Of a stretch of DNA of 64,000 bases, positions 1 to 64,000 are shown in pieces. The number at the start of each line of letters is the position of its first letter. Position 1 is the stretch's first letter. The DNA is from Apostichopus japonicus (lineage: Eukaryota > Echinodermata > Holothuroidea > Aspidochirotida > Stichopodidae): contig NC_092565.1 of assembly GCF_037975245.1 (NCBI RefSeq), positions 20,000,999 to 20,064,998 on the forward strand. Reading direction: 5' to 3'. The notes under the pieces are model-generated. The model had not been told where the DNA came from. It worked only from the letters and a program-made list of their open reading frames with translations, and did not search any database. The position numbers were made by a program, and so were the translations under genes.

Positions 1-99
1 GTCCAATCGAATTTCTGCAAAGTGCCCTTTGATGTCGGTACCCCCCAGATTAAAAGTGCTTCCGCCGCCCTTGTATTTGGCCCACTGGAGATAAAATCT

Positions 100-3000
100 T
101 TAAATTTCTTTCCTTAAAAATTCCAAAAGATCATCCCTCATCTCACAAGCGGATGGAATAATTTCTTTGGGAAAAGTTATCGCTCCGTGGAATGATTTTT
201 GGTAATGTTTGTGTATGGCTGGTACATTAGCCTGTCGAAGGTTGCTACAGTACATAATCGCGTCATCACGGAAAACGTCAACGCCACATGTGATGACGTA
301 AGCTATAGGTAATCCTTCAAGCTCTCCCATCATTGGACACAATCTATAATCAAGTAACATATTTTGGTTTTCTTCCCATATCGCATTATCTTGTAATTCC
401 TTTGGGCGGCTGCTTTTGTCGTTTTCTGGAGCCTTGTTGTAGCTGTGGAATTTTAATTTTCCTGGAATGAAGTCGTGATTCAGTCGTTTCATGCATGCTG
501 ACGACTTCCTAAACTCGTTTGGTACATGTGAATTACCAGACACTTCATTTACGAAACGAGTGTCTTCCTTTCCAAAGAGATAAAATGATAGAAACAGTGA
601 GACAGTAATATGATTTAGAATTCCTGGTCTCTCTCCGTGCAGCCATCTTGTCCGTTGATAGGAAGGTGTGCGCATGTCCAAAAACTGTAAACACGGATAC
701 ATCAGAACTTGGGCTCTTGGTTTTGGGATGGTGGGGTCCTTACAGAGAGCTTGGACTACCGATGCCGCGATCTGACCTCCCATGCTGTCTCCTGAGATGA
801 CAACGCGATGTGGATTGACAGAAAACCTCTCACTGTTTCGGAAAAACCATAAGCAGGCGGTCAAGCAGTCGTTGTAGGCTCTAGGGAATTTCCCTTCCGG
901 AGCTAGAGTGTAGCTAAAGAGGAAGAAAGATACAAGACGTTAACTAAAACAGCTAGGAAAACTACCATCATGTATAGCCCATTAAGAGAATTAAAAGGGG
1001 GGGGGAGGGGGAAGCAATATAATAATAATGAAAAGTAAAATGAAAAGTGAAAAATGAAAACTAAATGTCACAGAACGTTAAGTTTCCTTGTGTATATAAT
1101 CCTATATGACTTTAATACTTTGTATATAACTTTACCTAAGCATATAGATAACGTTTTCAATTTACCAAAAAACCAAGATAGATGTAAATAAGTATATAAA
1201 TTGTGAAACGAGAAGTAAATGAGGAGATATCAATATTTGATGTCAGCTGTTTGTTAATGATACTTGGCAACAACGAAAATCTTACTCTATTTGAGCAACA
1301 TAATATCCAAGATCTCTACAAATAAGTTTAAGGAGGTCGTCGTATACGCCTGAAAATAAAACAGAAAACATAGATTCCATTGTGAATTACAACAAAGCAT
1401 TCAAATAAAGGTCTAGGGAATATTTGACAAACGGCTTCCATCGCATGCAGCAAAACTGTCAACTTGATGACAGGCTGGTTTGATCTCCCCCAACCCCACA
1501 CCCCCCACCCATCTCTGTGGGGGTGAGAGGAAGGGGAATAAAGGTTTGAGAACCGGCATAAATCAGGGGACCGGGAAAATATGAGATCATGCGTTCTAAA
1601 TTTCGCATATACTGAAGGGGAAAAAAAGAGAGAAAAAAGAAGACAAGAAACGAATGCACCAAGAAGGGGGCATGGTGTGTGACATGGTGTGTGACATGGT
1701 GTGTGACATGGTGTGTGACATGGTGTGTGACATGGTGTGTGACATGGTGTGTGACATGAATGTCCCTATGGCCCGATCTGTCTCTCGATCTGCCTCTACT
1801 TATAGCCTGGTCAAGATGACCAAACAATTTACAAAATGCACTACATACAGTGTTACAGTGTTACAGTTCACACTCTACCTTATATTCTTTGACTTGGGTT
1901 GTAGCTTTCATTGAATAATTTATGAACAGACCAATCGAGAGATCGAAACGACGTTTAAAACATCTGGTTGCTCGATAACGTGACGACGACTGTCGTTTAA
2001 TCCAAATCAGAAAATCTGCTGAGTTGTAATGCTTTCTATATATGAATTTTTGATGCCGTTTGTAGTGGTATCATTTTTAATCAATTCATTTAGCAATCTG
2101 GTTGACCTAATTTATATTGGGTTTTCAGCTATAACTTATAACGCTATAAAATAAGTGTGCAATATGCAGGCACGACCAGATTGTGAAACTTAAAAACTCA
2201 TAAGTATAACGCAGAGAAAGCTTGTTGACAACTAATCACTGCAGTACGGGATCTTATGAATCAGCAGGCATATAGACCTTGAAACGCCGTAAATTCAGGA
2301 TATGGTAATGAACTAGTACTGTGGAGCATGCATGGCGAATACTTCACAGAAAAGTGCGGGTGACCCTTTTTCATAAGCCATTCCTTTCAAGGAATAAATT
2401 GTAATAATTGAAACCGGTGGTTGGATACAATTGTCCTTACAAGGATTTGGTGAGCTGGGTCGAGCTGGCAAGAAAGAAAGAATGTGGATGGTGGAGAGAG
2501 AGATGGGAGGAGTGGGGGGGGGGGAGGAGGGAGGGGAAATTCTCGATCCGGATATGCCTTGCTCTTTCCGATCAGTTCATCTGCCAAAGTATATACACAC
2601 TCAAAATTGTAAGGGGCACCGCGGTTTGCAAAGTCGGCAATGACTATAACGCGGATCGCAAAGTCGGTAATTACTATTACGGTTAGATTCGTCCAACATG
2701 GCAATACACAGAAACGGTGTACTCAAAGCCGAAGACTTCGTTGCTTGGCCAGGCGACGAAAGACCGTCATTTCTCGGAAAGGTTGCTATTACTAAAATCG
2801 TAGGGTCTGCACTGTTTGTCAAAAAAACATTTAACAGGTAGAATAAAATTATCAAAGGAATATTAAAATTGTACTTGTTTATATAGTCAGTCAATAAATG
2901 TTGATAATATAATGTAATTACCTTGTCTTTAATGGTTAAAATATGTTATGTTTGATACAGAATATGTTTAACCCCATATATACAATAGTCCATGTACTTG

Positions 3001-5073
3001 AAGCTTTGGTTAGTACCATGATTGGATTGGGGTCACGTAATTGGATTTAAATAAAAATACAAATGGAAATATATCTTTAACGACAATAACCGCTCGCACG
3101 ACAGAAGACGTTGATGTTTTATGTATTCTGAAATAAAGCTCTCATTCGCCGACTACTCAAAAGTGTATATTAAATGCCAACCTTACACGCATTATGAGTT
3201 GAACCCCTGTGGTAAATGGCAAATCTTACGCGGTACGAATTAATGAAGGTCACACATCTGGAGTCTATATGCAATGCTATAAGTCCTCATATACATCCCT
3301 GTGCACGTTAATATGGAGTAAGGCAAAATTTATCCACATTTGCATGACACATATTGAAGAAAAAAATGTGAAGATTTAAAAACAAGGTGGCGCCATGACA
3401 CATCATTGTTTCAGAGGGTCGACCTGTCTTTCGGGAACCCTGGATTTCTTATATATAAGTCTCTTTTTGATAAAGTAGGCCTACAGTGTGACCGATTTTG
3501 TGATGGTATGTTTGAACGGAATCTTTCATTCTTTGCGCTTCAAGTTTTTTTTTAAATTGATTTTTGTTAACTTTACCTGGTGATGATAAGACATATCCAC
3601 CACCATGGATAAATAAGAAAGCCGGACGTTCGCCGTCTCCTGTAAGACGAACATTTTGATATTGACGAACTTCGATCCCATCAAATTCAGTCGTTTTTAT
3701 CAAAACGTCGGAATTAGTCGATTCGGTTTCTTTAGCTGTTGGTATCATAATCGTCAAAAATGTCCTGTAATTTTCAGCGAAATTTTTCCCGTTGACGTAA
3801 CTCATCATTCGGGCCTATAGAAGAAAGATAAAATACTAAATATCTGAAGAAAAAAATCAGTATAGTAAACAGTTTTCGAATGCTGCTCCTGGGAGGCCTA
3901 AAGGGGTCTAAAATTGCCTCAATTGACCCAATGTTTGCACCATATGTATACTTCCGTTCATGCTCTTCAACATGCAAGCCACAAAAAACAAAACAAAACG
4001 CCTGATTGATAACATATCAAGGAAGAAGTTCCTCAACTGCATTTTGACACTTTTTTCTGATTGATGTAGACTCTAATAGGAGTGTGCCACCATATAATGA
4101 TCAATGTAGGATATCCTATTTCTATATTAGATAAAGGTTATGAACAGTTCATACTGTCAGTACCAGTGCTTTGAAGCAAGATATGAGGGAACAGTTAAAG
4201 AGTGGTATTAGAATTAGAAAGTTGAACCAACTGCATGATTGAACAAATGAAACAACTATAATGAATATGCAACATGTACCCTGTTACGTAGAGTAGAACT
4301 TGTGTAAATGAGATTGAATGTAGCACTATAACAACGTCCTATATACATATAGAATGCGATGACGTAAAATTTAACAAAAAATCCTTCCATAGCCAGTGAC
4401 AGCACACGGGCGAATCTAAAGCGGGTGAGTGTGGCACTGAAGTCGTTAAATCCGGTAACGTGGGTGTGCCCCACCCCCCCCACCCCCAGAAAAATACAAC
4501 TGAACTTATGTACTTTTTGAGGCTTATTAAGGCTATAATTAGGTCTAGACGTAAGGTTGTGCTAATAACTCATTCGATTTTTTTTTTTGGTGTTGGTCGA
4601 TATAGCGGCGATTAGTGGGGGGGGGGTGAGGGGGGGTTACATCCCCCATCCTGGATCCGCGCCTGATAATATGAGAATTGCACGATTTTTATCATTTTAG
4701 TACTGATATAAAGGTATGCTGTATTGGCCCCAAATATGCTAGAAATTCAAATATGGTCACCTTTGGTCAAAATTCTTAAAACTTTTTTATTACAACCTTC
4801 GAGGAAATATTCCTCACTTGGACATTCAATCATCTTGTGTGTTCCTTAAAAAAGTCTGAGAGCAATTTGGAGAGTAAAGACCTCCAGGAAAGTACTTTTT
4901 GAAAACTTCTAGCAACTATAGCGTGCTATATTTCGGGGCCTATACAGAATACTTTTAATGTTTTATGTTACTTTTAATGTTGATTGATATAGGCTATCAT
5001 GAAACAGTGTGATATCAAGAAGGCACACACGCACAAACATACATATATAAACATACGTGTATAGACAGCAACA

Positions 5074-5167
<94 letters not shown>

Positions 5168-5347
5168 ACCAATAGACGATAAAGGTAAGGATACATATAT
5201 ACTGACCGCTGTGTAAGAAATAACACCGTAGAGGTACACACAACGATACAGAATCTTGTAGGGGAACGTCTCTTCTGTAGGTATGTCCCATACATACTTG
5301 ATGCATACTACTATTATGACTACTAATACTGCTAGCCACGTTTCCAT
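100..5347 (-). CDS. Arylacetamide deacetylase-like esterase, copy 1 (4 coding exons)
   Basis: Microsomal serine esterase of the AADAC/hormone-sensitive-lipase family, expected to hydrolyse ester or amide bonds of lipids and xenobiotics in the ER lumen. Coding exons as I reassembled them: 5347-5207, 3814-3577, 1349-1286 and 913-100, all with GT/AG introns in phases 0, 1 and 2; total 418 residues, close to the ~400 of the family. Exon 1 gives an N-terminal signal anchor (about residues 4-20). Exon 2 carries the oxyanion-hole motif HGGG (117-120). The 64-bp exon 3 supplies the short YDDLLKLICRDLG segment. Exon 4 begins with YTLAPE and carries nucleophile GDSMGG (Ser191), acid CGVD (about Asp360) and FHG (His390). 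An earlier in-frame ATG at 5380 would add 11 residues; I prefer 5347 because it places the hydrophobic anchor at the very N-terminus. A long (AT)n tract lies in intron 1, just past the donor. All catalytic residues are intact. Confidence 0.88.
1671..1758. repeat. 12-bp minisatellite (catggtgtgtga)x7
   Basis: Seven tandem, essentially perfect copies of a 12-bp unit lie in the intron between exons 3 and 2 of the first esterase gene. The unit length is a multiple of three, so it stays open in several frames and creates false ORFs on both strands. Confidence 0.95.
5077..5161. repeat. (AT)n microsatellite
   Basis: About 85 bp of uninterrupted AT dinucleotides in intron 1 of the first esterase gene, roughly 45 bp past the exon 1 donor site. 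Confidence 0.97.
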
Positions 5348-5599
5348 CTGGGCGAAATAATTCTGTAATGATGAAGACATGCAGAGAGTTAAATTTCATA
5401 TTATTTAAACAATTTAACACAGATTGGAAAGTTATCTGAGGGAAATGAGTGGGGAAGGGGGGGGGGGAGGGGGAGGTTGGAAGGTAGTAAGATTAGTGCA
5501 AGTACATGAAGACTAATCATGAAACTGTTCGAAAAATACTTACAGGATCGCATTATTCGCATGCATAAACATGATTTTCCATTATCAGATTCTCGACCT

Positions 5600-6205
5600 A
5601 GTTTTTGTGGTGATTTGTAAAATCCAAGACATTGGAAAACTTTCAGCCTCCGCCGGGATTTGAACCCGGGCCTCCCGCTTTATATGCGGACACCCTAAAC
5701 AACTAGGCTATGAACACTGATTGTATGTCAAGAGGTTCGACACCTCTGGAAGGTCGGTCGTAATTCCACTGTAGGCAATTGAAATCGTAATGAGTTGGAA
5801 AATCCAGAACAGTGAAGAAATTTCCAGCCTCCACCGGAATTCGAACCCGGGCTTCCCGCCTTATATGCGGGCACCCTAACTACTACTAGGCTATGGACGC
5901 TGATTGTATGTCCAGAGGTTCGAATGCGGTAAGGAAGGTCGTAATTCCACTGTAGGCGTTTGTCACCTTTATCGAACAACAGTAGTTCTGTTTTGTGACA
6001 TATTTGCCTTGCTCTAGAGATCAAACATGATTCTAACCAACTCGAAGTCATTTGTGATTCCTAAAGCCGGATCTCGAAAGAGATACTTTGAACAGACTTT
6101 TGTTAATGAAATGGAGGTAAACGACAAAGGCAAATGAATATATATAATTGAAATCGTAATGGGTTGTAAAATCCAGAACAGTGCAAAAACTTCCAGTTTA
6201 TATAT
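5600..6205 (-). mobile_element. tRNA-derived SINE, tandem pair plus a 3' fragment
   Basis: Two adjacent copies in minus orientation (about 5616-5780 and 5780-6060). Each has a tRNA-like head with an A-box-like segment and a B-box (reverse complement of gggatttgaaccc or ggaattcgaaccc), a 5' leader with 'cctacagtggaattacgacc', and a 3' body with 'ctggattttccaactcattacg'. A third 3' body fragment lies at about 6145-6200. The same family recurs at 8130, 14187 and 55322. The second copy also carries the longer leader (about 5950-6055) seen at 8130-8220. Confidence 0.8.
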
Positions 6206-6385
6206 ATATATCTTATTCACTACATGTATTGATGCAAAACGTATAATGGACAAATCTCAAAAACGGTATCTAGGAATTGAATGGAAATTTCACCCTGTAT
6301 AATATTCCACCTTTTCCATATCAAAAATAATGTTACGTCATCATTCCAATATCATTCTAAAGCAGTGCTGAGCAGAAAGTCTTCA

Positions 6386-7021
6386 CAGTGGCGGAGCTTC
6401 CATACAGTTTCCGGGCGGATGCCCCCCTGACGAACTCAAATGGACTGCTGACGCCCTTTTCAGCTTTTTACCACTTTTTACTTATCCGCGATTATTGACT
6501 TTTTTATTGCGCTCTCATCTACCTATTGACATTTGTCACATTTTGTTGGTGTAATTCTCTGACAAAATGCTCTAACGGCGGGCTTTAATTTATCGGCACT
6601 TCCGTTGAACGAAACTATTTCCAAGAACTGTACGGGGTTTTCGATCTATTTTTATACGATACGCCACCCGCAGTGGCTGAAATAATAATAAACACCAAAC
6701 TTTAAGTCGGCATGCAAGGTACGTTATGAGCACTCACAAAGATACCACAGGGATTGTGATGAATCGCATGTACTTTCAACACCCATATAAACTTCCGAGT
6801 TGTCACAAATGGCGATGACACCTATTTATTCTTCGTTTATCTGCAAATTAGAAAGGCCCGGAAAGGGTCATTTCCGGCGATCTAGGGAGTTTCTTTACTC
6901 AAACAAATTCTGTACGCTCCGCGCCAACCTGTGGTGGCGCTCCGCATAGATAGTGTCGAAAGCGCCCCTACAGACCATTCTCGCCCCCCCCCCCCGACCA
7001 ATCCACCTAGCTCCGCCACTG
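6386..7021. mobile_element. Non-autonomous hAT element (MITE) with exact 8-bp target duplication
   Basis: Terminal inverted repeats start cagtggcggagct at both ends (13 bp identical) and are flanked by the perfect 8-bp direct repeat agtcttca (6378-6385 and 7022-7029), the hAT hallmark. The 636-bp interior has no transposase. It contains, in inverse orientation, the module 'gtacgctccgcgccaacc...ggcgctccgcatagat' that also occurs inside the larger element at 46841-48789, so the two belong to one family. Confidence 0.9.
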
Positions 7022-7770
7022 AGTCTTCATTTACCACATATACTTCGCCTATATTGGTCAATGTATATTGAGACTACAGCGCTATAACACAATAGTATAG
7101 CCTAAACCACTTTTGACGGACCTGTTTACACATTGACGACGTGGTTAGGCTCTTAGATAAATCTTATCTTTGCGAAAACTTTACTTTGATTAACAAACAA
7201 ACACAATCATATAAAGAAAGAAGACAATATTCGTACTTTGTATTTGTAACGCAGTAAACAACGTGATACATGCACTGAGAGTGTTAATAAACTGTATATA
7301 TGTATTAAATACACGAAGAGAAGGTGACTTACCTTGTAAACTGTATTAAACCTTTGTGAGAAATACGACTCCTTGAAGGGACAATAATGAGCAAATGCTT
7401 AAATAGGGTTATACCACAGCAATCTATGTGGAATCTGCAGTTTCGCTCCCTCAGCAACAAGTGTATAACTCTAGACCTTGAAATGAACTTAATCGAACGA
7501 TCGGCGTTCGGTATTCTGTTTGATTTGGTTTGTGAGGAAGTCTAATGTTATCCGGCTGTTTTAGAAGGAACAGTAAGTAGGCTGACGAAGAAAATAAATC
7601 AATCAATAAATTATTGACAAAATACAGCGACCTTTAGAATCCACAATCTTCGTATCATCATGACCTTATTGAACTTATCGAACTCGCACTCATGATTTTC
7701 TAACTTGTCATTGTGTTAGACCTTCCGAAATAGTTGGCACAATGCTAAAGCTATTCTGTAAGCCATTTCT

Positions 7771-8011
7771 TCTTCCCCCAGCCCCATTTTACAACACTTC
7801 CCCCAGCCTCATTTTACAACACTTCCCCAGCCTCATTTTACAACACGTTCCCCAGCCCCATTTTACAACACTTCCCCAGCCCCATTTTACAACACTTCCC
7901 CCAGCCCCATTTAACAACACTTCCCCAGCCCCATTTTACAAACTCCCCCAGGCCCATTTTGCAACACTTTCCCCAGCCCCATTTTACAACACTTTCTCAG
8001 CCCCATTTTAC
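7771..8011. repeat. ~24-bp minisatellite, about 10 copies
   Basis: Imperfect tandem copies of cttccccagccccattttacaaca. The pyrimidine-rich units stay open in one frame and give a spurious proline/threonine-rich ORF. Confidence 0.92.
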
Positions 8012-8129
8012 ATCTGATGAACAGACTCTTATCAAAAATCCTGGCTGAGCTAAAGAAGCAATGAGCATATAACCATAAGTACACCAGTGCAGTTCATTGT
8101 CAACATGAACGTTTTAGCGTCCTGTTTCT

Positions 8130-8505
<376 letters not shown>

Positions 8506-8984
8506 GAACCACACACACAATACTCTAATCTTAACATACGCTGTTCAAACTCAATTATTATAGGCCTATTGTACAGTTGGAAGGATTCACCCATTGCGAT
8601 TGATAAATTCGTTACACCACACTCAATGTAATTAGCCCAAGGACAGATATAATTTTACCGCGCAGTATAAATAACGTCGATTTGAAAACCAGAAAAATGT
8701 GTGTGTGTGCGTGTGTGTGGGTGTGCGCGCTACGATTTGAGACTGATGGCCTGCCATAGCGCGCGTGCTTGTGTGTGTGTGGTGGAGAGAGAGAGGGAGG
8801 GATATAGTGATAGTTTAATGGCAGTGATGCAATCAGGATTGTGGGGACAATTAACTTTGATCAGTCACATTTCAGCCATTGTATGGCTTAAGTTTATAAT
8901 CGCATACAGGATATAATTTAGTTGTTTGTTACTTTGTAATTTTAAATGTTGTTATATTTCACAGTGTGTATGTTTGTTTTTGTA

Positions 8985-9062
8985 ATAAAAAATAATACTT
9001 TTTATATAGCGCCAACGAACTGTGAAAATAATTCTCGTGGCGCTTAACAATAGTTACAACAT
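8985..9062. repeat. SINE-like tail fragment
   Basis: The segment 'tttttatatagcgccaacgaactgtg...ctcgtggcgcttaac' resembles the body of the other SINE family at 24040-24420 ('tatatagcgcaacttac...ctcgtcgcgctgtacttaa'). Truncated; no tRNA-like head seen here. Confidence 0.5.
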
Positions 9063-10016
9063 ATACGTTTTAGTAAAAAAGATACGTGTATATGCGTGAA
9101 GGTGGGGGGGGGGGGGGGAGGCGGGTTGAACAAAATGCATCTAATTTTAATGACATACATTACCTCTATTATAAAGAAGCGTACTGTCTTAGAAACAAGT
9201 TCGCTGAGACAAAAGGTGCTTCGTTTGTGAAAAAAATCCCTTTCCTGCCTCTGTCTGGATTTTATCGAATAAAAATAAGGCTAAATCCTTGGTTACATGG
9301 TATGTAAATTAATGTGACTTCTGCCGGGCACCATAGCTATACAGGGATTGCCACTGCCAACTGTCGGGATTCGATGTTGTTGGTAAAGCACAGGGTTTGT
9401 AATCCTGACGTCACTGGTTGTACCGGCGTTCTTGTCAAACAGTTTCTATGCTTGTTTGAAGTTTTCCCTTTGTTTCATCTAGTTCAATAAATTGACATCG
9501 TTTGAGTAGTTTAACGTAGCCTTATTTATAGTTACCTGAGTTTTATTGAACTTTCCATCCCTTCAAACTAGTGTTGCGTCGATAATCGTTTGCGATATTG
9601 GTATCGGCCGATATTTGCAATATCGGCAGCATATCGGTATCGGTAACATTTACATCGCCTTAATAATATATACCTGAGTTTTTTTACCTTTCCATCCCTT
9701 TAAATCAAAATATCCCTCTTTACGTGATACAAAGTGTTTTTTCTTCATGGACCTACTCGGCGGTTATGACTGCAATAAAAATTTAAAAAAAAAACCTCCA
9801 TCCATTTTTAATCCCCCCCCACAACTTTAATAGTATTTTGCAAGGTCCATGTGTTTGATATGACAATTGTGTGTTAGGGGTCAACATTCAAGCATGTTAC
9901 TTGTAAATCACTTCTACCGCACGGAATATGACTATATTCTGCAAATATTTAAATAAAAAAGAAAAGATGATCCATTTATAGTATAACATTTTCCTTCAAT
10001 TTATTTGACAAAACAG

Positions 10017-10705
10017 GCTATGGCGACATCGTACCAACGACACCAGCTGGTCGAGGCTTCTGTATCGTCTACGCCATGATTGGCATCCCTCTTACATTGT
10101 TGTGTTTAGCCGATATCGGGGACCTTCTAGCAAGGTTAGTTCTCTGGTTCTGCAAGAAGGTCGGAATTAACAAGTGTACCCGGCGAATCACGAGAGAATT
10201 CAACCGATCGCAACCGCAGGAAGATTTCTCAATGCCCGCGACGGCCATGACCGTAAAGGAAAGTCCAGAACACGACAACGCTCAAGAGATGAAACACAGT
10301 CCTCAATCAAAGGGCGACGATCATGGTGCAGCGACTCACCACCATCAACAACATCACAGTGGTCACGGTGTTTGTACGAAAGATGGCACCTGTCAAGAGG
10401 AAGAGGTACCCATCTTCGTTATTCTAGTCATTCTGGTGTCTTATATCTGTGGAGGATCTGCCATCATGGTACGGATAGAGGGATGGCAATATGGCGAGGC
10501 TATTTACTTCACCATCATCACCCTAACAACCATAGGGTTCGGTGATCTCATACCAACGAACCTGTATTCACATCACGCTTTCATATTCTGCATATTTTTC
10601 ACCCTCTTGGGTATGGCGATGATGTCGATGACAATTACATTGTTGAAAGATAAAGTGGTACGGATCGTAATCTTTGTTTATCATAAGATCAAGCTGGAAC
10701 ATTGA
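10017..10705 (+). CDS. K2P (two-pore-domain) potassium channel, 3' coding exon (partial)
   Basis: Terminal exon of a K2P leak-potassium-channel gene of the plasma membrane. A splice acceptor (acaaaacag) precedes GC TAT GGC GAC, so the exon opens inside the first selectivity filter ((G)YGD) with phase 1. It then encodes M2 (YAMIGIPLTLLCLADIGDLL), a cytosolic loop of about 75 residues, M3, the second pore with TTIGFGD, and M4, and stops at TGA 10703-10705 (228 residues). The loop has a histidine cluster (THHHQQHHSGH) and two nearby cysteines. The M2 sequence is TWK/TRESK-like by eye. The first exon (M1, cap, pore helix 1) is not visible as an ORF upstream, so either it lies before base 1 beyond the esterase gene, is split up, or this copy is incomplete. 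All visible channel motifs are intact. Confidence 0.85.
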
Positions 10706-13700
10706 TAACGGAGAAAATTGTCAGTGTAGGAGAAGAAGATGATGATGATGTATACACAAGATACTGGTATACCTGGTTATTTGAACTTACACACGGACAC
10801 GGTTACTGACCACGCGCATGCATAATTATTATAGACGTGAGCCAGTCGGTGAAACAATATGTTTTTCCAAATTATACCACATAATCGATATTTGCAATTT
10901 TACCAAACAAATTTTTTTTTTTTGGACAAGCGAGTGCAAACGATCAACGGATGACCTAGTAAAAATGTCGTCACGTGATTTATGGTCAAAAATTATGAAG
11001 AACGAGATCCTGGGAAGAAGGTTTTTAGCAGTTTAGAAGTAACTGACTTTAGGCTAGGCTCTGTCAACAACATGTTAGGTCATGTATACTGAGTGCGAAT
11101 ACCCGACGGGAAGCACACCCAAATTATCGACACCTTCGTTCAAAAATGTACTGATGAAACGTGACTGTTTGTGGTGGGGGGGGGGGGGGGGATAGGCGAA
11201 GGAAATGTCCATGTTTGGGAATGAATTTTCTTTTGGATATTCCCTTAAAAGTAATCCTTATACTGTGATAAAAAGGGGAAAAAAAATATGTAGCATGCAG
11301 TTACTTCAAACATTGTGGTTGTCTCGGGATCCGGCTGGAGCATGCGGTTAATGGATAACACAAGTTTATATTCGTTTTAACAGAATTCCACATTAAAGGC
11401 CTTAATCTCTTTGCGTTTAAAAATAGGAGATTTTATAGGAAGCACTTCCGTTGAAAGAAATATTTACATTAGGACAAATGATAAAGCAAGTTTAATCCCA
11501 TGAAGTTCTAGACTGCATAAACTTCTTGTAAGTGGCCCAATACGCACGCCTTCTCACTCCTCACTCCGGGAAAAAAAAGTAAAATAAGAAAAGAGAAATT
11601 GTGATAGATTGTATATGAAAAAAAATATACTTATGATATTTTTGTTAGAAAGATGAATGCTCATATGTGATACAAATCAGAAACTGCGAAACCAAAAAAC
11701 CTTATCTGTAATATTACTAGCTGAAACCGCCTTCAACATCTATGACCTATGACCTTTCCACCATTTAGAGGTTTTAACCATCTGTAAACTAAGTTTGTTT
11801 CTTATGTGTTTACTTTATAAAAGGCTGCAGGGCCAATACGCTTTTCTTTTAAATTTCTTTTTTTTTACTTTTTCTTTTTCACTTTCACACCGTCCAAACT
11901 ATTTTCATGATTGCTAAGTTTCCTTGTTGTTGTTGTTTTGTTTTGTTGCTTTATAATTTTTAATTTAAGCTACATAGAGTGCATTATTTAGGATTTAATG
12001 TTGTGATTTTATGGATGACAGTTTTTCCTATGTATATATTTCATAACAAGATTCATGACTTTACTTTCCTTGCCGGGGATGTAACTTATATATGCCTTAT
12101 AGATAACCCAGTGCAAACAGCTGTGTAATTATCAAAACAACAGTTATGTTATGTCTCACTTATATATAGGCCTAGGCCTACACTCTGTAAATAAGGCAAG
12201 GAAGCATGACTATATACATAAGCTGCAATGTACTATTAAGGGAAGAACTGGTTTACCCCCTCTATTTCACTTTATTTCACTTTTTTGGCTTGATATACTT
12301 GCTTTAATTTCCATTGGTGTTGGAAAATTCTCTCAGTGACGCAGTAACGTCCTGTATAGTGATCATTGTTTGCAAATAATGATAATAATTGAACGCACAA
12401 AACATTAATGTCACTTGTGAAATATTTGAGAAGCGTCAGAGATTGATTAAACCTTGGCAAATGGAATTCTGTTATTCATTATTGCAGTGAATTATAGACG
12501 GTTTTAATGCTTGTTTACCATCTGACATAGAAATACACCAACGTGTAGCTATCTGATCGAGGCAATTTTATTTCAACTGCCCTAACTTCCACGTTGGCTG
12601 GCGATAGCTATAGGGAGTGGCAGGAATGGGAGGTATGTTTCTGGTCTCCTAAACTACAGCCAACAACAGAACTGTGCGTCTCCTTGTTTTATTGAAAATA
12701 CTTCTTTAACAACCTAATATTTTGTTAATATATTAATTTTTCTATCAAAATTAAAGCATGTTAGGTTATTGGAATTGATACGCGTGCAGATGGAAGAGCA
12801 GGAATTTACACTGAAGAGATAGCTTTTGAATTTTGAATTCTTTCTTATGATTTTATTAGTCAGTCGAAGTAAAGGATCAGTAATATGATAGATGGAAGGA
12901 TTAGGGGAAGGGGTGGGTCTACGAGCCTTCCGGAATGCAATTTATTTGCTTATTTATTTCTCTACTGTTCAATAAATAGAGGCTTACAAGATAAAATCTA
13001 TAATTAAACGCTTAAATGAAAGTAGAATCCTTTAGTGCAATTTATAACTATAAGTTGCAAACATGACGAAAATGTATAGCTGCCTTTAAAAATAGATATA
13101 TGTAATGTTAATTTGAAAACGTATTCTTTACTTTATATATTCCATAGCTTTAAGAAAAGCACGAAATAATTAAATACCTTGCCGATATATAACACAACCG
13201 CCCCCCCCCCTCTCCAGCTACATACTTCTATTTTCTTTCGCACTGAGCTGGTTCACCTTTGGAAGGTTGTCCAGCCGCACGTAGTCATGTGAATAGTATG
13301 TACGCATCTTTCATTCATTACTGTAGTTTGATGGAATGATTAAAGACCAGGGGTGGATCAGTGGGCCACATCCGGGCCCCTGCAAAATTCAGTACATTCT
13401 GCGAAAGAAATGTCAGCCCACAATCTTGCGGTATGCGGGCCCTTTAGACCTATACTCTTGAGCATACAACCGGCTACCCTTCTGGTCATTGTTAGATCCA
13501 GGTATCTAGCCTATAGTGAGATTTGGTTTCCAGGCTCTGACCCTCCGCTTTGAAAGAATGTTTCTATCTGACCATCGTAAGAAAAGTTGACGGAGAATCG
13601 ATCTGTATATAGACGAAGTTTATATAGACACTTGTATTTCTCTTGGTTTTCTATATGGGGGCTAGTGATGTATCTATAATCACATTTTTTACACAGTACA

Positions 13701-14180
13701 GAATGTAAGCAAGTTATTATCTATTCATTTGAATGCTTATATTAGTTTATTTTTTATTTTAAGATTTTATTATTAGAAATACACGATAATATTAATCTCT
13801 GCAATGACTTATCTTAACGCTTTCCTTTTTCTATTTGTTCCGTTTCATTCTGTCCAATGAGAGATAACCCCCACCCAACCCCCCCCCCCCACCCTAAGAA
13901 AAAATAAACAAGTGAAACAAAATACAATTTACAAGAACAAAAACCAATAATTTGCTTGCAATATGCATAGGTGTAAAATTTATCAAAATTTTGCGTGGAT
14001 GGAAACTTCTACCCCTCTGATTTGGAACCCCACCACCTCCCACCTTTCCATCTTTCCTCCTCGGTCAGTATGGTTCATAGAAAAGATTTCAGGTAATACC
14101 AACCAAGTTAACAGAAGTCCCCCGAACAACTCACCCCCCCCTCTCTATTCCAAAACCAACAGTCATCTAAGAACACCGAG
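10706..14180. other. No gene seen
   Basis: AT-rich sequence with homopolymer G and A runs. The short ORFs here (around 10818, 12151, 12272 and 13353) match no family I recognise and show no coherent exon structure. The segment at about 13346-13400 (ccaggggtggatcagtggg) looks like one end of a hAT-type repeat, without a partner. Confidence 0.6.
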
Positions 14181-14186
14181 ATGTAC

Positions 14187-14545
<359 letters not shown>

Positions 14546-14639
14546 TGATAAAATGTTCCACTTGTTGGATAGAAATAATAGTAGAAAAGATAAGGACAAC
14601 ATGTAATGCCTTTTAATCCAACATAATATTTAGAATAGA

Positions 14640-16827
14640 ATAGATTTAACTACACGCTTCACAAATTTTCGGACACCCTGGTCCTTCGTCAGGTGAAAAA
14701 AGAGTGATTGAAATCACGTTAGTCTACCGTAAGCCCCAAACTGCTCAAAGTGCTTGAACCCGGAAAGAAAAGCCATATCCCCATATTGAGACCATGACAG
14801 TGTGAACGTTCTCTAAGGATCAGTTCGACATCCTTCTAGTTTCTTTTATAATGGTGAGACAAATTACCCAGCATTATGGCAAACTTAAGACAGTCGATAT
14901 TGTGTTGTGGAAGACTAAAACTGGAAAACTGGTTTTGTTGAGTCTGATTGTGCTTTTGTGATTATTAAGTCGTAAACGAAAGGGAGTGGAGGTTTGGCCA
15001 ATGTTTTGTACATCAGGACAGAGAACACAAGTGATAAGATATATCACAAAGGGAGTGTCACGATTGTAAGGACCTGGATGTAAACACACCCCTGAAGGAG
15101 AGAGCTGAATGTCAGGGTCCGTGATCATGTGATGACAGACCTTACACCGGGGTTTACCACATTTAATATTCCCCTTGGGTTGGGGAGTGTCGGTGGAGGG
15201 TAAACGACTCCTAACAAGGATGTTACGTAGGCTGGGAGGTTGTCTTCTACCAACTACAGGGGGGTTAATAAAAATGTCACCCATATCGTCTCCCAAGTTC
15301 AACGTGTTCCATTCATTTTTGACCAGCCTAATGAATGGATCGACCTGATCGCTGTGTGTAACGACAAATGGAATACGATGCTCTTTCACCTCCCTATGCT
15401 GACTTTGAAGCAGTTTCTCCCTGTAAATTCTACAGACCTTATTAAGGGTTCTCTTCAATAATTTGTAGGTATAATTACAATCAAGAAAGTGACCTATTAG
15501 GGTGGTAGATTGACTACGAAACTGTAGGGGATCAGAACAGATGCGTTTGTAGCGAAGCATTTGGCTAAAGACAATTAAGTCTTTAATATGAGATGGGTGA
15601 AAACTATGAAAGTCGAGTTATGTGTGACGGTCAGTGGGTTTAGAATATACAGACGTGTTAATCCGACCGTTAGAAAGAGTGACCAGAGTGTCCAGAAAGG
15701 CAACATGAGATTTTGATTTCTCCATGGTGAATTTAATGGAGGGGTGGAACAGATTGAGGCTATCTGCAAACGCATCGAGAGACTGTTCCCCATGAGACCA
15801 AATAACAAAGATATCATCAATGTAATGTAAGTACAGAAGTGGTAGAAGATTAGAACTTTCAAGAAATCTAGATTCAAAATCAGCCATAAATAGATTAGCT
15901 TACGCTGGGGCCATTTTTTGTCCCCATGGCTGTCCCCTTAGCCTGAATGTATAATCTGTCCATGAACGCAAAAACATCGTGTCTGAGTATAAAGTCTATA
16001 AGTAGGGCGATCTCCTCAGCGTTGTGGTGGTTGTCCTCAGATAAGTATTTTCTACATGCCTACACCCCCTCATCGTGCGGAATATTGGTGTATAGGGCGG
16101 ATACGTCGAGTGTGACCAGTAAGGTGTGGTCCGTGACTCTGGTAGGTAGGGTGGATAGTTTCCGAAGAAAATCCGTCGTATCCTTGACGAAACTGGGTAT
16201 GTTCCCCATCAGTGGTTGTAGCTGGCTATCGATGAAGCCAGAAATATCCTCAGTGAGGGTACCTCTTCCAGAAACTATAGGGTGTCCGGGTGGTATCTCT
16301 TTGTCTTTCTCTATTGTCATTGGTGTGCATGGTAGCGGTCGATTCAGAGGATCTAGGTATTGACTTCATTCCGTGGATTTTGGGGAGCATATAGAAGCAA
16401 CCGGGTGTTGGAGCTTTGGGTATGAGATGTTCGATGGTTTGGCGGAGCCGTTCAGGAAAGTTGAGATTATGCGGTTAAGTTTGTTGTGATGGTTTACTGT
16501 TGGGTCTGAGTTGAGTTGCAGGTAGTAGGTGTCGTTGGATAGTTGCCTTTGTGCCTCCGATGTGTAGTCGTCGCGATCTTGTATGACAATGGCTCCTCCC
16601 TTGTCAGCTGGTTTCACCACAATGCCGATATTGGTCTTCACGGTTTGGAGTGCCATGTGCTGCGATTTGTTGAGGTTAGTACGAGATTGTATCTTCTTCT
16701 CGGAGATGGAACACAGGAATTTGTCGAGATGTGACCTAACCGAGTTGATATAGAGGTCGATGTAGCGGTTACGTCCTTCCGGTGGGGACCACAATCTGGA
16801 TTTTGGTTTTGATTGGGTTGGTGCCAT
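14640..16827 (-). pseudogene. Decayed Penelope-like retroelement (RT + GIY-YIG endonuclease)
   Basis: Minus-strand remnant reading, in order: an N-terminal part with KPADKGGAIVIQDRDDY (16827-16366); RT core with HPIVSGRGTLTEDISGFID and VTLDVSALYTNIP (16320-16060); RT catalytic box YIDDIF (15887-15618); and a C-terminal endonuclease region (15560-14874) with the CCHH-like KCGKPRCKVCHH and a GIY-YIG-like IYLITC...NIGQTSTPFRLR. The segments are in different frames. Frameshifts fall near 16380-16400 (the LPKIHG motif is out of frame) and near 15915 (poly-A run), and an in-frame TAA interrupts the box just before YIDD. The 3' part 'ttcgtcaggtgaaaa' at about 14690 is a typical PLE tail region. Retroelements of this type copy an RNA by target-primed reverse transcription; this one cannot make an intact protein. 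Ends and target duplication were not resolved. Confidence 0.88.
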
Positions 16828-17394
16828 GGCTGATCACCCATTGTCTGGGGTGCATCTTGTCCTCAATCCTTTAATTCCTTGTTCGTCCTGAGTTAGGTGG
16901 CCATTTAAAACAAATTTTCCTTTGCATGCCAAATATTTGTGATTTGGCATATACTGATCTCCAATGGAAAAAAGACGAAACAAAACAAAACAAAAAACAA
17001 ACACCAACGCGGTAATTAAAACAAAAAATATAAAACAATATTGCAATTGTCTTTCTATCATTCCAGGACCATGAAAAACCACCTAAAAAGTGCACGATTT
17101 CAAGGATTTTTCACCTTTTCTCCACGCCTAATAACGGCGTCCCTGTAAGGAGATACAATTCACATTAATTTCGTTTTCCCTATTAAAGGAGTGATTTATG
17201 TCGGACAACTTGACATAAATCGAGTTTCCCACGCTATCTATCATTTGAACTGAAAACATTTCACGTCAAAGAAAGCATAGGCCTATCATAGACACGATGT
17301 CAACAGCTTTCAGTTTTTTTTTTGCCTTAAGGGGAGGGGGGGGGGAGGGTGTGGGGGTTGATCATATGATCATCATCCTTACATTACATTATGA

Positions 17395-17475
17395 AGTTTC
17401 TTTTATTAGCAAAGTACTTAGAGCGTTCTTTGAGAATAAGTGCTATATAAATGTAATTTAATAATAATAATAATT
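17395..17475 (+). repeat. SINE 3' tail fragment with (TAA)n
   Basis: 'gtacttagagcgttctttgag...gtgctatataaatgtaattt' followed by a TAA-type tail. This is the usual 3' end of invertebrate tRNA-SINEs; no head is visible. Confidence 0.5.
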
Positions 17476-17939
17476 ACATGTAAGGAAAATATTGCCGTCA
17501 AAAAGTTTCTACAGAAAGCATACAAAATTAGTCTATGTGTGATCTTTGCCCGGCGTATAAAGCCATTGTGGCGCCACAATTGACTATCATATTTGGGTGA
17601 GATTACTGTATTTGTTCAAATATAATTATTTTCAATAATATCATATTTTCCCCCTTCTTGTTTGAATTTCTCTTTTTGGTCCATTCGTGTATACCGTGTT
17701 AAATGTGTTAATGTTAAATATGATTAAATGTGATTCTTGTGTCTATATGAGATATTTCAGAGTAAATGAATGAAGACAAAACAAAGAAACAACAATATTT
17801 ATTAGATTTCATTACTCCAGGGATGTATTACTTTAACCAGAATGCAAAAATGCATTGTGGTTTCGATGATGTAACATCAGCAGTTTTCTTCATGAATCTG
17901 ACGTAATGTATAGTGAGGGTGTACATGTTAACAAGGGTG

Positions 17940-18620
17940 TCATGATTTGACCTATGATGACCCCAAATGATCATTGACCTCCACCAAAAACAATAGGTTG
18001 CTTTAACTCAATGTGGTACTTCTACACACTGAATAAAAGGTCGGCCCAAGCTCCAAGTATTGAGATATCGTGTTTACGAGGCTTTCGCAACTTGACCCCT
18101 TGTGACCCAAAATGACCTCCACCAAAAACAATAGACTTTTGTACTCAATGTGGTACTTCTACACATTAAATATGAAGTCTGCCCATGTTCCCATCTTGAG
18201 ATATCGTGTTTACAAGGTTTCCACAATTTGACCCCTGGTGACCCCAAATGACATTTGACTTCGACCAAAAACAATAGGCTTCTTTTACTCAATGTGGTAC
18301 TCCTACATACAAAGTATGAAGTTGGTCCAACCTTCCCTTCTTGAGATACCGTGTTTACAAAGTTTTCACAATTTGTCCCCTGGTTACCCCAAATGACTTG
18401 CACCAAACACAATAGGCTTCTTGTACTTAACATGGTACTTCTACAAACTAACTATGAAGTTGGTCTGACCTTCCCTTCTTAGATATTGTTTTCACAAAGT
18501 TTTCACATTTTGACCCCTGGTTACCCCAAATGACCTGCACCAAAAACAATAGGCTTATTTTACTCAATTTGGTACTTCTACACATTAAATTGGTCTGACC
18601 TTCCCTTATTGAGATATCGT
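17940..18620. repeat. Satellite-like tandem repeat, ~137-146-bp unit, about 4-5 copies
   Basis: Diverged units share 'gacccctggtgaccccaaatg', 'accaaaaacaataggcttct', 'actcaatgtggtacttctac' and 'cttcttgagatatcgtgttt'. Successive 'cccctgg' anchors at 18232, 18377 and 18514 give spacings of about 145 and 137 bp. The minus-strand ORF at 18074-18433 is an artefact of the repeat. Confidence 0.9.
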
Positions 18621-21600
18621 GTTTATAAGCTGGACGTCACAAACGCACTCACACACACACTTACACACACATACGCCATCATGAATGCATAGGTTACGAT
18701 TATCATCGAAACCAAAAAATTAACTGATCTACGAGAGCTTTATTAAGTCGTAAAGAGGTGTTTTGACATCTACTCTGTGAAGAGCACTTAACAACAAGCT
18801 ACTCACATTTTGATGTTTTCTTATAAAGATAGTATATCAAAGAACACGGTGATAATTTTCCCTGTCAAGTTTTCTTTGAGCTAATGGATTTCGTCTCCAT
18901 ATTTTAAATTCCAAAGAACTGAAACCTATAAGAGAGATATTTTGTCCTCCACCAGTTTTATTTTCGGTGTTTGCTTTTACATTGTAAACAGAGAATATAT
19001 AAGGTAACCTATTAGCTTCCATATATAAAGGCGGAAATTACAAACTACAAAGGAACCTTTTCAAAGAGCATAATACAATCATTAAGAGAACGTCTTAATT
19101 CGTCATGCTTTTCTGTGAACAGTTGCTCGGAGAAATAAGATAGTAAAAAATAAGAGTAATGTAATGAAAATTGTTAAAACATCAAGTAAAGGGAAAAAAA
19201 GTGAAATTTTAAGTGTTCTAGAATGGAACGACTTAATTTATAGCTATAACTGTTATATATCATAAAAGCATAAATAACATTAGTACTGACAAAAGAAAAC
19301 AAAGAAGGAAAAAAAGAAGAAGAATATTGCTTTATATTAAAGGTGACTAAGTCGCAGTAGAGAACTCATTAACACAGAGGTGGGGGAGGGGGAAGGGGAA
19401 TATTGAGCAATATGCATAGATTACCCTCTCCCCTTCACCCACAGATATGTCTGCACATAGCAGCAAGGTAAACAAACAAAAAAAAGCGAATTATTTCCAA
19501 AAGAAATGCACATCCAACTCTAGAGAGATATTACTATACTCTAACTATATACTTTACAAAGGTTAACCAACTATTCACTAAAATTTATTCCTCTTTATGT
19601 CGAAATACAGAGGAATTATACCGAAGGGGTCCGAATAAAAACTTCAGGTTACAACAGGTCAGGCTACAACAGGTCAGGTTACAACACTAGAACATGAATT
19701 TCGTTCGATGAGAAAAGTTATTAATGACATGTGGAATGTTATTTTTAATTTACAATTAGGTGATGCTGCTCAGTCATGATTTTGATGCATAATTATCAGT
19801 ATGCCCCTTCCCTCTTTCCCCCTTTACTCTTAGACCCGTGCACAAATGGATCCCTGTATCGTTTGTAAAACCAATATATATTAATTACCCTCCTAAAACA
19901 GATCTTGTCTATTTCATTTACATTTACATCATGGTATGACACCAGTTGGATAAGGTGGGGTGGGTGGGGGTGTACAGGGTAGGGCGGATCTGCAGGGTAG
20001 TGGGTTAGAAAGACTATTAATTGAAATAAAGGTATGCATCCTTCAAAAATGGCATTGGAAACCAACTTGTCTTCAACGGGTTTACCAAACACATGGCAAA
20101 GGGATAAAGGAGGAGATACGAAAACCACCAATCTCTCCGCCCCCGCCCCGCCCCCACACACACCCAAAGTCCTGTAACCATGCAAACTGCATCTACAATT
20201 GATGACACTGCTTCCAAGAATGTCATCCATGAAAGTCATCGCAGCCAACAAAAGGGATCGTTACTGTTAGCCCTCAAATAGTCATACTTAGAACTTCACA
20301 CAGTTTTGACGAAAACTATCAAATTGCATCTTCTAGTACCAGTAACGACACGAAATGCAGACTGTAAAACGTGAAAAAAAAATGGCCTCCCACCCCACCC
20401 CTCACCCCCGACATAAATACTTGTTTATGGTTTGTTTTGTAAATATTTCAGTCAATTTCTTCTTCAACATAATTACATAACACAACATTATGAAGGATAA
20501 AGCAAATGGCTGATGAGAGACTAGCAAGAAGCCCATAGAATAAGGAAATACCTACATACTCAAATGGTTAATAGAAATTGGCAGCGAGATAGCATTACTA
20601 CAGAACAGTGATTCCAAAAGTTCTGACATAATGTAAAACTAGGCCAGAAAGGAATCCCACCCCCCAAAAACCAGACAGTTATTACCACAGACAGTCTATT
20701 GCACATTAGTGAATTCAAATTATATTTCAAACATACTTAGTTCAATGAAAAGTCCTTTCTGGTATATCTTACTGACCACTTTAGTTACCCCTAAATGTAG
20801 AAATATTAGTTATATATATATATGTGTATTAGATCTAAAAGAAACCAGATGATTTCTTTTTTTTTTGGTGTTCAAATTAATCAATTGGCTTCCCTCACAT
20901 TTCTATCTACAAATACAGGCATTCGAACTTAAAGCTATATATCCGGCTACCTACCAATAAAAAAAAACACACTGAAGCTACCATTGCAAATTATATATAA
21001 AGGATCATTTTTCCAATGTTTACTTCTATTTAATCCAATAAATGTCCAAATTCCCCCAAATGCATGTCAACAAAATGCCTGTCCTTTCTGTTTTAAACTT
21101 GAGGAATGTTATAGAAGTTACTTTAATAATGTCATGTCAAAAGTCACTTGATAATAACCGCCAAAACCTCGGGGGGGGGGGGGGAGGGGGGTGCCTAACT
21201 GGCACCTTGTGCAGCTCATTGGATCACTGAGTCAGTAGAAATTTATGCCCCAATCTGCCCCTGCTAAATCCTCTAACTTAATCGACCTTTGCTCTGTATG
21301 ATATCACATATAATAAATGTATAGAAAATATTAACCTCTTGGACCAAAAAAAAAAAAAAAAAAAAATTGACTATTTATTTCTGACCAGTCCATGATTTTG
21401 AAGAGGATTAGTCAACCATTTGTCACTGAATATAATAACAAGCTGTAAACTAAAATTTCTTTTCAATTAGGTTCAATATATAGCTTGACTGGTGACGTTT
21501 CAGTGTATGCTATACTATATCAAAAAAAGAATCTGGCCAACAAATTTTCTAAATCAAAAGTATTCATAAACCACTGCAAATTTTACATTTATGTGATCAA

Positions 21601-21786
21601 ACAATGAACAAGAATATCTTTGTTTGTTTAATTGCATGCTTATTTTGAAAATAAAATTTGTTTGTTTGCTGGTTTCTTGTAAATATTAATAACTAAAGTA
21701 AACTAGCTGCTTTTAGAGTCTGACCTGTATTTGGACTGTGATAAAATTCCTACTTGAAATATACAAGCAAAAAGGCATTTTTTTTC
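18621..21786. other. No gene seen; 3' flank of second esterase gene at the right end
   Basis: AT-rich sequence with poly-G and poly-A runs, a (CA)n patch near 18645, and direct repeats of 'acaacaggtcaggtt' near 19650-19685. The short ORFs around 19796-20251 read low-complexity sequence. The part just below 21787 should include the 3' UTR of the second esterase gene. Confidence 0.6.
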
Positions 21787-24700
21787 CTACAAATTTTTCT
21801 GCATAAACTTGATAATTTCCTTCCTCATCTCTCCAGCCAGCCTGTTTTGTTTTCCACCCCCCATAAGCATCCCGTGAGTTCCATTTTCGTAATGCGTGTG
21901 AATCACTTTCACTCCAGCCTCTTGCAACTGGTTGCAATAGAGGAAGGAGTCATCTCTCAAGGAGTCTATACCGCACGACACCACATAAGCCATGGGGAGG
22001 CCCTCTAGATCCCCCATGATGGGTGAGAGTCGATAATCCATTAGTAAACCGTCAAACTGGCCCGAGAGGTCACCGTCGCATGTGCCCTCGACTTGACCGC
22101 GGTAGAAACTGGCACTCTTGAAATCCGGTGGTAAATCATCGTGGTTGAGTCGTCTCATTAATTGCGACTCTCTGGTATTCTCGGAGAGCAATCGGTTCTT
22201 GGCCAGAGCCATGACAAGCCGCCAGTCTTCTCTGCCGATGAGATAATACGAAAGGCACGAACTTAGGAGAATTTTCCCGGCAGCGTAACTTTGGCCGATA
22301 CGTTTAGTGGCTTGTTGATACGACGGGGTATTAAAATCCACCCACTGGAATGGAGAATATATCAGAACCTGTAACTTGGCATTGGTCAACGACGGGTCCT
22401 TCTTCAGGTCTTGGACCACAGAGGCTGCAAACTGACCTCCGACACTGTCCCCAGCGATGGCGATCCGTTCGGGGTCTATGAGAAACTTATCGTGGTTCTT
22501 CATGAGCCATTTGCAGGCCTCTAAAATGTGTGAATATGGCCCTGGAAAGGTGCTATCCGGTGCCAGGGGGTAGCTGTAGAATAAATATGGTCATAATTAA
22601 TTATAATGCTACAAAAAAAATGAATGGGTCAAATCTTTTGGATAGTTCTTATAAAAACGATTTTAAGGTCCTAAGGACCAAACTGTTGTAGTATACAAAG
22701 GCAGCAATTTGAACCATTTTTATCCTCGCAAAGACAATAAAATGTTTGCACATGTTCCCTGACAAGATAATGAGACATGTAGTAGGTGTTGTCACACTTT
22801 TCACAATTTAGTTAAGTTAGTCTTTAAAAAAGATCACTGATTAAAATTGGAATGGAACCTCTCATGTCAGGAAGAATCCAACAAAATTTCTCTTTGAAGT
22901 TTGAACCCCGGCGGTTCTGCTTTGTAGGTCGTGCCTGATGAAAACGGAGTGTGTTGTCAGGGTTACACAGAATGCATACTACTATGACATCTGACTGGCG
23001 CCCTCAGTGAAGAATGGTTAGATAGGGATCACTATCAGATTAATTCAGTTGAATGGAGACACATGATGCCACCAGTTTTAAAACTGTCTACAATTTTTTG
23101 GCTTTTTGGAAACACTTTTCTTGCTGTGTTTCTCAGTGATATATCTGTTTATTATTTGTGTACATACAAGATACTGAAGTTGCTTAAATACACCAGACAA
23201 CACTAAAGAACTACTCATCTTCCGTCAGCTTAAAACACCTCACTGAGTTTACCAAACATTATTGTGAATTTTTCTGGTATTTGCTTAAGCTGCAGGGTGC
23301 ATCAAATTTTCGTACCATACTCTAAGGTTAAAGACATGCTCCATTACTAAATATAAGGGTAGTAAGATTAACTTGTGAGATGCAGAAATTTCTGTCATGA
23401 TTTATAACACTTTAGTCAGGAATAGTTGTTCTGACCACATAGATTTTGTTGGCAAATTGAAGGGTGTAACCATTTACTTTCAAATTTAAGATGGGTTGGT
23501 CTGGATGAAATGAAGTTACAACTTGAAGCAAGATGTGACAAAATGTGGTGTGATTACAAATTTAATTGGTATTTTCAGTGTACATTGCGTACTTGAATGT
23601 GCAGTGCTAACAAACTGACCATTTGTTAAGTTCAATTTGAAATATTTTGAACTTACTACAATGCAGCAACATAACAACCCAGCTGATCACAGCAGTCCTT
23701 CAGAAAAGAATCATAATGCACTGCAAAAAACAACAAAGAAATGGAATAGGATTGAAAACTAATGTTATGTACTATTAATTAAATCAAGCATTGTAGTGGA
23801 TAGTGAACAAAATAGAGGGCATACTTGCACTTTTGCAAATGACATATTTATGCCTATCAGCTTCTTTTTGTTTTAGGGGGTATTCAACTATTGAAAAGAA
23901 TATCTCTGTTTAGAAATGACTTGAATTGTTCTAGAACAAGATACTGTAATCTTCCCATGAATCTTGACACTGACATTTATTTGGGGAGTCCCCAAAAGAA
24001 GTGCAGATCTAAATTCCTCCTCAGTCTTTCCAATGAGTAATTACATAATAATAATAATCATCATAATTAACAGTTCTTATATAGCGCAACTTACAATAAA
24101 GTCTCGTCGCGCTGTACTTAACCCTGGTCATTGGTAAATTGTCACACCTACACACCAAAGTGTGCACAATTCAAACAATCTCTCCTGGGGCACCACAGTG
24201 CACCACAACCACGTGTCCCCTGGGGGACTTCCCATAGGGTGCAGCCACAAACCGACGCACACAACTATATTTACAAGTCACCTGGGTGAAGAGAGGCAAT
24301 GGAGATAAAGTGCCTTGCCCAAGGACACAACGCAATGATCTGGCCAGGGTTCGAACCTGTAATCCTTAGATCACAAGTCCACTGCCGCCTTAACCACTTG
24401 ATCACAATGCCATCTCTAGAATGTAGCTACTGTTATAAACATGTACTGTACAGGTCTGTCACCTTTATATTGAAAACTGTCTTTCATTGATTAAAAAAAA
24501 GAAATTCACAGAAATTATGTTCTGTTGATCTTGAATAGATGAAGAGAAGATTAGTTTAAAGAATGTATCTCCTGGAAAAAAAGATTTCAGATCCATTTTA
24601 ATCTATGCAAAGAGATGCTTTATGATTGATGAATTGAAATTTGAATGAAAATTAAAGGTACTAAAAACAAAGAACTAAGAAACGAACAGCAGAGAATGTC

Positions 24701-26635
24701 TGCATCAAGCAGCAATATGAAATCACATACTTCACACTCAAATTTGTGTTTGTGATCCTAGGGCTGTGATTTTCCTGTAAGTTCAGACTCTGGTATGGTT
24801 GATCCATATGGACGAAGATAATCAACAGGACAAATTTTTTTCATCGCGTTAAGGAGTTACCCAAACGGTGCAATTTTTTAACTTTGTTGCTACTTCAAGC
24901 AAGTTTTCATATCTTCAAATGTAGATAGCAGACGAAATCAAAATGATTTTTTCTTTGACAATTCCTCAATACATTAGAAATCAAAAGAAAGTAATATAAA
25001 TGAGTGACTTACCTGGAGATCCAATGACATATGCGCCTCCATGAATGAAGATCAAAGCTCGGCTTTTTTCTCCTCGTTTCTGCCTGAGGTTGCGATACTG
25101 AACTGCTTCCGCGTTTCCTAGTACCACTTTGGAAACTTGGACGTCGGAATTAGCATCTTGTTTTGGTTCTTTCAGAATGAAGTGCTTCAAAAAAGCTTGG
25201 CAGTTTACAACATAAGGCTTCCCATTGATGTAACTGTAAAGCCTTGCCTGCACAAAAGCAAAGTAAAGAAAGAAAACCACTTAACAACTGTTTAATAACT
25301 TTACCTGTGGTCTGTTTGATGAAGATTTCAGTGATCCTCAAGGATTAGTAAGCTACACAAATATCATTTTTAAGCCATCTCTTATATACAAAGTTTAAGA
25401 GAATGGGTCCAAACCAGGTGTGTTGTTGACAATGTTGAGTATGCAGTACCAAAGGCAAATGTTCATCTCATTTGACAGACCACTCTCTCAACTAACTAGG
25501 GCGCCTGAATGCACCCCATTCTCGAGCATTACAGAACACTCGTAGAAGTCAACGTTGTTGCAAAACCATTGACAGAGCACAAACACACCACACTTGTACA
25601 TTAATTCACAAAGCGGATATATATACCTAGGCTGATACACTAAACGATGTCTCTAAACACAACTGCAAATCAGAAAGTCTGAAGATCACAATTTTTAATC
25701 TGGCTCCTGGTGAGTTTTCAACAAACAAATCAATTTAATGATGAAGGTAACGAAGACAATTAGAAGCTGGTTAATGTTTTCAGTTAATTTCAACCTGTTT
25801 GGGTGAGGGAAAAAATTGCTTAGTATCCTATGGTTGGTCAATGAGTAACAGCCAGTCACATCAGCATTTGATCTGGTATTGTAATGGTAGGGTCATACAA
25901 TATTAGCATCCAAACACATTCAAAATCAGTATCTTAAAGATTACTGAACACCTTCATCGGTAGCTCAATGACAGTTGACGTTTGGAGCCTCAGAGGATGC
26001 TCCCATCTTACCAGTAAAGCTCTAGATATGGTAGAGAAAGAGGGCAATGGCGGTATTGTGACAGGTAAGGGGTGGCAGGATTCAACAAAAAATTGATTAC
26101 CTCATCCCAATGATCCTGTGCACTTATCAGTACATAGTTTATGGTTTGCTCACTAACAATTTAGCAATAGGAGAAATGGACATCCAGCAAGAAAATGGAA
26201 CAGCATTTCGTAAGATAGGAATTTCATGCAAGCTAAGTGCCCGATTCAATTTTGACAACAGCACTCACTGATGTTTTTAGCACTAATTTATTGGAGTTTG
26301 AAGCAGTTCAGAGATGGAAGTAAAGCTAGACAGTGGCAAGGTTACATCCAACATTGATTTAAAAAAAAACATAAAACAAAGGCAAGCTACTGGAAAGACT
26401 AAAAATATTCCATGTGACCAGTGAAAATTAGTTGACTCACCCCTTTGATCAATATGGTAAGAAAGTAGTTGGTGAATCTGGAAACAGTTTTCTCCTGTGA
26501 AGTCAACTTAACAGGTGCTAGAACATACAGTAAGTAGTAGAGAAGGCATACCAACAGGGCCAGCACAACCACAAAAAGTAAGATGTAGAGAAGGTATGCC
26601 AACAGGGCCAGCACAACCAAAAAAATCATCTTCAA
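21787..26635 (-). CDS. Arylacetamide deacetylase-like esterase, copy 2 (4 coding exons)
   Basis: Same family and same exon plan as the copy at 100-5347. Coding exons: 26635-26441, 25247-25013, 23720-23657 (64 bp) and 22573-21787; introns in phases 0, 1 and 2, all GT/AG; total 426 residues. Motifs in order: N-terminal hydrophobic anchor, HGGAYV (about 134-139), YPLAPD at the start of exon 4, GDSVGG with nucleophile Ser208, CGID (about Asp368), and THG (His398). It is predicted to be an ER-anchored type II membrane serine hydrolase. Oddity: the anchor is built from a 48-bp tandem duplication (VVLALLAYLLYILLFV then VVLALLVCLLYYLLYV), giving about 32 hydrophobic residues. ATG 26635 is chosen as the first in-frame start before the anchor; the next ATG (26629) differs by only two residues. 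The intron between exons 3 and 2 holds a SINE at about 24040-24420. Confidence 0.9.
24040..24420 (-). mobile_element. tRNA-derived SINE of a second family
   Basis: On the minus strand it starts with a tRNA-like head (ggcattgtgatcaagtggtt as A-box region, then B-box ggttcgaaccctgg), followed by a body with 'gacacgtggttgtgg' and 'tgtaagttgcgctatataag', and an ATT/TAA-type simple tail at 24040-24070. It lies in an intron of the second esterase gene in the gene's own direction. Confidence 0.78.
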
Positions 26636-27367
26636 GTTGTTCCAAATGCGTTAGCTATCACAAAGTTCTGCAACTGAGCAAGGAAAATTTAACAAAGAAT
26701 AACAAATAAAATTAAGAAAGATGACAAGTTACTGGGAACACTTTGCATATATATAATGCATTGCAGGATATCATAAGTGAGCCTAGGCAACTACTGTTTA
26801 TAGTTTAAGATTAGCAGACCAGGCAAATGGAAGCATGTCTGAAAATTGGCAGTATGTACTAGTAGCTTCAGAAAATTATAAAAAGGAGCAAAAATACAGT
26901 TTATATGAACATGTGATATATTTGTCAGATGAAACCTAGGATAAACCATAAACTGACTAATAAATATTTTATTAGTATTACATGGCTAAAAAATTAATGA
27001 AACTGGGACATTTGACTATTATAGCACTCCCGGGATGAAGATTTCTCAGGTCTCCTATTAACTGCAAAGACAATTGGCTATCCCTGGATCACCATAAAAA
27101 GATCCTGGAACAAGTTTTTATCTTTTCTCGTTTATATTGGATATCACTCAAACAGAAACTTTTTCACTCAAACTATTAATGTATCTCAATCTGAATCTGA
27201 ATGGGTTAAGCCAGCAAAAATCCTACTAGAGGACATAAACTCCAACCGAGCGCTACAAAGTAGGGGTATAACTTATTAGTTAACAAAACAAAAGTTAGTA
27301 AGCTTGTCTTTGAAATAGTCTAGACTAGGTGCATGCACAATGTCTGATGGCAAAGCATTCCAATCTT

Positions 27368-28420
27368 TTAAGGGAAGAAGGAATATAAATTATTTCTAGC
27401 GTAGGGAACTTGGAAGTTAAGATCATGTTTATTTCTTGGGTTAATACTTTTTGTCAGGATTAGTTTGTCTTTATCAATTGACATAAGATTGTTATTGATT
27501 TTATAAACCATTTGTAGACGTGTGTGCTTTCTTCTTGTTTTTAGCATGGGCCAATTTTCTAATTCCTCAAGCATATTTGTCACACTGGATTTATAAGAGT
27601 AGTCTGCCATACAAAATCTGGCTGCTCTTCTCTGAATAGCTTCTACCTGTACTTCATCCACATCACACTGGTGATGGGGGTCCCAGACTACTGAAGCATA
27701 ATCGAGTACTGGCCTGACAAGAGTTTTGTCATCTTTGGGACAGCTTGAGAGGTAAGGTTTTAAAAGGCCAAGAACTCGGTTTGCTTCATCGGTTACGTTA
27801 ATAAAATGTTAATTCCATCTCAGTTTGCTATCAATTTCTGCACCAAGATAAAGGCGAGAGTCAACAACTTTTGGCTTTGGTTGCACTGGGTGTAGATGGG
27901 TGTTTTGTAACCTTTTTTAGATAAAATTGAGAGGATGTACTGTAGCATTTAGAGGGGTTAATATTCATTTATTTTGCCATTGTTCCAGTTTATTTAGGCA
28001 ATCTTGGAGGATTTGTTGATCAGTTTGGTTATCAATTTTTCTATACACAAGGCAATCATCAGCAAACAGTGTAACTGTGCTACTAGTATATTATCAGGGA
28101 TGTCGTTTACATATAAAAGGAAAAGTAAGGGGCCCCAAACAGCTATGCCTTGGGAACACCAGATAAAACTTGTTTAGTATTTGATAGTTCACCGTCACAG
28201 ACAACAGACTGAGTGAGGTTGCTGAGGAAATATCAAACCAAGCCAGAAGATTTCCATCAATGCAGTAGGCAGAGAGCATAATGGGAGAGCGTGGAGATCT
28301 ATAGAGATTTGATTCTGCAAATTTTAATAGTGTGGTGTATTAAGTTTAACACCTTTTACACTGTCGATAGAGGGGCAACATGTTGGAAATTAATTGGCAA
28401 GTTAACTTTAACCCGACAAA
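27368..28420 (-). pseudogene. Degenerate non-LTR retrotransposon (LINE) reverse transcriptase, C-terminal half
   Basis: Reading the minus strand through several frameshifts gives consecutive RT blocks of the Jockey/CR1 type: SGVPQG-like plus GPLLFLLYVNDI (about 28190-28090); LFADDCLVYRKI with the catalytic FADD (about 28075-28035); RLYLGAEIDSKLRWN (about 27870-27820); LVRPVLDYASVVWDPH (about 27720-27665); and the C-terminal IQRRAARFCMADYSYKSSVT...ML (27661-27368). At least three frame breaks and an in-frame stop after SKLRWN make it dead. It lies just upstream of the first exon of the second esterase gene, in the same orientation. The clade cannot be fixed by eye. Confidence 0.82.
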
Positions 28421-29596
28421 CAGATCTGCTCTTGAAATGAAAGAACACAGATTCCCACAACAGCATGAACCATTATTCACCTTATAAGCTGGACACATTC
28501 ATAATAATAATAATAATAACAATCAGTAGTTATTTTTTCTCTTCGTATTACCTGACATAACAGAGTAGAAATACTGACAGGCGACTCAAGTTAAATATTT
28601 GTTAAGAAAATAGCTTCGTGTGAAAAACTCAGTAACATGGGGCTAGGCCTATCTTAGGGCTAAATCGTGTTAATAGGGCCTGTATACTAAGTTACTGGCT
28701 GGAGTGCTACAGTAGCTAAAAACTTGGCATATATGCATACACTACATGCTAAGCGCCTACTACATGCTATTGACAGTTCCACGAAATAATTACTTTGCCT
28801 AAGACAAGGAAAAAGCTTTTAACACTAACAGCAGTATCGTCATTAGATATTACTTTGAAGATATAATGAAAACAAGGATTGGCGATGACAGGAAAAATAT
28901 CTGAACTACCTTGATGATTTTTACTTTTCAACAGGCTTACTGTTAATTGTTATAGTTGCTGAACAGGTAAGGCACGAAGTAGTCAAGGTTGGTAGCGATG
29001 TTTCGAAATTCCTATTTTTATTTCCCACTATCTTAATTTTACGTTGAGTGAATATCAAACATATGAAGAGGAACGGCTAAATTAACCCGAACTGAGATAC
29101 AGCCTAGCTTTTACATCAATCAAAGCGAGTATTGCTGGGGAATACCCAATGACGTACACACAATTTCATAGATAGCGCCACATTATATATTCTCTTGACC
29201 CTATTTGGGCAGGGGCACGAACTTTTATAAAAGAACAAAATGCAGATCCCATATAGGGGGGGGGGTGAGGGTGTGGGATGCTCCCCTTGGAAAAAAAGAA
29301 AGCTTAAGGCGTCAAATTATGGGGAGCTATTCTGAGTTATGAATTAGGGCTATAATTAGATCTAGATTGTGCTGATATTGATTTTTAAATTTCAAGTTTG
29401 GGTGGAAAAGGGGGAGACGTCCCCATTCTTCTGGGATCCTCATACTTCCTCAACTGAATGTAATACCCCTTCTTAACGGACTTCCCCGACTGGCGATGGA
29501 GGCTGGATTACGCTACTCCTCCCCTTGCTCACGCCACCACTAGGAATACCGTCATACAACGAGCTCCCTCGAGTTCTCCTTCACCTGCATTGGTCT
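28421..29596. other. No gene seen
   Basis: AT-rich with a short (ATA)n at 28501-28518. The part at 29245-29450 (poly-G, then 'gggagacgtccccattcttctgggatcc') resembles 4590-4670 and is probably an old hAT-type repeat end. Confidence 0.5.
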
Positions 29597-30308
29597 CTTC
29601 AAAGCAGTGGCGTAGCCAGGATTTTTCGAGCAGGGGGGCACTGGGGGGTCACAAACTTTCCCTGGGGGTCACAAATTTCCCTAGCAAAAAATTCCGCGAA
29701 GAGTGGTCATCCCTCTTCGGCAGTTAGAAAAATGCTTTTCTCAGAAAACATTTCTCACAGTTCATATTTCGAGAACATGAGATCACAATATATAATCAGT
29801 TTCAGTGTACATCAAACGGCCCATTTCCTGCAATCGGGGGCCTGTAGGGGCCATAGAGTTGTTGTACTTTATATGCCGTGTCCGCAATGACGTCACCCCC
29901 CCCCCCCCTCCACTTCTTCGAGAATCGAACCTGCTGACGTTCATGTGTAAACTTCGTCGTTAGCACTTCAATTCCCTCTGGAGAGACAATACCTTTTAAA
30001 AAATTACCAATGGTCTTAATGTTTTGTTCATTCACTTTCACATGCGATTAGTAATTTCCTAATCAGACAGGATGAATATTTGGTACATATCTCCGAAAGT
30101 CTGAACATCCTTTTTATGTCTTTGTTTGGATTCTCCTGTTTTACATGTGTTAACAAACTACGCATGAAGCTAAGTGTTAAAACTGTTTAAAAGCAAACAT
30201 AACTGCTTTATATTTGCACTAGTTACCACACCCTGGAGGACTTGTCGATGTGAGTGATAAATCTACCAAGCTGAACACTGTTCAGATCAGATGAGAGCTA
30301 TTTTCCTA

Positions 30309-32300
30309 TTATTGTGCCCGTTCGCAAATTTGTCCACGAACAAGTCCAGACTTCTCAACACGGTGACTCTCTATTGAAAGTACTGCCAGAATGCTCAAGC
30401 GGCTGTTTGCCATGAAATTCCTGACGAGAGTTTTGATGAGTGTTAGAGTCGAAAAACTCCTTTCGCATGCGGCGGATGTTACTGGTAGAACCAATGCAAT
30501 TTTGGCAAGTCTATAGAGCTCCCGGAAGGCCTCCTCAAATGGTTTTAAGGAGTTGGCGAACTCTAACAATGAATGAGGTGGTTCTTGCCCTTCCTTTTCA
30601 CGGCGTTGTAATAGACGTTTTACTGAGTGCATGTGCACTAGGTCTTCTCTGTTGGCATTGTAGGCTGTGGCGAATCCTTCCATGGTTTCATATTCCAACA
30701 AAATCGGGCTCTGGGGATGGAATGAAGGCAAAGATCGCATTATATTACATGCTTTTTTGTTGAAACGCCGATTCATCTCGGAAATGATGCGATCCAATGC
30801 AGGATACAAAAAATTCACTCGGATTTGATCCTTCACATCTGTACCCATCGTATCAGAGTCACCGTCAGCTGATCGTCCCAAATTTCCGACAGACTCCAAC
30901 ATGACGGAATCCCTGAAGTGCTCAGGTAGCCTACGTTTCATTTTCCTCTGTGTTGAAACGGCCATATCAATGTCGAAGCCCTGCTCCTCAACTGTGTTTT
31001 CTATCCTTCCCCAAAGTATGTCGAACGATACTGGGTTGTTACGCAGGTCCTCTAGAAGTGAAATAAGTGTCTCTGTTAGTTCGACTGCCTTTGCCAGGTC
31101 AAAATCAGTAGACTGGAGCATGTTTGACAATTGACTCGTCTTGGTGAGAATGTCAGAGAATACAACAAGCTTCATTAGAAAGTTTGCATCTAACTGCGCC
31201 AGGAGTCCCTTAGCTTCAACTGCTCGGTCAGCATTGTCCTCGTTCCCTATTTCTCCCAGGAGTCGTACTACTACTGGGAACCTATCTTTCATCACTCTAC
31301 AAGCATCTACTCGGCAGGCCCAGCGTGTATGGCAAGCCATGTGGGACAAACACGGCATAATATATCCGCGTATTAATTCGAATATATACGCGTATTAATT
31401 CGAATATACATGTGTTGTAGAAGTTTCGCTTTTTGAAGCGATCTCGCGAAAACATTTATCGTTGGTATATGTACACAACAAGAGCGGAAATGTTTTTTCG
31501 TGTATATTCTAATTAATCCGTGCATATATTGGATTTAATCTCCATATGTATTTTATTTAATACGTGTATATATTCGAATTAATACGTGTATATATTCGAA
31601 TTAATACGTGGATATATTCGAATTAATACGCGGATATATTTAAGCCATATGATTGGCTCATAATATATACGTGTATATATTCCAATTAATACGCGTATAA
31701 ATTCCAATTAATACGCGGATATATTATGCAGTGTTTGTCCCATATGGCTTGCCATAAGCGTGTGTGACAGAGCTGCTTTAGTTCTCGCTTTCGTTGTTCG
31801 AGATACATCTCCGCCTGGATGTCTGTCCATCTGGTGTGAACATATGAGCCACTCACAAATACATACAACTTCTCAAACAGAGAGAAAAATTGAGCAGCAT
31901 CCCGTACATTCTTCGTGACATCAACCAGAACCAAATTCAGTCGATGAGCGTGGCAGTGTATATAATATGCATGTGGTGCCTCCTGTGCTTCCCGAGCTGC
32001 TACGCCACTCTTCCTGCCACTCATTACAGAGGCGCCGTCATAGCCTTGACCAAGAAGTTCTCACGGTAGTCAATGCCGTAACTTTGTAGAACGTCCAATA
32101 TAGCAGTGGTAAGGGCTTCAGCATTCAGTGCGAATGCAGCTCTGAATTCTAGAAAACGTTCATGTATTTCGCCTTCAAAAAAGTAACGGATCACCAAATG
32201 AGATCTGCTCCACTTTGGAAACGTCTTTACTCTCATCTACCAAGATGGAAAACACTTGTGACTCCTTGACCTCCAGTGATAATCTCTTCCCTGATCATGT
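30309..32300 (-). pseudogene. hAT transposase (ZMYM1-like), broken
   Basis: Minus-strand reading order: FSILVDESKDVS (about 32270-32225), RYFFEGEIHERFLEF (32236-32024 frame), GQGYDGASVMSGRKSGVAAREAQ (about 32045 down), HAHRLNLVLVDV, HTRW, then after the nested insert the 30309-31358 frame with WACRVDA, and a C-terminal hAT dimerisation block LYRLAKIALVLPVTSAACERSFSTLTLIK...RLSILAVLSIE. Frame breaks near 32220 and 32040 and a 428-bp insertion at 31329-31756 destroy the gene. The N-terminal zinc-finger region is not recognisable between 32300 and the right end. The order matches RNase-H-fold hAT transposases with the insertion domain, like the ZMYM1/DUF4371 group; the subgroup is my judgement. 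Confidence 0.88.
31329..31756. mobile_element. Palindromic MITE nested in the hAT transposase
   Basis: A 428-bp insert (ends +/-1 base) with ~60-bp inverted repeats beginning (t)atggcaagccat and 'gggacaaacac'. Its inner part is built from repeats of 'ttaatacgcg(g/t)atat' and 'attcgaattaatacg'. It is flanked by agcgtgt on both sides (31322-31328 and 31757-31763), a 6-8 bp target duplication. Leaving out the insert and one duplication brings the two halves of the transposase into one frame at the conserved HTRW..CR site, which confirms the boundaries. Confidence 0.9.
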
Positions 32301-32903
32301 TCCCTTTCATGACTAGGCAAGTCTGAATATTCTCATCATCTCATGTGCTGGACTTGCCTGGAAAGGGCGATGTTTGGTGATCAAAATGTCAAAAGTTGGG
32401 CCAATTTCCCTTTGGGGGGCACCTGGGGGGTCACGGCTTGTCGTGGGGGGGGGGGGGGGCACGTGCCCCCCCCCCCCGTAGCTACGCCACTGCTTCAAAG
32501 TGAACTTGCCTCTAGGGGTCATGCCATTGCTATATGGAATAATGTTGCCACCGCAAAGTATAACTTGATTATAGACATGGAGATAAATCGACCGAAATGT
32601 ACAGTGTACACAGATTTGGAACGAGTGACCTTCAAACCTTCGTGAGTAGGTAGCACTTTTCTTATCGAGTGCATTAATAAGTGTTATATAGTGTATGCAT
32701 ACTTATAGACTGTCATAAAAGTTCGTCACAAGAAAGGTACCGAAAGAGAAGTGTTTGATGAGTTAATATCATAAACTTATCAAAATATTTTAAACCATAT
32801 ACACAAGCTGATTTTATATTATGCTTCTGAACCCGACCGTATGTATGGTCCTTTGAAAACAAGCGGTCCAACATCTCTGTATGATGTACAGTGCTCTTCT
32901 GTA

Positions 32904-32905
<2 letters not shown>

Positions 32906-32948
<43 letters not shown>

Positions 32949-32980
32949 TATATATATATAGATATATATATTTATATATA
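32906..32980. repeat. (TA)n microsatellite, slightly interrupted
   Basis: TA dinucleotides with a few 'gata' and 'ttta' interruptions, ending exactly where the CACTG-ended composite begins. Confidence 0.93.
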
Positions 32981-34000
32981 CACTGAAAACTTAAATTGGT
33001 TCACCGACTAACATAACGTTAGTCCATCTGGTGCCTCTCCCGACTAACATAGCCTTAGTCAGTTGCTATACCGACTAATTTATTCCTTAGTCAGTTGGAT
33101 TTCTTAGTCGGTCATCTTAGTTCGTCAGCTTAGTCGATCAACAATTTCTTAGTCGGTAAATGTATATTAGTCAGTTACATTAGTTGGTGACATTAGTATG
33201 TCTTTACCGACTAATTTATATGAGCCACCGACTAGTTTATAGCAGGTTTTACATTAGTCAGGATGGTGCCTCTCCCGACTAACCTTTCTTAGTCGGTATC
33301 GACTGACTAGTTGCACTGACTAGAATCACTGAAAGAATTAAACCCGACTAGTTTCACTGACTAGCATCACTGAAAGAAAAGAGAGCAGAAGAAACACAAA
33401 TAATGTGTACGTTGGCAGTATTTATTTCTGATAAAACTTCTGATGTCTACAAAAGGCTGACTTTCGACAGATAGAGAAGAAATCACTGTAAATAAAATCT
33501 GAAAATCTGATTTTTTTTCCAACAAAGTTAAGACAAGTTAATGGATCAAACATGAATCGCAAAAGTATAGCACTGCACAATAATGCAAAGTTGAATCTTG
33601 GGCAAGGGTTCCTCATGACTTTCGTTTTAAAGTGGTACCCCAAATCGACACCAGTTAAGTCTTCACGAACAACGAGTGTTTCCCTTAACTACAAATGGCC
33701 TCCTACTTGTCTTCAGGAAGCCAAAATCTGCACCATTATTGACCTGTGAACAGAAAATATGATATACGTGTAAGAACAGATACAGATATAGCACATGATA
33801 ACTCACATTATCATGAACATACATTTACATTAAAATTTTATAACATATTGGGAGGTATACATTTAAATCTAGGTCCCTCAAATTATAAGCCAGGAATAGC
33901 AGCTTTACCAAATTATTATTAGCTTTGCACAGCATAACACCAAGTTATTTCTCAAAGCTTAATAATTATGTTAATCATGTTAATAATGATCCCAATAGAC

Positions 34001-35387
34001 CGGGATCCCAGAGGGTTTGGTTAGCTGGGAAGGTAACCAATTGCCTTGTACATCACAATGTTCACAGTGCATTCCTGTATATGAAACCAGACGACTGGCA
34101 AACCGACTGTGGTGGATGGCTGGGAGAGCAATTTTAAAGTCACCTGATAGCTAACCTAGATCAGTTTTCATGGTAACACATCAAAGTAAGTACAATATGT
34201 CAGTTACGGCCCCAAGAGCAACAAATGGCCATTGCCAGTAATTATTGGTGGTGGGGTACCCCTGCCAGTGATCTATAATTGACCCCTCAAGGCTGACCTA
34301 GGTCAGCTAATGAGGTAACCACTTGAAACCTACTGGAAAATGTTGGTAAGGGCTTCAGATACAACTGATGGGCATTGCCAGTAATTTTTATTAGTGGGGT
34401 ACCCCTGCCAGTAGACCCCCAAAATGCCCATCCCCCATTGACCTAGATGAGCTCATGATGTAACCAGTTGAAAACTACTGGAAAATGGTATCACTTCATA
34501 TGTAAGGGATGGGAATTTCCAGTAATTTATATTGGGGGGAGGGGGTTCCCCTGCCAGTAGACCCCCAAAATGCCCATCCCCCATTGACCTAGATGAGCTC
34601 ATGATGTAACCAGTTGAAAACTACTGGAAAATGGTATCACTTCATATGTAAGGGATGGGAATTTCCAGTAATTTATATTGGGGGGGGGGAGGGGGTTCCC
34701 CTGCCAGTAGACCCCCAAAATGCCCATTCCCTCATTGACCTAGGTCAGCTCATGAGATAACCAGTTGAAAAATTACTGGAAAATGATAGGTATCACTTCA
34801 TATGTAAGGGATGGGCATTTCCAGTCATTTACATTGGTGGGGTAACCCTGCCAGTAGACCCCCAAAATGCCCATCCCCCTCATTGATCTAGGTCAGCTCA
34901 TGATTTAACCAGTTGAAAACTACTGGAAAATTATTGACAGGATTCTATATGTAAGGGATGGGTGGACTCTGGCAGTGGTGGCCCACCAGTATAAAATACT
35001 GGCAATGCCCATCCCTTGTATCTGAAGTCCTAACCAACATTTTCCAGTAGGTTTCAAGTGGTTACCTCATGAGCTGACCTAGGTCAGCCGTGAGGGGTCA
35101 ATTATGGGTCACTGGCAGGGGTACCCCACCACCAATAATTACTGGCGATGGCCATTTGTTGCTCTTGGGGCCATACCTGACACATTGTTTTTACTTTGAT
35201 GTGGTTACCATGAAAGCTGCTCTAGGTTAGCTATTAGGTGACTTTAAAATTGCTCTCCCAGCCACATCCACCACAGTCGGTTTGCCAGTCGTCAGGTTTC
35301 ATATACAGGAATGCATTGTGAACATTGTGATGTACAGTACCAGGCAATTGGTTACCTTCCCAGCTAACCAAACCCTCTGGACTCCCG
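34001..35387. repeat. Fold-back element: ~400-bp inverted arms around a ~147-bp tandem repeat
   Basis: Left arm from 34001 (cgggatcccagagggtttgg) is the inverted copy of the right arm ending at 35387 (ccaaaccctctggactcccg). Both arms share 'ttagctgggaaggtaacc', 'gacccctca' and 'cattgccagta' phrases over about 400 bp. Between them (about 34414-34970) are four head-to-tail units beginning gacccccaaaatgccc at 34414, 34560, 34710 and 34857 (spacings 146, 150 and 147 bp); the first two are nearly identical. There is no convincing ORF. As a single strand this would form a very long hairpin. Confidence 0.88.
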
Positions 35388-37567
35388 CTCTACAGATCAG
35401 TGAAAATTTGACCAAACTTATGAAGCTTGCACGTAAATGATATACTAGACTGTTTTTTTTTTAAAACAGGTTATGAAAAGTATCTTAAATATCATTAAAC
35501 AGTTGGGTACAATAGTTAAACTCACTCTTCCATCTTTTTTTCTCTATGGTACTTGTTCCTTTGCTTTTTGGACTCTTGGATAAACTCTTTTGTTCTGCGA
35601 AGGGTACCAATATATCATCTTAAAACATGTCTTTAAGCCATATATAACACAGTTCTCCTCTTCTGTTGTTGCCTCCACACTGGTGTCGTACATCACAGGA
35701 AAGCTCACCCTTGACTTAGATATTTGGCTTTTCAATTCCTGCTGGAAAAAAGAAACAGCAAAGTATTCATCATTTGAAAAAAATAAATAAATAAAGTTGT
35801 CACCACAAAGTTATGTGAGATTTGCTTCCACTATTGTCTCAAAAAACAACCCCAAAGTTTGAAGCAGACTGTATAAAGCTGAAAATTTGAACGAGAGTGT
35901 CATCACCATTGCAACCAGAATCAAATGCCCAGAATACAGAGATAATAAAACATGGGCTAAATCTTTGTTTGTTTTTATGATCTTTAAAAATATAAAATTT
36001 TAGAAACAGAAATGCACTGAGCCAACTTATTTATAGGCCTAATCGTTTTTAGTTGTTATTTTGCTTGCTCACATAACAAGCCTGTTTAGACCTAGGCTAG
36101 AGGAGAATCAGTACTTTGTTACACTAAGTTTGTCTTCGGTCGTTTTGATTTAGTCTTACTAGTAGTACTAAAGTATATAATGGACCGGCGAAGACTAGAG
36201 AATACCCAGAGTTTTAGCAACTGCGTTAAACTGTATCATCTGATCTATTATTTACGCCAATGAGTTTCATTCAATCTAGGATCAAAAAGAGAAAACTAAT
36301 TAATCTTAACCTTTAAACTTTGCTACTAAACAGATATGCTTGAATTACAAATAAATGTCAAAAACATCATAATCTAAGAATCGATGCATATACATATACA
36401 TAAACAGAATAATTTGAATTCGCGCAAGTGAACCCTGCACTACATTGGACAGAAAAAAAAACGTGCAATTAGACCAAACTAAACATACTAAATTTTCCGT
36501 TACTTCTACATTAAATATCAATACAAATACAACAACTTACTCTTTTGGCAGTATACTAAAAGCACATGTTATAATAACTTCAGACTATCAAGCTTTTCTG
36601 AGAAAAAACGGTTAATACTTCTTACAGTAAGCAAGTCGACCGTGAAGGAATGTCGCAATTGTTTCCTGGGCGTGACCGGAAATTAAATACTAAAAAATGA
36701 TAAATGAAAAGGTTAAATAGAACTGAAGCGTGCATCCTGACTGCTCGCAACATATCCTGACTGCTCGCAACATATGTTGACTAGCCAACATAATTTGTTC
36801 AGCCTACTGTGACTGTACGTTTGAAGGTCTAGCCTTGCTTATTCAATATCACAAAGCCTACCCATTTAGATTCACATGGGAAATTACAGGAAATCTTTAG
36901 CAAATGAGTGTAGACTTCAAATAAACTATTGAGCCTTATAGTTCCAGCATTTGTTTGGGAATAAATTAGAAGATTATGTGCCACTGTTCAATCTAGCCCA
37001 ATACACACATAACACATTGTTAATTGGTGTTTAGAATGCACACTTTAGTGTTGAGAATGCACTGCAGTACCCAGTAGAAGCCTATAGGCTACTCACTGTC
37101 ATTGCACTTGTGTATTGCGAAACGCCAACGTGACGACGGTAGCGTTACACTAACCATAATACAGTACTAGTGCCAGTGGCCTAACAATTAACTTTAATTT
37201 TACCTTCAAGTTAAAGGAATAACAGGTAGGCCGATGATGCAGTTAATACCTCCATTCTTCTAAAGACCTTCTTGGGTAATTTACGGTTGAAAGTTGCTTA
37301 AAGTGATCGTATGAAACTATGCCAAGCCCAGCAAGCTGCCGTTGCCTCTCGGTTTCCAAATTGAAGTGAATCGAATTGGGTTAAAATACATTAGTCCGTC
37401 GACAACGACTAAGCTACGATTATGGCTTAAATCGGGTGTCCGTATCGTTCTTAGTCCATGGGTTAAAATACCTTAGTCCGTCGCCACCGACTAAGCTGCG
37501 ATTATATTTTCCTTAGTCAGTGTAAACTAACTAAGAAGCAGCGATGAAACGAAGATTTTTGCTAGTG
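35388..37567. other. Interior of the CACTG composite; no recognised gene
   Basis: One minus-strand ORF (35735-35544) is preceded by an acceptor-like 'tttttccagcag' and reads ELKSQISKSRVSFPVMYD and onward to a stop. I do not recognise it; it could be a terminal exon of a gene carried by the element. A second possible short exon is on the minus strand near 33745-33660 (acceptor 'ctgttcacag', then VNNGADFGFLKTSRRPFVVK). At 36730-36770 'cctgactgctcgcaacatat' is directly repeated. The last ~180 bp hold the subterminal ttagtccg-type motifs. Confidence 0.35.
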
Positions 37568-37572
37568 CGTGT

Positions 37573-38415
37573 TTAGATGTTTCTGTGGAGAAACTAATCT
37601 AAAGTACAAAAAGATCGACATACCTTTAAATACTATGTCTTTCCACGTCCACATCCCGGATTGTTGCCAACGCCGGAATCCTCAGGCTAAGTCAGCTGGT
37701 GTTTAAGTTACCAGACTCTGTATATGGTTGAAAGCTAGATACTACGAGCTAGATGCTACAGGCCAGACGCTAATGATGGCGCTATGACGCTAAATAGTAT
37801 ACGGCTTCGCGATCCAGTGGCTTCCAGTAAGTAAGTGGTATATACTGTATCGCGTGAAGGCTTTCGCGACCGAATAGTCTCTAGGTACTAAAAAGATATA
37901 TGTATGAACACGTAAACACTCCACGAATCGGTGGCGAATATTTTCGCCAGCCCCTTTTAGAAGTGTTGATGCTCACGCTACATCTAGGTTATAATAAAAT
38001 ATAAGTCCTCGCTCGGCGCGATGGCTGTAGATATAAGTAAAAGTAGGTAAGGCGGACCTACGTATAAGTGCTATAGGCAGAATCAACGGTAGGCTATATA
38101 TAATTGGTAACGCTAAAATGTTCCTCGAAGTTAAGTCGACTTTAAGGTTGGATAAAGTGTCCTCGAGTAAAATCCACAGATAAAAATAAACGTTCTGTTA
38201 AAAGATCCTTAAATATACTAAAATACGAGAATCAATCGCTGTAGAAGTCGTTCGCTACAAAATATATACGGTTGGCCAGGTTAATCGCTCGTGTCGCTCG
38301 TCGGTTGTGCCCACGCTTCCTAGAAACTTTCTAACCCCTGAAAATCAGGGGCTTCCGGAAACCCGTCACGGAATGTTCAATTCTAAAGGAGGGTGGACGA
38401 AACTAAATCACTACA
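37573..38415 (-). repeat. 3' LTR of the Gypsy element
   Basis: 843 bp, the same length as the other LTR. Comparing line by line I find two differences (37575 a vs 43705 g; 37664-region 'acatccc' vs 'acaaccc'). In sense orientation it starts TGTAGTGATT and ends near AAACATCTAA. Confidence 0.95.
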
Positions 38416-38431
38416 ACTAGCTCCTCCCCAG
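38416..38431 (-). promoter_or_regulatory. Polypurine tract of the Gypsy element
   Basis: Reads ctggggaggagctagt in sense orientation, directly abutting the 3' LTR. This is the expected position for the plus-strand primer in reverse transcription. Confidence 0.75.
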
Positions 38432-38494
38432 ATTGCTGAGTAAGTGAGAGCAATCGAGTAAAACGATAAGTGTCGTACAACAGGAGCTAATGAT

Positions 38495-39106
38495 TCAATC
38501 GATGACGATGACTTCAACATAGCGGCTCGGCCAATGGACGTGTCTACCCGACCGAGTAACTCTGGTTGGTGGTGGCTTGGCGTTTTCTACAGGACGTGTA
38601 GGTGTCGAGGTAGCCGGGAGATCGGGTGTGGTAGGCGTAGTCGGTTTGGCTTTGTCAATGCGTCGAGACGGAGCTGAAGGTTTAGCGACTGTTGTGAATT
38701 CGTCGTCGAGGTACGCTGGTTTGAGTCGATCCAGACTGATGGTTGATCGCTTGCCACGTACCAAAAGAATAAAGAATTTATCATGTCGCTCGATGACTTG
38801 GTAAGGGCCATTGTAGTGAGGTTGTAATGGTGCACGAACAGCGTCGATACGTATCCAAACATGAGTGCAGGTATGCAGGTCTGGATGTATTTGGTTGCGG
38901 TAAGGAGGCGTTCTGGTCAAGGCAGGACGAAGGTTAGTCATGTACTGACGAAGACGATCCACGTAGTCAGATGGGTCCATCAGACTATCATCATCAGACG
39001 GTGAAACAATGTCACTGGGAAGAGCCAGTGTTGTGCCAAAAACCATTTCTGCAGCGGAACAGTTCATGTCCACCTTAAGAGAAGTGCGAATGCCTAAAAG
39101 GGCCAA
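38495..39106 (-). CDS. Gypsy Pol, integrase C-terminal part (out of frame with main Pol)
   Basis: A 203-residue ORF that continues integrase: [23 protein letters not shown] just after the catalytic core, a GPY/F module ([21 protein letters not shown]...LDRLKPAY), and a proline/threonine-rich basic tail. It is separated from the main Pol ORF by a frameshift at about 39106-39112, where a 5-bp unit (agtac in sense) occurs twice in tandem. Natural Pol would end here rather than at 39094. No chromodomain is seen. Confidence 0.85.
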
Positions 39107-41736
39107 AGGAAGTACTGTACTTCTGACCAGTGTGTGGAATCGGCAGCTGAAAGTGCTGACTTTAATTGCCGGTGAAAACGTTCCACAAGACCATTGGCTG
39201 CCGGATGGTAGGCGGTCGTTCGGATGCGATGTGTTCCTAGTAGTTGGTTAAGGTGGCGAAAGAGGGAAGACTCGAATTGCGAACCTCTATCTGTTGTTAT
39301 CACCGAAGGAACTCCAAAGGTAGAGACCCATCGTTTAACAAAGGATTTGGCTACGGTTTCGGCTGTGATGTTCGAAATCGGAATGGCTTCCGGCCATCTT
39401 GTAAAGCGGTCAACGATGGTGAGTAGATAGGAATATCCCTCCGAGGGTGGCAGTGGTCCAACAATGTCCATGTGAATGTGCTGGAAGCGGGTCTGCGTCA
39501 TCGGGAAACTACCAATTGGCGTTTTGGTGTGACGGTGAACCTTAACTTGTTGACACTTAATGCATGATTTGCACCAATTCGAGACATCTTTGTGTACGTT
39601 TGACCAAATGTAACGCTGCGTGATTAGTCGTTTGGTAGCATTGATGCCAGGGTGCGAAAGTGAGTGAAGAGAATCGAAGACTGCTCGTCGAAATTGTTGC
39701 GGAATGTAAGGTCTGGCTGTGCCAGTAGAGACATCACAGGTAATGGTGCCCTCCGCTGCGGGAAGGGGTACATCTGTAAGCTTTAACGAAGATGATTTCC
39801 GTAGCTGAATAAGCTCATCGTCGTGTTGTTGCGCAGATGCGATTGCTGTGAAATCGAGTGGTGATGAGGAGATAGTAACGCCGTATACGTTACGAGATAG
39901 CGCGTCTGCTACTACGTTGTCGCGACCTGGAATGTGACGTAGGTCGGTGGAGTATTGCGAAATATAATCTAGGTGACGAATTTCGCGAGGTGAATAGCGA
40001 TCTGGCTTGGAAGCAAAGGCGTAAGTAAGTGGCTTGTGATCCGTGTAGACCGTAAAGCTTCGTCCATCGAGCAAGTGACGGAAGTGTCGAATGCTAAGGT
40101 AGACCGCCAGGAGTTCTCGACCAAAGGCACTGTAGCGAGTTTCTGCTTTCTGGAGACGCTTAGAGAAAAATGATAATGGACGCCATGTACCATTGATAAA
40201 CTGTTGCAGGACACCGCCCACAGCAAAATCGGAGGCATCCACCATTAGTGAAAGGGTCGCTTGAGGCAACGGGTGATGAAGTAATGTCACCTGAGCTAAG
40301 GCAGTCTTGATGTCTTTGAAGGACTGGTGTTGTGCATCGGTCAGTTGAATAGATTTGTTCTTGACTTTAGACGAGAGTAAGTCAGTAAGAGGTTGCATAA
40401 GAGTAGCACAATGTGGAACAAAACGTCGATAGAAATTGGCTAAACCAAGAAATGCACGCAACTGAGTGAGGTTTTCAGGTGCCGGGAAGTCTTGAACTGC
40501 TTGAACCTTCTCAGGCAGGGGACGGATTCCCTGACTGTCAACGTGATGGCCTAAGAATTCAAGTGAAGACACTCCAAGCTCACATTTACTAGGGTTGATA
40601 TTAATGCCATAGCTGTCAAGTCGTTGAAATAACTGGTTGAGGTGTTGATAATGCTCCTCGGCAGAGGAACTAGCCACCAAGAGATCATCCAGATAGGCGT
40701 ATACAAAAGGCAAGCCTCGAAGTACCTCGTCGATGAAGCGTTGAAAGGTTTGAGCTGCGTTTTTTAGACCGAAAGGCATCCTAACGAACTCGAAGAGACC
40801 GAAAGGTGTCGTGATCGCGGTCTTTGGAACGTCGGCCGGTTCAACTGGAATTTGGTGGTATGCACGTACAAGGTCAATTTTAGAGAAGATTATCTTGCCA
40901 TGAAGGGTACCAGTAAAATCATGTATATGCGGTATCGGGTAGCGGTCTGGAATAGTGACGCTGTTGAGGGAGCGATAGTCTCCACACGGTCTCCAATCGC
41001 CTGACTTCTTGGGTACCATATGTAGAGGTGAAGACCAAGAACTTTCAGAGGGTCTGATAATACCTAATTCCAGCATATGCTCAAATTCGTTTTTGGCAAG
41101 ACGTAATCGATCAGGTGCGAGACGACGAGGACGGGCGAAAGTAGGTGGTCCTTTTGTGAGGATATGGTGGGTGATGTTATGTTTGACAGTGGCAGCTGTT
41201 CGACTGGGATTGACGAGGTGCGGAAACTGACGTAGTAACGAGCGATACTGTGAGTCGTGGTCATCAATGTGAAAAGTAAGATTGGAAGACTCTACTGTTG
41301 AACGAATACCAGTGATACTAAGGGAAGTATGAAGATCAAGCAGTCGACGATGCTTGATATCGACTAGTAATGAGAAGTGTTCAAGGAAATCTGCACCTAT
41401 GATAGGAGTTGAGACGTCAGCCTTAACAAAAATCCATCGGTAAATACGGCGTAAACCTATGTTGAGGGTTAGCGAAGATTCACCATATGTACCTATGTTG
41501 GTGAGGTTTGCAGCTCTTAAGAAAGATCTCGCTGGTGTAGTCTTCTCTTTGCTCGTGGCAGGAATAACACTAACCTCTGCACCGGTGTCGATGAGGAAGC
41601 GGGTTCCTGTTTCCCTGTCCATTACGTAGAAAAGACGACTCTTAGGAGTGGGGCCAGACAGCTGTGTCGTCCCTAGTTGCTGGCCTGCTTGTTTAACAGA
41701 TCCTGGGACTTCGGGTGTTTGCAAGGGGGGCGACAC
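39094..41736 (-). CDS. Gypsy Pol polyprotein (protease-RT-RNase H-integrase), C-terminus frameshifted
   Basis: An 880-residue open frame. Protease [13 protein letters not shown] (active Asp about 50); RT with [15 protein letters not shown] and catalytic YLDD (348-351); RNase H with MVDASDF (Asp500), Glu541, TDHK and ADALSR; integrase zinc domain H691/H695/C725/C728 and catalytic D757, D816, E852 (35-residue D-E spacing). The frame opens after a TAA about 12 bases before 41736 and overlaps the end of gag in the -1 frame, so it is probably made as Gag-Pol by -1 frameshifting; the sense run cgccccccttg in the overlap contains a C CCC CCT heptamer, a candidate slip site. The first codon at 41736 is GTG, so it is not a real start. 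All enzymes look intact, but the reading frame ends early in WPF because of a 5-bp duplication. Confidence 0.95.
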
Positions 41737-42542
41737 TTTCTTGCATTATCCCCAAAGCTGTTGTGAAAGTAACAAAAGCTTGGGTTGCCAGCTGGTGAAC
41801 GGCCACGAGGACGACTACGGGAGCGGGAGCGTTGTTTTAGCTGCTGGACGGTCCTGGTGAGCTCTTCTACTTGTAGGGATAGCTTATCCACTAGAGCGAC
41901 GAGGTGAGTTGTGTCGGGCGAAATTGATGTTTGTGCAACTTGTGGAGTGGCTGCGATGGCTGGTACGGAGTCAACGACTGCGGCGACGACTGGTGAGGGA
42001 GTAACCTCTAGAATTTTGTCGGCCAACGAGGCCAAACCGTGGATGTCAACTTGCTCGGAGGTAGAAGCGAGAATGAGCTGAACATTCGTGGGCAACCGTT
42101 GTAAGAAGAGTTGCTTCAGGATAGAGCTCTCGAGTTGCTGGTCTCCGAGGAGTTGGTACATGCGACGCAGTAGTTGACTCGGTTTTCTGTCGCCGAGGTC
42201 TTCAGTGGTCAGCAGCTGGCGTAGGCGCTTTTGTTCCGACTGAGATGTACGCTTTATGAGCTCGGACTTTAGAAAGTCGTACCGGTTCTTGGATGGTGGG
42301 GTGAGGAGTATGTCCCTAATTTCCTGAGCCACTTCCGGTTGGAGAGAAGAAATGACAAAGGCGAATTTGGTATCTTGGCTGGTAATACGGCGTGTAACGA
42401 AAAGGCTTTCTACCTGACCAAACCACAGGGCGGGGTCGTTTGGATAAAATGGGGGTAGTCTAAGATTAACTGCCGTAATGCTCGACTCTTGTGGCGGCTC
42501 GGGTTTAGACATGGTCGTAGCGGTTTCATCTGGTGTTGCCAT
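41673..42542 (-). CDS. Gypsy Gag with CHCC zinc finger
   Basis: A 289-residue capsid/nucleocapsid precursor. The N-terminal half has the Gag signature [20 protein letters not shown]...[10 protein letters not shown]; the middle is a helical capsid-like region ([22 protein letters not shown]); the C-terminal part is an Arg/Ser-rich basic stretch followed by a finger with C-x2-H-x9-C-x3-C ([18 protein letters not shown]). The CHCC order, rather than the CCHC of most retroelements, is a described mark of CsRn1-clade Gag. ATG 42542 is the first in-frame start and gives a typical Gag N-terminus. Confidence 0.92.
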
Positions 42543-42642
42543 CGTAACGTGAATGCCCTAGGCTACTAATGGAAATATACAATACAAAGCTAACACTTGA
42601 AGTGTAATAACAACTATGTGGGATAAAATCCAAATATATACG

Positions 42643-43569
42643 CTACAGATGGGACAGCAAATTACATACGTCTGCTGAAAATGCCCTACAAATCTCTAGA
42701 TGCCACCGTTGTTTTAGCGTAGACACTGCATGTAGACCGTCGTAGAGCTTGGTAAAAGTGTTGCGTACAATCGCTCTTGTAATCCGACCAGTACGATTGC
42801 GACGTGTAGTGGGGCGTCGAATGAAAGAATGCCAATTTACTGTACGCGTAGGGATCCCTGACTGATGCTGTTGATTGATATCGTGGATCGAGGCGTTAAT
42901 AGCGTCTAGCTTGCTGTCTAAGTCTCGTTGAAGTTGGTGTAGTTGCTCAGTGGAAAGAGTTGGCGTGGCTAAATTCTTGCGACTTTGAAATTTCTCGAAC
43001 GAGGCCGTAGGAATGGTGACAAAAGAAACTATACAATTAGGGTAAGTCTGTCTAAGTGTGTCACGAAAATGAATGAGCCTAGCAATAAGTTGATCAGCTG
43101 AGACAGATGAACAAGTAATAACTCGACTTTGCCTGGAAGTGCCTGTGAATGCTAACAAGTCGTTGATACCAGCTGCAAGACGTACTATCAACCAGTCGCT
43201 AGGGTTAAATCGTTGAATACGCTGTTGTGTGAGGGCGAGTAATTCTCCTACAGTGGCTCCACGCTTAATAACAAATTCAATACGATGCTGGAAGCTAGAT
43301 GGCGTAGTATAACGATCAAATGAATAGGCTCTAGAGTCAGCTACAAACAATAAATTTACAACAGGGCGGCTAATGTTAGACATTGGCAAAACATGTCTTA
43401 GGTCCTTCGTGAACAACCAGAAAATAGCGATAGGATGTAATAAACGTGAAAGGCCTGAATAATGAAGTGAGATAATCCTCCGTCTGGTAAATAATGAGGC
43501 AAACCGGTAATGTCTCTTGCCAAGAGTGAGTATCGAAAATAGACCAACACTGAAGTAACAAGACTCCAA
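42643..43569 (-). CDS. Extra ORF upstream of gag: putative SGNH (GDSL-like) hydrolase
   Basis: A 308-residue ORF between the primer site and gag, in the sense direction of the Gypsy element, ending 100 bp before gag. The SGNH-hydrolase landmarks occur in order: block I LLFVADSRAYS (Ser79, ADS in place of GDS), a Gly in block II (RGATVGELL, Gly104), block III AGINDL (Asn136), and block V LYDGLH (Asp277, His280). Between them IVRLAAGIND and IVSFVTIP fit the family's beta strands. The real start may be the internal ATG at 43383 (MSNISRPVVNLLFVADS), giving 246 residues, because the first 62 residues look like untranslated leader. Hydrolase ORFs of this fold are known in CR1/L2 LINEs (ORF1 esterase) and in some tyrosine-recombinase retroelements, but upstream of gag in a Gypsy element is unusual. 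Function is inferred from residues only. Confidence 0.72.
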   Translation of the reverse strand: MESCYFSVGLFSILTLGKRHYRFASLFTRRRIISLHYSGLSRLLHPIAIFWLFTKDLRHVLPMSNISRPVVNLLFVADSRAYSFDRYTTPSSFQHRIEFVIKRGATVGELLALTQQRIQRFNPSDWLIVRLAAGINDLLAFTGTSRQSRVITCSSVSADQLIARLIHFRDTLRQTYPNCIVSFVTIPTASFEKFQSRKNLATPTLSTEQLHQLQRDLDSKLDAINASIHDINQQHQSGIPTRTVNWHSFIRRPTTRRNRTGRITRAIVRNTFTKLYDGLHAVSTLKQRWHLEICRAFSADVCNLLSHL

Positions 43570-43680
43570 CGTTACACAACCATTGTAACACTAGTACAAA
43601 GTAAGCCCAACGATAGGCTACAGACTACAGAGTAAACAAGCAGAAGCTAAATCTAAAACAAGGCCAGAATATGGGTGAAA

Positions 43681-43700
43681 AAATCACGTCGGGGTCACCA
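43681..43700 (-). promoter_or_regulatory. Primer binding site complementary to tRNA-Trp
   Basis: In sense orientation tggtgaccccgacgtgattt begins two bases inside the 5' LTR. It is complementary to the 3' end of eukaryotic tRNA-Trp (...aaatcacgtcggggtca plus CCA), as I recall that tRNA. Trp priming is typical of CsRn1 elements. Confidence 0.88.
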
Positions 43701-43702
43701 AT

Positions 43703-44545
43703 TTGGATGTTTCTGTGGAGAAACTAATCTAAAGTACAAAAAGATCGACATACCTTTAAATACTATGTCTTTCCACGTCCACAACCCGGATTGTTGCCAA
43801 CGCCGGAATCCTCAGGCTAAGTCAGCTGGTGTTTAAGTTACCAGACTCTGTATATGGTTGAAAGCTAGATACTACGAGCTAGATGCTACAGGCCAGACGC
43901 TAATGATGGCGCTATGACGCTAAATAGTATACGGCTTCGCGATCCAGTGGCTTCCAGTAAGTAAGTGGTATATACTGTATCGCGTGAAGGCTTTCGCGAC
44001 CGAATAGTCTCTAGGTACTAAAAAGATATATGTATGAACACGTAAACACTCCACGAATCGGTGGCGAATATTTTCGCCAGCCCCTTTTAGAAGTGTTGAT
44101 GCTCACGCTACATCTAGGTTATAATAAAATATAAGTCCTCGCTCGGCGCGATGGCTGTAGATATAAGTAAAAGTAGGTAAGGCGGACCTACGTATAAGTG
44201 CTATAGGCAGAATCAACGGTAGGCTATATATAATTGGTAACGCTAAAATGTTCCTCGAAGTTAAGTCGACTTTAAGGTTGGATAAAGTGTCCTCGAGTAA
44301 AATCCACAGATAAAAATAAACGTTCTGTTAAAAGATCCTTAAATATACTAAAATACGAGAATCAATCGCTGTAGAAGTCGTTCGCTACAAAATATATACG
44401 GTTGGCCAGGTTAATCGCTCGTGTCGCTCGTCGGTTGTGCCCACGCTTCCTAGAAACTTTCTAACCCCTGAAAATCAGGGGCTTCCGGAAACCCGTCACG
44501 GAATGTTCAATTCTAAAGGAGGGTGGACGAAACTAAATCACTACA
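43703..44545 (-). repeat. 5' LTR of the Gypsy element
   Basis: 843 bp, nearly identical to the 3' LTR. It should contain the element's promoter and polyadenylation signals; I did not assign a TATA box with confidence. Confidence 0.95.
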
Positions 44546-44624
44546 CGTGTGCATTGACTAACGTTACAGACTAATTTAACGTTAGTCCGTGGCAATATTG
44601 ACTAGTTTATTTTTTCAGTGTAGG

Positions 44625-45700
44625 CTATATATATATATATATATAAAGCGTTTAAATTATTACTGATAGGATATGGCACTTTTACTGTCGCACCAAAAGC
44701 TCTTACTTAGTTATCAGTGTGCTCCTTCGTATAGGTAATTCTTGTCGACCTGACATGTTAATGCATGTAATATATGAAACGACAGGAAAAGACATCATGA
44801 GATTTGATAGACGTTTTTAATTTGCATCATCGTTTCAAAACGTGTATCGGTTACGTCATTATTTTCTTCGTTACTTATATAGACTGAATGTTTCTTTTTC
44901 ATTGATTTAAATGCTGTAAAGAAAGTTCTGGCTAGTGACTTCAGAAATTACTAACCGGTTTGTATATTACCGATCGCATGATCAAGGCCAAACTGTTGTT
45001 TCTAGTGCTCTTATTAAATTGCAACTAAGTTCACGAGGCCCTGAGCCCCGATTATCTCACTCCTCCCTCTAGATACATCATAAACGAGTGTTGGACGAAC
45101 ATCCAGATAGAATATAGTAAAGAATGAATTTTAGGCAGAATTTTAGTCTTGATATATTCTAGTCCAAGAAAAATTAAATTGGAATACTAATAATGTTTCT
45201 CTACCCACTGGTGTTCAAGATCATACACTTCTAAAATATGCTAAATCTCTGAAATGTTCCTTGATGACGTATATGCTCTTCGACGCAGGCCTATAAATGT
45301 TTATGTCAGTCCATTGTTTTAATCTGTTTAATAACTCAGCTCAAAACATATTCCAGAATATAATACTAACTGAATTTCATGTTTACACCTGAGAAGGGAA
45401 AAAGAGGTATACGGCCGCGATTTCTACTGCAAAACAAACATTAACGAAAGCGAGTAAGAGTGTACAATGGATAAGGCCTCACTAAATATTTTAACGGGAA
45501 TCATCATCCCCTGGCACCCCTCTTATCTCCCCCTCCCCACCCTTTCGAAAACGTGGCATCAGGATGGTATTCTGTGAGAGTTTGCTCTCATACGAATCCC
45601 TTTAATTATGTTCATTGTTGATAGCTGAATTGAACGTTTGAAGGCATTCTGTGTAATATTTAGTTAGTGGTTCAGGCAATAAACCGCAGTTATGCACTAC

Positions 45701-45766
<66 letters not shown>

Positions 45767-46832
45767 CGTGGAGGACAAACAAACAAAACAGATGTGAAAA
45801 ATATGTACATAGGGAATACGGTCTACACTATAAACCTATAATGACTCAATCATCAAACATGATAAATAAACACACCTGTGAATATTGGCATGATTACGTA
45901 TGTCCACGTATATATGCTTTTGTATGGTTTTAGAGAGACCCCTTAGCACAGAACTTGATCGCATAGAAGCTACTTCCGGCTTGTCGCTTACAGCAATTTG
46001 AAGACCAACAGCTCACCCAAAGCGTCAACTGTCACTGTTATTTTACGTAGAATCTCACCGTTAGGCAATGAATTGCTCAAGAAATTCTTTCAATAAAAAG
46101 AAAACTAAAAAAAAAACTCGTGAACCACTTGTAAGGGTAATTAGGGTATACGTTTGCGTTATGGAAAGATGAAAGGAATTTTAACAAAAAAAAAAAAACA
46201 ACAATTAAGTTCCACCAAACAATTTGATGCTGCTTGATCTGTACTGCTGGGACGTAATAACACTAACCAGTGCTTATCTATGGAAGCAAGGTACCAAGAA
46301 ATTGAAAGGCGTCTGAAAACTGCACAAATATATAATTCGTAGGATGAAACCAAAGTTTTTATCGATCAGTATTAGATTACCACTAGACTGTGGTAAACCT
46401 TTAGCATTTCACTGGCAGTGACACAGACTGGCTGTGGCCTATAGCTTGCATAGCCTAGCCTATAGCTACACGTTAACTTGTTCTACTAGTATACTTCTAG
46501 TATAAAGTTATCGTTGTAACTAAGTATTAAAGCTACAGTAGTAACTAGGCAATATCCAATCTCTATGATAGGAAAGTAGGATTCATCTCAAGTGATGGTG
46601 GTAGCAAACTTTGTTGGGAATGAGATGATAGTCTGCTCTTGCTGTTTGTCAATTAGGCCTTTATAGGTCTAACTGAATTGAGATGCAACTAAGATGCAAC
46701 ACGACGGAGCCCGTGTTGTAACTTCCAAGCAAACGACGATGAATATTAAATGTTTGTGGTAAATTATATATGCATCCATTTTGAGGTTATGAAATATGAA
46801 GTGATTAGTTATATTTCATGACAAATTAAATT
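44625..46832. other. No gene seen; contains an (AT)n tract at 45703-45764
   Basis: AT-rich intergenic sequence. The (AT)n run of about 60 bp produces a false Tyr-Ile ORF. Other ORFs are short and unrecognised. Confidence 0.6.
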
Positions 46833-46840
46833 ACGCACAT

Positions 46841-48789
46841 CAGTGGCGGAGATTTCTTGTCAGAAGTGGGGGGGTTGCAGGCCATTGATGAAATAAAAAG
46901 TCATAACTGCTGGCTCACTATCTAAGTGGAGCACCATAAGCACCATAAGTTGGCACGAAGTGCACAAGAATTTTTTGGCAAATATTGCCTCCCAGATTGC
47001 AGTAAATGGCACTGCCCAGTCCTTGCTGCATTTAACCAGGGGCATATGCAGGATTTTCTAACCCAGGAGGCGCATATTGCTATCTAAGCGGAGCGCCACC
47101 ATTGGTTGGCGCGCAGCGTACAAGCAAATTTCTGGTTTTGGTACCCCCAGATCACCGGAAATGGCACTTCTCGGGCTTGAAACAGACCAACCATATGTAC
47201 ACTTTTGCCTGAGAACCAAGTTTTTTCCAAATACTTTTTTACTCATCTATAACCTTTTAGAAGATTGTCACCAGTCACACATCATGTTCGACTTCATCAC
47301 ATATCCTGTGGATCATTGCTTTTGTAGGTGATTCTTCATCGCGGCCCACAATATCCGTCAGCCCCACTGTTCAGAATTTGACAATTTTAAATTCTCGTCA
47401 ATAAATTCACTTCAAAACATACCCATAATGTTGCACAAAATATCATCTATGGACAACCGATATAGAAAAACCTCCTTCAAACCCTAACAGACTGGTCAAA
47501 ATTGCACGAGTATGATGAAGTATGATGAAGAATGTTGGTTAGGGAATTTTCGAAAATTCAGACGGCTACTAAAAAATTTCGTTGAAGGAAATAAATATAT
47601 ACCAGATATTTCCGAAACCGAACACTACACACATCGACAGTTTTGAGCATGGGCGTAGATCAGTCTTGGATAATGGTGGTGACGCGTGTCTGTTCTATGA
47701 CACTATCTAAGCGGAGCGCGACCATGGGTTCGCGCGTAGCGTACGATTTTTTGGGACAAATATACCTCCCAGATCGCCGGATATAACACTTCCTAGACCT
47801 AATGATGCTCCTAAATCTCCTTAAGTTTTAGATCTCATGGCTTAGAAATTTAGTTTGGAGAAATACATGGGCGTCTGCAGAAAGAAAATCAGGGGACAAA
47901 TAATCCAAGTAGACTTTTGTATATACGATGGGTCTGGGGTCCTCTTCCAGAAAACAAATATAGACTGCCGCAAATGCGATTTCCGTCCTATATTTAACAA
48001 CTATGGATAAAATACAATAAAATGAGAACTGCTGCATGTCATTTGCACAATGCTGGATCAAACTGCGCCAAAGTTCAATACAGGGGAACTTGAAATGCAG
48101 CTATTGGTCAAGACAAATTGGTGGGGACACGGTATATCATGTCCCCGCTACTGAAAAAGTTGGTGGGGACGCGTCCCGCTGTCCTCACCAGGATCTGCGC
48201 CCATGGTTTGGAGGCTGTTTATCGTGGAACGCCATTTTCATGCTCACTGATATGATGTGATATCTGCTGTTTGCTTTACAAATTCGAATAATTTTGTCAC
48301 TGTTCCTCTTTCTCTTCCCGTTTTCTTGCCGTATTTTCTACTCCATCCTTTTCTCCTTTTCTCTCTTTCTTCTTTTTCTTTTCCTTCCTTCACCTCGTTG
48401 AAGTTGGCAAGTGTATACAGTTCCAAAGCTATTCAACAGCAACAAAACTTTATTTTGTGTATGTCTGTTGTGGGGTGAAGTTAGCGATATGAGCTACAAG
48501 TTCCAATGCGCAAGGTGGGGGAAAGGGGCTAGAAATAATGTGTGGGTCAATTCTAACTCGGTTTTCGGTCGTTAATTGTTGATGTTGCCTACCAGGTTAA
48601 AGGTTGAAATGACTTTAACAATTTCAAATTTAATAATTTGATTTATTATGCCATTTGGAGCACATAACATAGGCTATAACAGAACATTACTGGCAAAAAC
48701 TAGGGGGGTTGATTGTGTGGGCCAACCCCCCCTCTTCAAAAACTGGGGGGGTTAAAACCCCCCCAACCCCCCCTGTTTCTCCGCCACTG
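46841..48789. mobile_element. Non-autonomous hAT element, 1.95 kb, exact 8-bp target duplication
   Basis: Ends cagtggcggag (left) and ctccgccactg (right) are inverted copies, flanked by acgcacat on both sides (46833-46840 and 48790-48797). No transposase. The interior contains three diverged copies of a module 'atctaagcggagcgccacca..gg..cgcgcagcgtac' followed by 'cctcccagatcgccggaaat' (from about 46917, 47082 and 47702), then a ~450-bp segment with an inverted relative at 53222-53680. Same family as the MITE at 6386-7021. Confidence 0.92.
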
Positions 48790-48797
48790 ACGCACAT

Positions 48798-51700
48798 GTA
48801 AGTCACCACTGCATCACCCGGGGAGTTCCATTACAACTCCCTGCATCACCCAAGACATCTGAGAGTTACAAATATGGAGATTAATTTACAAAATGAAACA
48901 ATGTAATATTACAGAAGAAAGAGACCAGGCTGTAAGAAGACAACAATTATGTACAGTAATAGCATGCTAAAAATGTTGCAATGCTCGTTTGTAGGCATAC
49001 ATTTATATTGTACAATATTTACGTGCCTTGTTCCATTGTAACGTTAATATTTGTCAATAAAGGCATACACATTGCAAAAAAATGGAAACAGCATGTCAGT
49101 CATTGCAGAGCGACAAGGACAATCTGATAAGTCAGAAGGTACAAAGAATGTATCATTGGGAAGTTCCAAATGTCCAAACGTTTTGCAGATGTGATATATG
49201 TGGGTTTTGACCTATTTTCCTAGCAACTGCAACATCAAATTATACATAGCAATGACGGCATCTTGGTTGTTTCATTACTGTGAGGTAGGCCTACCTTTGA
49301 ATTAAAACATGCAGCAATTTTCCGAAGATCTATTTTTAGCTTAATTCAGCATTGTAGACTTAAATTACCATACAAATGTTACACCTCTTGACCTCCACAT
49401 GACGTTGCAGTGTATATCAGTCTTTATCATTCATTGAGCAATTGTCTAATGTGGCTATATGGCTCCATTTCAAAATTAACGCCTCCCAAGCAGTCAGGTA
49501 GCCAGACTGGGGCCATGTGGGACGTATGCCCCCCACTTTCAGACTAGTGTTTTCCCACCACGCCACTTAATTTGTCCCACCATCATGTGAACAAAAACTT
49601 CACAAATAACAGCACATGAGTATTGTGCCCCTCATTTCACGTAGGCACCCTATTCGCGAGTCATTGTTTTGGGTTTTTGGGATGGCGTGAGTGCCATTCA
49701 AATCGCAGCAAAACGTACCGTAATGTTGTCAGCGTGTGCGATATGGCTTCTGTGTTTCAATTTCTGTGCCCCTCAGTAGATGTCTCGCGCAACTTACTCT
49801 ACTTTCCTTTTCGAAGCACGTATTTACAGTGTTTGTATCCAGCACAGATGCTGGTCACGCAGGCAACTATTTATACAGCCCTAAGCAATATTGTGACTTA
49901 GTGGTGAGTTATGTGTTGTTGTTCATACCTGTTCACACATCATAGCGTCCTGCGTACATAAACGCAAGTCGTAAAGCCGACCTAAGTTTTGAAAAAGTTG
50001 CGGGCTGTCACAGAAGAAAACGATACAGGAGTTGTATGTGACAAACTATCAAATTCCGTTATCGATGTTAGTTGATCGCCATGCCCTTACCTAAAACAAG
50101 GATATATGCCTAGTGGATGAAGTTGGTTGTCTTTTTCGAAAACGTTTTCTTTGGAAGATAATGGGATAAGGAGTCTATGTATGTGCGTCGAAGTTAACGC
50201 TGTTGAAAGAAAGTTCCAGGTTACAACGTGGCTGTCAACAAGTGGCTGTATGAAACTCTTATTCTTAATGTCGGCGTCTGCAAACGTCCATTGGGCTAAA
50301 GCTAACTAAGCTTAGCCCATTTACAAAGAAGGTAATTAAAGTGTAGGGCTAGAATATCTCACCAAATACAGCTATAAACGAAAGATTTTAACAATTTGCA
50401 GTTCAGCATTAGAACTTAGTTGAAAAGTAAAAGTTGTCATGCAAGTTTTTGTATACCAATTACGTACGCTTTAGGCCAACAGTACCACTTAGCTAGTAAT
50501 AACACTAACTTAGGCCTAGGCGAGATCTAAACGTTATATCACTAAAGGTACAACAAGGCTACTATCTTGAAGTTGTAACGTTATTACTTGGGCATAGGAA
50601 TAGATAGGTAAACTTTGGTTCGTCTTATCAGAACTAGACTTAGATAGATAGTAACCTAACGCTGGACTCTATAGTCTATGCTAGGCCTGTTAGGTCATGC
50701 CTTAGTTTTCTTGTATGTTTCGTGATGATTAACAACAGATAGAAGGAAAAAATAACTTTGATATGAATATGATTATATGCAGTGACATGTATGAGCTTTA
50801 TTATACTGTAGTATATTCAACCTATAGGACTGTAACTAACATTAGGGCCCAGTATACTTCCAATTTTTACTAACATATTCTTTTCATAGTATTGATATAG
50901 CCTGTGCATAAAGATAGGGGTATAGCCCACACAACTTTTGCTATGTGACTTGTGCGTGACATATCTTGAAGTAACTTTGGAAAGTTATGTTGTACTAGAC
51001 TATGATACTGTAAACTGGTCTAATGCTGTACCAAGTATATATTGTTGTTTACTTTTAGTTCAGTGTAACTGATGACAGCATCAGTTACATACTGTACTGT
51101 CTTTAACGTCCCCAGAAACTGTTGCAACGTTCAAGTAGCCTGCGGTTGCTCCTTCAGTTACACACACACATAAAAAAAAAATAGAACGAATCGCAAGTTA
51201 AATGATGCTGAGTAATTTGATGAACATTTATAAAATCCTATTTGGATCAGTTTTGTTACAAAATATATATCCATAAGTAAGCAAACAATACTGCTAATTT
51301 GAGTGGGCCAGAGAAGTATTTAATGTAGTGTCTGTTCAAGTTATATTAAAAAGTCAACCAATTTGTAATGAGTTGCATTGTTGAAATGTCAAATTGAGTC
51401 ATTACCATTAGTTCTCTTCGATCTGGTCACAGTATCATAATGTGTTGAAAAAAAGTTCATAGGCATGGGTGAGTAACTGCACTTTTGTCTTTTGCAATAA
51501 ACTGTCTCAATTCATGGCTTTTACAACACTGTTTACTATTGTCTCGCTGAAATTATGGTAGACGCTTCAATATATCCAGGACTGTGTTTCTTTTAACCAT
51601 GCAATTTATTATATATATATAAATATATGTTTACGGTGCAGGATACTTAAGTTGCAGGTGTACTCAATATGTAATGCTATTGAATGTTTCAATATCTCCA

Positions 51701-53221
51701 TAAATGTAAGGGATACATTGATACATTTGATACATTTATAATTTCAGTGGGTTTTTTACTGAATGTGTATATATACAGTACGTAGTAGCTTAGCATGCCT
51801 CTAGACAACAGTTTGTTCTTAGCCTGTTAATGTCGTTGTGTTGATAGATTTGCCACATGTTGTGAAAGGTCCCTCATCATTCATACCTGTGTGTCAGGAT
51901 GTGAAATTTCTTCTTTACGTTTGTAGAGAAGTCATGCCAACAATCTGTTTCTCATAGATAATGAATGAACATGGCACATATGTTCAAGTGTTACTTGTAC
52001 AGTAGTAGTAAAGGTTATCTTGCCAAATAATTCAGGTTTGATGAGTTTGTTTGTCTCTTCTGATATTAAAATTGAATGAATAGGTGCTCACAAACTGTAC
52101 AAGATGATTCAAATATTTAAAGAAAACATAAACAATGAAACGGTAGACTCTCTGCACCTCCTCCACCTCACCCCCGTCTGACACCCCCCTCCCCTCCCAA
52201 CCTGCATGCCAACAATTAGGGTCACTTGGGAGGTATTTCTGTTATCACTGTAAAGTTAACAATATATGCTAAAGTTCAGGATTATACATTACTTCACACA
52301 TAGTCATGATTAAGCATTGAGGAAAGAAAGAAAGAAAAAAAGTCTTGCTGGTTGTACCTAGTAATGGAAGATTTGATTTACCGTTAAGGAAACTAATTGT
52401 TTTGTGTATAAGGGGTTGTCGGACAAAGAATTGCCAGGGGTTCTGACAGACCACTAGATAGCAACAATTCAAAAACACAAGAAGACAAGAGGGTCAGTCA
52501 TTGGCATTTGATACTGGTATCAGGGGTGAAGTTTGAAAAGGAGGAAGTGTGACGTTGGTCACTGGGTTTGTTGAAACCCACTTCCATACTGTATGTGTGT
52601 GTGTGGGGGTGGGGGAGGGGGGTGTGGAAAGGGTGTACCATGCCTGGGTATATGTCTATGATGTGTTGAATGCCACTAGAAATATCCAAGTAAGTTCATG
52701 TTTCACTGTTCTAAATTGTATAGATCTGGTATAAAAGTTATTTTAAAAATCCTTTCTCAGAAGTATAATACAATTTTTAGGACGTAACAAACTTTTCCTT
52801 CTATGAATTTTTTTTAGAAGACAATTCCAGTTATGACATTTGCATATACAGTATTTTCCTGGAGAGTGATGAAAAGTCGCATGAAATGCAGTTTGTTCTT
52901 TCGATCATCCATTTAGTTAGAAGATAAATTTATTTTGGATAAAATAAAGAGAAATGTATTCTTGGCAGCCTTGTGACATATATTCATTCCATTCTTAAAG
53001 TACATGTTTGCCATTTTCTTAAAAGTGTTCATTTGAAAGTCATGTGTTTTGTACCAAAGTGAAGTTAATTAAAAGCAAACAAGTATTTTATTATTATAGA
53101 TGCACAACTCCAGATAACGTTTGGGTTTTCTTCAAAATTTGATTTGACTTTTTCTGCCGCAAATTTGGATTCATCATTTATAAATACACCCAGGCATAAA
53201 TACTAATATGTATATAAGCCT
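48798..53221. other. No gene seen
   Basis: AT-rich sequence with poly-G/C patches and a few short unrecognised ORFs (49623, 50127, 52269, 52498). A short hairpin-like repeat 'ggggagttccattacaactccct' lies at about 48819, related to the one at 59115. Confidence 0.6.
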
Positions 53222-53680
53222 CACACCATGGGCGCTGATCCTGGTGGGGACAGCGGGACGCATCCCCACCAACTTTTTCAATGGTGGGGACATGATATAG
53301 TGTGTCCCCACCAATTTGTCTTGACCAAACGCTGCATCCCAAATTCCCCTGTATTGAACTTTGGCGCAGTTTGATCCAGCATTGTGCAAATGACATGCAG
53401 CAGTTATTATATTATATTTATCCACAGTTGTTAAATATAGGACGGAAATCGCATTTGATTCAGTCTATAATTGTTTTCTGGGAGAGGACCCCAGACCCAT
53501 TGTATACAAAAGTCTACTTGGATTATTTGTCCCCTGATTTTTTTTCTGCAGACGCTCATGTATTTCACAAACTAAATTTCTAAGCCATGAAATAACAAAA
53601 AATTAAGGAGGTTTGGGAGCATAATTGGGTCTGGGAAGTGTTATTTCCGGCGATCTGGGAGGTATATATTTGCCAAAAAC
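53222..53680. mobile_element. Partial hAT-family repeat, inverted copy of 47750-48206
   Basis: Reverse-complement match to the segment inside the 46841-48789 element: shared phrases include 'gcgcagtttgatccagcatt', 'gaccccagacccat', 'agtctacttggattatttgt' and 'ggcgatctgggaggtata'. It begins at 'catgggcgctgatcc' and fades after 'tatatttgccaaaaac'. No terminal cagtggcg end is seen, so it is a fragment or a distinct nested element with catgggcg ends. Confidence 0.82.
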
Positions 53681-55321
53681 AAACTTGAATTAAGTTGCCT
53701 GAACAACCAGCATAATCTGTAACATGGCAAGTGTGACAGTTGGTACTTGTTGCGTTCTTGAAGTTTCTAGCATATTCTGTGGCAATCCCGATATTTATAT
53801 TATACTTCCTTCAAGGAAATTGAGGTGTAGAATTTCAGAAAACAACATCTGCCCATAACATGTTAATAGGCCAACAATTTCAACATCACATGCTGATTTC
53901 AAAGAAACTACGTGCGTGTAAGAATCGAACTCTGCACAAGCCGTTTACATATGCTTTCATTGTACAGTTATGTATTGTGTATATCAGCAAGTTTCTGTTA
54001 TTGTTCCAGACTTTCCTTGCATAAAATGTCTGGTCAGGCGAGGTAAAAGTGATAGCATATTCCATATCCCAAGAAAAGTTATAGAAACTTCTACAGTTGT
54101 CTAACTGCCTAAGGTTAAGCGCTTTTGTTATGCTTCGAAAGTACCTATAATTAGCCGCTTCCTTTGTTTAGTTTTTATCTGTTTAACAGAACCGATTTGC
54201 ATACAGCTGTGTTCACAAAGAGAGTTGAACTGTGGGTATGTATATGTTATGTAGCAAGCGGTGGCCCGTAGGTCTTCGGCGGCTGGTGTAATTACGAGCA
54301 GAGAAACATTGCAAAGGGAATGAATTTAAATTTTTTTTCCTAAACTTGATACAGATCTACAGTAGGTACTGCTGCAGATTGTGTGTCTGCCGTCCAGTAA
54401 ACCGATGTTCCTGCTGTACATGTTTGAGATGACAGTTATAGCAGGGAGGTGCTACTTTAGAGTAGCAGCTCCCTGGTTATAGTGTACTTAGCGAGATCGT
54501 TGGCTTCGTCATGCACACGACTGATATGGTAGATTTGGCATGATGTAATAATGAATTAAAACGGTTTGATTAACATTTTGACACGTAAAATGACGTCCAG
54601 GCAAACTGGTCAATGTAATCTTGCATTGTTTTTTTTTCTAAAATAAATATAAATAACCTACAAGCTATTGATCGTTGATTATTATTGTTGATTGTTATTA
54701 TTCAAGCTGCGGTCATCGGTTCATACATTGTAGGAACAGTATGTTCATAAGCTGTTTACCAAACGAGAGTTGTATTTACGAACACAATTGCAATCAAATC
54801 ATGGGTGTTGATTTTGCTTGCAAAATCAGGGGAGGGGGGGGTGTGAGGGATACGTGCGGAGGAAGGGGACGTCAGGTATTTTGTGAATTGAAGGCCATTT
54901 TAGGTATAATAGAGGCTATTGGATCATGCGTACAACTGTAACTATGACCTCAGTACTTTACTTTGCATACAGTACGCATGCGTGCCGAAGTAATTTTCCA
55001 TAGTTTTAACAGTTGTCATGTGGAAAAAAATGGAACTTGTGGAAAAGTGTTTCGTAAAATCAAGTAGTTCAGTCAAAAGTTTGGCATCAATAGTTCAAAA
55101 GTTCACCCACTAATTACTTCCTAGTATAGTGTTAAAAACGTGCGTCATGCGTTTCGGTAAGTGGAACTCACGTTACTGGTAATGGCGTTAACTATATACT
55201 GGTATTTGGCTTTATACAAATGCTCATTTACTGCCTTTGTGCGGTAACTTCGGTTTGGCTAAAACCTTGGGAGATCAAGATGAGAATGGGAGAGGGAGGG
55301 AGAAAATGTACTTATCAACAC
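53681..55321. other. No gene seen
   Basis: AT-rich intergenic sequence. A short hairpin 'agggaggtgctactttagag'/'tagcagctccctgg' lies at about 54446-54477. The ORF at 54675 is short and unrecognised. Confidence 0.55.
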
Positions 55322-55530
55322 ATGACAAACGGCTACAGTGGAATTACGACCTTCCTTACCGGTTTCGAACCTCTGGACATACAATCCGCGTCCATAGCTT
55401 AGTGGTTATGGTGTCCGCGTACAGAGCGGTCCGACGCACGGGTTCGAATCCCGGTGGAGGCTGGAAGTTTTTTCACTGTTCTTGATTTTCCAACTCATTA
55501 CGAATTTCAATTATAAATATGCATTTGCCT
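55322..55530 (+). mobile_element. tRNA-derived SINE, most complete copy
   Basis: Leader 'tgacaaacggctacagtgga' and 'cgaacctctggacatacaat', then a tRNA-like head, then the body 'ggctggaagttttttcactg' and 'gattttccaactcattacg', ending in 'aatttcaattataaatatgc'. The head and body match the copies at 5600-6205, 8130 and 14187. Confidence 0.85.
55388..55461 (+). other. tRNA-like head of the SINE (pol III promoter)
   Basis: 74 nt with A-box tagcttagtgg and B-box ggttcgaatcc. It still pairs as a cloverleaf: acceptor gcgtcca/tggaggc (one mismatch), anticodon stem ccgc/gcgg. It lies inside a repeated unit and other copies have different anticodon loops, so it is a SINE promoter and not a functional tRNA gene. 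Confidence 0.75.
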
Positions 55531-58500
55531 TTGTCGTTTACCTCCATGCACTCTACAGATAGCTGATTCAGAGCCCTGAAATGCCCTATTAAAGGTTAAA
55601 TTGTTATAATGACGACGTCCGATGACATCCAACATCATTTGTACATAACAAATTCATGATAAATAGAAAACAAATTATCTTATAGGTCATGAAATTCTAC
55701 ATCTTTGGATTTATTTTTGTGTTAGACTACCGGTATCTATAGTCCAGCCACATTCATTGATGAGCCATGTAGATGTTTTAAGGGTCATTTTTCGAAACTT
55801 AGAAGTGCAGTTATATAGAAAGGCAGCCTGGACTGAAGAGTGTTTTGAAAATTGTCTACAATTATATGAAGATTAATGAGTGACGGCGGACTGACGTAAA
55901 TAGCCTGTATATACTCCATTCGTTTCAGTTCAGAAGGAATGTCAAAAACGCTGGTTTGAATAAGTACTGTTTACTAAGTGCAAATCCGGGTAATTGTCTA
56001 GCGGTCGCTGTGTGCGATAGCGTTAAAGGTTAATAGAAATGAATGAATACTGGTTCCGATTTACCTTTCTGGTTTTCAATGTAACGGTATCAGCGTGTCT
56101 GTTTCTTTGCCCGCTTCAACGAACTGTATTTTAACTCAATACATGTTTACTCTTTACAGACTGTATTATGATGATATTATGTGATATCCGAGGAAACACG
56201 ACCATATTTATAGACGTCTGTGTATAGTATGTAAGCCATATAAATATACCCCTATAGGCGCACACATACAAAAAAAATCATGCACCTGATAGTATAGTTA
56301 CACCAAATGGCACAACATGCATGCTACAGTAGATGAAGCTCCTTGATACTACAATTGAGAACTATACAGTACAACCACTACTTTCGTGCAGCTACAACCA
56401 CCATGGAATGACAAACACCGTAGCTCCATGCTGCCAATGCGCTGCCACAACTGGAAACGACAACCATACAGTTGCATGATGCTTAGTGCTACCATGGATA
56501 CACAATCACTTGCTGCACAATATAGCTACAACCACGGCTCCATGCTGCCAGTATGTAGCTACAGCCAAGTACAGAGTAGCAAAAAAACTTGCTTCACATT
56601 GTCACCATACATAATATAGCTAACTATACAAGCCTGCAACCCAATGGGATTCATGGCAGTTTCAGCTCACTGCTCGAGTCTACGAGATGTCCATATGCAT
56701 ATCAATAAAGCGTGAGCTATATACTACAGTTAATTGATAGTAGTGTGATACGCTGAGAAAACAAGGACTATATAACAGCAAAACGTAATTTGATACCACC
56801 GGAAAGGATCGTAACCGCTGAAAACGTCATCGTTTTCGCTGATTTTTATTGCTGGTATTTGTATTGTACTATACTGTACAGGACAGTACCACATACTTAT
56901 TCGTATACATACCACATAGCTACCCATATGCATTACCTGGCCGCATAGGGTATACGGTACAACATGTTCCGTACATCGTCCTATTTTATTTTACACCTAT
57001 GATAAAGCCACAGCATTCCTTTCCTTTGCATGGCACTGTATTCGGAATGTTTTCTTAAGGGAGGTGGGGTGGAGGGGGGGGGGGTGTATAAGAAGACTTG
57101 CCCAAACTGTTACTCTGTTCTTCCACCAGGGGAAAGTTATTCTGAACACAAACCTGGACAACATGTCCCATCTCGGAGGGATAACAATTACCTTTAAGCT
57201 GGGTCAGTAATCGTAGCAAACTATATCGAAAATATCAGTACATAGTTTGTATTTACGATCATCATGCAGCATTGAACCCAAATTTAAGCACGTAAAAAAT
57301 TGCTTAAAAGTTAAAAAAAAAAAAAACTTTCTGAAAGTTTCTTATGTTGCTTTGATGGTAACCTTTAAATTTCATGTTGAAATTTGGACATGCGTGACCA
57401 TTATTTGACTTTATGGCATATTTGGGAGGCAATACAGTCAATACTGTTGACCTTGCATCTTGTGTCGGGTTGTATATGTTTCTATGTACGACACACGTAT
57501 TGTATAATAGTGATATACTCTATTTAAAGGATACAAGTGGTTACGACCATTTGGCTGCTTCTGATAGGTAGCATATTTACAGGTTTCCGCCATTACAAAT
57601 TTCGTGTCCCACACATTTAGTATAAATGATTCTTATTTTGCATGGTCAAATATTTTAATGTTTACACAGTGTCCTTTTGCCAAATTTCATCAATCTCGAT
57701 GTGATTGCAGTGGACTACGGTAATGTAGGTAACATTTCCGTATATACCACAATATATTATGCTGAAGTCCGTCAAAATGTAGCGTTAAAACGTCATGATG
57801 CTGACCTTTTCGTCACCCATGCAAATAGTCGTGTACTTTTTAATCACATTTCACATCAAGATGTAAAATATTAAAAACAAAATCTACTTTTGCTTTATAT
57901 ATAGTTGAACATGAACCTTGACTACGTTACTAAAAAAGTAAAATGTGTTATCAGTTAAAATGAAATGAAAACATCAAAATTACCACCAAAATTATGGATA
58001 AAAAGTAATATTCATTGTTCCTAAAAATATCTTCCTTATATCGTTTCGCCCCCCCCCCTTTTTCCCCCGGCAAAACGATCTGTACATTCAGTCGCGAGTG
58101 GCTTTATACAAATCTGACCAAAATACACAAATATGATATAAAATATAATATATAAAATGCAGTATAGGCCGAGAAACCTTCTTAGACAAAGTATTGCCTT
58201 TGTAATAATTTAAAGACATTCATTTCTGCCACGTCATTTGTCACATGACAATCCACCTTAAAATTGTGAATGTGTGACAACGCTTTGAGTAACTATACCA
58301 GTCGATATTGATGGATTAAAATGTGATGTATTCAGATCTAGAATTTGATTCGTCACCTTCGTCGCAATGAACTATGTAAGTATAATTGACCGTCATTATG
58401 ACAATATCCAATTATTCAGTGTAGGAACAGCAATCAGTGTTTACATTATCAGAAGGGACAAATAGTGTGCTAATATTTGTGGTATTACGCACGATGTACT

Positions 58501-59100
58501 TCGTATCGTCACCGAGTAACCCCATTGTTTGTCTACCGAAACGAATAAGAGACTTCTCACCTTTAACCTATAAATATCGTTATATAAAACGGTAAAATTT
58601 ATGTAAGTTGGCGTTGTGCGTATATAACGTTTGTTTAATGCATATTAAGTAACCAGTGACGCGTGATATGGATTCACTAGCAACATTCATATCATGTTAC
58701 TGTGTGATAGTTTAGTCTCATTCAAAGGTACCGTTACTATACCGTAGTATTATTATTACGATTATTTCCCAGCGGTGTTCGTAAGAGAAGTTTGGTCTTT
58801 CCATTACAACTCTACATATTTAGACATACACATTTGCGGAACACATCACCTGACTTCACAGACGGAATATAAAATCCCAATAGGAATTTTCATATATTTT
58901 GACTTCTGTGTAGCCTGATAACTTATGTGGATTGGATATAAGCGACATGTACAACTCTTTTGAACTTTTTGTATATAACGTATACCAGATGGTGTAGGCC
59001 CCTAATCTATATATACTGTACCTTAACAGTCATAGAAACCCGTGTGTGAGTAGAAAGAGTGCGGTTGCGCGGAAGCAGGCATGTAAGTATACATTACTCG
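55531..59100. other. No gene seen
   Basis: AT-rich intergenic sequence. 56380-56600 has loosely repeated 'agctacaaccac'/'ctccatgctgcca' phrases. The ORFs at 56386, 56849 and 57677 are short and unrecognised. Confidence 0.55.
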
Positions 59101-59890
59101 CTGATATCTCAGACCAGGGAGTTGTTCCATAACAACTCCCTGCTCAGACCATGGAGATATAAACTGTTTATAGCTCCATGCTCAGACGTAGGACAATCAA
59201 TGCCACTTAGCTTGTGAAGTTTGATTTGAGCATTACAACACTGGTTGACGTCGCAAAATGCACCTTAGGATTCACATACTTTAAAGATGGCTTTCATTAC
59301 TGTTAGTAACGCCGAATTAGTTGACGAATAGTGTGAGGCTAAACTTTGAGATGGTATAAGATTAAATGTTCCATAACAACTCCCTGGTTATACATAGAGT
59401 TTAGTGACCGTCGTGAACTACAGTGTCAAATCGTTGTACAGATGTAGGCGGCGGAAACACTATTTCCTTTCGCATTTCGATTGAATGCAAGAGACATCCT
59501 TGACACCCTATAATTGTACATTGGAAGTGCCCAGTCATCACCCTTGTACATTGGAAGTGCCCAGTCATCCCTACATATGAACCTTGAACTCACATACGTT
59601 TTAATCTGTTGAAATTGGCTGTCAGTAAATGTTGATAACGCCTATGAGGGGGGATTTCGAGATACTCAGTAGAAGTTTGATTTGAGCATTAGTACAACAC
59701 ACTGGTTGTTGGCGCCAAAATGCACCTTTCACGTGATTCGAATGGAAAAAAGCATAAAAACACGTTTTGATGTTTCAAGTGTTTTTGATAGTTTAAGTGC
59801 TCTTTCAGCCTTATGTGGACTTTGGATTCACATACTTAAATCTGTTGGAATTGGCTTCAAATGACTGTTGATAACGTCGCCGCATTCTTT
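59100..59890. repeat. Repeat cluster with hairpins and duplicated blocks
   Basis: A near-perfect palindrome gggagttgttccataacaactccc lies at about 59117-59141; a half copy 'ttccataacaactccctggt' lies at about 59371-59390. A block starting 'gtttgatttgagcatta' occurs at about 59218 and 59667, each followed by 'gcaccaaaatgcacctt'-like and 'ggattcacatactt' phrases. 'ttgtacattggaagtgccca' is directly repeated at about 59514 and 59544. No coding potential. Confidence 0.7.
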
Positions 59891-61020
59891 GGTCAACTTA
59901 TTGTGTGTGAGGAAAACTTGGAGAGTAAATCAAAGCGTATATAATTTTGTATAGTAAATATGATAGTTTCGTGGTTGTTATTCGTTAGGTTTCTTTTGCA
60001 GGATAACGAAAGCCAAGATTATACACGCTTGGATAATCACGTGGCCTGCTGCTCTTGTCAGCATTGTGTATACGCCTCAACAAGAGAAAAAGAAGAATGG
60101 ATTATTTCAATGTTCTCTATTGATAATGTGTAACAAGTCTTTCGCTTTCAACTGCGAATATCTTTACAGACACGAACTAAATATTCGTAAAGTTAATTGT
60201 GTAATTCTTCTCGCCATCACCTAAGATACTGATATGTAATGAGTAGCGTAGAAGGGAATGTTACGACCCCAGAATGGTAAAAAGGGGGGGGGGGCAGTGT
60301 TTAGTTACTTGGTGGATGGATATTCTCAGCGAAAATAAATATTTGGAGCAAGCTTGGGGAGGGGGGGGGGGAAGGGAAGTGTCACAGAAATAATCAGTGA
60401 TAATGGTTTATACATTCCTGCGTTATCCTTACGCTATACCGGTAAGCTGACACTAATGAATTTGGCAATTCCATTGTCGCATTACATATAGATGACCTGT
60501 GATAAGATTTCTCAGATACGGGTAGCCTATGTCATAAAGTCTGACGTAACAAGGTATAGGCCTACAGTATATGCTGGGGAAGCTTGTGGTAGGGGAGAGA
60601 AGGGTAGCAGTTGTCTTTGTGAACCAATGACTTGGTTATCATTAACTCCACTCTTCTGTCAATCATGAGCCATCCCATCTGCTAAAACTTGCCAAAAATT
60701 GGTAAAGTTTTATAACTGCACCCCTGCTTGACCCACTTCGGGGGTCAACTACCCCCCCCCCCTCCCTCACCACTTCCGAATCCGCCACTCTGGTGTAAAA
60801 TACCTGCATTCCCGACAGACTGTTCGTCACAGTTGCGAATTTACTGGCAGCATTTCAAAAGACAGTTTCCCATCCCCTCGCCCCCTTCTGCTCCACCCCA
60901 CTCCCCACACGTGTCATGGTATGTTACGATTCGATATTTATATCAAGTAAATGAAACATGATATATGGTTTGTTAGATCGTAGTTTTCATATTTCTGTTC
61001 GTCCTTTTCTCTTTCCACAG
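59891..61020. other. Upstream flank or 5' intron of the K2P gene
   Basis: Poly-G patches and a degraded hAT-type repeat end ('cttccgaatccgccactctgg' at about 60773). It ends in a strong splice acceptor (cttttctctttccacag, 61004-61020), so at least the right part is probably an intron following a non-coding first exon I could not place. Confidence 0.5.
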
Positions 61021-61180
61021 TCCAGACCGATTTGCTGCCGTTGTTAATTTTCTTGTATGGCCTAATATCGCGTGACCAGTATTCACACCACATAATCTGC
61101 TCTACAGGGTTTTTGCATATTGACTTTGCCTTGTGATTACCCTACCGGAGGAGTCCGCCCTTGTCGGATAGGACGCCGTC

Positions 61181-63177
61181 ATGACGGGCAAGCCGACCCA
61201 TAGAACATGCACGTTGATGAAGCTGGCGTTTCCTTACATTGCTCTAGTTGTCTTCTACTTCCTATATCTCTTCATTGGTAGCCTAATATTCGGCGCCATT
61301 GAAGGCCAGACGGAGAAGGATGGCATCGTTGCACTTCAAGAGAAAGAAAACCAGATCAAGGAGAAGATCAGGGAGTTGTTTGCGAATCGATCTAAGGATG
61401 AAGGAGATGATGTAGATAAAGAAATTGAATTTCTCGACGAGATGTTGGAGGAACTTATTGAAACTGTTAGTCACCCAGACTGGATCCCGGGAAGGAGAGA
61501 TATATTAGGGGAACCGGACCCCTGGGGTATTCCATCCGCTATGCTTTTCTGTATGACGACTATTACAACCATAGGTACGGCACATGATTAAATCATTTTC
61601 TAGGGAGCAGAGGTAAGGGGGTGGGAGTGCAGAGGGGGAGGGTATCCGAAGTGAAACTCTATCCCCTCGTCATCTTTTATGAAATGAACAATTGGGATAG
61701 TGAAAAACCATTGACAATTTGTTCTTAAAAATCTTACGATAGTTTATTAGACGGAACTCGTAGGTTACGTCAAGCATCCAAAATATAGAACATTGTGATA
61801 TTTATTTCTCTTTCGTATAAGTGTCACATTTTTTGCGACCGGAATATACCCTTTCATATATTCATGGATATAACTTGATTTTCAAATTATTGACTACTAT
61901 ATATAAACATTATATGTATATACAATACTGGTGGGATACAATACACAGCATAAAAATGTGTTTCTTGTAAAGGTCACTGCGCAGTTTCAATCCTGAAACG
62001 ACTTAGAGGTAATTGAAAGACACGCGAGTTCTATTTCTGAACAAAAGTTTGCAAAGAGGCCCAACAAATAGGTGCAAGGACCTTGCGAATCATGTCAATT
62101 CAGTAATGGTCAACAGGTGCGGACCCAGAGGATGGGGTGTCCCCACATCACCCCTTATAAACACAACCAAGCAAATATATGCCTCAGAATGCACCATTTT
62201 CACGGGCAAAAGTTTCCTTGATTCTGAGGGAAGACCCCAAAATCCCCACTTCAAAGACCCCCTGCGCCAACCACTCCTTTTAAGAACACTGGATCCGCCC
62301 CTGATCAAACCGCGATACATTGTCTGCTAAGTTACATTAAATATTTTCATACTGAATTTGCCTCATTTTGGCTTTCTTTGACATTTTTTTTTTTTTTTGC
62401 TCTTTAGGATATGGTGATCTGGTACCATCCACCACAACCGGCCAGGTTGTGGTCATCCTGTACAGCTGTGTCGGCGTACCGTTCTCTTTTCTCCTCTTCG
62501 CCGTCATAGGTGGACTCCTAGCCCGACTCGCCTCTCGAATCGCCGTCTTCGTTCGTAAGTCACTATGCAGGATGAAACGTAGTAAATCGAAGCCGGCGGT
62601 GGCTGGGAGCGTCAGGAACGGTAACGTCTACCCAGATCTCAGTCAAGAGACGGGACTAGACAATGATGTCTTCGAAGAAGGAGAGGGAGTTAGTGATAGG
62701 GCAATCCAGTTACGAGACTTGAATCCCGCTGGTCAGAATGACCGGAAGAAGACCAATGGAGCACCGAGAACTCTCCAGAAACAACAGAGCATCTTTGTGA
62801 ACATTTCGGAAGAAGATGACGCCGGGGATGTGCCTTTCGTAGTCGTCATTTTATTGATGGTGAGTTATTTGTGCGTCGGAGCCGTCAGTTTCTCTATAGC
62901 GGAACAATGGAACTATTTTGAAGCGTTTTATTTTACATTTATTACCTTAACCACCATTGGATTTGGTGACTATGTACCGACACATCACTTTGAAAACAAC
63001 ACACACTTCCCGTGTTTATTGTACACGTTGGTCGGTCTGTGTTACATATCGATGTGTGTTTCTCTACTTCAAACGAGATTCGTCAAAGTCGTTACATTTC
63101 TTGGGAAAAAAATGAGTTCAGAAGAGAACGTCGAAAAGAACGTTGAAAGGAACGGTAGAGAGACTGAAACAGCTTAA
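61181..63177 (+). CDS. K2P (two-pore-domain) potassium channel, complete, 2 coding exons
   Basis: Plasma-membrane leak potassium channel; two subunits form one pore. Coding exons 61181-61574 and 62408-63177, joined by a phase-1 GT/AG intron inside the first selectivity filter (ATA G^GA TAT), give 387 residues. Order: short N-terminus, M1 (about 15-37), helical extracellular cap (about 41-98) with a possible N-glycosylation site NRS (69-71), pore 1 with TTIGYGD (about 129-135), M2 (VVVILYSCVGVPFSFLLFAVIGGLL), a cytosolic loop of about 90 residues, M3, pore 2 with TTIGFGD, M4, and a short Glu/Asn-rich tail. The ATG is supported by an in-frame TAG 12 bases upstream (61169) and a likely 5' UTR exon beginning at the acceptor ending 61020. 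Family and exon plan match the copy at 10017-10705, but the loops are unrelated. The subfamily cannot be fixed by eye. Confidence 0.92.
62114..62303. mobile_element. Probable hAT-type MITE in the K2P intron
   Basis: Left end caggtgcggacccagagg and right end 'ctggatccgcccctg' are imperfect inverted copies. I see no clean 8-bp duplication (flanks ...atggtcaa and atcaaacc), so the ends may be eroded. Confidence 0.5.
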
Positions 63178-64000
63178 CGACCCATGGTGTGCATTAGTAC
63201 CAGTTCCACGAAAGTTTTTTGTGTGTGTATGTGTGTTAATGCTGCAGTTTTACAGTGGTAGCATTACAACTAGAATCTCAAACAGAAGTGCAACTCACTG
63301 ATTTTTGCTCTCATATTCTAGGTTTATCTATTTATTTATTTTATTTTTTTATTTGTTTTCAGCTCTTACATTATCTACTGTAATTGGTCTTCCCACAATG
63401 ATTAATATGTTCGTAGCCGTATCCTCAATATATTTGCACACTTTTACCCTAAATCTTGAGAGAAATGTCAACTTTTACTTACTGGGGTCGTTTTCGTAAA
63501 CGTTCCACCCAAAAAGACAAAATTGAACAGGTGGACCCGATTTTGACACCAAATTTATTTTCGATATTGTTCTCGAACATCCAACTGCCAATAACAGCCA
63601 GACTTTGTTTGGCAAATTTAAAAACGAAAAATGCATGTCATCACATCCTGATACTGTAGATGTGACCTGTTTATGCTATGTCACCTTAACCCAGTCTGTA
63701 TACTTTACTCATAGTGTGCAAATATAGAAACCTTTTCGTCTTGACAAAACCTTGACAAATGTTTCAGTTTCCTTGTTGTATTTTGAGCTAACTATGTTGG
63801 ATACAACCCATCAACTGAACAGATTTTATTGGTGAACCTTTTGTATACTAAACTTCCAATCATATGACCCGTTTCTGGAGGTGCTTCCAAAGCTTGGTGC
63901 CTTCTTTTAATTATTTTAATTATATTGTATAAAGTGGGATCTCCCGATGACACGTTGCTATAGTGAACTGTTTTACACATTACAGTTAAATATGAGTAAT
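63178..64000. other. 3' flank of the K2P gene; no further gene seen
   Basis: AT-rich sequence that should include the 3' UTR. The three short ORFs here are unrecognised. Confidence 0.55.

Follow-up and report, generated by a model that had tools for sequence, protein, structure and literature searches.

A predicted SGNH hydrolase encoded ahead of gag in a Ty3/Gypsy element of the holothurian Apostichopus japonicus

SGNH esterases have been described in non-LTR, tyrosine-recombinase, Penelope-like and LTR elements (PMC5408684, PMC3905857 and PMC9210276, each as far as its available text goes), and the repeated recruitment of such enzymes by unrelated retroelements, proposed in an earlier note on the present locus, agrees with this literature; the locus adds a new position, in a Gypsy element. 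In the Vesta LTR retrotransposons of bdelloid rotifers a GDSL/SGNH protein is encoded as ORF3, and the domain was also reported from the Athena Penelope-like elements (PMC5408684). The ZfL2-1 esterase binds acidic phospholipids by its surface charge, and a role in directing its complex to membranes has been proposed (PMC3905857). In the MDG1-group elements of flies two small ORFs unrelated to SGNH hydrolases precede gag, one of which, sORF2, has been connected with an envelope-free passage from soma to oocyte (PMC11952523), and in plant elements extra ORFs upstream of gag-pol may occur according to the accessible part of a further report (PMC7264820). Because MDG1 elements have two pre-gag ORFs, the assertion of the earlier note that no Gypsy layout places an ORF there was too strong in general; a search of the open-licence literature found no published example of an SGNH ORF upstream of gag. 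With regard to expression, green algal bicistronic loci provide a case of leaky scanning past a weak-context, AUG-depleted first ORF that was tested in vivo (PMC11892635).

The element considered here lies on the minus strand of the window, i.e. the whole 64,000-nucleotide stretch of A. japonicus DNA that was analysed, and all its features given below are on that strand. It is bounded by a 5' LTR of 844 nt (43702-44545) and a 3' LTR (37572-38415), which in a comparison of the pair were 99.76% identical across 844 nt, and is flanked on both sides by the target-site duplication CACG (44546-44549 and 37568-37571). Next to the 5' LTR there is a primer binding site of the tRNA-Trp type (43684-43700), the sequence of which, TGGTGACCCCGACGTGA, we take to match the 3' end of animal tRNA-Trp. 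A leader with two short upstream ORFs (43384-43701) is followed by the SGNH hydrolase ORF, which extends from Met63 to the stop codon (42643-43383, 246 aa; 43569 for the start of the longer open frame), by an ATG-free spacer of about 100 nt (42543-42642; 98 nt in the ATG count), by a gag ORF of 289 aa (41673-42542), the N-terminal part of which belongs to DUF7041 (PF23055; Pfam E 2.5e-32), and by a pol ORF (39094-41736) with protease motif, reverse transcriptase (RT), RNase H and integrase. In pol, Pfam placed RVT_1 at residues 241-399, RNase H at 466-595, Integrase_H2C2 at 678-733 and rve at 751-845, and the protease was recognized by a weak Pfam match (0.03) together with a DTGA motif seen by eye. 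LTRs, primer site and short target-site duplication, with gag followed by pol in the order RT-RNase H-integrase, identify a Ty3/Gypsy element. A candidate -1 frameshift heptamer that follows the heptamer rule for such sites, C CCC CCT (41724-41730), is located in the gag/pol overlap and in the right phase for gag; a search of Rfam with 37000-45500 gave no match. Among the matches listed, the closest named relatives of gag were A. japonicus proteins (91% over 73% of the query, and 100% over 53% of it); the gag sequence of the window itself was listed on three contigs.

The pol ORF stops at 39094 inside the integrase, and an ORF resembling by eye the integrase C-terminus, but without a match in a Pfam search, continues in another frame (38495-39106), so that the whole element is not intact. 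To judge from these frames, pol appears to be disrupted inside the integrase in this copy, which reflects either a mistake in the assembly or a copy disabled not long ago; the element is young, yet as it stands probably not autonomous, provided that the break is genuine.

The open frame originally described comprises 308 codons (42643-43569) and runs on the strand of gag and pol, as had been claimed; an antisense reading of the same interval was rejected, the plus strand there being full of stops. Its first codon, however, is TTG. In 20 of 23 homologues 8-18 residues lie ahead of the block-I Asp (the other three do not include that part), and counted from Met63 (43383) the window protein has 15. 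Because this number matches the homologues, the true product probably consists of residues 63-308, i.e. of 246 aa encoded by 43383-42643, as far as can be deduced from the alignment, and the TTG start of the 308-residue version was rejected on the same N-terminal spacing. Thus, the sense-strand ORF was confirmed, and its length and start were revised.

The SGNH blocks I (Ser), II (Gly), III (Asn) and V (Asp-x-x-His) are present in order, with the landmarks Ser79 (ADSR), Gly104 (RGA), Asn136 (AGIND) and Asp277/His280 (YDGLH) exactly where the earlier note had placed them. Structure prediction, the check recommended at the time, gave a confident model with SGNH alpha/beta architecture that excludes, at the level of the model, a fold without it; the 246-aa protein forms a single SGNH domain, and no further Pfam domain is present. 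In an alignment of 60 rows spanning 22-55% identity, the key residues are kept in nearly all non-gap rows (S 53/54, G 56/56, N 57/58, D 55/57, H 57/57), the exceptions being P0029 with W for Ser, P0041 and P0043 without Asp, and P0056 without Asn. By sequence, the catalytic and oxyanion positions are conserved across a broad family. The significant SGNH match expected from profile searches with the single sequence was not obtained: the window protein had no match to Lipase_GDSL or Lipase_GDSL_2 above the curated cut-off of Pfam, no match in a single-sequence search of the PDB, and no useful match in PHROGs. Among 24 family members, Lipase_GDSL was seen in three (best E 0.0048) and Lipase_GDSL_2 in one, below significance, and one member matched the unrelated family Det1 at 0.0012; a PDB search by profile returned no SGNH chain, with TASOR as top match (0.0079). 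The missing Pfam match is understood as a matter of search sensitivity and not as a criterion of structure. With the family profile the GDSL-annotated proteins P0057-P0059 (PF13472/PF00657) are reached, and this link, the modelled fold and the conserved S, G, N, D and H bear out the central claim that an SGNH-like ORF precedes gag in a young Gypsy element; the SGNH hydrolase fold can be regarded as practically certain.

The 23 homologues share 30-54% identity with the window protein, 22 of them at E ≤ 1.3e-36, with a best value of 5.8e-79, and the remaining one at 1.2e-14. Among the SGNH matches, one carries the name Holothuria leucospilota. A chance open frame with SGNH-like motifs, for which the window protein's lack of a Pfam or PDB sequence match might be quoted, is refuted by homologues of this quality and by the confident fold of the model, and its probability is negligible. 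Altogether 55 relatives without GDSL annotation were collected, most of them of similar length. In a tree of the 57 rows that reach 195 aa (three fell short of this and were left out) the window protein groups with P0001 and P0002 (100/99) within a supported group of 30 rows; many rows are separated by long branches, hence the family is old. DNA-pattern searches of viral contigs (111 and 10 matches) and of prokaryotic contigs (24 matches) confirmed no relative, which fits a eukaryotic family. Two rows, P0030 and P0044, carry the name of a Sedimenticola MAG, in spite of the negative outcome in prokaryotic contigs; this bin probably holds DNA of the host animal. A Ser/acidic C-terminal tail, with a W-(K/D)-(F/R)-(K/R)-like basic motif at or close to its end, was observed in P0031, P0036, P0040, P0042, P0044, P0048, P0049 and P0051 and is absent from the closer clade of the window protein.

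The linkage to gag was approached by means of contig sizes. Three SGNH matches and three gag matches, the latter drawn from 120 listed of 1138, have longest contigs of equal size (7537, 12783 and 9321) and come from the same kind of source. When the contigs of 5 kb or more (16 and 22, respectively) were subjected to 50,000 random jitters of ±10%, the mean was 0.02 coincidences and three were never reached. The sizes thus agree beyond chance, from which it follows that in no fewer than three further elements gag and SGNH probably occupy a single contig. The pair P0002/P0174, likewise equal at 1286 nt, was not counted, as the sources differ and short sizes coincide easily.

The family is further characterized by its methionine content. 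Beyond its initial Met the window protein is free of this residue over 245 positions; internal Met amounts to 9 of 5464 residues in P0001-P0023, with none in 15 of these 23 proteins, and to 26 of 8193 in P0024-P0056, with none in 17 of 33, in contrast to the normal content of the GDSL-annotated P0057-P0059 (14/634). Gag is itself Met-poor (1.0%; 349 of 35068 residues in 120 listed of 1138 matches), so that the contrast with the SGNH family is about 4-6 fold, and the Fisher tests on these counts treat related residues as independent. A host esterase gene caught by chance in a single insertion, and without a role, would suit the fact that the element was read in one copy. Such a one-off capture is highly improbable in view of the 55 relatives of mostly similar length, the well-nested position in the tree, the three probable gag/SGNH contig pairs elsewhere and the Met depletion held in common. 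As the relatives of the enzyme share the same unusual marks, it looks like a lasting, functional component of such elements and not an accident, and is very probably a conserved gene with a function in this family of elements.

In all frames of the window ORF two ATGs were observed, against 7.6 ± 2.2 in shuffles (P 0.006); the observed and shuffled numbers were 5 and 4.6 for gag, 30 and 27.0 for pol, and 16 and 16.1 for the antisense strand of the ORF, and the depletion in the leader (2 vs 3.9) and the spacer (0 vs 1.4) was not significant individually. Under the start-context rule the SGNH start is weak (TTGCCA ATG T) and the gag start strong (GTTACG ATG G). The upstream ORFs of the leader begin with an ATG at 43583 (3 codons, strong context) and at 43394 (12 codons, acceptable context, overlapping the SGNH start), as a consequence of which simple leaky scanning would be insufficient and reinitiation would be needed. 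It is fairly probable that the loss of AUGs is due to scanning toward gag. A different route would leave the enzyme the same and make its ORF intronic, read only from unspliced genomic RNA: a possible donor within the LTR, a short way ahead of the primer site, the 5' splice-site-like AAG/GTATGT (43751-43756), would be joined at 43753 to an acceptor before gag. The site scored 9.5 with a weight matrix for such sites, the top score of the whole element, jointly with its 3' LTR copy at 37623, so that gag might indeed come from spliced RNA, and a pyrimidine-rich stretch ending TTTCCATTAG is found shortly upstream of the gag start. Splicing, however, leaves the AUG loss inside the SGNH ORF of the family unexplained, and for fly MDG1 elements with pre-gag ORFs the available text describes full-length RNA and no indication of splicing (PMC11952523); we regard this route as a serious but less likely rival.

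Another feature of the protein is a conserved basic segment (residues 248-275; 42745-42828) just before the catalytic DGLH, mostly a beta hairpin in the model, with strands at 189-195 and 201-208 in model numbering. Between the invariant His247 and DGLH it comprises 26-30 residues with a median net charge of +8 over 27, and the charge is at least +5 in 52 of 54 rows, P0039 and P0043 being the exceptions. The GDSL-annotated outgroup has only 12 residues in the corresponding segment, with a charge of +4 to +5, hence basicity itself is not unique. The median pI of the family is 9.9. The window protein showed neither a signal peptide nor a membrane anchor-like stretch, its maximum 19-residue hydropathy being 1.16; values above 1.6 occur in 5 of 56 relatives. 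A glycine at position 2 was found in none of the 120 listed of 1138 gag matches, so that gag is without an N-terminal myristoylation site. By analogy, a role of the enzyme at membrane lipids may be put forward tentatively, with somewhat more doubt than belief. Alternatively, the protein may be a structural or binding module for RNA or lipid that needs no catalysis, in keeping with its high pI and basic segment and with the CR1-type esterase, which is described as slow and the active-site mutant of which still binds liposomes (PMC3905857). Binding alone would not demand that S, G, N, D and H be kept in nearly all of the 54-58 non-gap rows, and a purely non-catalytic module is rather improbable.

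The account that we favor, and consider reasonably probable as a whole, is that of an accessory SGNH esterase of a Ty3/Gypsy (metavirus-like) element, encoded by the first gene of the genomic RNA. The weak SGNH AUG would be used by only part of the ribosomes; those passing it, or resuming after the short upstream ORFs, would meet few AUGs before reaching the strong AUG of gag, and Pol would be made by -1 frameshifting. The enzyme is envisaged as a soluble, basic, cytosolic protein which would dock on acidic membrane lipids via its basic segment and cleave an acyl or acetyl ester at the membrane; it may be associated with RNA or Gag, by analogy with the CR1-type ZfL2-1 esterase. As an outcome, the particle or the RNA would be helped to associate with or cross membranes, in the setting of an element without a recognised envelope and with a Gag without an N-terminal myristoylation glycine. 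A wider and, taken jointly, doubtful reading sees a widespread Gypsy lineage of marine animals with a three-gene RNA led by a membrane-acting esterase, from which AUGs were purged over long evolution for scanning to gag, and whose enzyme lets envelope-less elements bud, enter or pass between cells. If this were true, scanning would tie the dose of enzyme to that of capsid, and the enzyme would parallel, by way of lipid chemistry, the fusogen-like sORF2 found in fly MDG1 elements.

An ancient stand-alone esterase beside a normal Gag is separated from Gag-like duties, and thus its role in retrotransposition becomes directly testable. The AUG-free frame provides a concrete, testable idea for expressing a gene ahead of gag, and a Met-free ORF upstream of gag a sequence signature for finding further cases.

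Outside the element, the window contains two inverted repeat arms (47748-48216 and 53217-53679; ~470 nt, 90% identity, ~5 kb apart), perhaps of another mobile element, and on the minus strand a 349-aa ORF (30309-31358) with a hAT dimerisation domain (E 1.9e-9), either a DNA transposon remnant or a gene. Clustered diverged repeats, direct and inverted, occupy 33996-35392 and 17926-18629, and host-like exons for Abhydrolase_3 (alpha/beta hydrolase) and Ion_trans_2 (ion channel) are located at 100-864 and 21787-22503 (minus) and at 10076-10705 and 62368-63177 (plus).

Compared with the systems described so far, the green algal bicistronic loci resemble the present one in having a weak-context, AUG-depleted first ORF with a second ORF behind it; they are cellular genes, in which leaky scanning was tested in vivo, whereas here it is deduced (PMC11892635). 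The proteins P0057-P0059, the nearest GDSL-annotated relatives within reach of the family profile, share the DSR, G, GIND/GVND and LYDGLHP blocks and differ by their length of 208-221 aa, a pre-DGLH segment of 12 instead of 27 residues and a normal Met content (14/634). Ngaro-like elements (DIRS order) of amphibians likewise carry an extra Hydro-SGNH ORF, its function unproven in the text at hand, but they are tyrosine-recombinase elements with this ORF after the recombinase (PMC9210276). The Drosophila MDG1 elements come close in layout, as sORF1 and sORF2 are translated accessory ORFs between the 5' LTR and gag of an env-less Ty3/Gypsy element; their products of about 110 and 70 aa, one of them transmembrane and FAST-like, are described neither as enzymes nor as SGNH folds (PMC11952523), in contrast to the window protein with its 246 aa, SGNH fold and low maximum hydropathy. 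Vesta, likened here by its description, also has an extra SGNH ORF in an LTR retrotransposon, with catalytic residues kept and membrane passage proposed, but as ORF3 after gag (ORF1) and pol (ORF2) and not before gag; AUG depletion is not mentioned in the accessible part of that report (PMC5408684). With the CR1/L2/RTEX esterase (ZfL2-1 ORF1p) the locus has in common the SGNH fold, the S-G-N-D-H set and a place ahead of the polymerase ORF, and the basic surface and acidic-phospholipid binding of ORF1p have a parallel, by sequence, in the basic segment (PMC3905857). In ZfL2-1 the residues specific to transposon esterases are H191 and S228; in the window protein plain counting puts Ala132, invariant in one alignment of the family, four positions ahead of the block-III Asn. 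Finally, in ZfL2-1, a non-LTR element, the esterase is combined with a coiled coil and an RNA-binding domain in a gag-like ORF1p (PMC3905857), whereas in A. japonicus it is a separate protein of 246 aa besides a true gag.
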